Positions 1 to 52,169 of a stretch of DNA of 52,169 bases are shown here, piece after piece. Made by a program: the position numbers and the translations under genes. The number at the start of each line of letters is the position of its first letter. Positions within the stretch are counted from its first letter, which is position 1. Source of the stretch: Sphingobacterium sp. (GTDB taxonomy: Bacteria; Bacteroidota; Bacteroidia; Sphingobacteriales; Sphingobacteriaceae). Where the stretch lies: positions 1-52,169 of the forward strand of contig JAITLW010000145.1 of NCBI GenBank assembly GCA_031277715.1, in the 5' to 3' direction. The notes beneath the pieces were generated by a model. The model ran no database searches. It saw only the letters and a program-made list of their open reading frames with translations, and was not told the DNA's origin.

Positions 1-7
1 CCGATCT
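1..7. other. Probable residual sequencing adapter (CCGATCT) at contig edge
   Basis: The first 7 nt match the 3' end of the Illumina TruSeq adapter (...GCTCTTCCGATCT). Homology of the leuB reading frame stops exactly at this junction. Confidence 0.7.
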
Positions 8-806
8 AAGCGAGCATGCCCATAGAACCTGCTATCTGTGATGCTTCATCAGTCAAGATATCTCCAAATAGATTAGCTGTAAGTACTACATCAAATTTCT
101 TTGGATTTTTAACCAATTGCATTGCCGCATTATCGATAAACATATGTTCCGTTTCTACATCCGGATACTCTGCGGCTATCTCCTGGACTACCTCTCTCCA
201 CAGACGGGATGTCTCTAAAACATTGGCTTTATCGACAGAGCATAATTTTTTACTACGTGTACGTGCTGCTTCATATGCCTTTCGTGCGATGCGCTCCACT
301 TCATAACGGTGGTAGTTCATTAAATCGGAGGCAAAAGTATTGTCTTCATTGCGTTTCTTCTCGCCGAAGTACACGTCTCCTGTCAGCTCGCGGAAAAATA
401 AAATATCCGTTCCACGTAACACCTCTGGCTTTAAGCTAGAAGCATCCAGTAACTCATCAAATAATAATATCGGGCGTAGGTTGGCATAGAGACCTAACTC
501 TTTACGTATTTTAAGTAAACCTTGTTCTGGGCGTACTTTAGCAGAAGGATCATTGTCATATTTAGCGTGGCCTATAGCGCCAAAAAGAATAGCATCCGAT
601 GCTTTTGCTTTCTCCAATGTTTCTTCAGGAAGTGGGGTGCCTGTTGCTTCTATTGCAGTATGTCCCATGATAGCTTCATCAAAAACAAATTCATGGTTAT
701 ATTTTTGAGCAATACTTTCTAATACTTGTTTGCCCCAAGTTGTAACTTCTTGTCCAATTCCATCGCCTGGAATAATTAGGATGTTTCTTTTCATTATACT
801 ATTCAA
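8..806 (-). CDS. leuB: 3-isopropylmalate dehydrogenase, C-terminus missing at contig edge
   Basis: ORF protein MKRNILIIPGDGIGQEV...ELTGDVYFGEKKR...DNAAMQLVKNPKKFDVVLTANLFGDILTDEASQIAGSMGMLA is typical LeuB. Likely start is the internal Met at 794. The apparent stop at 6-8 arises at the adapter junction. Confidence 0.95.
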
Positions 807-2265
807 CGTTTTCTAATATATCTTCTATGGCTTTAACTTTGCCTTTCTCTAATACAATTCTATGTTCGATGCACGACGGAAGTAAGCTCTCGTAATGCCC
901 CACATAGATGAGTGTCTTACCATGATGAGCCAGTTCGTCGACGACATCGTTAAAATATTGGGTCTGCTCTGTATCTAAACCCTGACAAGGTTCGTCCAGC
1001 ACTAGCAGAGGAGGGTTTTTGATGATTGTTCGAGCCAGTAGGGCCAATCGTTGCTTGCCTAGAGGAAGCGTCACGAGTAGCTGGTCTTTAAAATCGCTCA
1101 GCCCGAAAAAGGCTAATAATTCCTCTATTTTCTGCTTCTCCTGAAATTTTACATCCACAAACCACCCGATACTATCATAAAACCCAGATGCTATGGTATG
1201 CCATACTGTTGCATTCTGGTCAAAATACCAGTGCATTTCAGGTGAAATAATACCGATTTTCTCTTTGATGTCCCAGATACTTTCGCCTGAGCCACGTTTG
1301 TTGTCAAAAAGGGAGATGTCCAATCCATAAGACTGTGGATGGTCCCCATTGATTAAACTTAATAAAGTTGACTTTCCAGAACCATTAGGTCCCTGTAGCA
1401 ACCATTTCTCGCCAACTTTAACCTCCCACGATACATTCTTTAGGACCTCTTTCTCTCCGTATCGTATCGATACATTTTTGAGACTAGCAATCGTCTTATA
1501 GGGAGCGTTGGGGATTTCGGATAAGAAATCCGGAAGTTTCATCCGGGTTCTGCCCTTACTTCTTGATAGTTTGCCTGGGTTTTCGACATCATGGATTTGA
1601 CCATCTGCTATGTAGGCAAATCGATTGATCGCTTGGGGAAGTTGTTGGTCATTACTGATCAGGATCAGCTGTACCCCCTCTTGGGCAAGGTCGTCCAGCC
1701 AAGCATTCAAAGTGATTCTCGATTGTGCGTCTAGCCCAGTATAGGGATCATCAATCAATAATAATTGCGGTTTTGACCACAATCCTTTAATGAGTTGTAG
1801 TTTTTTATGTTCGCCGCTAGATAATTCAATCAGCTGCGATAGTTTGGTGTCTTCAAAGCCAAATGCCTTGATGCGGTCCTCAATAGACGCAAGGTCTAAT
1901 CCTTCCTGTCGGGCATAGTGTTCCAGCTCCGCTTGTACCGTCAGCGTATCTTGGCCTTGATGTTTGTTATAGCGCTGTTGGTAGTAGAAGTTGCGGTCAC
2001 CTTCCAAGTTGGTAAACTGGTACCAACTCGAGATGTATATGGCTTTTGCCGGAAGTAGACTGTCGAAGTCAAAATTAATTTTGATATACTCCTCTTTACC
2101 GTCTACTCCCGCGATTGCCTTTGCCAATGTTGTTTTCCCAGACCCGCTTTCGCCACCGAGTAGGAGATGTTCTCCCTTATTCAATACCAAAGAAAGACCA
2201 TGCAATACATTTTGATTTTTGTATTGCACAGTCAATTGATGAATGGAGACAAAAGGTTCAGTCAT
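799..2265 (-). CDS. Tandem-domain ABC ATP-binding protein (ModF-like)
   Basis: Two Walker A motifs (GESGSGKTT, GPNGSGKST), Walker B LLLIDDP and LLVLDEP, signature LSSGE in domain 1. No transmembrane domain or adjacent permease. Confidence 0.85.
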   Translation of the reverse strand: MTEPFVSIHQLTVQYKNQNVLHGLSLVLNKGEHLLLGGESGSGKTTLAKAIAGVDGKEEYIKINFDFDSLLPAKAIYISSWYQFTNLEGDRNFYYQQRYNKHQGQDTLTVQAELEHYARQEGLDLASIEDRIKAFGFEDTKLSQLIELSSGEHKKLQLIKGLWSKPQLLLIDDPYTGLDAQSRITLNAWLDDLAQEGVQLILISNDQQLPQAINRFAYIADGQIHDVENPGKLSRSKGRTRMKLPDFLSEIPNAPYKTIASLKNVSIRYGEKEVLKNVSWEVKVGEKWLLQGPNGSGKSTLLSLINGDHPQSYGLDISLFDNKRGSGESIWDIKEKIGIISPEMHWYFDQNATVWHTIASGFYDSIGWFVDVKFQEKQKIEELLAFFGLSDFKDQLLVTLPLGKQRLALLARTIIKNPPLLVLDEPCQGLDTEQTQYFNDVVDELAHHGKTLIYVGHYESLLPSCIEHRIVLEKGKVKAIEDILENVE

Positions 2266-2271
2266 ATTGCG

Positions 2272-2874
2272 TTATGAATAATAAGAGAACGGTCTAGTTT
2301 TTTCAAAATCTTGAATTTGATCCGAATGGCTCAGGATAAAATCGATATCATCGTATCCATTAATTAAACAAGATTTCTTATAAGGGTTGATTTCGAATTC
2401 GAACGATTCCCCTGTAGCAGCTATAATAACCTTTTGTGCTTCTAGGTCGACTTCAATTTTAGCTGTTGCATCGGCAAATACTGCCGCAAATATTTTTTCT
2501 AAAAACTCTTCTGGTACAGTGATTGGCAAGACACCGTTATTTAGTGCATTTCCTTTGAATATGTCTGCAAAAAAGGAACTGATTACGACATCAAATCCGT
2601 AATCTTGGATAGCCCAAGCGGCATGTTCCCGGGATGATCCACAGCCAAAATTCTTACCTGCTACCAATACCTTTCCGGAGTAAGTTGGGTTGTTCATGAC
2701 AAAGTCAGACTTAGGCCGATTGTTACTATCATAGCGCCAGTCACGAAACAGGTTATCACCAAAACCATCTCTTGTTGTCGCTTTTAGAAAGCGTGCAGGG
2801 ATGATTTGGTCTGTATCAATATTTTCAATGGGTAGAGGAACTACCGTTGAAGTTAGTTTTTCAAATTTTTTCAT
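2272..2874 (-). CDS. leuD: 3-isopropylmalate dehydratase small subunit
   Basis: [31 protein letters not shown]...[17 protein letters not shown] is characteristic of LeuD. Confidence 0.96.
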
Positions 2875-2875
2875 A

Positions 2876-4273
2876 CTATATCAATTCTCTTACATCTACA
2901 ACTTTACCAGTAATCGCTGCTGCCGCCGCAGTAAGTGGGCTTACCAGCATAGTTCGAGCATTCGGACCTTGACGTCCTTCAAAGTTGCGGTTAGATGTCG
3001 AAACACAATATTTACCGGCTGGAATTTTATCCTCATTCATTCCCAAGCATGCCGAGCATCCTGGTTCACGTAGTTGGAAACCTGCAGCTTCAAATATTTT
3101 ATCTATACCTTCCTGTTTGGCTTGTGCTTCTACCTGTTTAGAGCCAGGGACAATCCATACTTCTACACTATCTGCTTTTTGTTTGCCTTTGATAAAATCG
3201 GCTACTTGGCGTAAGTCTTCGATACGTGAATTGGTACAGCTACCTATAAAAACGTAGTCTACAGGTTTGTTCAGCACCTGTTCGCCATCTTGAAAACCCA
3301 TATAGTCCAAAGCCTTTTGGTAGGATGGACGCTCGTTATCCGGTTGTGAAACAGTTGTTGGAATTATTTCAGTTACCCCTATACCCATTCCTGGATTAGT
3401 ACCATAGGTAATCATAGGTTGGATATCCGCTGCATCAAAGGTGAGCACTGCGTCAAAGTTAGCATCGTCATCCGAATATAAAGTCGACCAGTAAGATACA
3501 GCATTATTCCATTCTTCTCCTTTTGGTGCAAACTCACGACCTTGGATATAGTCAAAAGTCGTCTGATCGGGAGCTATTAATCCCCCACGTGCCCCCATCT
3601 CGATACTCATGTTACAGACCGTCATACGTCCTTCCATACTTAAAGAACGAATTGCAGATCCCGCAAATTCGACAAAGTATCCCGTTCCACCAGCTGCGGT
3701 AGTTTTCGAAATAACATATAAAATGATATCCTTAGCACCTACACCTTTACCAAGCTCTCCATTAACTTCAATCTTCATGGTCTTTGGCTTTTGCAAGAGC
3801 AGACATTGTGTCGCAAATACCTGTTCTACCTGTGACGTACCGATACCAAAAGCGATAGCGCCAAAAGCACCATGAGTCGAGGTATGGCTATCTCCACAGA
3901 CCATCGTTTTTCCGGGTAGTGTAATTCCTAGTTCTGGACCGATTACGTGTACAATACCTTGGTAAGGGTGGCCCAAACCATAAAGCTCTACACCGAATTC
4001 TTTACAATTTTTTGTCAGCATATCGACTTGATAGCGCGATAGCTCTTCTTTAATAGGCAAATGTTGATTTAAAGTTGGGACGTTATGGTCTGCTGTAGCC
4101 ACGGTCTGTTTTGGACGTAGCACAGGAAGCCCCCTTTTGCGTAGGCCGTCAAATGCCTGAGGTGAGGTTACCTCATGGATCAGATGGGTATCTATATATA
4201 ACATATCAGGAAACCCTTCTTGTTGTTTGACAACATGCGCATCCCAAATTTTTTCTACTAATGTTTTTCCCAT
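2876..4273 (-). CDS. leuC: 3-isopropylmalate dehydratase large subunit
   Basis: [15 protein letters not shown]...[21 protein letters not shown]...[11 protein letters not shown]...CSACLGMN. Start corrected to 4273 (ORF caller extended to 4354 through a hairpin). Purine-rich AGAAGAAAGAGAGAAA lies upstream of this ATG. Confidence 0.95.
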
Positions 4274-4296
4274 TTTCTCTCTTTCTTCTATATAAG

Positions 4297-4347
4297 TTGT
4301 AATTTCAAAATGAGGATGAATTACAATAGTTGTAATTTCATCCTCAT
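4297..4347 (-). promoter_or_regulatory. Intergenic hairpin with competing third arm upstream of leuC
   Basis: Minus strand: ATGAGGATGAAATTACAA-CTA-TTGTAATTCATCCTCAT-TT-TGAAATTACAA. A 17-bp stem with one bulge, plus a repeated TGAAATTACAA. Confidence 0.65.
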
Positions 4348-4372
4348 TGCGCACATTAAAATTACGAAAATT

Positions 4373-5854
4373 TTAAATTGTTTTAATAGTTTTCATCGCA
4401 GTCATTGCTTTACGCAATTCGCGACCTACTACTTCGACAGGGTGGTTACGTAATACCTCGTTGATTTGAACTAATTTTACGTTATCTACACCTGCATCTT
4501 TTCCATCATTAAAGTTTTTGCCAACGACATCGGTGTCGATTATAGTCATAAAGTCTTTTAATAATGGCTTACATGCTTGGTCAAATAAATAACAGCCGTA
4601 TTCTGCCGTGTCAGAAATAACACGGTTCATTTCAAACAATTTTTTACGAGCGATTGTATTTGCGATCAGAGGTGTTTCGTGTAATGACTCGTAGTATGCA
4701 GACTCTGGTTTGATACCCGCTTCTACCATCGTTTCAAAAGCAAGCTCTACACCAGCTCTTACGAAAGCAACCATTAACAAGTAGTTGTCAAAATATTCTT
4801 GTTCTGCTATTTTGACATCGCCAGCAGGAGTTTTCTCAAATGCTGTCTCACCTGTTTCAGCTCTCCATTTCAATAGATTAGCATCACCATTGTTCCAATC
4901 CTCCATCATTGTTTTGCTGAATTCGCCAGACATGATATCATCTTGGTGTTTTTGGAATAATGGGCGCATAATACCTTTTAACTCTTCAGAAAGTTCAAAA
5001 GCTTTTACTTTTGCTGGGTTGCTCAAGCGGTCTAACATACCGGTTACACCACCATGTTTCAATGCTTCAGTGATGACCTCTACACCGTATTGTACCAGTT
5101 TAGAAGCATAGCCTGCATCGATTCCCTTTGCAATCATCTTATCGAAAGAAAGGATAGAACCTGTTTGTAACAAACCACAAAGGATTGTTTGTTCTCCCAT
5201 TAAATCCGATTTTACTTCTGCTACAAAAGAGGACTTTAATACACCTGCTCTATGGCCACCTGTACCCACACAGTAAGCCTTAGCTTCTGCCCATCCCTTG
5301 CCTTGAGGGTCATTTTCAGGGTGTACAGCGATTAGAGTTGGTACACCAAATCCTCTTAAATATTCTGCACGTACTTCCGAACCCGGACATTTAGGCGCTA
5401 CCATGATAACGGTTATATCCTTACGGATTTGCATACCCTCTTCGACGATATTAAAACCGTGAGAGTACGATAGCGTGGCACCCTGTTTCATCAATGGCAT
5501 TACCGCATTGACTACAGATGTATGTTGTTTATCCGGAGTAAGGTTGATTACTAAATCCGCTGTTGGGATTAACTCTTCATAAGTACCTACAGTAAAGTTA
5601 TTGTCTGTTGCATTTTTCCAAGAGTCTCTTTTTTGTTCAATAGCTTCTTTGCGTAGCGCGTAAGATACATTAAGCCCACTATCTCTTAGGTTTAAACCTT
5701 GGTTTAATCCCTGAGCTCCTGCACCTACGATTACTATTTTTTTACCTTTTAAAGCCTCCACGCCGTCTGCAAACTCGGACGAATTCATGAATTCTGCAAT
5801 ACCCAATTGATTCAATTGCTCTCTAAGAGGTAATGTGTTGAAATAATTTGCCAT
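4373..5854 (-). CDS. ilvC: Ketol-acid reductoisomerase (long, class II type)
   Basis: 493 aa, [28 protein letters not shown]...[23 protein letters not shown] resembles the long E. coli-type IlvC. Confidence 0.96.
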
Positions 5855-5888
5855 TGTTTTACTATTTAAAGTTTTTCTTTTTTAAGAT

Positions 5889-6362
5889 TTAGTTATTTAT
5901 GTTGATTATTCGGTTTTGTGCTATTGCGTACCCATAGTGTAGGTTGTCATGGCCTGCAGACAATTGAATTACCTCTTCGATGCTAGTCATGGTTTCCTTG
6001 TAGGTGTCCGTTGCAAAGGGGGCTATCTCCTTAAACACTCCCGCATGGTAGTCCTTCTCAATCTGGGCTATACCTTCTAACGCCAACCTCTTTAGGTCAT
6101 CTACTTCTTCCTGTGTGACGGTATACGTTGGTTTTGATCCCTTTACATAGGATTTAAGGTATTTGACGCGATCTGTATCTGTGCTTATTCCGGTTCTCAA
6201 ATAGCATAGCGCTGGGGCGACCACGACAATGTGGCCAAAGTTCCAGATAATGTTATTGTTGAATCCTGCAGGAATCTCATTCAGTTGCTCCAATGTCAAG
6301 CTTTCGACTAGTCGAATGAAGGCTTTACGTGTCTGTATTATGAATTTAAATGTATTTTCCAT
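5889..6362 (-). CDS. DinB-like superfamily protein
   Basis: 157 aa helical protein with WNFGHIV and SAGHDNLHYGYAIAQ, DinB_2-like His pattern. Confidence 0.7.
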   Translation of the reverse strand: MENTFKFIIQTRKAFIRLVESLTLEQLNEIPAGFNNNIIWNFGHIVVVAPALCYLRTGISTDTDRVKYLKSYVKGSKPTYTVTQEEVDDLKRLALEGIAQIEKDYHAGVFKEIAPFATDTYKETMTSIEEVIQLSAGHDNLHYGYAIAQNRIININN

Positions 6363-6365
6363 TTT

Positions 6366-6439
6366 TTAGTATTGTGTATTGAGTAGTTAGTATTGCGTAT
6401 TAACATTTTTTACGGTTTCATCCTTTTACTACTTAACTC
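6366..6439. repeat. Degenerate TTAGTATT-type repeat, copy 1 (spacer DinB-like/ilvN)
   Basis: TTAGTATTGTGTATTGAGTAGTTAGTATTGCGTATTAA, followed by a weak inverted TACTACTTAACTC at 6427-6439. Confidence 0.5.
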
Positions 6440-6453
6440 TGTCACCTATCTAA

Positions 6454-7044
6454 TTACATTGTAAACACTTGATCCTGCTGATCTAAGAATTCGTTTTCGA
6501 CAATATCCGGTGCTGGTTCTTCCCGTTCAAATTGTTTCAACTTAGCGTGGAATCCTGCACTATCTTTAATGATAGCGATACGGGCTCCTCTCACAAATTC
6601 GATTAAGCCATATTTTGTCAGTTCTTGGGTTAATCGATCGATCTCTTCCCGGTGACCTGCAGTCTCAAAGACAATATAATCTGGGCGTATTACGACCACA
6701 TTAGCACCATATTGACGCAATAAGCGCTCCACGTAGACCTTCTCGTTGACTACATCTGCTGGCACTTTGTATAAGGCCTGCTCTTGCCAGATTAATTCCT
6801 CATTCGTATTGAAATACGCTTTTAAAACTTCGACCTGTTTTTCAATCTGACGGCACAGTTTGCGGACTACCTCTTCGCCTTCTGATATTAGGATGGTAAA
6901 GCGATGTATGCCTTCTACCTCTGAAGGAGAGGTGTTTAAGCTTTCTATGTTGATTTTACGACGCGAAAATATATTCGAGATACGACCGATCATACCAATC
7001 GAATTCTCCGTATATATAGTGATGGTAAATTCTTGTTTTTCCAT
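6454..7044 (-). CDS. ilvN: Acetolactate synthase small (regulatory) subunit
   Basis: MEKQEFTITIYTENSIGMIGRISNIFSRRKINIESLNTSPSEVEGIHRFTI, ACT domain of IlvN/IlvH. Confidence 0.95.
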   Translation of the reverse strand: MEKQEFTITIYTENSIGMIGRISNIFSRRKINIESLNTSPSEVEGIHRFTILISEGEEVVRKLCRQIEKQVEVLKAYFNTNEELIWQEQALYKVPADVVNEKVYVERLLRQYGANVVVIRPDYIVFETAGHREEIDRLTQELTKYGLIEFVRGARIAIIKDSAGFHAKLKQFEREEPAPDIVENEFLDQQDQVFTM

Positions 7045-7045
7045 T

Positions 7046-8788
7046 TTATTTTAATCTTATTTCTGAGACACTCGTCCCTTGTGCAACCATAGGGAAAACA
7101 TTATTCTCTTTTCCGACCATAACTTCCAATAGGTAGGAACTGTCGTGGTTAAGCATCGTTTCTAAAGCTTCACGTAGGTCTTTGCGTTCAGAGACTTTAT
7201 TTCCATCGATATAATACCCTTTCGCTACAGCGACAAAATCCGGGCTGGTAATGTTGACGAAAGAGTAGCGCTTGTCATTGAAAAGCTGTTGCCATTGACG
7301 AACCATTCCTAAGAATTGGTTGTTCAAGATTAATATTTTGACCTTTGCTCCAAATTGCATGATGGTACCGAGTTCCTGTAGGGTCATCTGAAAGCCACCG
7401 TCACCGATGATAGCTACCACATCACGATCAGGAGCACCATACCAGGCGCCTATAGCCGCCGGAAGGCCAAATCCCATCGTTCCTAAACCACCCGAAGTGA
7501 CGTTTGATTTGGACTGATTGAATTTTGCATAGCGACAGGCTATCATTTGATGCTGACCTACGTCTGTCGTTATAATAGCGTTACCACCCGTCAGTTCATT
7601 TAGAACGTTTACAACCTCGCCCATTGTTAAGATATCTCCTTTAGGGTGCAGTTCATCCTGGATTACCTCTTTGATCTCTTCTTTTTCAAGGTCTCGGAAC
7701 TGTTGCAACCAGTCGGCGTGGTCTCCTTTCTTTATTAATTCCGTCAATAAAGGCAATGTTTCCTTACAATCTCCCCATACGGGTACCGTTGTTTTTACGT
7801 TCTTATCGATTTCAGCGGGGTCAATGTCCAGGTGTATCACTTTTGCCTGCTTGGCATACTTGTCTAGACGGCCTGTAACGCGGTCATCAAAACGCATACC
7901 TACAGCGATGAGCACATCGCACTCATTGGTCATTACATTCGGAGCATAATTCCCGTGCATCCCCAGCATCCCTACATGTAGAGGGTGGTCTGTTTCCAGC
8001 GCACTTAGCCCCATTACGGTTGTAGCTGATGGGAATCCTCCTTTTTCGATGAAGGATCTAAATTCCTGCTCCGCTTTTCCTAGTATGATTCCCTGCCCAA
8101 ATAGGACAAATGGTTTCTTTGCCGAGTTGATTACTTCGGCAGCTTTTTCTATATATTCTTTTCTGACAATAGGCGCAGGGCGATACGAGCGGATATGGGT
8201 ACATTTCTCATATCCTAGGTAGTCGAACAGCTCTATTTGTGCATTTTTAGTAATATCGATCAATACGGGGCCTGGTCGTCCAGTGCTAGCGACATAAAAA
8301 GCTTTAGCTAGTGCTGTCGGGATTTCAGAAGCCTCTGTTACTTGATAGCTCCATTTGGTGACGGGCGAAGTAATGTTGATGACATCTGTCTCCTGAAATG
8401 CATCCGTACCTAATAGGGAAGCAAATACTTGACCTGTAATACAGACGATAGGGTTACTGTCAATCATGGCATCAGCTAGTCCTGTGACTAGATTGGTTGC
8501 TCCAGGACCACTCGTCGCAAAAGCTACACCTACACGTCCAGAAGTACGTGCATATCCTTGTGCAGCATGAATTCCACCTTGCTCATGGCGGACCAAAATA
8601 TGCTTCAGTCGGTCATTGTAGTCATACAATGCGTCATAGATTGGCATAATGGCACCACCAGGATAGCCAAATACGGTATCCACACCTTCGTGGATCAATG
8701 CTTCCAATACAGCTTGTGAGCCGGTCAATTGGGAGGCAGCCGTAGTTTTTTGACTTTCCTTTGTTTCCGTTTTTTCCAGTGTACTCAT
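7046..8788 (-). CDS. ilvB: Acetolactate synthase large subunit
   Basis: TPP enzyme: GSQAVLEALIHEGVDTVFGYPGGAIMPIYDAL...IGDGGFQMTLQELGT. Confidence 0.96.
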   Translation of the reverse strand: MSTLEKTETKESQKTTAASQLTGSQAVLEALIHEGVDTVFGYPGGAIMPIYDALYDYNDRLKHILVRHEQGGIHAAQGYARTSGRVGVAFATSGPGATNLVTGLADAMIDSNPIVCITGQVFASLLGTDAFQETDVINITSPVTKWSYQVTEASEIPTALAKAFYVASTGRPGPVLIDITKNAQIELFDYLGYEKCTHIRSYRPAPIVRKEYIEKAAEVINSAKKPFVLFGQGIILGKAEQEFRSFIEKGGFPSATTVMGLSALETDHPLHVGMLGMHGNYAPNVMTNECDVLIAVGMRFDDRVTGRLDKYAKQAKVIHLDIDPAEIDKNVKTTVPVWGDCKETLPLLTELIKKGDHADWLQQFRDLEKEEIKEVIQDELHPKGDILTMGEVVNVLNELTGGNAIITTDVGQHQMIACRYAKFNQSKSNVTSGGLGTMGFGLPAAIGAWYGAPDRDVVAIIGDGGFQMTLQELGTIMQFGAKVKILILNNQFLGMVRQWQQLFNDKRYSFVNITSPDFVAVAKGYYIDGNKVSERKDLREALETMLNHDSSYLLEVMVGKENNVFPMVAQGTSVSEIRLK

Positions 8789-8800
8789 TTTAATAGATTA

Positions 8801-8941
8801 TTAGTATTAAGTATTTAGCAATTAGACCCAATCTGGGTCAGATTCTAAAGTTTAATGTTCTTATTGTATGTATTCCAAAATGAAGTTTTATTTGTAGCAA
8901 GTTGTCTTTGTAGACGTTTAGGTCTATGTACTCAATACTAA
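8801..8941. repeat. TTAGTATT-type inverted repeat pair, copy 2 (spacer ilvB/ilvD)
   Basis: TTAGTATTAAGTA (8801-8813) and TACTCAATACTAA (8929-8941) form a 13-bp inverted repeat with one mismatch (G:U as RNA). Small hairpins lie inside at 8825-8839 (GACCCA-ATC-TGGGTC) and 8911-8926 (TAGAC-GTTTAG-GTCTA). Confidence 0.6.
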
Positions 8942-8957
8942 CTACTCCATACTTCTT

Positions 8958-10658
8958 TTACAAATCTGTTACGCATCCTAGCGAGGCATTGGCTACTGTT
9001 TTTGCGTATTTGTAGAGCACACCTTTGCTGACCTTCAATGCCGGTTGTTTCCATGTGCTACGACGTTCCGCAATCACCTCATCGGATACTTTTAGACTTA
9101 TGATATTATTTACGGCATCGATCTCGATGATATCATCGTCTTGCACTAGGCCGATCAGCCCACCTTCGTAAGCTTCTGGTGTGATATGTCCTACGACAAA
9201 ACCGTGTGTACCACCGGAGAATCTTCCGTCTGTGATCAATGCAACGGAGTTACCCAGGCCAGCACCGATAATCAATGACGTTGGTTTTAACATTTCTGGC
9301 ATACCAGGAGCGCCCTTAGGTCCTTCATTTTTAATAACGATTACATCTCCAGGTTTGATGCGGCCAGACGATACACCGGCAACGAGGTCATGTTCTCCGT
9401 CAAATACACGGGCAGGGCCTACGAATTTCTCGCCCTCTTTTCCTGATATTTTAGCAACTGAACCTTGTTCGGCCAGGTTGCCATACAATATCTGTAAGTG
9501 ACCAGTTTGTTTGATTGGATTGCTTAACGGTTGAATGATGGGTTGTTCGTAGTCCATGATAGACTTCACACCCTCTAAGTTCTCTGCCAATGTTTTGCCT
9601 GTTACTGTCAAGCAGTCGCCGTGCAGTAGACCCTCATTCAATAAATATTTTAAAACTGCGGGTACTCCACCATAATTATGGAGGTCTTGCATCAGGTATT
9701 TACCTGATGGTTTTAGATCGGCCAATACAGGTGTTTCATCAGACATACGTTGAAAATCATCAGGCGTTACTTCTACGCCCACAGCATGCCCCATTGCGAT
9801 AAAGTGCAATACAGCATTGGTTGATCCTCCCAGTATCACAATTGTACGGATTGCATTTTCAAATGCCTTACGCGTCATGATATCAGAAGGTTTTATATCC
9901 TTTTCCAACAAAATACGGATGTACTTTCCTGCTTCTAAACACTCTTTTTTCTTTTCTTCTGATACAGCAGGGTTTGAAGACGAGTAGGGTAGGCTCATGC
10001 CTAAAGCCTCTATTGCCGACGCCATCGTGTTTGCGGTATACATACCGCCACAAGCACCAGCGCCAGGGCAGGTATGACGTATTACGCCATCATAATCTTC
10101 GTCAGAGATTGTACCTGCTATTTTTTTTCCTAAAGCTTCAAAAGCAGATACAATGTTGAGTTCTTCTCCTTTATAATGTCCCGGAGCAATGGTGCCTCCA
10201 TATACCATAATTGCAGGGCGATTCAGTCGTCCCATAGCCATGATTGCTCCTGGCATGTTCTTGTCGCAACCAGGGATAGCCACTACACCATCATAGTATT
10301 GGCCTCCACAGATGGTCTCGATACTATCTGCAATCACATCTCTTGATACCAACGAGTAGCGCATACCATCGGTACCGTTGCTCATACCGTCACTGACACC
10401 TATAGTGCCAAATGTCAATCCCACAAGGTCATTGGCCCAAATTCCTTTTTTTACGATTTGAGCAAGGTCGTTTAAGTGCATATTGCACGTATTGCCATCG
10501 TAGCCCATACTTGCAATCCCAACCTGTGCTTTACTCATATCAGCATCTGTTAGCCCAATACCATAAAGCATTGCTTTAGCCGCAGGTTGTGTCTCGTCCT
10601 GCGTGAATATTCTACTGTACTTGTTTAATGTCTTCCCGTGATCAGATGATGACTTCAT
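8958..10658 (-). CDS. ilvD: Dihydroxy-acid dehydratase
   Basis: [25 protein letters not shown]...[36 protein letters not shown]...[20 protein letters not shown]. Confidence 0.97.
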
Positions 10659-11532
10659 AATTTTCTTGTTCTAAGACTAAGTTTTTATATTTTCTTTGAA
10701 TAGATGCGCCGATACTGTGTTCCCACTCTTCTTTGTAGATCACATCATCGACCTGTTTTATACCGATAATCTCAGCAGCAGTTCCGCTCAAGAAAGCAGA
10801 ATCTGCGCTGTATATATCTTGGATGGTTAGTTTTTTTTCTATAATGTCAAACCCTAATTCTTTGCAGATATTGATGACTGTCTGACGTGTGATTCCTGGA
10901 AAAACGTTTTCCAATGGAGGTGTGAAAATTTTAAAATCCTTTTCGATAAATAAGTTCTCACTGGAAGCCTGTGCTACAAAACCCTCTTGGTCTAATAAGA
11001 GCGCTTCGTCGAATCCATGGCGTAACGCATCACTGGTTGCCAATATGGAATTAATGTATTGGCCTGAAGCCTTCGCTTCAATAGGGAATGACTTCGGATT
11101 AGGACGTTCAATCGAGGAGATGTTTACCCGTAATAGGTTTTGACCAAGATATGGGCCCCATTCCCAAGCTGCAATCATAATACTGGCTTGATCAGAAGAG
11201 GTCAAGTGCATATTTGAGCCTGAGAATATCAATGGCCTGATATATGCCGCTCTTAGATTGTTTGCCTCCAAAAGTTCATAACTTTTTTCAATCAGCGTAC
11301 GATTGTCCCATGTATAGGGTAGTCTCAACGCTTCGCAGGATTTTCTCAAACGTTCGAAATGAGCTTCGGCTTTGAATATACGCGTCCCATTGTGTGTGCT
11401 GTATGCGCGTAAGCCTTCAAAGGCACCATAACCATAATGTAGAGACTGGCCGAATAGATCGACGCCGGCCTGATTTGCTTTTACAAATTCGCCATTAAGA
11501 TAGACCAATGTGTTTTGATTATAGTACTGCAT
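10642..11532 (-). CDS. ilvE: Branched-chain amino-acid aminotransferase
   Basis: Class IV aminotransferase: [11 protein letters not shown]...[11 protein letters not shown]...[16 protein letters not shown]-like region...[10 protein letters not shown]. First gene of the operon; overlaps ilvD by 17 nt. Confidence 0.94.
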
Positions 11533-11711
11533 ACGTTACTTTTTTTAGGATAATTCGTGTCTCTCCAAAGTTCTTTTATTTCTCTCCCTTATTCACATCC
11601 TCAAGTTAGCTCGATTTAAAATTCTATACAATAGGCAAATAGAGTATTTTGAAAAAGTTTATTATTTTAAGAGGGTGGCTTTATTTTGATTTATAATTTG
11701 ATTTATATTTT

Positions 11712-11736
11712 TTAAACAAAATATTATTTTGTTTAA
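11712..11736. promoter_or_regulatory. Perfect palindrome in the ilvE leader/promoter region
   Basis: TTAAACAAAATA-T-TATTTTGTTTAA, 12-bp perfect arms. Adjacent inverted repeat TGAACC (11739-11744)/GGTTCA (11757-11762). Confidence 0.6.
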
Positions 11737-11941
11737 CGTGAACCGTATTTAAAATTGGTTCATTTTTGTGAAAACCTCATTTTTTGAAAAACGGTCAGAA
11801 TTCTTCTTAAAAAGGCAAAAGTGCTGTGAAATCTTTTCTAAAAACGCACCGATTACGGGCATAAAACTTTCAATGATACCATTGAATCACAAACAGATTT
11901 GAAAGTTCTTGATGACCTTTAAAACATACACTTTCAGAAAA

Positions 11942-11978
11942 AAAAAGCCCTTAAAACTTGAAGTTCTAAGGGCTTTTT
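11942..11978 (-). terminator. Rho-independent terminator downstream of atpC (possibly bidirectional)
   Basis: AAAAAGCCCTTAAAACTT-GAAGTTCTAAGGGCTTTTT stem-loop about 20 nt after the atpC stop, T/A-tracts on both sides. Confidence 0.85.
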
Positions 11979-11997
11979 ATGATCGTTTCTTTTTCTT

Positions 11998-12246
11998 TTA
12001 TTCTTGCACAATTCCTTCCGCTAAAACGATGATATTGTTGTCCTTAACTTCAACCACACCACCTTTAATAATAATGACATGGTCGCCACTAATATCTTTA
12101 ATAATGACTTTTCCGTCGTCTAGCGTAGACACAATAGCAGCGTGGTCTTTCAAAATTTGGAAAGAACCCGCAGAACCTGGTACCGTGACTGCAGTCACGT
12201 CGCCTTCGTAAGCTAATTTGTCTGGTGTTATTATTGTTAATTTCAT
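11998..12246 (-). CDS. atpC: ATP synthase F1 epsilon subunit
   Basis: 82 aa MKLTIITPDKLAYEGDVTAVTVPGSAGSFQILKDHAAIVSTL. Confidence 0.93.
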   Translation of the reverse strand: MKLTIITPDKLAYEGDVTAVTVPGSAGSFQILKDHAAIVSTLDDGKVIIKDISGDHVIIIKGGVVEVKDNNIIVLAEGIVQE

Positions 12247-12251
12247 TCTTT

Positions 12252-12344
12252 GATAGTATTAAGTAGTTAGTACTTAGTATTTAGAATATATTTTCTAATG
12301 GATAGTAAGACAAGACATCTAACTACTATATACTAAATACTATC
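12252..12344. repeat. TTAGTATT-type inverted repeat pair, copy 3 (spacer atpC/atpD)
   Basis: GATAGTATTAAGTAGTTAGTACTTAG (12252-12277) against the reverse complement of 12319-12344 (GATAGTATTTAGTATATAGTAGTTAG): 22 of 26 positions agree by hand. Confidence 0.65.
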
Positions 12345-12353
12345 TACTCTATA

Positions 12354-13911
<1,558 letters not shown>

Positions 13912-13922
13912 ATTTTGGAATG

Positions 13923-13953
13923 CAAAAATAAGGTATATCTATTTAAAAGCAAA
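13923..13953 (-). promoter_or_regulatory. Bacteroidetes-type promoter of atpD
   Basis: Minus strand TTTG-N19-TATTTTTG fits the TTTG/TAnnTTTG consensus exactly. Confidence 0.75.
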
Positions 13954-13992
13954 ACATATAAAAAAATAAATAGTAAGTTTTTTTAGACCTGT

Positions 13993-14586
13993 TTAAGAAT
14001 CCCTTTTTAACTGTTCATCCAATAGTTGTCTTTTCAGCAATTGTTCTTTTTCCATTGCTTTCTTTTTATATTGTTGGAACTCATTCTGAGTCTCTTCGGC
14101 AGTCTTCTGGTGTTCTACGGTATCTGTTTTCGCTTTGCGGAATGACACTAACATAGAGAAAAAGCCTATTCCTAATACAGCGATAATAATCCATACTGTA
14201 CTATGGTAAGCACTCTTCGCAAAATCTATCCCTAAAAAAGAGATACTATCTGTTCTTTGTTTTTCTACCTGTAATTCGGATTGGACAGTTTGAAGAGAGT
14301 CTTTTAATCCCGTTACAGTAGCTACAGATGAAGAAGAGCTGTTCTTCAAAGAAGCGATTTCTTTGGTGTATTTGGAGATTGAATCATTCACATTCTTCTG
14401 TATGATTTCTATATTAGATTTTCTGATCACTTTAAAGTCGGCATCTTGAGACTTGGACTGCGCTAGTAAAACTTGAAATTGGGTGTTGAGGTTTAAGTCT
14501 GATTGTAGTTTTTGCTGCAAGGTCAACTGCGCGAAAGTACTGGTGGTTAGAAAAAGAAAAACTAAAGATAAAATAGATTTATACAT
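13993..14586 (-). CDS. Signal-peptide/TM coiled-coil hypothetical protein
   Basis: N-terminal signal MYKSILSLVFLFLTTSTFAQ, central TM STVWIIIAVLGIGFFSMLVSF, charged coiled-coil C-terminus. Confidence 0.75.
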   Translation of the reverse strand: MYKSILSLVFLFLTTSTFAQLTLQQKLQSDLNLNTQFQVLLAQSKSQDADFKVIRKSNIEIIQKNVNDSISKYTKEIASLKNSSSSSVATVTGLKDSLQTVQSELQVEKQRTDSISFLGIDFAKSAYHSTVWIIIAVLGIGFFSMLVSFRKAKTDTVEHQKTAEETQNEFQQYKKKAMEKEQLLKRQLLDEQLKRDS

Positions 14587-14671
14587 GCTCTGAATAGATA
14601 AATGATGTTAATACATTTATAAATGTCCTAAATAAATTGATTTAATACAAAAAAAATAAATCTTTATGATA

Positions 14672-14703
14672 TACCACCTATCAATAGAAGATGATAGGTG
14701 GTA
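14672..14703 (-). terminator. Hairpin downstream of the AraC gene, candidate terminator
   Basis: TACCACCTATCA-ATAGAAGA-TGATAGGTGGTA, 12-bp perfect stem. T-rich tract on the minus strand only after a gap. Confidence 0.55.
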
Positions 14704-14794
14704 CATCAATCAGGAACCCTATTCTCTGGAATAAAACTAAGTCTACTTTTTAATGCCTATTGGCGATGATTTTCCAGACTCGGCTTTCTGTAAA

Positions 14795-15754
14795 TTAACG
14801 CAACGCTAAGGAAGGCCCTGCTCTTCTCGAAATCTTTGGAATACTTTCCTGTTCGGTATTATTGGAGACCCTTTGCTTGCGATAAGTTAATGGGGATACT
14901 CCCATAAAACTCTTGAAGAACTTACTGAATGCCCCGAAATCCATGAAACCTAATTCGCTCATTACCTCTTTTACCGACATATTGGTATTGTGCAATAGGA
15001 CGACAGCTTCTGAAATTACGAGTTCATCGAGTATTGCTTTGGGGCCGTTGCCCGTGATTTCCTTTACAATTCGACTTAAATGTTTTCGTGAAATAAAGAG
15101 TTTGTCTGCATAATATTGTACTTTATGATTTCCTTTGAATTCAATTGAAGCCGTACTTAAAAAGTCTAGCACAATACGGTTCTTCCGTTCAAAGTTAGTT
15201 TGGTCATAGGCAGGACTACTGTGCATCTCGTTACTCAATTCATAGAAAACCAACATCAGCGTGGTTTGTATTATCTTTTCTTGGAGGGTAATATTATTCC
15301 CTTTGGTCGTATTTTGAAACTCGAGATTCTCCATGTATACAACAAGACGTTCGGCTTGTTGCGGATTAAAAGAAGATTTTATATTTCTATTACTCTGAAT
15401 AGGATCCATGTAACAGATCCTACAGATTGGAATCCGGAATTCTTTGAATATCTCAAAATCTAATAATAAGGAATATATCTCTACATCTTCAGAGACTGTT
15501 ACAATCTGTGAAATTAGAATGGGTGTGATAAAAAGTGCATCACCCGCATAAAAGTCGTATTCCACGAAATTGATAGAAGCTCGGGCGGAGCCTTTTCTGA
15601 TGAGATACATTCCTAATTTATCGAGTCTTATGGGACCAACAGACAGACTGTCGCCTAGGTCTGCGTATGTCGAATGTGTGACGGTAAGGCTGTCATAAAG
15701 TCGGTAGATATCCGGATCTTTAAATGACGGTTGGATAGTTTTTGCTGACTTCAT
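14795..15754 (-). CDS. AraC family transcriptional regulator
   Basis: C-terminal double HTH: YYADKLFISRKHLSRIVKEITGNGPKAILDELVISEAVVLLHNTNMSVKEVMSELGFMDFGAFSKFFKSFMGVSPLTYRKQR. Confidence 0.93.
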   Translation of the reverse strand: MKSAKTIQPSFKDPDIYRLYDSLTVTHSTYADLGDSLSVGPIRLDKLGMYLIRKGSARASINFVEYDFYAGDALFITPILISQIVTVSEDVEIYSLLLDFEIFKEFRIPICRICYMDPIQSNRNIKSSFNPQQAERLVVYMENLEFQNTTKGNNITLQEKIIQTTLMLVFYELSNEMHSSPAYDQTNFERKNRIVLDFLSTASIEFKGNHKVQYYADKLFISRKHLSRIVKEITGNGPKAILDELVISEAVVLLHNTNMSVKEVMSELGFMDFGAFSKFFKSFMGVSPLTYRKQRVSNNTEQESIPKISRRAGPSLALR

Positions 15755-16220
15755 ATTGCTTGTTTTTTAAAATAATTTCTTTAAGATACATGTATTCTCG
15801 CTTAGATGCTGTCAATGGCTGTATTAATTGTCTGATTAAGGAGGTTTCTAAAGACGAGATCGCTTTTTTTAGGCCGTCAAACCGGCGTGGAAGATCCTTT
15901 TCTTCATTATAATATCGCGTGAGCAACTCATTTTTTGAGATGTATTGCTGTCGGTGGGCAATAATATTTTTTAAAAGCAGACTTGGCTCTTGAATGCCTT
16001 TCGTTCGGCTCTGTATGTACTTATATCTTTGTAGGATTTCGTGACGTAGCACGAGCTCTATCAAATCATGAAAGCCACCGAAATAGCTAAAGAATTTAGT
16101 TCGGGATATGCCGTCTGTATTTAATACGTCGACAAGTTTAAGAAGACGGAACCCCTTTTCAACAATAAGCTGCCGGGTATCCTCCATTGTCTTCTGAACA
16201 AATTTTGCTTCCTTTTCCAT
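15720..16220 (-). CDS. TetR-like transcriptional regulator
   Basis: N-terminal HTH-like TRQLIVEKGFRLLKLVDVLNTDGISRTKFFSYFGGFHDLIELVL. Likely start MEKEAK at 16220 rather than 16265. Overlaps the AraC gene by 35 nt. Confidence 0.65.
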   Translation of the reverse strand: MEKEAKFVQKTMEDTRQLIVEKGFRLLKLVDVLNTDGISRTKFFSYFGGFHDLIELVLRHEILQRYKYIQSRTKGIQEPSLLLKNIIAHRQQYISKNELLTRYYNEEKDLPRRFDGLKKAISSLETSLIRQLIQPLTASKREYMYLKEIILKNKQYEVSKNYPTVI

Positions 16221-16248
16221 AATAATATAGTTTTTGTTAGTTTCCGAT

Positions 16249-17682
16249 TTATTGAATACCGCCACCCAACGCCCTATAGAGCGCTACCTCAGCATAGAGG
16301 AGCTCGCTTTTGACAAGCATTTGGTCCAGCTCGGCTTGGAGCTTAGTCTGTTGGGCGAGCAATATCTCCAGATAGGTTGCCATATCGTTTTTAAAGAGAA
16401 TTTTGGCCTGTTCGATTAACTCCAGGTTTTTTGCGACCAAGTCATCATTGAATATCTGTTGTTCACGAAGTGACGCTAACTGTTCCAGAATTGTTGATAC
16501 CTCACTAACAGCCTGTAAGACACTTTCCTTAAATTGTATCTCTGCTTGATCCGTACGGATTCCGGCTTGATTATATTCTGTTTTCAACCGTCTGCCATCC
16601 AGTAAAGGTTGGGTCAGTGAGCCTGCCACGATACCGAATAGGGAGCCTGGTATATTAAACCAATTGCTGGCCTTGAACGAATTTAGTCCCCCTTCTGCCG
16701 TGATCCTTAGAGAAGGGTACATATTGGCACGTGCGATATTGACCTCAGAGACCGATCTTAGGAATCTAAATTCTGCCTGTTTTATATCAGGTCTGCGGCT
16801 TAGTAGCGTAGCAGGTACCCCAGTAGCGAAAGAGGCGCGAGCTTCTATTTTACCCAATTGTCCACGGTACTTGATATGGTCGGGCATTCGACCGACCAGG
16901 GCATTCAGGGCGTACTCTTGTACCGTTATATTCTCTTCGATAACGCGGATGGATTTTAATAAATTGACCCTACTTATTTCTACCTGACGTACTGCCAATG
17001 AGGTTGTGAGTCCCAGCTGTTGCTGTACTTTAGTAATCTCTAAGGTGCTATCTATGATCGCGAGATTGCGGGTACTTATTTCTTTTTGTTGATCAAATAG
17101 TAGGAGATCATAGTATCCTTTGGCAATACCGGCAATTAGACTCGTACGCACCGCATTAACGGCCTCCTTACTTTCAAGGTAGGTGGCGAGGGCCGCGGCT
17201 TTGCGGTTTTTTATTTTTCCCCAGATATCCGCTTCCCAGGACATAGAAAGTCTGGTCGAGTAGTCTTCCATATAAGATCTGCCCATGAATTGGCTGGCCA
17301 TTCTACCGTTCATGCTGTTGTCCGACGGTCTATTAATAGAAGCTGCTCCCACTGCCAGGTCGACAATAGGGACGTGTCCCCATTTAACCTGTTTGACGGC
17401 TTCCTCAGCGATTTCTATCTGTTTGATGGCGACGAGCATATTATTGTTATAGCTCAGGCCACTATCAATCAGGGTAATCAAGTTTTGATCCCTAAAAAAT
17501 TCGCGATAGGATAGTTCCGCTAGACTCGAACTAGTGTCTAGCGGTATTTCCGTGTCTGTAGTGGAGAATTCATGCGGTACATTTGCCTCGTTTGCTCCGA
17601 TGGTCCGTTTTGGTGAACGACAGCCCATGAGCACAAGTAGTAAGAGTAGTACTACAGTAATATTGTTTTTATACTTTGTCAT
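16249..17682 (-). CDS. Outer-membrane efflux lipoprotein (TolC/OprM type)
   Basis: Lipobox LMGC; ARASFATGVPATLLSRRPDIKQAEFRFLRSVSEVNIARANMYPSL is typical of the NodT/OprM family. Confidence 0.93.
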   Translation of the reverse strand: MTKYKNNITVVLLLLLVLMGCRSPKRTIGANEANVPHEFSTTDTEIPLDTSSSLAELSYREFFRDQNLITLIDSGLSYNNNMLVAIKQIEIAEEAVKQVKWGHVPIVDLAVGAASINRPSDNSMNGRMASQFMGRSYMEDYSTRLSMSWEADIWGKIKNRKAAALATYLESKEAVNAVRTSLIAGIAKGYYDLLLFDQQKEISTRNLAIIDSTLEITKVQQQLGLTTSLAVRQVEISRVNLLKSIRVIEENITVQEYALNALVGRMPDHIKYRGQLGKIEARASFATGVPATLLSRRPDIKQAEFRFLRSVSEVNIARANMYPSLRITAEGGLNSFKASNWFNIPGSLFGIVAGSLTQPLLDGRRLKTEYNQAGIRTDQAEIQFKESVLQAVSEVSTILEQLASLREQQIFNDDLVAKNLELIEQAKILFKNDMATYLEILLAQQTKLQAELDQMLVKSELLYAEVALYRALGGGIQ

Positions 17683-17721
17683 TGTCTATTTGTTTCTATT
17701 TTAGTTAAATAGCTTTATTAA

Positions 17722-20700
17722 CTAATTTTCCTTTATACTGTCATCTCCCTGATACTGCAAATCTTCTAGAGAAATGTCCTTCTTACGGGTTTTTTCTTGT
17801 ATAGCTTGAAATACAACGAATAGGACCGGAGTAATAAAGACCCCTAGAATAGTGCCGACGAGCATTCCGAAGACAGCCGAGTAGCCAATGGAGTGATTCC
17901 CAATAGCTGAGGGACCTGTCGCGAATAATAGCGGTAATAATCCTGCTATAAAAGCGAGTGATGTCATTAGGATTGGACGTAGACGTGCTTTTGCTCCTTC
18001 TATGGCCGCTGAAACCAAAGTTTTGCCAGCACGTCTCCTTTGTAGTGCAAACTCAACAATCAGGATCGCATTCTTAGCCAGCAACCCGATAAGCATGATA
18101 AGAGCTACCTGGACATAGATATTATTATTAAGGTCTGCAAACCACACGCCTATGAATACTCCTAATAATCCCACAGGAACAGTCAGTACAACTGCGAATG
18201 GCAGGATATAACTTTCGTATTGTGCAGCAAGTAGAAAATACACAAACACCACACAGAGTATAAATATATAAGCCGTCTGGCCAGAAGAGTTACGTTCCTC
18301 CCGAGCCATCCCTTTCCAATCCAGGGTGTAGCCAAGCGGTAGTCCAGCATCTTTAATCGCATCGACTGCAGCCATGGCTTGGCCAGTACTGTAGCCTACT
18401 TTAGGAACAATAGTTATGTTTACGGCATTGAACAAGTTAAAATGCTCAATGATCTCTGGCCCCGAAACAGGCTCTACCGAGACGACGTTCTTGATCGGCA
18501 CCATTTGACCCAGTTTGTTTTTTATGCTAATGGCTTCCAAAGAAGCTGGGTCATTTCTGTACTTAGCATCGGCTTGCATAACCACACGATAATACTTGCC
18601 AAAGCGATTGAAGTCAGATGCTTGGAGACTTCCGTAATAAGCCTGCATCGTTGTCAATACGTCATTAACGTCTAGATTGAGCTGTTTTGCTATGGCTTCG
18701 TTCACCTTCATTTCGTACTGCGGAAATACCGGGTTGAACGTCGTAAAGGCTAAAGCCACCTCTGGACGCTCCGACAGTTTTGCAATCAAGGACTGTGTCA
18801 CTTCATTGAGCGACTCTAAAGACCCTGAGTTTCGATCTTGAAGTACAATCTCTACCCCACTGGTGTTTCCGAAACCTTGTACTGTAGGAAAGTTCGTTGC
18901 CATAAATGAGCTTTCCTGTAGTGGAGCAAGGGCTTGCTGAAGTTCTTGTACCAATAGATTAATATCGCGGACTTCTCCTCGTTCTTTCGTGGGTCTCAGT
19001 CTAAGCAGGAATACGCCTGCGGAAGAGGAGGGTGCATTGTTCATAAAGTTCATTCCTGTAAGCGTCACCGTAGTCTCAATGGCAGGATGACTTCTCAGTA
19101 TTTTTTCTGCTTCCTCAATATTTTGTTGCGTTCTATTTTGGGATGACCCCGGAGGATTATTTACCAATGCAATTAAAAAACTTTGATCTTCATCCGGAAT
19201 GAACCCGCCAGGTGTAGCTTTAAAAGCGTAGGCAAATAGAGCTATAAATAAGGCGATGCCTGAGAAAGCTACTGTTTTGCGTTTTATTAAAAAGATAACC
19301 CCTTTTGTATACCGTGTGGTGAGTCGGTCAAAGCTTGCATTGAACGCTGTGAAAAAACGTTCTTTAAAAGAAGATTTCGCTTTGTGTTCATCGTGATTGT
19401 CGGTATGATTTTTCAACAACAAGGCGCTTAGTGCAGGGCTTAATGTCAAGGCATTAATAGCGGATATGATGATCGCTATTGCTAGTGTTAACGCGAATTG
19501 TTGATAGAATAGTCCAGTTGGTCCGTCCATAAATACAACGGGAAGGAATACTGCCGACATGACTAAGGTAATCGAAATAATTGCCCCTGTAATTTCGCTC
19601 ATCGCGGACATGGTGGCAGCAAGTGGGCTTAGCTTCTTTTTTTCCATCTTGGCGTGCACAGCCTCCACTACCACAATAGCATCATCGACCACAATTCCAA
19701 TGGCTAATACCAAAGCGAATAGCGTGAGTATATTGATAGAGAACCCAAATACCTGCATGAAGAAGAATGTTCCAACGATAGAGACAGGAACCGCAATCGC
19801 AGGAATCAACGTCGATCTAAAATCTTGTAAAAAGATAAACACAACAATAAATACCAGAATGAATGCCTCAATAAGTGTACTCGTCACTTGCTTAATAGAC
19901 TGATCAAGGGATTCCTTAGCACTGTAGTGAACTACGTATTTGACACCCGGAGGAAAAGATTTAGACAGTTCTTCTAGGCGATCATTCATCGCAATAGCGA
20001 CTTCATTGGCATTTGAACCTGCAGTTTGGAATATACCAATCGTCGACGCCGAATTACCGTTATATGTGGTGATAACTTTGTCAATATAAGCTTTGAATTC
20101 TACACGTGCCAGATCTTTCAAAAGCAAGGAGGAACCATCACTATTGGCACGAACGACGATATTTTCATATTGCTCGGGTTCTACATATTTACCTTGGTAT
20201 CGAATGGTATACTCGACCGACTCTTGTCCATTTTCTCCAAATTTACCAGGAGCAGCATCCCTGTTTTCTGCCTGAATAGCCGCCATCACTTCTGCTGGCG
20301 AGATATTTTGGGCCTTCATTTTTTGCGGATCCAACCAGACTCGCATGGCATAATCTTTATTACCATTTACCTGTGCGTCACCAACTCCATAAATTCTTTT
20401 TAACTCAGGAACAACGTTGATCTTAGCATAGTTTTCAATAAAGACCTCATCCATACCAGCGGACTCCGAGTAGAGCACCACCCAAGCCACCATACTGGCT
20501 TGCCTCTTCGTGGTCGTTACACCTATTTGGTTAACCTCTGCAGGCAACATACTGGTCACCTGAGCCACACGGTTCTGTACGTTTACAGCAGCTTGATCCG
20601 GATCGGTGCCCAGTTTGAAGAAGACCGTTATCGTTAGGTTGCCATCACTTGAAGTGGACGTGATATAATCCATACTCTCCACCCCATTGATTTGATTTTC

Positions 20701-20895
20701 CAATGGAGGGGCTACGGCTTTGGCTATCACTTCGGCACTTGCTCCCGGATAGGTCGCTGTCACCACTACAGTGGGAGGCGCTATCTCGGGAAACTTGGTT
20801 ACGGGTAGCATTAAGAGCGATATGCCTCCCAGTATAACTAAAAGTATAGATATAACGGTGGCTAATACCGGTCTTGTTATTATTTTTTTTAACAT
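17722..20895 (-). CDS. RND efflux permease, HAE1 (AcrB/MexB-like)
   Basis: 1057 aa, MLKKIITRPVLATVISILLVILGGISLLMLPVTKFPEIAPPTVVVTATYPGASAEVI; GIVVDDAIVVVEAV. Confidence 0.97.
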   Translation of the reverse strand: MLKKIITRPVLATVISILLVILGGISLLMLPVTKFPEIAPPTVVVTATYPGASAEVIAKAVAPPLENQINGVESMDYITSTSSDGNLTITVFFKLGTDPDQAAVNVQNRVAQVTSMLPAEVNQIGVTTTKRQASMVAWVVLYSESAGMDEVFIENYAKINVVPELKRIYGVGDAQVNGNKDYAMRVWLDPQKMKAQNISPAEVMAAIQAENRDAAPGKFGENGQESVEYTIRYQGKYVEPEQYENIVVRANSDGSSLLLKDLARVEFKAYIDKVITTYNGNSASTIGIFQTAGSNANEVAIAMNDRLEELSKSFPPGVKYVVHYSAKESLDQSIKQVTSTLIEAFILVFIVVFIFLQDFRSTLIPAIAVPVSIVGTFFFMQVFGFSINILTLFALVLAIGIVVDDAIVVVEAVHAKMEKKKLSPLAATMSAMSEITGAIISITLVMSAVFLPVVFMDGPTGLFYQQFALTLAIAIIISAINALTLSPALSALLLKNHTDNHDEHKAKSSFKERFFTAFNASFDRLTTRYTKGVIFLIKRKTVAFSGIALFIALFAYAFKATPGGFIPDEDQSFLIALVNNPPGSSQNRTQQNIEEAEKILRSHPAIETTVTLTGMNFMNNAPSSSAGVFLLRLRPTKERGEVRDINLLVQELQQALAPLQESSFMATNFPTVQGFGNTSGVEIVLQDRNSGSLESLNEVTQSLIAKLSERPEVALAFTTFNPVFPQYEMKVNEAIAKQLNLDVNDVLTTMQAYYGSLQASDFNRFGKYYRVVMQADAKYRNDPASLEAISIKNKLGQMVPIKNVVSVEPVSGPEIIEHFNLFNAVNITIVPKVGYSTGQAMAAVDAIKDAGLPLGYTLDWKGMAREERNSSGQTAYIFILCVVFVYFLLAAQYESYILPFAVVLTVPVGLLGVFIGVWFADLNNNIYVQVALIMLIGLLAKNAILIVEFALQRRRAGKTLVSAAIEGAKARLRPILMTSLAFIAGLLPLLFATGPSAIGNHSIGYSAVFGMLVGTILGVFITPVLFVVFQAIQEKTRKKDISLEDLQYQGDDSIKEN

Positions 20896-20942
20896 AATAT
20901 ATTAATGATATTTTAAGTAAGAATTTATAGGGACGCGGTGCT

Positions 20943-22043
20943 TTAGTTTTTTGCTTTGACGAGCATTCCGTCTCTTAGCATACCCAAACCCGCTGTAATA
21001 ATAATGTCCTCATTTGATAGCCCTTCACTTACATAGTAGTTTTCTGTGGTCTTGCCGCTTACCTTTATTAGGCTTTGTTTTACTTTACTGTCCTTATCTA
21101 CCTTGTAGACAAAAATCTTATCCTGTATAGCGACTGTAGCTTTAATAGGGACGATCAGCACATCGTTCAGTATCTGTGTCATCTGTATGCGGCCCGTATT
21201 GCCAGCGCGTAATTTCTTTTCCGGATTATTGAATATTGCCCGTATCGAAATGGATGCGGTATTCTTATCAAATTGCCCCGTTATCGCATCGATTACTCCT
21301 GTTTGTTCATAGGTTGTCCCATTCGAGAGGATAAGCGATACAGAGTCTATACCTTTATTTTCTTTCTTTTTTTCCTGATAGTTCACAAAATCAGCTTCAC
21401 TCATGCTGAAGTAGCTGTAAACATGATCAATATCAGTTAGAAGCGTTAGTGGCTCTACAGAAGAGGCGTTGACTAAACTTCCTATCCGAAAGAGGATACG
21501 ACCGATATAGCCGGATACGGGAGCCTTTACCAAACAAAAATCTAAATTGATTTTTGCCGCATTCATTGCCGCTCTAGCTTGCTCTAAGCTTGCTCTAGCG
21601 CCTTCGAGGCTGACTGTAGCCTGGCTTACCTGCAGATCCGAAACAATATTCTTCTCTGCTAGTTCTACCTTTCGATCAAGATCTATTTTTAAGTTCTTTA
21701 TAGTAGCTTCAGCTACCGATACAGCAGCCTTAGCCGTATTATATTGTTCCGTGTAAGGCCTGTCATCTATTTGAAAGAGTGATTGTCCTTTCTGAACATA
21801 AGCTCCTTCATCCACATGGATTTTACTTAGGTAGCCCGAGGTCTGTGGACGGATCTCGATGTTACGCGTACCTTCGATCGTAGCAGCGTAGGTGCTGGTA
21901 GAGAGCCCGTGCTGTTGCTGTACTTTTATAGTGGCTACCTCCGGTACGTTATTTTGGGTACTTGTTTCTTTTGACTGGCAAGAAACTAAGCTGATTATTA
22001 ATGCTAATCCTGTAGTTGTATAAACTAAGTGCTTTAAATTCAT
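20943..22043 (-). CDS. RND efflux periplasmic adaptor (MFP, AcrA-like)
   Basis: Lipoprotein signal SLVSCQS; IEIRPQTSGYLSKIHVDEGAYVQKGQSLFQIDDRPY; VKAPVSGYIGRIL. Confidence 0.95.
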   Translation of the reverse strand: MNLKHLVYTTTGLALIISLVSCQSKETSTQNNVPEVATIKVQQQHGLSTSTYAATIEGTRNIEIRPQTSGYLSKIHVDEGAYVQKGQSLFQIDDRPYTEQYNTAKAAVSVAEATIKNLKIDLDRKVELAEKNIVSDLQVSQATVSLEGARASLEQARAAMNAAKINLDFCLVKAPVSGYIGRILFRIGSLVNASSVEPLTLLTDIDHVYSYFSMSEADFVNYQEKKKENKGIDSVSLILSNGTTYEQTGVIDAITGQFDKNTASISIRAIFNNPEKKLRAGNTGRIQMTQILNDVLIVPIKATVAIQDKIFVYKVDKDSKVKQSLIKVSGKTTENYYVSEGLSNEDIIITAGLGMLRDGMLVKAKN

Positions 22044-22596
22044 ATCTTCCTTGTATTATATTTTTTTACAAAGACAAAAATAGATATAGGTATAGGGGCG
22101 GAGAAGCAAGGAAGACCCCTGCTCTTATCAAAAAGACGCGCCAAATATTTGCGAGAAAAAGGAGCTATTGAATGTTGTTGAGGTAACTTGTTTTTTAATC
22201 TTTTTTATATGATTAAAAATGGCTTTGAATGGCTTTTAAGGACTTTATTGCCGTGGAGTATCGGTCGTTTCCAGAGAGAAAAGTTGTCTGTGTCATCGGT
22301 TTGGCGCTTCCTATTTTTACTTTTTGATGATTTTCTAATCTAATCAAGTCCCACCACTCTATTAGAAATCACACCGTCGGAGATTGATCGGAGCTACCTC
22401 GTGTCCGTAAAGAATAGCTCATACAGTCATTGGGAAAATAGGTAATGCCGGCCTGAGACATGACAGTTCATAACAGTTTTTTCCTTTCTACTTTTTACTT
22501 TTAGACTAACAATGTAAACTTTTATCACCCCGCTCCTCTATCCTTATGGAGGAGAGTTTTGTAGGGCTTTAGGGGATCTAATTTAAAACACAGATT

Positions 22597-23670
22597 ATGA
22601 ATGCAATTTTTGGAGTACTGTTTCATTTTATCGGCGGATTTGCTTCAGGTAGTTTCTATGTTCCTTATAAACGAGTAAAAGGTTGGTCTTGGGAAGCAAT
22701 GTGGATTCTTGGAGGATTGTTTTCGTGGATCATAGTTCCTCCAATTGCGGCATGGCTTACGATCCCTGATTTTTTCGAGATCATCAAAGACGCAGATTCT
22801 TCTACTATTGGATTTACTTTTTTATTCGGTGTGCTTTGGGGAATCGGAGGGTTGACATTTGGGTTGGGCATCCGTTATCTGGGGGTGTCTTTGGGCAGTA
22901 GTGTCATGTTAGGGTTAAGCATGGTATTCGGTGCACTTATGCCTGCTGTATATTACTATTTTAAGGTAGTGCCTGGCAAGCAAGGACTTGATTACTTCTT
23001 TACAACGGACGCTGGACTTTGTATCATAGGGGGGCTCATATTATGTATAATTGGAGTTGTTTTATGTGGAAGAGCAGGAATATTGAAGGAGAGGAGTCTT
23101 AAGACAAAACAAGTAGAAAATAAGAGTGAGTATAATTTTGGTATCGGGATCACTGTCGCCATTATTTCTGGTATCCTGAGTGCTTGTTTCAACTTTGCAA
23201 TAGAAGCAGGCAAACCCATGGCTGAAGTCGCAAACTTGCTGTGGAAACAAAACCATGCTGACCAGGGCGAATTCCTGTTTCAAAATAACGTCTCTTATAT
23301 TATTATTCTTTGGGGCGGATTCACCTCCAATTTTGTATGGTGTTTATTTCTTCTTTTTAAGAACAAGAGTTACCAGGATTACACCAATTTTAAAACCCCT
23401 ATTTCCAAAAATATGCTACTCTGTGCCATTGCTGGGACAACCTGGTACTTACAATTTTTCTTTTATGGGATGGGCGAGAGTCGCTTAGGTAATGGCGCAA
23501 GCTCTTGGATTTTACATATGGCATTCATCATATTGATATCAAATGCATGGGGAGTCTTTCTCAAAGAATGGAAGGGGGTAAGCCGCCCGACATACCTAGC
23601 TATTTTATCAGGTATTGTACTGATTGTTGTGTCGATTTGTGTTATCGGTTTTGCGAAGACTTTAACATAA
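22597..23670 (+). CDS. rhaT: L-rhamnose/proton symporter
   Basis: Multi-TM MNAIFGVLFHFIGGFASGSFYVPYKRVKGWSWEAMWILGGLFSWIIVPPIAA; next to rhamnose catabolic genes. Confidence 0.9.
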   Translation: MNAIFGVLFHFIGGFASGSFYVPYKRVKGWSWEAMWILGGLFSWIIVPPIAAWLTIPDFFEIIKDADSSTIGFTFLFGVLWGIGGLTFGLGIRYLGVSLGSSVMLGLSMVFGALMPAVYYYFKVVPGKQGLDYFFTTDAGLCIIGGLILCIIGVVLCGRAGILKERSLKTKQVENKSEYNFGIGITVAIISGILSACFNFAIEAGKPMAEVANLLWKQNHADQGEFLFQNNVSYIIILWGGFTSNFVWCLFLLFKNKSYQDYTNFKTPISKNMLLCAIAGTTWYLQFFFYGMGESRLGNGASSWILHMAFIILISNAWGVFLKEWKGVSRPTYLAILSGIVLIVVSICVIGFAKTLT

Positions 23671-23754
23671 GAAAAAAGAAGCTCGTTAGTCAAAAGCGGT
23701 AACGGGTAGCAACGAGAAATTTAGATATTCTTTTAACAATAGAAATAAAACTAT

Positions 23755-25863
23755 ATGAAAACATACAAACATGTGAATTATTTGTGGGACACCCAAAAAG
23801 CAGATACACTAGAAGGAGATGAAGTAGGTCTACTATTGTATCGATCGAACATATTAGGTGCAGATTTACGGATTACCAATTTTGGAGGAGGTAATACCTC
23901 CTGTAAAGTGATGGACAACGATCCTTTGACTGGTAAGGAAGTAGAGGTTATGTGGATTAAAGGTTCCGGTGGAGATATCGGGACACTCAAAAAGTCGGGA
24001 TTAGCCGCATTATATGTAGATCGGTTACGAAGTTTAGAATCAGTATATCGTGGACTTGCTTTTGAAGACGAAATGGTAGAATTATTTAACCATTGTATCT
24101 TCGATCTCTCGTCTAAAGCACCTTCTATTGATACACCATTACATGGTTTTTTACCCTTCAAGCATATTGATCATCTGCATCCAGATGCCGCTATAGCAAT
24201 TGCTGCTGCTAAAGATGGAAAGCAGATTATCCAAGACCTATTCGAAGGGACGATCGGATGGGTCGATTGGCAGCGGCCAGGATTTGACTTGGGATTAAAA
24301 TTGCAGGCGTGTTTGGCTCAAAACCCAGGAATACGGGGAATTATGTTGGGATCACACGGATTATTTACCTGGGGAGATACCTCATACGATTGTTATGTCA
24401 ATTCACTGGACGTTATTGAAAAGTGCGCAGATTATTTAGAAAACAACTACGGAAAGCTAAAACCTGTGTTCTCTGGAGAAAAGATAAAAAGCCTCAATCA
24501 AGAAGAAAGATTGGAGAGGGCATCGAAGATTGCGCCCGTACTACGGGGATTCTGTTCGAGCGAACGCCATATGGTAGGCCATTTTTCAGATGATCAACGT
24601 ATTCTAGAGTTCGTTAATTCCCATGACCTAACACGTCTTGCTCCCATGGGCACGAGTTGCCCGGATCACTTCTTGAGAACAAAGATCCAACCTCTCATTC
24701 TAGACCTAGATAAGAATGAGAACCTTGACCAAAAGGAAGTCCTACTAGATAAAATACGCCCACAGTTTGAAGCCTACCGAAAAATGTACAGAGACTACTA
24801 TGAGGCGTGTAGGCATGATAATAGTCCTGCTATCCGGGATACAAATCCGGTAATCATCCTTTATCCAGGGGTAGGCTTATTCTCTTTTGCTAAAGACAAG
24901 CAGACGGCAAGGGTCGCTGCTGAGTTTTATCTCAATGCGATAAATGTGATGAAAGGAGCAGAGGCCGTCAGTTCTTATACATCCTTACCTCATCAAGAAG
25001 CGTTTGATATTGAGTACTGGCTATTAGAAGAAGCTAAATTGCAACGTATGCCCGCTCCTAAGTCCTTGTCTGGTAAGATTGCTTTGATTACCGGTAGTGC
25101 TGGAGGAATAGGTAAAGCAATTGCCAAGAAGTTTCTCCTTGAAGGTGCGTGTGTATTGCTTAATGATAAAAATGAAGAGCGGTTAGAGCAGACCAAAGAA
25201 GAGTTTGCTGCGATTTTTGGAAAGGATGTTATTGCTGCAATTCCGTTAGATGTGACGGACCGGACACAGGTTGAAAAAGCGTTTGGTGCGGCATCGTTGT
25301 GTTTTGGAGGAATAGATATTATTGTAAATAATGCCGGGCTGTCTATTTCCAAATCCATAGAAGAGCACACACAGGCGGAGTGGGATAGGCTCTATGATGT
25401 ATTAGTTAAGGGACAGTTTTTAGTTACCCAAGTCGCTACGACATTGTTAAAGAGCCAATCCTTAGGAGGGGATATTCTAAATATTGTCAGTAAAAATGCA
25501 TTGGTCAGTGGTCCCAATAATACTGGTTATGGAAGCGCAAAAGGAGCACAACTACATCTTAGTCGTTTATGTGCCGCAGAATTGGGGCCATTTAAAATCC
25601 GTGTAAATGTGGTCAATCCGGATGCTGTCATATCAGATAGTAATATTTGGGCTGGAGGATGGGCCGAGGGCCGTGCCAAAGCATATGGAATAACGGTCGA
25701 TGAGCTACCGGGTTATTATGCCAAACGTACTTTGTTAAATGAAATCATTTTGCCTATAGATATTGCAAATGCCTGTTTTGCCTTTGTTGGAGGATTGCTG
25801 CATAAGTCTACCGGAAATGTATTGAATGTGGATGGAGGAATATCAGTAGCTTTTGTCCGTTAA
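23755..25863 (+). CDS. Bifunctional rhamnulose-1-phosphate aldolase / short-chain (lactaldehyde) dehydrogenase
   Basis: N-terminal class II aldolase/adducin-like domain (ITNFGGGNTSCK) fused to a C-terminal SDR (GKIALITGSAGGIGKAIA...NNAG...YGSAKGA). Confidence 0.92.
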   Translation: MKTYKHVNYLWDTQKADTLEGDEVGLLLYRSNILGADLRITNFGGGNTSCKVMDNDPLTGKEVEVMWIKGSGGDIGTLKKSGLAALYVDRLRSLESVYRGLAFEDEMVELFNHCIFDLSSKAPSIDTPLHGFLPFKHIDHLHPDAAIAIAAAKDGKQIIQDLFEGTIGWVDWQRPGFDLGLKLQACLAQNPGIRGIMLGSHGLFTWGDTSYDCYVNSLDVIEKCADYLENNYGKLKPVFSGEKIKSLNQEERLERASKIAPVLRGFCSSERHMVGHFSDDQRILEFVNSHDLTRLAPMGTSCPDHFLRTKIQPLILDLDKNENLDQKEVLLDKIRPQFEAYRKMYRDYYEACRHDNSPAIRDTNPVIILYPGVGLFSFAKDKQTARVAAEFYLNAINVMKGAEAVSSYTSLPHQEAFDIEYWLLEEAKLQRMPAPKSLSGKIALITGSAGGIGKAIAKKFLLEGACVLLNDKNEERLEQTKEEFAAIFGKDVIAAIPLDVTDRTQVEKAFGAASLCFGGIDIIVNNAGLSISKSIEEHTQAEWDRLYDVLVKGQFLVTQVATTLLKSQSLGGDILNIVSKNALVSGPNNTGYGSAKGAQLHLSRLCAAELGPFKIRVNVVNPDAVISDSNIWAGGWAEGRAKAYGITVDELPGYYAKRTLLNEIILPIDIANACFAFVGGLLHKSTGNVLNVDGGISVAFVR

Positions 25864-25945
25864 TGATTTGGATTTATGCAATTATCTGCTGTATATTGAA
25901 ACGCCAAAAACTACTTATAAACAACATAAAAAACCAAAATAACTT

Positions 25946-27220
25946 ATGATACTGGATAAACAGATTATTGAGCGGCATAATAATGATTTGATGGGCCAAC
26001 ACAATAAAAAGTTTCAGCTTTTAGCAGAAGAAATTTCTGGCCTCAATGAAATTCTAAACAAATTGCAACGTTTCCAAATTGCTATTCCAAGTTGGGCATT
26101 AGGGACAGGGGGGACGAGGTTTGGACGTTTTTCGGGCAGGGGAGAGCCCGCAACACTAGAACAAAAACTAGAAGATGTCGGGTTGCTACATGCACTTAAT
26201 GGATCTAGCGGGGCGATTTCGCTGCATATTCCCTGGGATATACCTAGTGATGTACAACATATCAAACAATTAGCTACTGATCTTAACCTGTCTTTTGACG
26301 CTGTCAATTCTAATACCTTTCAAGATCAGCCCCAACAGAAGTATAGTTACAAATATGGTTCGTTGCATCATGTCGATCCGAGAGTTCGGCAGCAAGCGGT
26401 GGAGCATAATATTGAAGTCATGCAATATGGGGTTGAGCTGGGATCGAAGGCATTGACAATATGGTTAGCTGATGGTTCTTCTTTCCCTGGGCAGTTGAAT
26501 TTTCGTGATTCTTTTTTAAATACACTATCCAGTATGGAAGAAATATATAAACATCTCCCTGCCGATTGGAAGTTATTTGTCGAATACAAAGCCTTTGAAC
26601 CATTTTTTTATTCTACAACAATAGGAGATTGGGGACAATCCCTGTTATTGGCCAATAAGCTCGGACCAAAAGCCTATACTTTGGTGGACCTGGGACATCA
26701 CCTCCCTAATGCTAATATTGAACAGATTGTTTCACTATTGATGATGGAAGGTAAGTTAGGTGGGTTTCATTTCAACGATAGTAAATATGCTGACGATGAC
26801 TTGACAGCAGGTTGTATCAAGCCATATCAGCTTTTCTTAATCTTCAACGAGCTTATAGATGGCATGGATTTGAGAGGGATTGATCATGCAACAGGTTTAG
26901 GTTGGATGATTGATGCTTCGCATAATATGAAAGATCCTTTGCTGGATTTATTACAATCCGTCGAAGCTATTAAAATAGCCTATGCACAGGCACTTTTGGT
27001 TGATCGGGTCGCTTTGCGAAAAGCTCAACACGAAAATGATATCATAACGGCTCAAGAAATACTACAAGGAGCATTTCGTACCGATGTGAGGCCTTTGTTG
27101 GCAGAAGCCCGATATAGGGAAGGAGCGGCAATAAATCCCCTGCAACTTTTTCAAAAAGAAAGTCTACGGGAGGAATTGGTACGGGAACGAGGTGAACATT
27201 CTGTCGGTACGGGGTTGTAA
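25946..27220 (+). CDS. rhaI: L-rhamnose isomerase (RhaI type)
   Basis: IAIPSWALGTGGTRFGRF...SLHIPWD...KLFVEYKAFEPFFYSTTIGDWG...GGFHFNDSKYADDDLTAG. Confidence 0.9.
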   Translation: MILDKQIIERHNNDLMGQHNKKFQLLAEEISGLNEILNKLQRFQIAIPSWALGTGGTRFGRFSGRGEPATLEQKLEDVGLLHALNGSSGAISLHIPWDIPSDVQHIKQLATDLNLSFDAVNSNTFQDQPQQKYSYKYGSLHHVDPRVRQQAVEHNIEVMQYGVELGSKALTIWLADGSSFPGQLNFRDSFLNTLSSMEEIYKHLPADWKLFVEYKAFEPFFYSTTIGDWGQSLLLANKLGPKAYTLVDLGHHLPNANIEQIVSLLMMEGKLGGFHFNDSKYADDDLTAGCIKPYQLFLIFNELIDGMDLRGIDHATGLGWMIDASHNMKDPLLDLLQSVEAIKIAYAQALLVDRVALRKAQHENDIITAQEILQGAFRTDVRPLLAEARYREGAAINPLQLFQKESLREELVRERGEHSVGTGL

Positions 27221-27232
27221 TACCAAAGTGTC

Positions 27233-28588
27233 ATGAACAGTAATAAGATTCCGGTTATTGCAATATTCGATATCGGAAAGACAAATAAAAAGGTCTTTCT
27301 GTTTGATCAGGATTATCAAATCGTTTTCGAGCAGTCTGCCACTTTTCAAGAGCTCCTCGACGAAGATGGCGATTATTGCGAAGACCTTACGGCCTTGACA
27401 GGTTTTGTCTTGCGCACGCTCCAGAAGATAAATGATATAGAAGAGTATGAACTAAAAGCGGTCAATTTTTCCGCTTATGGTGCTAGTTTCGTTTATTTAG
27501 ATGAACAGCATACCCCATTAACCGTTCTTTATAATTACCTTAAAGAATACCCAATACATATTGCACAACAGTTATATGCACAATACGGAGGCGAAAACAG
27601 CTTTGCGTTGGAAACAGCTTCGCCTCCGTTAGGAAGCTTGAATTCCGGATTACAGGTACTGCGGCTAAAAAAAGAAAATCCTGAATTATTTGAACATGTG
27701 GCTTATGCTTTACACCTGCCACAGTACCTTAGTTGTCTATTGACAGGTATACCCACTACCGATATTACCAGTATTGGCTGTCATACCGCACTATGGAATT
27801 ATGAAATCCATCAATATCATCAATGGGTATTTGATGAAGGGCTTGATAAGTTATTCCCAGCGCAATATTCCTTTGATACGGTTTTCGATAGTACACTGTC
27901 TTCTTCAAGTTATCTGGTAGGAACGGGACTTCATGATAGTTCGGCAGCAGTCATTCCTTACCTTTTAAAATTTAAAGAACCTTTTATTTTGATATCAACA
28001 GGGACATGGTGCATTTCCCTGAATCCATTTAATAATGCTCCTTTGACGGCCGAAGAATTAGCCCAGGACTGCTTATTCTACCTCTCTTATGTTGGGGTCC
28101 CCGTTAAGGCCTCGCGTCTATTCGGAGGGTATGTTCATGAGCAGCAAGCTAAACGTATTGCCGATTTTTTTGGTGTACCCATCAGTGAACTGTTTATGTT
28201 AAAGAAAGATGGACACTTGTTACAATGTGTACGTAACAGATCAGTGTCTTCTGATTTGAATGCCTTTAGCAAAGTCAATTTACAGGAATTTGAAAGTCCA
28301 GAGCACGCCTACCATAGCTTGGTGTACCACTTGGTCAAATCCCAGGCTCAGAGCACACGGTTAATAATAGATTCGGAGCGCGTGTCCCATCTCTGTGTAG
28401 ATGGCGGATTTAGTGACAATGATATCTACATGCAGTTACTTGCTCAAGAGTTTCCTACTATGAAAGTGTATGCTGCTTCCATGCCACAAGCCTCAGCGAT
28501 TGGGGCAGCTATGGCTCTTCATGCCCATTGGAACAATAAAAAGCTACCTCAAAATCTTATTCATTTACGTCATATTATTGATGTTTAA
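27233..28588 (+). CDS. FGGY carbohydrate kinase, probable rhamnulokinase
   Basis: FDIGKTNKKVFLFD N-terminal ATPase motif; LISTGTWCISLNPF; context. Confidence 0.85.
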   Translation: MNSNKIPVIAIFDIGKTNKKVFLFDQDYQIVFEQSATFQELLDEDGDYCEDLTALTGFVLRTLQKINDIEEYELKAVNFSAYGASFVYLDEQHTPLTVLYNYLKEYPIHIAQQLYAQYGGENSFALETASPPLGSLNSGLQVLRLKKENPELFEHVAYALHLPQYLSCLLTGIPTTDITSIGCHTALWNYEIHQYHQWVFDEGLDKLFPAQYSFDTVFDSTLSSSSYLVGTGLHDSSAAVIPYLLKFKEPFILISTGTWCISLNPFNNAPLTAEELAQDCLFYLSYVGVPVKASRLFGGYVHEQQAKRIADFFGVPISELFMLKKDGHLLQCVRNRSVSSDLNAFSKVNLQEFESPEHAYHSLVYHLVKSQAQSTRLIIDSERVSHLCVDGGFSDNDIYMQLLAQEFPTMKVYAASMPQASAIGAAMALHAHWNNKKLPQNLIHLRHIIDV

Positions 28589-28705
28589 ACTTGCTATCGT
28601 CTTGTGATTGAGCAGGATAGTGCGGTACGGTTGTTCGCTTGTTTTTTCGTTACTTAGTTATGACGTATAATTTTAACCAATAGATATTTTAAACCTTTAT
28701 TTAGA

Positions 28706-31700
28706 ATGGAAAGAAAACTAAAACATTATGGATTTCTTCTTTGCATGACCCTCATCATTGGTATTCCCTATGGTCTTTTTGCACAGGTTGGAAAGAGTAT
28801 TCAAGGGATTATTGTGAGCGGTTCCAATGGCCAGCCATTGAGCGGAGTATCTATCAAGGAAGAAGGCAGTAGAAACGCCAGCTCGTCAGATCAAGATGGC
28901 CGTTTTTCAATTAAAGTCAATAAAGACAAAGTTGTCCTGTTGATTCAGTATGTTGGGTATGTCTCCCAGCGCGTTGAAGCTTCAGTGGGGGCTGTATTAA
29001 ATGTGAATCTTCAGGAAGACAACAAAGTATTGAATGAGGTGGTGGTTGTCGCTTATGGTTCTATCAAGAAGAAGGATCTAACGGGCTCGGTGTCTACCGT
29101 TGACAACAGGGCGCTAGAGGTACAATCCAATTCTACCGTGAGTCGAGCTTTGGAAGGTGCTGCACCAGGTATACAAATAGCGGCAGTCGATGGACAGCCT
29201 GGTTTGGATATGGGGATACGTATCCGCGGTATCGGTTCGGCGAGTCAGAACAATGCAAATGCTTTAGTTGTTATTGATGGAGTACCTGCACAGAACGACA
29301 ACCCTTTAGCGACATTAAATCCGAAAGACATTCAAAGTATAAGCATTTTGAAGGATGCCGCTTCTACAGCACTCTATGGTGCTCGTGGAGCAAATGGTGT
29401 CGTGTTGGTTACAACAAAAAAAGGACGCTCGGATCGGACCAATATTTCTTTTGAAAGTAAATGGGGCATGAATCAGGTGGGGCCTTATCAGTTTGACAAA
29501 ATAGCAAAGCCCCAGGACGTTTATGAATTCACATGGCTGTCAATCTATAACTCTGTTCGGTATGGAGTTGATGGCTCTGGAATAGCCAAAAACTATACGA
29601 CCAATTTTGAAAATCCGAATATGAGTCATGAAGATGCGGCTCGATTCGCCAGTGAGCACCTTTTTGATTATATCGGATCGACAACTAAATTTCAGCGTAA
29701 CAATTTAGGCAACTGGATGCTGTACGATGTACCAGGTGCAGTCTATACCACTACAGGGGCAGGTAATACCGCTAGCTCCACTATGAGTGGTGCTTATTTG
29801 GTGAATCCCGATGGAAAAATAAATCCCAATGCTAACCTATTATACAGTGATCGTTATGACGATTACCTGTTAAAAAATAGAACGAGACAGGATTATAATT
29901 TATCTATTTCTGGAGGAAGTGAAAAAGTCAGTTACTTTTTGTCCGGAGGTTATTTAGAAGACCCTTCTTACATCCGCGGTTCTTCCTTTAAACGTTATAA
30001 TGGACGGGCCAACTTTGAAGCCCAGGTTACCGATTGGTTTAAAGCAGGTGGAAATGTAGGCTATTCGAGACGGGCTACACAATCACCGGCAACACGTTTT
30101 GGACGTAATGCAGGGAGTTCTTCTGCCAATGCATTCCGTTTTATAAATGGACAGAATCCATTGGTACAGCTCTATGCTAGAGATAAAAACGGAGGTATTA
30201 TTATGGAAAATGGCAAAGAAAAAGTCCATGTCCTAGAAGGCGATACCTATTCTCCGCTTGGGCCGACATCTGCCGCATACGGGTCTACCAATGTTCTTAC
30301 TGTTCTGGACAATGACATTGATTTAAGACAGGCTGATGATTGGAACTCAAGGGTATTTGGACAGATCAAATTTTTAGATGATTTTACATTTACGGCCAAT
30401 TTAGCGATGGACAAATTCAATGAAATGAGGACGCGCTATTGGAATAGCGAGACAGGGCAGGCACCTGGAATTGGTGCGCTCGGAAAAACGGCTTCATCCT
30501 CTACGATAATAAATTTGCAACAGCTTTTAAACTATTCAAAGACCATAGGTGCACATAATGTAGAGGCATTACTGGGGCATGAATTTGACTCCTTTAAAAG
30601 CGAAGGGCTCAATTATAGGTCATCATATGCATTGATTGAAAACTTTCCGTCCTATGTCAATTTCGTAGGGCGATATGATGGAGGAACTTTTGCCAATCCT
30701 GGGGGCAGTGAGGATATCCGAAAGATGGAAAGTTATTTCTCCCGTGTCAATTATAACTATGATGATCGCTACTTCTTTCAAGGGTCGATTCGTAGAGACG
30801 GCTCCTCTAAGTTTAAACTGAAAGAAAATAGATGGGGTACATTTTGGTCTTTAGGGGCAGGATGGCGTTTGGACAACGAAGCATTTATGGCCAATACAAA
30901 AGGTTGGTTGGATATGTTGAAGGTCCGTGGTAGTTATGGTGTTATTGGTAACCAAAATGGTGTTGGTAATTATTCCGGGTATCAAACTTGGTCTTATGGA
31001 GCAACCTATACCTCAACGACAAATGGCACAGGTATTCCAGCAAACTTTACGTTAAACCTTAATGGCTATGTCAACGATCAGCTGACTTGGGAAAACATAC
31101 ACACGTTGGATGGAGGTATCGACTTTAGTTTTCTTAATCGTGTACGTGGATCATTCGATTTCTACAGCCGTACTACAGTCAATGCCATTTGGAATCAGCC
31201 TCTTGCCATCTCAAAAGGACAGTCTTCGATAGCTACAAATTCTGCCAGGCTAAACAATAAAGGTATTGAAGTCGAACTCGCAGTTGATGTCATCAAGAAC
31301 AAGGATTTCTTATGGACACTTTCGACAAATGGGACTCATTATAGGACCATTCTAAAAGAAGTACCCGCAGGTACGGGATCGGATGCATTAGGTGGTAATT
31401 GGACTTCACCTGTCGAAGGATGGAGTGCAACGGGGACATCGGGAGTCAATCAGATCGCATACCTACGTGGCGAAGGTAAAGACTTCTATAACATATATAT
31501 GCTCAAGTATGGCGGTGTAGACCAAAGCACAGGCCTGCCTTTATTTTATCACCGGGTATCCAAAGCAGAAGCCGATGCTGGAGCTTATCCAGGCTATAAG
31601 GAAGGCGACAGCTTTACGACCACAGATTATTCTAAAGCTAGCAGATATGAAATGGGAAGCGCTCTTCCGAAATGGATTGGCGGTTTCAGTACCTTCTTTA

Positions 31701-32182
31701 AGTATAAAAACTTTGATCTCTATGCATCATTTGCCTATCAGTTAGGAGGCAAGTTCTTTAGTACAGAATATGGAAATGGATTGTATGTCAGTGACAATCC
31801 TACTCAAGCCCTTTCTTCTGAGTTATTGGGTAATACCTTTACGCAAGATAACAAAGGAGCCAAGTTCCCAATGGTTATGTATGGTAATACATACGGTAAT
31901 GGTGCTACTACGGGCAGTTGGTTGTACAGTGACCTAGCCCTGTTCAGTGCGTCCTACCTCAATTTCAAGAATATTACTATTGGTTACACGTTGCCAGAAT
32001 CTATTTCGAGCAAAGCCAAAATCAAGAGATTGCGTGTGTTTGCGTCAGGAGACAATATTTTTATGAAAACGTCACATTCAGGAATCGATCCGAGACAGTC
32101 TTTGGTTGGAGGATATGAGGTAGCTGCCTATTCGTATCCAACCATGCGCACATTCTCTGGAGGTATTAATATTGATTTTTAA
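28706..32182 (+). CDS. SusC-like TonB-dependent outer-membrane transporter
   Basis: 1158 aa; CarboxypepD_reg-like N-terminus, NEVVVVAYGSIKKKDLTGSVSTV, plug IRGIGSASQNNANALVVIDGVP. No N-terminal STN domain seen. Confidence 0.97.
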   Translation: MERKLKHYGFLLCMTLIIGIPYGLFAQVGKSIQGIIVSGSNGQPLSGVSIKEEGSRNASSSDQDGRFSIKVNKDKVVLLIQYVGYVSQRVEASVGAVLNVNLQEDNKVLNEVVVVAYGSIKKKDLTGSVSTVDNRALEVQSNSTVSRALEGAAPGIQIAAVDGQPGLDMGIRIRGIGSASQNNANALVVIDGVPAQNDNPLATLNPKDIQSISILKDAASTALYGARGANGVVLVTTKKGRSDRTNISFESKWGMNQVGPYQFDKIAKPQDVYEFTWLSIYNSVRYGVDGSGIAKNYTTNFENPNMSHEDAARFASEHLFDYIGSTTKFQRNNLGNWMLYDVPGAVYTTTGAGNTASSTMSGAYLVNPDGKINPNANLLYSDRYDDYLLKNRTRQDYNLSISGGSEKVSYFLSGGYLEDPSYIRGSSFKRYNGRANFEAQVTDWFKAGGNVGYSRRATQSPATRFGRNAGSSSANAFRFINGQNPLVQLYARDKNGGIIMENGKEKVHVLEGDTYSPLGPTSAAYGSTNVLTVLDNDIDLRQADDWNSRVFGQIKFLDDFTFTANLAMDKFNEMRTRYWNSETGQAPGIGALGKTASSSTIINLQQLLNYSKTIGAHNVEALLGHEFDSFKSEGLNYRSSYALIENFPSYVNFVGRYDGGTFANPGGSEDIRKMESYFSRVNYNYDDRYFFQGSIRRDGSSKFKLKENRWGTFWSLGAGWRLDNEAFMANTKGWLDMLKVRGSYGVIGNQNGVGNYSGYQTWSYGATYTSTTNGTGIPANFTLNLNGYVNDQLTWENIHTLDGGIDFSFLNRVRGSFDFYSRTTVNAIWNQPLAISKGQSSIATNSARLNNKGIEVELAVDVIKNKDFLWTLSTNGTHYRTILKEVPAGTGSDALGGNWTSPVEGWSATGTSGVNQIAYLRGEGKDFYNIYMLKYGGVDQSTGLPLFYHRVSKAEADAGAYPGYKEGDSFTTTDYSKASRYEMGSALPKWIGGFSTFFKYKNFDLYASFAYQLGGKFFSTEYGNGLYVSDNPTQALSSELLGNTFTQDNKGAKFPMVMYGNTYGNGATTGSWLYSDLALFSASYLNFKNITIGYTLPESISSKAKIKRLRVFASGDNIFMKTSHSGIDPRQSLVGGYEVAAYSYPTMRTFSGGINIDF

Positions 32183-32199
32183 TCTTATAGACATTTGTT

Positions 32200-33786
32200 A
32201 TGAAAAGAATATATATATACACATTAGGTATTGTTGCTTTATTTTCATGCAGCAAACAGCTGGATGTTACGCCACCTAATAATATTACTGAAGAACAGAT
32301 CCAGGAACTGTTGTCTAGCGGAGATGAGAAGAAAATACAACTGGTGCTCGGTGGTATGGCCAATAATATGCCTAAGATGATAAATTTTGGTGCATTAGGG
32401 TCGGAATCTAGATATGCTAGTAATCAGGGGTTTGATGTGATGCGTAACTTAGAAGGAAATGATATTGTATTCGGTACCCGGAACCTAGTTATGTTTGGAG
32501 GTGACGAGTATAACTTACGTGATTTTATCTCAGACGCATCGGATAAGAATTTTCCCTATTGGAGTTACGGATGGAATATGGTCAATACAGCCAATAAAAT
32601 GCTCAATTATATCGGGGATGATATTGTAAATACAAATAAGAAGCTACAGGAGTTTAAGGCTAGGGGTTTGATGTTGAGGGCGTTTGCTTATAATTATTTG
32701 ATGGAGAATTATCAAGATGCTTATCTACAGGGAGGGAAGTCGAAGTTAGGATTGTCTCTGTATGATCGTTTTGCTCCAGTACAGGAGAGTAAAGCTCGCT
32801 CTAGCTCAGAAGAAACCTATGCATTTATTAAAAATGATATCAAAGAGGCGATCCGTTTGTTGAAGGAAGCAGGAGTTGGGTTTACAGCAGATAAAACTGA
32901 CTTTGATTTAGGTGTAGCTTATTTCATCTTAGCAAAAGTGTCGTTGTGGACAGGAGACTGGACAACGACTGTAAGTGCCTGTAATGAAATATTGGCTAAA
33001 TACCCAAATCTGATGACGGAGACTGTTTATGGCGGGAAAAACAAAGCTGGTGCTACGACGCCTGAATTTAGACCTGAGCAGAATGGCTTCTTAAATATAG
33101 ATATCAACCCCGAAGTTATCTTAGGCTTCCCCGTGGGAGAGGCTGTAACAGTGCACAACTGGTGGATGAACTGCTTTGCTGAGGGAAATGGAGGATTGGG
33201 AGAAGGATTTGCCCGAATAGACGAACGGTTATATAACAAGATCGATAACCATGATTTTAGGATAAACAGTTTTCTGAAAAACGATTTTGGGGAGTACACC
33301 TATCCTACCAATGGTGTCAAACGCATTATACCAAGTTATGCTAACTTGAAATTCGCAGCAACACACGGTATGGGCAGTGAAGATAAAAAGAATGTCGGGC
33401 GGGTGAGCTGTTACTACATGCGTAGTTCAGAGGTATTGTTGATGAAAGCGGAAGCACTTGCTCAGGATCAAAAAGGAGGAGATGCTAAGGATGCATTGAA
33501 TGTTTTATTGAAAGCTAGAACCATAGCAGGACAAACGGTCCTTACCTGCGATACCTATAGTGGTATGCAAGGTATGGATCCACTGGATATGGTCAAGTTT
33601 CAGACCCGTCTAGAGCTTTGGGGAGAAGGAGGCAGAGAGTTTTATAATAATAAACGCTGGAATATTCCGGTTAATAGAGCTAGTTCGGCAAATCATGTTG
33701 ATAAATCCAGTTATGCAGTCAGTAAAATGACATTGCAGATCCCATTGGATGAGATGCAGTACAATAATAAAGCTGATCAAAATTAA
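32200..33786 (+). CDS. SusD/RagB-like surface lipoprotein
   Basis: Lipobox ALFSCSKQ; directly after susC; C-terminal LELWGEGGREFYNNKRWNIP. Confidence 0.95.
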   Translation: MKRIYIYTLGIVALFSCSKQLDVTPPNNITEEQIQELLSSGDEKKIQLVLGGMANNMPKMINFGALGSESRYASNQGFDVMRNLEGNDIVFGTRNLVMFGGDEYNLRDFISDASDKNFPYWSYGWNMVNTANKMLNYIGDDIVNTNKKLQEFKARGLMLRAFAYNYLMENYQDAYLQGGKSKLGLSLYDRFAPVQESKARSSSEETYAFIKNDIKEAIRLLKEAGVGFTADKTDFDLGVAYFILAKVSLWTGDWTTTVSACNEILAKYPNLMTETVYGGKNKAGATTPEFRPEQNGFLNIDINPEVILGFPVGEAVTVHNWWMNCFAEGNGGLGEGFARIDERLYNKIDNHDFRINSFLKNDFGEYTYPTNGVKRIIPSYANLKFAATHGMGSEDKKNVGRVSCYYMRSSEVLLMKAEALAQDQKGGDAKDALNVLLKARTIAGQTVLTCDTYSGMQGMDPLDMVKFQTRLELWGEGGREFYNNKRWNIPVNRASSANHVDKSSYAVSKMTLQIPLDEMQYNNKADQN

Positions 33787-33807
33787 AGTTCGTGTTTGTG
33801 TTTATAT

Positions 33808-33850
33808 GGATCGTTCCATTTCTTTAAGAATGGACGATCCTCCCTTTTTT
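33808..33850 (+). terminator. Rho-independent terminator after susD
   Basis: GGATCGTTCCATT-TCTTTAAG-AATGGACGATCC followed by TCCCTTTTTT. Confidence 0.85.
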
Positions 33851-34031
33851 CCTTCTTCGTCAGGATAGTTCAGGATGCAATAACCGACAATGTTTGATAT
33901 ATTCAAGTTATAGAAACTTAAGGGCTTGAGGTAGCTAAGCAGGCCCCCTTTTTAAACCTATTTTAAAATCTGGGACGTTGCTCATACTTCCCGAAATCGA
34001 GCCTCCGGGCTTCTAAATTAATTATAAGCAT

Positions 34032-34853
34032 ATGAAGAACCAACTTAATAACGAGCAGATTACATTTTACCAGGAGAACGGTTTTTTGGTAGTAGACGAC
34101 TTTTTGAATTCTGATGAACTACAGCATTGGCGAGATGTTGTGTTCCATGCCGTTGAGCAACGCGCCGGGCAAAAGATGCCAGGTAAAGAAGCTAAAGTCG
34201 GAGATGATGATGGTATCAATAAGGATGCTGATTATTTTGGAAAAGTATTTGATCAATTGCTGAATCTTTGGCAGACCGATGCGGGTGTGAAGGAACTGAT
34301 GCTGGATCGGCGTATCGGTGAAATGGCAGCAAAGTTGGCTGGAGCTGAAGGTATTCGTATTTGGCACGACCAGGCGCTATTTAAAAGACCTTTTGCAAAT
34401 CCTACAGCGTGGCACTTGGATACTCCTTTTTGGTCTTTCTCTGACCGAAATGCGCTATCCATTTGGATTGCACTGGATGATTCTACCTTAGAGAATGGGT
34501 GTATGTATTTTGTACCAGGTTCTTATAAGCATACAAGTTTTGAGAATTTAGGAATAGGAAAGAATATGGCTACTATTTTTGAGGCTTATCCCGAGATGGC
34601 GAAGATTAATCCTGTCCCTACGCCCTTGAAAGCAGGAAGCTGTACATTTCACAACGGGTTGACGATACACGGTGCAGGCCCCAACATGACGAATGGATTT
34701 CGGAGAGCGATGACTTGTGCCTATATGCCTGATGGTAATGTATTCAACGGACAGGCTAATATTATTCCTGAGGATTATTTGAAGGATCTCAAAATCGGAG
34801 ATCTATTAAAAAATGATGAACAAAACCCATTGATCTACCATTCGTCATGGTAA
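34032..34853 (+). CDS. Phytanoyl-CoA dioxygenase (PhyH) family 2-oxoglutarate/Fe(II) oxygenase
   Basis: HxD in AWHLDTPFWSFSDRNALSIWIALDD, ENGCMYFVPGSYKH, distal His/Arg in TIHGAGPNMTNGFRRAMT. No signal peptide. Confidence 0.9.
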   Translation: MKNQLNNEQITFYQENGFLVVDDFLNSDELQHWRDVVFHAVEQRAGQKMPGKEAKVGDDDGINKDADYFGKVFDQLLNLWQTDAGVKELMLDRRIGEMAAKLAGAEGIRIWHDQALFKRPFANPTAWHLDTPFWSFSDRNALSIWIALDDSTLENGCMYFVPGSYKHTSFENLGIGKNMATIFEAYPEMAKINPVPTPLKAGSCTFHNGLTIHGAGPNMTNGFRRAMTCAYMPDGNVFNGQANIIPEDYLKDLKIGDLLKNDEQNPLIYHSSW

Positions 34854-35683
34854 AAGTGGATTTTTTCTACCCTCGATGGGGAAGTGAACATATAGCATGG
34901 GACACATTTTTGGATTCAATTCAGAAGGAAGGTTATTGTGGCGTCGAATGGTTTCCTTTTGGTGAGGATACTGACCATGAAGAGGTGTTGCGGTTACTCC
35001 ACGGTAGAGGATTAAAGTATACGATTGTAACTTGTGTAGTGGAACCTTTCGATCATGTTCGTGTTTACTATCAGCTACTGGAAAAACAACTGTCCTATTA
35101 TGGTGAATTAGCAAAAAAAATATTTAGACCAGAAGTTATTTCTGTCCAGATGGGACGAGAATATTTTGAAGTCGAAGACATTGTGCAAGGATTGCACCTT
35201 TGTGAACGTATATCCCAACAATATGGTGTTCCTGTTCTTCAGGAAACACATCGTAACAAGTGGAACTATGGATTACATACTATCCCTAGAATCCTGAAAT
35301 TATTTCCAGGACTACGGCTCACTTTAGATATCTCCCACTGGTATTGTGTTTCTGAAAGCTATCTAGAGGATAGAAAGCATGTTTTAGAGGAGATATTGCC
35401 TCATGTAGATCATATACATGCCAGGGTAGGACATAGCCAGGGCTCGCAGGTGCCAGACGTTCGAGAACGTGCGTATAGACAGATCGTAGATACTCATGTG
35501 GCGGTATGGCAAAAGTGGATAGACCTACAAAAAGACCGTGGAGTAGAACAGATTACCATATGTACTGAATTTGGCCCGCCACCCTATTTGATTAGCTCAG
35601 GCAATCAAGATTTAGATAAAGACAAGCAATGGCAACAAAATATCTGGATTAAAAAACACCTAGAGCACACACTGATCCTTTAA
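34847..35683 (+). CDS. Sugar phosphate isomerase/epimerase (xylose isomerase-like TIM barrel)
   Basis: Candidate metal-site motifs LQETH, LTLDISHW, HIHARVGH, TEFGPP. Overlaps the previous gene by 7 nt. Confidence 0.85.
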   Translation: MVKVDFFYPRWGSEHIAWDTFLDSIQKEGYCGVEWFPFGEDTDHEEVLRLLHGRGLKYTIVTCVVEPFDHVRVYYQLLEKQLSYYGELAKKIFRPEVISVQMGREYFEVEDIVQGLHLCERISQQYGVPVLQETHRNKWNYGLHTIPRILKLFPGLRLTLDISHWYCVSESYLEDRKHVLEEILPHVDHIHARVGHSQGSQVPDVRERAYRQIVDTHVAVWQKWIDLQKDRGVEQITICTEFGPPPYLISSGNQDLDKDKQWQQNIWIKKHLEHTLIL

Positions 35684-35711
35684 CTAACCAATCAATTAAC
35701 TAACCGAAATT

Positions 35712-38576
35712 ATGAAGAGAAGAACATTTTTACAGCAGAGCAGTTTACTTGGTGCCTCATTACTATTGGCTAGGCCTTTCCAGACTTTGGCATCGTCGGG
35801 GTTAGCAGATAAGGATACTTATTATAAGTTGTTTCTGTCTCCGGATGCGGCCTATAGGCCCTTTGTACGGTGGTGGTGGAATGGTAATAAAGTCACTAAG
35901 CAAGAGTTGAGCAGAGAATTGAAACTGTTGAAAGATGTGGGTATAGGAGGAGTTGAAATTAATCCCATTTCGTTTCCCAAGAGAGCCGATGATCTAGGGA
36001 TCCGATCCTTACGGTGGCTAAGTGACGAGTGGGTAGACATGGTGCAATATGCATCCAATGAAGGCAAGAAGGAAGGAATGATTTCCGACCTGATTGTTGG
36101 TTCAGGGTGGCCTTTCGGATCCGAAGAATTGAAGGAAGAAGAAACTGCTCAAGTGGTGTTGGTACACGCTGAGCCAGTCGAGGGACCGATGTTATATCGG
36201 GCCAAACCTTACCACATATTTAGCAATGTGGATCCAGGCGTAACAGATAAGAATACGATGCGCAGCCCGGAGATCATGTCGTTAAAATTGGTCAGAGACC
36301 CGATGGATTCCATCGATAACATAGTCGATTTCTCTTCAGAAATAGGTAAAGACGAAATCGTGATAACTATACCAGAAGGGAAGCATGTTGTATATGCATT
36401 GGTTAGGTTTAGGGCATTTGCATCGGTAATCAATGGTGCTCCGGGTGCTGCGGGATCTATATTAAATCACATGGATCAAAAAGCCGTGAAGAGCTACCTG
36501 CATCGGATGTCTGATAAGATGCAACAACAAATAGGTCCCCTTAAAAACTATGTGAGGGCCTTGTTTACAGATAGTATGGAGCTAGAAGGAAGCAATTGGT
36601 GTGATGATTTTGCCATAGAATTTCAAAAAAGAAGAGGATATGATCTTATGCCTTACCTTCCTTTTATCCTATTCAAAGTTGGGCGCCTAGGTGCTGTTGT
36701 TGACGAAAACTATGGCGCCAAGAAAAGTCCGCAATTAATCGAAACTTTGAATAGGGTCCGTTTTGACTATGAGTTTACGAAAGCCTGCCTGCTCAAAGAA
36801 CGTTTTACAGATACTTATACCAGCTGGTGTAGAGAGCTAGGCGTCAAGTCTCGTGCACAAGCTTATGGAAGAGGCTTCTTCCCATTAGAAAGTAGTCTGG
36901 ACTATGATATTCCTGAAGGGGAGTCATGGACGACAAATTACCTCCGTCACAAACTGGGAGAGGAAATGTCCAATGAAGATTACCGTAGAGGCAGAGGCTA
37001 TACAATGATCGACAAGTATGTCTCTTCTGCCGCACATTTGAAAGGCAAAAGAGTCGTTAGTTGTGAAGAAATGACCAATACCTATCTTGTTTTTAATGCA
37101 ACACTAGAGCTTCTCAAATTAGGCTCCGATCAGAGTGCTATGACGGGCATTACCCATTCTATATGGCATGGGTTTAATTACTCGCCCAAAGAAGCTGCAT
37201 TTCCTGGCTGGATACAGTATGGTTCCTTTTATAATGAGCGTAATAATTGGTGGCCTTATTTTAAATACCTAAATAATTATAAAGCAAGGTTGTCATCGCA
37301 ATTACAGAATGCAGATTATTTTGCTGATATCGCGATACTACCAGCCAACTATGACCTCTGGTCAGAAAATGGTGTACAGACAGACCCTTTTCCAGAAAAG
37401 CTGAATGTTCCCTATACCTCTATGCTGTGGGAAGCCATCAATAAAAACGGTGGAAACGCCGATTATATAACGGAGATCATTCTGCAGGACTGTCAGGTGG
37501 AAAACGCATCTCTGCGATATGGTAATAGACGTTACTCCGTACTGTTTTTACCAGGACTAAAGCGTATGACCCTGACCGCAATGCAGAAAATCTTGCAATT
37601 TGTGAAAGGGGGCGGTCGCGTATTTGCAATAGAAACGGTTCCTGAAAAATCATTAGGATTGCATCAATCGCAAGTACATGATGCCGAGATACAGGCTGTA
37701 CTCCAACAGCTAAGACAGTATCCGCAGCAGTTTGTTACGGTAAAGAAACCTGTTGATAACAATTTTATCGATTGGTACAGCGACCTTTTGAAAAGCCATC
37801 GTCTTCCAGGTTACTTGAGTGTCTCTAAAACAGACCCCTATGTAATGCAGATGCGTTACAAGCGAGATGATGGCACTGAGTTCTATTTTATTCAAAATGC
37901 ACACAAATTCAATAGTTGCCAATGGAGTTGCACTTTTTTAGCTCCAGAACTTCAGAAACTTCAATGTTGGTTTTGGAATTTAGATACAGGAGAGCGCTAT
38001 AAAGTGAGCCTTGAAAAGAACATGGACCTGTCATTAGATCTAGGTCCTACCGATTCTCTTTTATTCGTGTTTGATAGAAATAAAACAGGAGAAACTTGGA
38101 AACCTCTCCCTACATCCGGAAAAAATGAACAAGCATTGGATCAACAGTGGGATCTAGAACTTAAACATGGCCAAGAATTGACTTCAAATACACTCAAGTT
38201 GAACAATCTAGTTGATTTCAAAGATGATGAGCGGTTGGTTTCTTTCTCTGGTGAAGCTATCTACAAAAAGACGATCGCTTGGTCTGGAAGTACTAAGGCG
38301 GTGTTAAACTTGGGAAAGGTTGCAGGTATATCCGAGTTATTTGTCAACGGTCGATCAGCAGGAGTCAAATGGTACGGTAGACGTCTGTATGACTTGTCTT
38401 CCTTACTTATACAAGGTACGAATAATTTAGAAGTTCGTGTCACTACGACAATGGGAAACTATTTAAAAACATTAGTAAATAATGAAAATGCACAGTATTG
38501 GGTCAATAGAAAGGGACGCGAACAAGATATTCAATCTATGGGACTTATTGGACCAGTAACACTATATACAATTTAG
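35712..38576 (+). CDS. GH106-like glycoside hydrolase (putative alpha-L-rhamnosidase)
   Basis: 954 aa; N-terminal RPFVRWWWNGNKVTKQELSRELKLLKDVGIGGVEINPI; C-terminal jelly-roll with VNGRSAGVKWYGRRLYDL. Tat-like signal MKRRTFLQQSSLLGASLLLA. Confidence 0.8.
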   Translation: MKRRTFLQQSSLLGASLLLARPFQTLASSGLADKDTYYKLFLSPDAAYRPFVRWWWNGNKVTKQELSRELKLLKDVGIGGVEINPISFPKRADDLGIRSLRWLSDEWVDMVQYASNEGKKEGMISDLIVGSGWPFGSEELKEEETAQVVLVHAEPVEGPMLYRAKPYHIFSNVDPGVTDKNTMRSPEIMSLKLVRDPMDSIDNIVDFSSEIGKDEIVITIPEGKHVVYALVRFRAFASVINGAPGAAGSILNHMDQKAVKSYLHRMSDKMQQQIGPLKNYVRALFTDSMELEGSNWCDDFAIEFQKRRGYDLMPYLPFILFKVGRLGAVVDENYGAKKSPQLIETLNRVRFDYEFTKACLLKERFTDTYTSWCRELGVKSRAQAYGRGFFPLESSLDYDIPEGESWTTNYLRHKLGEEMSNEDYRRGRGYTMIDKYVSSAAHLKGKRVVSCEEMTNTYLVFNATLELLKLGSDQSAMTGITHSIWHGFNYSPKEAAFPGWIQYGSFYNERNNWWPYFKYLNNYKARLSSQLQNADYFADIAILPANYDLWSENGVQTDPFPEKLNVPYTSMLWEAINKNGGNADYITEIILQDCQVENASLRYGNRRYSVLFLPGLKRMTLTAMQKILQFVKGGGRVFAIETVPEKSLGLHQSQVHDAEIQAVLQQLRQYPQQFVTVKKPVDNNFIDWYSDLLKSHRLPGYLSVSKTDPYVMQMRYKRDDGTEFYFIQNAHKFNSCQWSCTFLAPELQKLQCWFWNLDTGERYKVSLEKNMDLSLDLGPTDSLLFVFDRNKTGETWKPLPTSGKNEQALDQQWDLELKHGQELTSNTLKLNNLVDFKDDERLVSFSGEAIYKKTIAWSGSTKAVLNLGKVAGISELFVNGRSAGVKWYGRRLYDLSSLLIQGTNNLEVRVTTTMGNYLKTLVNNENAQYWVNRKGREQDIQSMGLIGPVTLYTI

Positions 38577-38579
38577 ATT

Positions 38580-40064
38580 ATGAACCTATTAAGAACACTT
38601 TTTTTACTGTTTCTATCTTTCGTATACGGAGCAGTATCTGCTCAGGACTATAAGGTCTCTGATTTTGGTATCAATGGCGACGGTCGGGTCCTAAATACAC
38701 GATCTATTCAGGCCGCGATTGATTTTCTTACCAATAAAGGAGGGGGAACTCTAGTGTTTACCCCAGGCAATTATGTAACTGGATCCATTTATTTGAAATC
38801 TAATGTCACCTTACATTTGGAAGAGGGGGCGCACCTATTAGGATCAAATAATCCATTTGATTATGTCAAGGATAGCGTTGTCAACTGGCAGTCGATGATT
38901 TTTGCCATTAGACAGGAGAACATTGGGATTGTCGGCAAAGGAACTATCAATGGTCGAGGATTCCAGACCGCTGTCAATGCTGTAGAAAATGTACATAAAG
39001 GTATTGTTCAGGATGAGTTGAAGTTAGATCGTTTAAGGGAGTGGAACCGGCCTGAAAACATATATTTCAGAGAATGTAAGAATGTCCTGATTAAAGATAT
39101 TACACTTCGAGATCCTGCTAGTTGGAACCAAACCTATGATCAATGTGATGGGTTACATGTAGAGGGAATCTATGTAGATAGCAAATCCTATTGGAACAAC
39201 GATGGAATCGATGTCGTAGACTGTAAGAATGTAGTTATTAAGAATTCATTTTTTGATGTAGCTGATGATGCTATTTGTTTTAAATCACATGATCCCAATG
39301 GCGTTTGTGAAAATGTATTGGTAGAGAACTGTACGGCACGCTCCAGCGCTAGTGCGCTTAAGTTTGGAACTGTATCTAGAGGTGGTTTTCGGAATTTTGT
39401 CGTTAGAAATTTGGTCGTCTATGATACCTATCGGTCTGCAATTACCTTCGCCGCAGTAGACGGAGGTTTTGTCGAAAATATATTGGTCGATGGGGTGAGA
39501 AGTATCAACACTGGGAATGTGATTTTTTTAAGAATTGGAGACCGTTGGAGCAAAGGGCGTAAACCTTCCATGAAAAATGTAACCATAAAAAATGTATATG
39601 CTGAAGTTCCGTTGAATAAACCTGATTTAGGATATAATTACGAAGGTCCTATTGAAGATATGCCACGTAATATTTCTCCCGCCAGTATCATTGGTCTTCC
39701 AGAATATAAGATTGAAAATGTTAATCTAGAAAATATTGAATTTGTTTACCCTGGAGGGGGAAACCCACTATTTGCGCATCGGGGATTAGATGCACAGTCA
39801 TTGGAGGGTATACCCGAAATGCCAGCCGCTTATCCTGAATTTTCTCAGTTCAAGGAATTACCAGCTTGGGGGCTTTATATCAGACATGCCAAGGATATTA
39901 ACCTGAAAAATATCAAATTCACAATCCAAAAAGAAGATTATCGTCCAGCTATTGTGGCGGATGATCTACAAGGCGGAAACTGGCAATTTAAAGCTTTTCT
40001 AAATGATCAGGCTTTGGAGAAGAGTTATCATATTCATAACTCGACTAATGTAAACGTTAAATAA
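38580..40064 (+). CDS. GH28 family glycoside hydrolase (pectin/rhamnogalacturonan-type)
   Basis: Signal peptide; beta-helix with SYWNNDGIDVVDCKN and ADDAICFKSHD; N-terminal SDFGINGDGRVLNTRSIQAAIDF. Confidence 0.92.
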   Translation: MNLLRTLFLLFLSFVYGAVSAQDYKVSDFGINGDGRVLNTRSIQAAIDFLTNKGGGTLVFTPGNYVTGSIYLKSNVTLHLEEGAHLLGSNNPFDYVKDSVVNWQSMIFAIRQENIGIVGKGTINGRGFQTAVNAVENVHKGIVQDELKLDRLREWNRPENIYFRECKNVLIKDITLRDPASWNQTYDQCDGLHVEGIYVDSKSYWNNDGIDVVDCKNVVIKNSFFDVADDAICFKSHDPNGVCENVLVENCTARSSASALKFGTVSRGGFRNFVVRNLVVYDTYRSAITFAAVDGGFVENILVDGVRSINTGNVIFLRIGDRWSKGRKPSMKNVTIKNVYAEVPLNKPDLGYNYEGPIEDMPRNISPASIIGLPEYKIENVNLENIEFVYPGGGNPLFAHRGLDAQSLEGIPEMPAAYPEFSQFKELPAWGLYIRHAKDINLKNIKFTIQKEDYRPAIVADDLQGGNWQFKAFLNDQALEKSYHIHNSTNVNVK

Positions 40065-40073
40065 AAGGAGATT

Positions 40074-40799
40074 ATGAAAATATATATTAGTGCATTCGTT
40101 TTTATTCTGTGGAGCATACAGGTATCTGCTCAGGATTTCAATGCATCCCTTTTTGGGTGTAAATCAGATGGTGTGACCAATAATGTAGGTTCTATACAAT
40201 ATGCAATAGATTACATTGCTAAAAAAGGTGGTGGTACCCTACATTTTTATGTGGGGCGCTATGTGACCAGCGGTTTTTCATTAAAGTCTAACGTCCATAT
40301 TGAACTTCATGAAGGTGCCGTTCTGGTTGGTAGTTCAAATATCTATGACTATCAGCAGATCGATGGGAGATATACGCTGATATCAGGCGTGGGACAGCAG
40401 AATATTCAGATCAAAGGTTTGGGAGTGATCGATGGACAATCTAAAGCCTTGGCTTTACATGTTCGTTCATTGAAAGAAAAAGGACTACTGAGTTCTGAAT
40501 TTGCAATGGATAAGGTTTCTCAACTGTATTTTTCAAAAACGAGCAATATTGCAATAGAGGGAATTATGCAAATTAATAGCCTGGGAGCTCTAAATTCCTT
40601 TGTCGACTGCCAATCTATAAAGTTAAGGAAACTTGAAATCAATAGTCCGCAGAGCAATGCCGTGGTGTTGTTGAATTCTTCTCAGGTTAATTTATCGGAT
40701 TTGTTCTTTAAATCTACCAAGCAAGCATTGGTACAAGAAGGTACAAATTCCAATGTTTTAAAAACGAATTGCCTATTAGCAAACGGCAAGTCCATTTAA
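40074..40799 (+). CDS. Half-length GH28-like beta-helix protein, predicted catalytically inactive
   Basis: 241 aa with signal peptide (SAQ|DFNASLFGCKSDG). Matches the N-terminal half of both flanking GH28 proteins, but NNDGID and ADDAI regions are replaced (PQSNAVVLLNSS; STKQALVQE). Confidence 0.85.
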   Translation: MKIYISAFVFILWSIQVSAQDFNASLFGCKSDGVTNNVGSIQYAIDYIAKKGGGTLHFYVGRYVTSGFSLKSNVHIELHEGAVLVGSSNIYDYQQIDGRYTLISGVGQQNIQIKGLGVIDGQSKALALHVRSLKEKGLLSSEFAMDKVSQLYFSKTSNIAIEGIMQINSLGALNSFVDCQSIKLRKLEINSPQSNAVVLLNSSQVNLSDLFFKSTKQALVQEGTNSNVLKTNCLLANGKSI

Positions 40800-40808
40800 C
40801 GTATAACT

Positions 40809-42275
40809 ATGAAAATCAGGTTCGCACTACTGACATTTTTGTCTTTCATACTCGTCAACTTTGTGTCGGCGAAAGAATATAATGCATCACTATTTGGCAT
40901 TAAATCCAATGGTACGACGCTCAACACAACTTCCATCCAGAAAGCTATAGACTTTATCCATGAACAGGGTGGAGGGACGCTTCGTTTTTTTGTAGGTAGG
41001 TACCTTACAGGAACTATTATTTTAAAAGAGAATGTACATATTAAGCTGGAAGAAGGAGCAATATTGGTTGGGTCAACAAATATTTATGATTATAATATAG
41101 AGACACCCAATTGCGCGTTAGTTTACGCAAACAAAGCCAATAATATTTCTATTCGGGGCAAGGGGGTAATTGACGGGCAAGGGCGTGATTTAGCTTATAA
41201 TCTGTTAGGGCAGATTCATAGTGGAATTATTAAAGACCCATTGGACTACGACCGTCCTCGTAACAGAAGGCCTAAAGCTATTTATTTTAGAGAATGTGAA
41301 AATGTAGCCATTCATAGTATTACCATTAAAAATGCAGCAGATTGGGTACAGGTCTATGATCAATGTGTTAATACGGTTGTGGATAGCATCACGGTAGATA
41401 GCAAAGCCTTTTGGAACAATGACGGAATTGACATTGTTGACTGTAAGAATTTCAAGTTGCTTAATTCATTTATTGACGCTGCCGATGATGCGATTTGTTT
41501 GAAATCTCACGATGCGACCAAGCGTTGTGAGAATATAGAGATTCGGAATTGTGTAGGTCGATCAAGTGCTAATGGTATAAAGTTTGGGACAGTCTCTGCA
41601 GGTGGTTATAAAAATGTAAGGATTATTAATAATAAGATTTACGACACCTTCCGTTCTGTTTTTACAATAGCCACTCCGGATGGAGGTATCGTTGAAGATA
41701 TCGTGGTCGACAGTTTGCAGGGAATCAATGTCGGTAATCCCTTTTATTTGAGGATAGGTGCCCGTTGGAATAAGGGGCGGGAGGGGGCTATTCGAAATAT
41801 CCTTATTCAAAATGTAAAAGTAGAAGTTTCTAAGGATAAACCGGATATCGGTTATGATTATGAAGGACCAGTAGAAGATTACCCTAGAAATATGTCCCCT
41901 TCAGGTATTGTGGGCCTCAAGAATGTTCCTATTGCTGACGTTACATTTCGTAATATAGAATTGGTTTACCCAGGTGATGCCAATCCTCATTATGCTTATC
42001 GTGGCACTACTAAGGCCGCACTGGATAGTATTCCAGAGATGGAGAATTCCTATCCTGAATTTTCACAGTTCAAAGAGCTTCCCGCTTGGGGATTTTTTGT
42101 GCGGCATGCCAAGAATATTAAATTTGAAAATGTAACGCTAACACTGAAAGAGAGTGATTATAGACCAGCATTTGTTTTTGACGATGTTCAGGGGTTTAAT
42201 TTGAGTGGAATTAAGTACCTGGGCGCAAAAACTAAGAAAGAAGTCGTTGCTAACAATTCAAAACGTGAAAAGTAA
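40809..42275 (+). CDS. GH28 family glycoside hydrolase
   Basis: Paralogue of 38580-40064: AFWNNDGIDIVDCKN, AADDAICLKSHD, FYLRIGARWNKGREG. Confidence 0.92.
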   Translation: MKIRFALLTFLSFILVNFVSAKEYNASLFGIKSNGTTLNTTSIQKAIDFIHEQGGGTLRFFVGRYLTGTIILKENVHIKLEEGAILVGSTNIYDYNIETPNCALVYANKANNISIRGKGVIDGQGRDLAYNLLGQIHSGIIKDPLDYDRPRNRRPKAIYFRECENVAIHSITIKNAADWVQVYDQCVNTVVDSITVDSKAFWNNDGIDIVDCKNFKLLNSFIDAADDAICLKSHDATKRCENIEIRNCVGRSSANGIKFGTVSAGGYKNVRIINNKIYDTFRSVFTIATPDGGIVEDIVVDSLQGINVGNPFYLRIGARWNKGREGAIRNILIQNVKVEVSKDKPDIGYDYEGPVEDYPRNMSPSGIVGLKNVPIADVTFRNIELVYPGDANPHYAYRGTTKAALDSIPEMENSYPEFSQFKELPAWGFFVRHAKNIKFENVTLTLKESDYRPAFVFDDVQGFNLSGIKYLGAKTKKEVVANNSKREK

Positions 42276-44563
42276 TGAAGAAACTCTTATTCTTTATATC
42301 GGTAGGATTATTTTCCATTGTTACAGCCCATGGGCAGAAGAAACCTGTTGATTACGTAAATCCTTTTATAGGAACAGCCAAGATGGGACACACCTATCCA
42401 GGTGCTACGGTACCATTTGGTGCCATACAGCTCAGCCCAGAGACAGACACCTTGTCTTATGTTTTCAATGGAAAGTATAATAAGGATGTATATCGGTATT
42501 GTGCCGGATATCAGTATGACGACCCTACAATTGTAGGATTCAGCCATACGCACTTTAGCGGTACAGGGCACTCTGACTTAGGTGATTTCTTAATCATGCC
42601 TACCGTTGGCGCCTTACAGTTGAATCCGGGAACAGCAGACAAGCCTGGCTCAGGGTACCGGAGTCGATACAGTCACCAGCATGAAAAAGCAAGTCCGAAT
42701 TATTATCAGGTGTACCTGTCCGATTATGGTATAAATGCTGAACTGACGGCAACAGAGCGTGTAGGGGTACACCGTTACACTTTTCCAAAATCTGATCAGT
42801 CACATTTGATCGTAGATCTTATGGCTGGTATCTATAACTATCCCGAAAAGAATGTCTGGACCGTGGTGCGTGTGGTTAATGATACCCTAATTACAGGTTA
42901 CAGACAGACCAATGGTTGGGCAAGGACACGTACTGTTTATTTTGCGATGTCACTATCTAAACCTTTCAAATCCTATGGCAGTGCCACTCCTGACAAGGAG
43001 ACTGTCTATAAAGGATTCTGGCGCAAGTTTAACCAACGCAATAATTTCCCAGACTTAGCTAGTGCGAATCTCAAATTATACTTCGACTTTGATACAGAGG
43101 ATCAAGAGCAGATCATTGTTAAATTAGCCATATCGCCGGTTAGTCAAAAGAACGCTCTCGAGAATCTACAGCAGGAAGCAGCGCCCTATAGCTTTGATCA
43201 GCTATGGAATAGTGGACGGGACAAATGGTCGAAAGAATTGGAGAAGATTAGTATCGAAACGGTATCTGACGATGATAAGGTGAATTTTTACACCTCGTTG
43301 TACCATACTTTTCTAGGTCCTACACTTTATATGGACCATAATCGGGAGTATAAAGGCCTAGATCAAGATGTACATCGTGCGCAGGGGTTTACGAACTATA
43401 CAACGTTCTCTTTGTGGGATACCTATCGAGCATTGCATCCATTTTTTAATATTGTCCAGCCTCAGCGTAATGCAGATATGGTGAGTTCGATGATGCAACA
43501 TTATAATCAGAGTGTATTGGGCATGTTGCCTATCTGGTCCCATTATGCAAATGATAACTGGTGTATGAGTGGTTATCACAGTGTTTCAGTTATTGCCGAT
43601 GCGATTTTGAAGGGGACTTATAAAGGTGATGCAGAGCAGGCTTTGGAAGCTTGTGTTAGGACATCACAACGACGGGATTTCGAGGGGATAGGTGCTTACA
43701 CCGATTTAGGATATATCCCTGCAGAATCCAATAGCAACTCGGTATCCAGTACATTAGAGTATGCTTATGATGATTGGTGCATTGCGCAACTTGCCAAAAA
43801 AATAGGTAAAGACGATATTTATCAGACTTATATCAAACGCTCTCAAAACTGGAAAAATGTATTCGATAGCACTATTGGTTTTATGCGTCCTAAAGATGCT
43901 ATGGGTAATTTTGTTGCCAATTTTGATGTTCTAGATACCCACGGACAGGGATTTATCGAAGGTAATTCATGGAATTACAGCTTGTTCATACCCCATGATC
44001 CGATGTCTTTAGTTCGTATTTATGGAGGTGATAAGAAGTTTATTACCCATTTAGATTCGCTATTTGAGATGCACCTGCCGGACGAGTTTTTCGAAAATAC
44101 AGAAGACATCACTAGAGAGGGCATTATTGGGAATTACGTGCATGGTAATGAGCCTTCTCATCATGTTGTATATTTATATAACTACGCTGGCGCACCACAT
44201 AAGACCCAGAAACGGGTACGGGATATTATACAGCGTATGTATAGACCTACGCCCGATGGCCTTGGCGGTAACGATGATTGTGGACAGATGAGTGCCTGGT
44301 ACCTTTTTGGAGCACTTGGTTTTTACCCATTATCACCAGGAGCAACGACGTATGATATAGGAAGCCCCGTTGTAAAGCGTGCTGTATTACATTTGGATAA
44401 TGGGCGTAAATTTGAGATTGTCGCTCATAACCAGGGAGCACAGAATGTCTTTGTAAAGCAGGTGATGTTGAACGGGAAGAAAATCGACAACTGGAAAATC
44501 GATCATCAGGACATTATGAATGGGGGGAAATTGGAATATTTTATGACAGCCAAAAGAAAGTAG
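42275..44563 (+). CDS. GH92 family glycosidase (alpha-mannosidase family)
   Basis: DYVNPFIGTAKMGHTYPGATVPFGAIQLSP, GFSHTHFSGTGHSDLGDFLIMP, EGNSWNYSLFIPHD, GNDDCGQMSAWYLFGALGFYPLSPG. Confidence 0.95.
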   Translation: MKKLLFFISVGLFSIVTAHGQKKPVDYVNPFIGTAKMGHTYPGATVPFGAIQLSPETDTLSYVFNGKYNKDVYRYCAGYQYDDPTIVGFSHTHFSGTGHSDLGDFLIMPTVGALQLNPGTADKPGSGYRSRYSHQHEKASPNYYQVYLSDYGINAELTATERVGVHRYTFPKSDQSHLIVDLMAGIYNYPEKNVWTVVRVVNDTLITGYRQTNGWARTRTVYFAMSLSKPFKSYGSATPDKETVYKGFWRKFNQRNNFPDLASANLKLYFDFDTEDQEQIIVKLAISPVSQKNALENLQQEAAPYSFDQLWNSGRDKWSKELEKISIETVSDDDKVNFYTSLYHTFLGPTLYMDHNREYKGLDQDVHRAQGFTNYTTFSLWDTYRALHPFFNIVQPQRNADMVSSMMQHYNQSVLGMLPIWSHYANDNWCMSGYHSVSVIADAILKGTYKGDAEQALEACVRTSQRRDFEGIGAYTDLGYIPAESNSNSVSSTLEYAYDDWCIAQLAKKIGKDDIYQTYIKRSQNWKNVFDSTIGFMRPKDAMGNFVANFDVLDTHGQGFIEGNSWNYSLFIPHDPMSLVRIYGGDKKFITHLDSLFEMHLPDEFFENTEDITREGIIGNYVHGNEPSHHVVYLYNYAGAPHKTQKRVRDIIQRMYRPTPDGLGGNDDCGQMSAWYLFGALGFYPLSPGATTYDIGSPVVKRAVLHLDNGRKFEIVAHNQGAQNVFVKQVMLNGKKIDNWKIDHQDIMNGGKLEYFMTAKRK

Positions 44564-44569
44564 CAAAGA

Positions 44570-46408
44570 ATGAAAATAAAAATTTGGTGCATATGGATTT
44601 TTGTTTGTGCTGGTTATTTGGGCTATGGACAGAATACAAGCCAGGACTCCGTTTTTATCAAAGATAATTACGCCAAACGGGAGGTCTATGTTACTATGCG
44701 GGATGGGGTCAGGCTGTATACTACAATATATGAACCCAAAGATAATAGAGGGCAGTATCCCATTATGATGATACGCACTCCTTACAGTAGTGCACCCTAT
44801 GGCGAAATGAACTTTAGGGTACCTTTGGGACCTCATATAGGTTTTGCTTGGGAGAAATTCATTTTTGTATATCAGGATGTTCGTGGGAAATATAAGTCAG
44901 AAGGGGATTTTATTGCCAACCGGCCTTATACCAAGGATGGAAATGCGAATGAAGTTACAGATACCTACGATACCATTGATTGGCTTGTTGGGCATCTGAC
45001 TTCCAATGGTAAGGTTGGAATCTGGGGAATATCTTCGCCCGGTATGTACGCTTCGATGTCGCTTATTCAGTCTCATCCCGCACTGAAAGCGGTTTCTCCA
45101 CAAGCTCCAGTGACCGATTGGTTCCTGGGAGATGACAGACACCATAATGGTGCCTTCATGCTGATGGGCAGCTTTTCCTTCCTTTCTTCCTTTGGAAAAC
45201 AACGGGATTCTATTAGTACGTCCGGTCCTAAGGGATTTAGGGACTATAATACCGAGGATTCCTATCAGTTTTATCTAAAGACAGGAGCTCTGAAAAATTT
45301 CAATACCTATTATTTGAAAGGAGAGAGTATCCTATGGAATGAGATGATGGATAATCCCAATTATACCCAGTATTGGAAAGATAGAACCTATTTACAGCAT
45401 ATCAATACACTCGGTCCTGCGGTGCTGGTTGTAGGCGGATGGTATGACCAAGAAGACCTCTATGGACCTTTAAAGACGTATAGGGCTCTTTCCAAGGTTC
45501 AAAAAGAACAGGTCCACTTTGTTATGGGACCCTGGTATCATGGATCTTGGACTAGGGGAACAGGTCGATATTTGGACAGTCTGGACTTTGGACAGAATAC
45601 ATCAGATTACTTCCGGTCTCAGATAGAGCTTCCATTTTTTGTTCGACAGCTCAAGGATAGGGAGGTACAGGGCGTAGCTCCAATTTCTATTTTTGTCACT
45701 GGAGATAATAAATGGGTGTATCCTTCTGCATGGCCACCAGAGGATCACGAAGCTACACCGTTGTATCTCCATACAGCAATGAAGTTAAGTTTCGAGAAAC
45801 CCACTATAAAGAAAAATACTTTTCAAAGTTATACGGCGGATCCTAATAACCCAGTTCGTTATACCCGCGATAAGACGGTATTTAGAGGCTTTAAGTATAT
45901 GTATGAGGATCAGTATTTTGCCAGCCAAAGACCGGATGTGCTAGTTTTTGAAACTATGCCATTGGATGAAGATGTTTGTATCATGGGAAATATTCAGGCC
46001 AATTTGTTCGTAAGTACAACAGGGACAGATGCCGATTTTGTAGTGAAGTTGATTGATGTGTATCCGTATGAAAAAGGCAACAAGCTTTCTGATAGCCAAT
46101 CTTTGGTTAGGGCTGATGTGATGCGGGCTAAATATAGGAACAGCTTTGAATATCCTGAGCCATTGAAACCCAACCAAGTTACCGCTGTTAGTTTTGATAT
46201 GCAGGATGCTGCTCATGTTTTTAAAAAAGGGCATAAGATTATGGTACATATTCAGAGTTCCTGGTTCCCTCTAGTAGATAGAAACCCTCAGAAGTTTGTT
46301 GATATTTATACCGCTGACGACCGGGATTTTGAAAAACAGGAGCACCGGATTTATATGGACCAAGCGCATCCCTCACATATTATATTACCTATAATTTCTA
46401 AAAAATGA
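44570..46408 (+). CDS. CocE/NonD (S15) family hydrolase
   Basis: VTMRDGVRLYTTIYEP, VYQDVRGKYKSEGDF, nucleophile elbow GIWGISSPGMYAS. Confidence 0.92.
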   Translation: MKIKIWCIWIFVCAGYLGYGQNTSQDSVFIKDNYAKREVYVTMRDGVRLYTTIYEPKDNRGQYPIMMIRTPYSSAPYGEMNFRVPLGPHIGFAWEKFIFVYQDVRGKYKSEGDFIANRPYTKDGNANEVTDTYDTIDWLVGHLTSNGKVGIWGISSPGMYASMSLIQSHPALKAVSPQAPVTDWFLGDDRHHNGAFMLMGSFSFLSSFGKQRDSISTSGPKGFRDYNTEDSYQFYLKTGALKNFNTYYLKGESILWNEMMDNPNYTQYWKDRTYLQHINTLGPAVLVVGGWYDQEDLYGPLKTYRALSKVQKEQVHFVMGPWYHGSWTRGTGRYLDSLDFGQNTSDYFRSQIELPFFVRQLKDREVQGVAPISIFVTGDNKWVYPSAWPPEDHEATPLYLHTAMKLSFEKPTIKKNTFQSYTADPNNPVRYTRDKTVFRGFKYMYEDQYFASQRPDVLVFETMPLDEDVCIMGNIQANLFVSTTGTDADFVVKLIDVYPYEKGNKLSDSQSLVRADVMRAKYRNSFEYPEPLKPNQVTAVSFDMQDAAHVFKKGHKIMVHIQSSWFPLVDRNPQKFVDIYTADDRDFEKQEHRIYMDQAHPSHIILPIISKK

Positions 46409-47673
46409 AGATAGTATCACTTGTAATGCTCCTGTTTTTACAGGGACAGATGTTATTGGGCCAAGTCGATTATGCTAAGCCAATAGTCAAAAAACTCGCT
46501 TCCAAAAAATTTGCCGGGCGTGGTTATGTTTTTGGCGGAGATAAGAAAGCGGCCTCCTTTATAGCTAGTGAATTTAGGAAGAATGGCGTTTTGCCACTCA
46601 AGGGTCACTATTTTCAACCTTTCGCGATGGATGCGAATGTCTTCCCTAAGGAAGTCAAAGTCACATTGGATAATAAAAAGCTGTCAGTAGGTGTTAATAC
46701 CCTTATTGAAGCTAGTAGTCCTTCTCTGCGGGGTAGATTTGAAATCAGTAAGGTGTCGTTACAGAAAGATACCCTGTTTCTGCGTCAGCTGATGAACAAC
46801 CCCGCCTATTCGGGCAAAATTATTTTTGTAGATGAAGCTGTCGCTCTTGAAAATATGAAAGCCGATGAGTTTCGGATGAGTCTACTCTATCTTGCTCAGG
46901 GAGGACTTTATAAAGGAATTCTAGTTGATACGAAACAGAAATTATTATGGAGGGGAGCTACCCGGCAAATTCAACGACCTATTGTATACGTAAAAGATGT
47001 GGTTACAGAAGGTCTTCCGGTGAAGGAACTCGATCTGAATATTTATGCCAAGTATCAAAAGGACTATAAGACCAATAATGTGTGTGGTTATATCAAAGGA
47101 ACGAGTGGTTCTGATTCGACTGTTGTTATTACAGCACATTATGATCATGTCGGTGCGATCGGAAGGAATATTATATTTCCAGGAGCGAATGATAATGCCA
47201 GTGGAACAGCTTTGCTATTGTATTTGACAAAATACTACAATGCGCATCCACCAAAATATAATATGGTTTTTCTAGCATTCTCTGGCGAAGAGAGTGGTCT
47301 GTTAGGCTCAATCCATTTCGCGAATAATCCGCAAATAGATCTTTCTAAGATCAAATTTTTGTTGAACTTTGACATGGCTGGTACCGGTGATGATGGAATA
47401 CAAGTGGTCAATGGGACAGTTTTCAAAACCGAATTCGATCGGTTGGTACAGATCAATAAGGAAAAATCCTACCTGCCTCAGGTTCTTGTCAGGGGGCCTA
47501 TGAATAGAAGTGACCACTATCCCTTTTATGAAAAAGGAGTACCTTCTTTTTTCCTTTATACGTTAGGAGGTATAGGCGCCTATCATGATGTCTATGATCG
47601 ATTTGAGACTCTTCCTTTTACAAAGTTCGATGCTTACACACAGTTGATGATTGACTTTATAACTACCCTCTAA
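46405..47673 (+). CDS. M28 family metallopeptidase
   Basis: VVITAHYDHVG, GANDNASGTALLLYL, AFSGEESGLLGS, RSDHYPFYEKGVPSFFLYT. 4-nt overlap with the previous gene. Confidence 0.93.
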   Translation: MKIVSLVMLLFLQGQMLLGQVDYAKPIVKKLASKKFAGRGYVFGGDKKAASFIASEFRKNGVLPLKGHYFQPFAMDANVFPKEVKVTLDNKKLSVGVNTLIEASSPSLRGRFEISKVSLQKDTLFLRQLMNNPAYSGKIIFVDEAVALENMKADEFRMSLLYLAQGGLYKGILVDTKQKLLWRGATRQIQRPIVYVKDVVTEGLPVKELDLNIYAKYQKDYKTNNVCGYIKGTSGSDSTVVITAHYDHVGAIGRNIIFPGANDNASGTALLLYLTKYYNAHPPKYNMVFLAFSGEESGLLGSIHFANNPQIDLSKIKFLLNFDMAGTGDDGIQVVNGTVFKTEFDRLVQINKEKSYLPQVLVRGPMNRSDHYPFYEKGVPSFFLYTLGGIGAYHDVYDRFETLPFTKFDAYTQLMIDFITTL

Positions 47674-47685
47674 ACTAGAGGGTAG
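47663..47685. terminator. Convergent terminator hairpin overlapping the M28 stop codon
   Basis: CTACCCTCTA-AAC-TAGAGGGTAG, 10-bp perfect stem containing the TAA at 47671-47673; TTTTT follows at a short distance on the + strand. Confidence 0.7.
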
Positions 47686-47701
47686 CCGTAACTTTTTATC
47701 G

Positions 47702-49003
47702 CTATTTGGTTATATTCTGAATCCAGGTATTGACTTCTTGTTTCTGGTCAGGATGCGTCCAGTGCCCCATTTCTTTGTAGATGCTGAGGTGCTTGGGGGC
47801 AGTCATGATGTTGTAACTTGCATACATGGAAGTCGGAGGGCAGACTGTGTCGTTGAATCCCCATGTGAGTAAACTGGGGACCTGGATTTTTCGGGCAAAA
47901 TTGACAACATCATAATAAGAGAGATTGTCTTGTACATTAGGTATGGGGGCAATCCTGTTATAGCTACCTGCACTGAAATAATGAGGCCAGCCTCCTGCTC
48001 GTTGGTGCAGATAACCTGTCAGATCCGATAGGGCAGGGTAGAGAGCCGCCATGGCGGTTACTCTTTTGTCCAGAGCTGCAGTCACTATACTCAGCGCACC
48101 TCCCTGACTACCTCCGGTTACTATGAGGTGTTGGCCATTCCATTCTGTTAATGATGTCAAAAAATCATTTGCCTTAAGGCAACCAAGATATACCCTTTTA
48201 TAATAAAATTCATCCTTGTTATGGATATTATTGTTGTAGTATTGACGTAGTGCCCCTGTAGCCAGATCTTTATAAACAATAGAATCCATCGTAACCGATA
48301 TACCATGTATACCTATATTAAGAACGATGAAACCTTTGTTGGCGAGTTCGATGTCTGGACCATAGGGTCTTACGCCAGCTCCTGGTACACGGAGTATAGC
48401 CGGATATCTTCCCGTAGCTTTTGGCATGGCTAGGATACCGTAGATTTTACTGTTGTTGATATGATCTATGGCCACTTCGAAGACGGAAATCTCCGCAGTA
48501 CTTTTTTCGGGTAGATAGGTTTTTTTGACCTGTAATGGAACCTGTTTGGATTCGCGAATAGCATTGTCCCAAAAAGTATCAAAATCAAGGGGTAGTTCTT
48601 GTGTTGGCTGGATCAATTCCGGTTCAAAGCCCACTGTTGCCATTTTTTGTATATCCTTTCCTTCTACACGTACACGGACAATGCAACGGATGAAACCTGG
48701 TTCATGGAGGGTGTATTCCAGACTTTCAAATTTGCCTTTGAACTGTTTGATATAACCTTTGGTAAAAGGAGTAATCATTTCAGGGCCTATCTCATAATAG
48801 ACACTATCGGACTTTAGTGCTTTACCGCCCTGTTTTACGAGGATATCAAAATGTATATTCTCTCCTCGTTGCGCGCGCCAGTCCGGTTTGCTTGGAATGA
48901 TTTCGATCTCGATTTTACGGTTGTCTTCAGCTCTTACGAAGCCTACAGCATAAAAGACGAAGGATAATAGAAAGGCTAATTTCAAAAATGTTTTGTGTAT
49001 CAT
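47702..49003 (-). CDS. Acetylxylan esterase / cephalosporin-C deacetylase-like (CE7-like) esterase
   Basis: Signal peptide, N-terminal Ig-like domain, PLDFDTFWDNAI, nucleophile TGGSQGGALSIV, GFNDTVCPPTSMYASYN, GHWTHP. Confidence 0.88.
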   Translation of the reverse strand: MIHKTFLKLAFLLSFVFYAVGFVRAEDNRKIEIEIIPSKPDWRAQRGENIHFDILVKQGGKALKSDSVYYEIGPEMITPFTKGYIKQFKGKFESLEYTLHEPGFIRCIVRVRVEGKDIQKMATVGFEPELIQPTQELPLDFDTFWDNAIRESKQVPLQVKKTYLPEKSTAEISVFEVAIDHINNSKIYGILAMPKATGRYPAILRVPGAGVRPYGPDIELANKGFIVLNIGIHGISVTMDSIVYKDLATGALRQYYNNNIHNKDEFYYKRVYLGCLKANDFLTSLTEWNGQHLIVTGGSQGGALSIVTAALDKRVTAMAALYPALSDLTGYLHQRAGGWPHYFSAGSYNRIAPIPNVQDNLSYYDVVNFARKIQVPSLLTWGFNDTVCPPTSMYASYNIMTAPKHLSIYKEMGHWTHPDQKQEVNTWIQNITK

Positions 49004-49155
49004 ATGTGAATTGGTTATGGTAATTGATAACTATTTATTAGTCTGTTAGATATGATGACGGTTGAAATCATTATCCAATTTAGTGAATTTTTGAAAAAGT
49101 AATTTATACCGTCAAAAATATCAGAGCATGAAGGAACAGGATGGTCTAATTGGAA

Positions 49156-49172
49156 GAAAACATAATGTTTTC
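49156..49172. promoter_or_regulatory. Palindromic candidate operator in the esterase/gntR divergent region
   Basis: GAAAACAT-A-ATGTTTTC, 8-bp perfect arms, about 75 nt upstream of gntR. Confidence 0.5.
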
Positions 49173-49245
49173 CAAGGCCTGACTGTATGGTATAACGCAG
49201 AATTCTAGTTATATTTAGGGTATATAAACCAGATAAGCTTCTATT

Positions 49246-50283
49246 ATGTCTCCTAATAACGCCCAGTTTTTAAAAACTTTAGAGATCAGTGATTTTTCTG
49301 CGACTCCAAAATACCTGCAGTTGGCAAATACAATTACAGATGCCGTTAGAAATGGTATTTTGAATAAAGATGAGATATTGCCGTCAATTAACGAACTGAG
49401 TGCTTATTTGGAGATTTCTAGGGATACCGTGGAGAAAGCCTATAGACATCTGAAAAACGGGGAGATCATTGGATCTACACCTGGGAAAGGGTATTATATT
49501 AATAAAACTGATGTAGAGTCAAAGCTAAAGATTGCTTTATTTTTGAATAAGCTCAGTGCACATAAGAAAATAGTATATGATTCCTTTGCCAAAGAGCTTG
49601 GGGATTTTGCCAATCTAGATTTGTTTGTCTATAACTCCGATCTGTCATACCTGAATAGCCTTCTGGGCAATCTCACTAAAACCTATGATCATTATGTGCT
49701 GTTTCCACATTTTAAAGAGGGAAGAGATAAAGCGCCAGATATTATCCGCAAAATCCCTTCGGAAAAACTATTGCTCCTGGGTCGCTTTGTTGATGATGTT
49801 CCCGGTGATTTTCCAGCCGTATATGAAAACTATGAGCGGGATATCTACTCTGCTCTGGAGGGGGCTAATGAAGTGTTGAGCAAGTATAAAACGATGAAGC
49901 TGGTGTTTCCGGATTTTAGTGACTTCCCAAAGGCTATTATCAAAGGATTTTATAAATTCTGCCAACAGTATGCGTTTGATTGTGAACTGGTCTCTAGATT
50001 GGATAAGGAAAAGATTGAAAAGGGAACCTGTTATATTAATCTTATAGAAGATGACCTGGTCAGGCTTTTGAATAAAATTATTCAAAAGAAGCTACAGATT
50101 GGTGTTGATGTGGGAGTCATTTCATATAATGAGACCCCACTGAAGAAGTTTATTCTTAATGGGATTACGACTATATCGACGGATTTCGAGATGATGGGAC
50201 GCTTGGCCGCCGAGCTAATCAAAAATAAATCGAAGGATAGATTGGAAATTCCTTTTTATCTCAAACTAAGAGCATCTGTCTAA
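49246..50283 (+). CDS. GntR family regulator with C-terminal LacI/periplasmic-binding-like sensor domain
   Basis: N-terminal wHTH (YLQLANTITDAVRNGILNKDEILPSINELSAYLEISRDTVEKAYRHLKNGEIIGSTPGKGYYI) plus an about 260-aa sensor-like domain. Confidence 0.88.
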   Translation: MSPNNAQFLKTLEISDFSATPKYLQLANTITDAVRNGILNKDEILPSINELSAYLEISRDTVEKAYRHLKNGEIIGSTPGKGYYINKTDVESKLKIALFLNKLSAHKKIVYDSFAKELGDFANLDLFVYNSDLSYLNSLLGNLTKTYDHYVLFPHFKEGRDKAPDIIRKIPSEKLLLLGRFVDDVPGDFPAVYENYERDIYSALEGANEVLSKYKTMKLVFPDFSDFPKAIIKGFYKFCQQYAFDCELVSRLDKEKIEKGTCYINLIEDDLVRLLNKIIQKKLQIGVDVGVISYNETPLKKFILNGITTISTDFEMMGRLAAELIKNKSKDRLEIPFYLKLRASV

Positions 50284-50285
50284 AA

Positions 50286-50330
50286 AAAGCCGTTAAATCG
50301 AAGCATAGTTTGCTTCGATTTAACGGCTTT
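50286..50330. terminator. Strong bidirectional terminator between gntR and the DUF4136-like gene
   Basis: AAAGCCGTTAAATCGAAGCA-TAGTT-TGCTTCGATTTAACGGCTTT, 20-bp perfect stem. Confidence 0.92.
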
Positions 50331-50353
50331 ATATATTTTCACTATTTTACCGG

Positions 50354-50935
50354 TTATTTTTTCAATACTGGTAGTGGGTATTCTTTCATGATGCCTGTAA
50401 CCGTCTTTGGTAATTCGTTAATTGCCTTTTCTGGTTCATTGACTTCGGTAGTACCTCTTGCCTGCCAGATCACACTGTTTGTCTTGCGGTCAATGGCTTC
50501 AAATATAAGGTGTCCGTAACGTACACGCTCTTTAGCTACAGGGTAAGAGCCACCATAGTAGCCTCCCCAACCCCAGTAACCTCCCCAGCCCCAGGGACCA
50601 CCCCAGCCCCAGCCTCCGTAATAAGGAGTACTGTATACGATTCTGCTCTTATTATTGACAATAGCTATATAGCGAAACAGAATATCGGGGTTTTCTTTTG
50701 AATACGTCAACCCACGTGCCTCTATCTCCTTATTGGCTGTAGTCATGATATTACCTTTGGCAATATCGTTATTATAATAATCCTTTGATAAGGAGTCTAC
50801 CGGCTCTAACCAACCATATGTTTTGAACTGGTTGAAATCAAGATTTTGAACCCGTGTTGTATGGTACTTGTGCGACGAACATGATGCGAACGCTAAAAGT
50901 ACAAATGCTGTTAGAAATATTACTATTCTGTTCAT
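50354..50935 (-). CDS. DUF4136-like lipoprotein with Gly/Trp/Tyr-rich insert
   Basis: Lipobox LAFASCSS; FNQFKTYGWLEP; insert YYGGWGWGGPWGWGGYWGWGGYYGGSY; GHLIFEAIDRKTNSVIWQARGTTEV. Confidence 0.85.
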   Translation of the reverse strand: MNRIVIFLTAFVLLAFASCSSHKYHTTRVQNLDFNQFKTYGWLEPVDSLSKDYYNNDIAKGNIMTTANKEIEARGLTYSKENPDILFRYIAIVNNKSRIVYSTPYYGGWGWGGPWGWGGYWGWGGYYGGSYPVAKERVRYGHLIFEAIDRKTNSVIWQARGTTEVNEPEKAINELPKTVTGIMKEYPLPVLKK

Positions 50936-50989
50936 AACTAATCCTAATTATATACCTTATGACCCGCTGTTATTCAAAAGGTTTAATGC

Positions 50990-52169
50990 TTAGTAAGAAA
51001 ATTTTGCAACTAGTGGCATTTGCCTTCCAGAACCAAAAGCTTTTGGGCTCACTCTTAATATAGGAGGAGCTTGAAAACGCTTAAATTCGGCATTATTAAC
51101 CAATTTTGTAATACGTTGTACAAGTTGCTCGTCAAAACCTAATTTGACAACCTCTGATCCTGACTTTTCGAGTTCAATCAATTGGTACAAGATGGCATCT
51201 AGCATCTCATAATCCGGTAGTGAATCCGAATCTTTTTGGTCGGGACGCAACTCTGCCGAAGGGGGTTTTACAATCGTGTTTATTGGAATAATTTCTTTCT
51301 CCCGGTTGATATAGGACGCCAATTTATAGGCCTGCGTCTTGTAGACATCACCAATTACACTTAACGAACCCGCCATATCACCGTACAGTGTGCCATATCC
51401 TACAGCCGCTTCGCTTTTGTTGGACGTGTTGAGGAGGATGTGCCCTAATTTATTACTGATGGCCATCAACAAGGTGCCTCGTGTACGTGCCTGTATATTT
51501 TCTTCTGTGGTGTCGGCTTTTAATCCAATGAAAGCTTCCTGTAAGGTGTCTTCAAAGGATTGTGCGATGTCCTTTATGGGTAAGACGAGGTGCTGGCATC
51601 CGGTATTGTCCACCAGGTCCATGGCATCTTTTATAGAATGCGTTGTGGAATATACCGAAGGCATCAATACAGCTAGGACATTTTCGGCTCCTAGAGCTTC
51701 TACAGCCAGAGCTGCGACTATGGCGGAGTCTAATCCCCCCGAGAGACCAAGTACGGCTTTCTTAAAGCCGGATTTAGCAAAGTAATCTTTTAGCCCCAAT
51801 AGTAACGCTTGGTGTATGCTCGCAGTCTCTCCTAACTTTACAGACTGCGGTGCTGTTGTTGTTTGTAAATCTCCATGCTCCAATGTCACATACTGTAGGT
51901 CTTCATCAAAAGCATTAAGTTCTTTTAGGACTTCTGCACTTTTGTTCATCGCCAAGGAACGTCCATCAAATATGATATCTAAGTGGGCACCAATTTGATT
52001 GACGTATATCAAAGGCGCATTGGCTTTTAATATATTGTTGCTCAGCACCGATATACGCTTGTCAAAATGGATGTAAGAGAAAGGAGAGGCCGCAATATTA
52101 ATAATGAGATCAGGTTTCTCTTGTGCTAATTCCAGCATGAGGTCTCCTTTGTAGGAATTGTCGTGGTCG
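50990..52169 (-). CDS. nadE: NAD+ synthase (glutamine-hydrolysing), N-terminus cut by window end
   Basis: LGLSGGLDSAIVAALAVEALGAENVLAVLMPS...NTSNKSEAAVGYGTLYGDMAGSLSVIGDVYKTQ. The frame stays open to the window edge (DHDNSYKGDLMLELAQ). Confidence 0.95.
   Translation of the reverse strand, partial: DHDNSYKGDLMLELAQEKPDLIINIAASPFSYIHFDKRISVLSNNILKANAPLIYVNQIGAHLDIIFDGRSLAMNKSAEVLKELNAFDEDLQYVTLEHGDLQTTTAPQSVKLGETASIHQALLLGLKDYFAKSGFKKAVLGLSGGLDSAIVAALAVEALGAENVLAVLMPSVYSTTHSIKDAMDLVDNTGCQHLVLPIKDIAQSFEDTLQEAFIGLKADTTEENIQARTRGTLLMAISNKLGHILLNTSNKSEAAVGYGTLYGDMAGSLSVIGDVYKTQAYKLASYINREKEIIPINTIVKPPSAELRPDQKDSDSLPDYEMLDAILYQLIELEKSGSEVVKLGFDEQLVQRITKLVNNAEFKRFQAPPILRVSPKAFGSGRQMPLVAKFSY

Follow-up and report, generated by a model that had tools for sequence, protein, structure and literature searches.

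Gene content of the locus

The window, by which we mean the whole 52,169-nt stretch of Sphingobacterium sp. DNA that was analyzed, carries on its forward strand a set of genes for L-rhamnose uptake and catabolism (22597-28588), comprising RhaT, an aldolase-SDR, an isomerase and an FGGY kinase. These are followed by a SusC/SusD-like pair (28706-33786), identified by its position and sequence; relatives carry orthologues. Genes for a PhyH-type dioxygenase and a xylose-isomerase-like TIM-barrel protein lie at 34032-35683; almost every Sphingobacterium version of the operon keeps them, and they were not recognized in versions from other lineages. Past the TIM-barrel gene, the operon encodes, on the same strand, a GH106 alpha-L-rhamnosidase (35712-38576), a full-length GH28 with intact catalytic motifs, designated GH28a (38580-40064), a half-length GH28-like protein, designated HALF (40074-40799), and a second full-length GH28, designated GH28b (40809-42275), followed by a GH92 gene (42275-44563), a CocE/S15 hydrolase and an M28 peptidase. 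GH28a is the constant upstream neighbor of HALF, while GH28b lies directly downstream of it only in Sphingobacterium. The GH92 gene is found in the operon versions of the window and of the Sphingobacterium genome G012, and in several Bacteroidales versions; the other Sphingobacterium versions lack GH92 between GH28b and CocE. The locus showed no lyase gene.

The nearest NCBIfam model for the GH106 protein is BT4145, with a score below its cut-off. GH28a and GH28b are both nearest to BT4146 but likewise fall short of the curated cut-offs and therefore do not count as BT4146 equivalogs. The GH106 enzyme BT4145 acts with the rhamnogalacturonidases BT4146, BT4153 and BT4149 (PMC8002723). Together with the rhamnose genes, the GH106 gene and two GH28s whose nearest model is BT4146 point to a rhamnogalacturonan-type oligosaccharide as the probable substrate of the locus.

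HALF is a half-length GH28 homologue with a predicted short beta-helix fold

HALF is a protein of 241 aa with a putative signal peptide at about residues 1-19 (40074-40130), suggested by its sequence, by a low-pLDDT N-terminal helix in the predicted structure and by the hydrophobic N-termini of its family. Signal peptides in the family end in ..SAQD or ..SAKD and are not directly followed by a lipobox Cys of the SusE/SGBP surface lipoprotein type; the LFGC pattern of some members sits within the mature N-terminus. Residues 83-233 match the Pfam GH28 family PF00295 at 27.5 bits, above the gathering score of 22.9, placing HALF within the GH28 sequence family. By BLASTP, HALF is 34% identical to GH28b and 32% to GH28a, with alignments covering the N-terminal half of both neighbors, and the two neighbors are 52% identical to each other. 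A PHROGs search yielded nothing beyond weak matches of tail spikes to the shared beta-helix N-terminus.

The ORF, Pfam, BLASTP and alignment results together bear out the sequence-only reading of this gene as a half-length GH28 paralogue without catalytic motifs, with an intact ORF between two full GH28 genes. Its statement that no leftover coding sequence is present also holds, as the intergenic gap on either side of HALF is 9 nt, which leaves no possibility of a coding remnant of the lost C-terminal half. The greater likeness to the downstream paralogue that it described was found mainly in residues 21-100 (40134-40373), the conserved N-terminal cap and first coils, where mean identity across the family is 62% to GH28b and 52% to GH28a.

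AlphaFold2 predicted a short beta-helix for HALF, with a mean pLDDT of 93.4 and a pTM of 0.86. The top Foldseek match of this model was PDB entry 4MXN (TM-score 0.86 to the query and 0.93 to the target), from Parabacteroides merdae PARMER_00599, so that the fold anticipated from the letters is seen both in the prediction and in a solved family member. The 4MXN sequence matches the HALF family profile end to end (E = 5.4e-84) and is identical over 224/224 residues to the HALF protein of a Parabacteroides locus (L154) in which GH28a lies directly upstream. 4MXN was deposited as an uncharacterized "putative glycosyl hydrolase", and was excluded from a study of fungal GH28 enzymes as "a partial sequence" (PMC8952511). 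Judged by these matches, it is not a partial GH28; it is the complete natural product of a gene from the same half-length family, which lacks the catalytic residues. Its crystallization indicates that a HALF member can fold without GH28a.

The best full-length GH28 fold match of HALF by Foldseek was the Thermotoga maritima exopolygalacturonase 3JUR, also a GH28 beta-helix. Unlike the pairing that we propose below for HALF and GH28a, 3JUR is full-length and active, with no pairing of active and inactive chains. The N-terminal halves of BT4146, BT4153 and BT4149, the GH28 rhamnogalacturonidases of the B. thetaiotaomicron RG-I PUL, share the fold and sequence family of HALF, which differs from them in having neither the catalytic Asp residues nor the C-terminal coils.

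Loss of the catalytic residues

The four catalytic Asp of GH28 enzymes, here in NNDGID and ADDAI (the NTD and DD motifs), are absent from 33/33 aligned HALF proteins and present in 65/65 flanking full-length proteins. The Lys of the following coil would fall past the HALF C-terminus, as the chain stops ahead of the ALKFGT coil and the C-terminal coils of a complete beta-helix are missing; the 65 full-length proteins keep all five residues. Since the Asp are missing from every aligned member, the catalytic loss is probably ancestral to the half-length family. The sequence-only reading held that the catalytic stretch (40641-40748) had been replaced. None of the catalytic Asp remains there and the C-terminal half is indeed missing, but the stretch appears to be diverged rather than replaced, because other family members align through it.

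The family alignment was also searched for conserved catalytic residues specific to HALF, and none was convincing. Positions conserved only in the half-length proteins (98, 150, 182, 219 and 225) hold G, L, V, L and S, at 70-82%. The polar residues that are strongly conserved are instead also found in GH28a, GH28b or both, and most of them belong to the N-terminal cap and first coils. Small beta-helix lyases exist, and a family kept under purifying selection (see below) could carry a new active site on the short helix and act as a lyase, esterase, epimerase or hydrolase; given these residue patterns, we consider this very unlikely.

A single-origin family maintained by selection

The operon was found in 13/94 Sphingobacterium genomes, including that of the window. 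An initial search of relatives had recovered the half-length form from seven Sphingobacterium genomes other than that of the window. Among named genomes, HALF is 100% identical to its counterpart in Sphingobacterium tabacisoli h337T, and half-length forms were also found in Draconibacterium, Mariniphaga, Proteiniphilum, Petrimonas and Tangfeifania. Inspection of gene neighborhoods added two more, in Membranihabitans and a Chitinophagaceae MAG. Many others came from 125 genomes of the family of genome G166, which we took as Tannerellaceae because the P. merdae gene is present in its genome G532. Outside Sphingobacterium, the form recurs in Tannerellaceae and in other Bacteroidales as well as in Membranihabitans and the Chitinophagaceae MAG. 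It is rare overall, with 3/395 genomes of the class sample scoring in the half-length range. A full-length active gene in the place of HALF, which would have spoken against a maintained short form, was found in no relative examined, and all 13 Sphingobacterium operons have the half-length form.

In a tree of the shared region, all 34 half-length rows formed one clade (SH-aLRT 100); the tree was built by a quick method and has long branches, so it does not fix the attachment point among full-length GH28s. HALF is homologous end to end to the 4MXN family, whose members are about 240-260 aa long, share a C-terminus ending in ..GK, form this single clade and lie directly downstream of GH28a. On this evidence, HALF belongs to a conserved family of secreted half-length GH28 beta-helices with a single origin, in which the catalytic residues and C-terminal coils have been lost. 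In a MAG from horse faeces (L059, 9001-9579), a strongly diverged, half-like ORF of 192 aa overlaps a GH28 gene at its end. It may be a further shortened member; with a branch length of 2, it is too diverged to be accepted as a sure one.

The dN/dS of HALF was estimated at 0.05-0.14 (NG86) for pairs with usable dS and at 0.03-0.26 (YN00) for pairs with numerically valid estimates. NG86 dS was saturated between the window species and locus L031, and the estimates therefore come from closer pairs elsewhere in the family. Values for GH28a and GH28b were mostly 0.01-0.08, with two pairs to be read with care: L158-L161 for GH28a, whose copies are not orthologous, and L033-L034 for GH28b, which differ by very few changes. 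In protein distance, HALF has diverged about 2.3 times faster than the GH28 proteins encoded beside it (mean 0.85, compared with 0.37 and 0.39).

This faster evolution and the loss of the catalytic residues and C-terminal half are what a decaying pseudogene or a truncated copy without function might display. The genes carry neither stops nor frameshifts, the ORF is intact in all members of one old clade that spans several orders, the predicted fold is confident, and dN/dS is well below the value near 1 expected of decay in every pair with usable dS. We therefore rejected decay, the probability of which is practically negligible. The substitution patterns indicate that the family is kept by purifying selection, in line with the earlier suggestion that HALF may be a pseudo-enzyme under selection and not a gene in decay.

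Conservation is unevenly distributed along the protein. HALF proteins share on average 65% identity over residues 21-100 and 29% over residues 190-236; for GH28a and GH28b compared with each other, identity in the region matching the latter is 64%. Conservation is thus strongest at the N-terminal cap and first coils and falls off in the part that would form the GH28 cleft. This pattern bears on the possibility that HALF is a free periplasmic glycan-binding protein, acting independently of GH28a and using the former GH28 cleft to hold rhamnogalacturonan-type oligosaccharides uncut. Such a role would suit a secreted, GH28-derived beta-helix that is encoded in a rhamnosidase/GH28 locus and folds alone, as 4MXN does. 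However, the cleft region is the least conserved part of the protein, no conserved set of cleft residues was found, and the strict linkage to GH28a described below would be left unexplained, making this role unlikely. The conservation suggests instead that the functional surface of HALF is its N-terminal part, although folding alone may explain the same residues.

Linkage of HALF to GH28a

GH28a was found directly upstream of HALF in 35/37 copies (gap -17 to 88 nt) and in 7 more examined in addition, giving 42/44. The same 13/94 Sphingobacterium genomes carry both genes. In the Tannerellaceae set, HALF lies beside GH28a in 17/18 genomes with GH28a, the exception being G536, where a tblastn search for HALF in the gap behind GH28a gave chance-level matches only. 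Genomes G543 and G598 have HALF without GH28a, and these three genomes are 55-83% complete. The HALF of G543 (L153), a MAG close to P. merdae, has no GH28a directly upstream; close relatives have it. In G522, which belongs to the Tannerellaceae set, GH28a and HALF are found together at three separate places (L158, L159 and L160). HALF is thus, by gene order, genetically tied to GH28a, and this linkage suggests a physical pairing. The strictness of the linkage favors a partner role without proving it.

The full-length partner of HALF could also be GH28b, or HALF could replace a GH28b subunit in a mixed oligomer. The N-terminal region of HALF resembles GH28b most closely; GH28b also has R62 and Y59, which most GH28a proteins lack. 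Distance correlation (mirror-tree, 16 loci) leans the same way, with partial correlations of HALF of 0.53 with GH28b and 0.19 with GH28a, in a setting where all operon proteins correlate at 0.92-0.97, so that it does not decide between the two partners. GH28 oligomers do occur: the title of a paper on the T. maritima exopolygalacturonase, as cited in PMC10059216, describes "a unique tetramer". Against this arrangement, GH28b is missing from G012, where GH28a-HALF is kept, no GH28b-clade gene was seen in the Parabacteroides loci that retain GH28a-HALF, and the position of HALF relative to GH28b varies between loci. We regard GH28b as a distinctly improbable partner.

Proposed role of HALF

The absence of strongly conserved polar residues special to HALF argues against both a new active site and a conserved binding cleft. 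With a GH28-like N-terminal part and a gene bound to GH28a, the likeliest role is that of a subunit in a GH28 oligomer, for which the T. maritima tetramer offers a precedent. We propose, with a confidence just short of even, that HALF is a non-catalytic accessory subunit of GH28a in the breakdown of rhamnogalacturonan-type oligosaccharides, with the partner, contact surface and substrate inferred. In this model, HALF would most likely be co-transcribed with GH28a and exported to the periplasm, where its conserved N-terminal cap and first coils would pack against GH28a. HALF would then either stabilize GH28a or hold the rhamnogalacturonan-type oligosaccharide for it.

Several observations weigh against a GH28a subunit. 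Operon linkage is not equal to contact, and distance correlation does not single out GH28a. The N-terminal surface of HALF is closer to GH28b than to GH28a, and no HALF-GH28 fusion was seen among the matches in the genomes searched. There are three exceptions to the pairing (G543, G598 and G536), and the crystallized member folds without GH28a. Stated for the whole family, and somewhat more tentatively, HALF may be the pseudo-pectinase subunit of a hetero-oligomeric GH28, with one truncation origin and paired with one GH28 clade across Bacteroidota, that has stood unrecognized in the PDB as 4MXN.

Pseudo-enzymes are familiar from kinases and proteases, and our literature search on GH28 pseudo-enzymes found no paper with the terms used. 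These results correct the view that 4MXN is a partial GH28, and the HALF family should not be annotated as active glycosyl hydrolases. The family has been kept over long evolutionary time, beside one GH28 clade, in many gut and environmental bacteria. If the proposal is true, a conserved, dead half-enzyme that pairs with an active paralogue in a pectin-type utilization locus would offer a tractable case of a pseudo-enzyme in glycan breakdown, for which the operon, a crystal structure and Parabacteroides species are already at hand.
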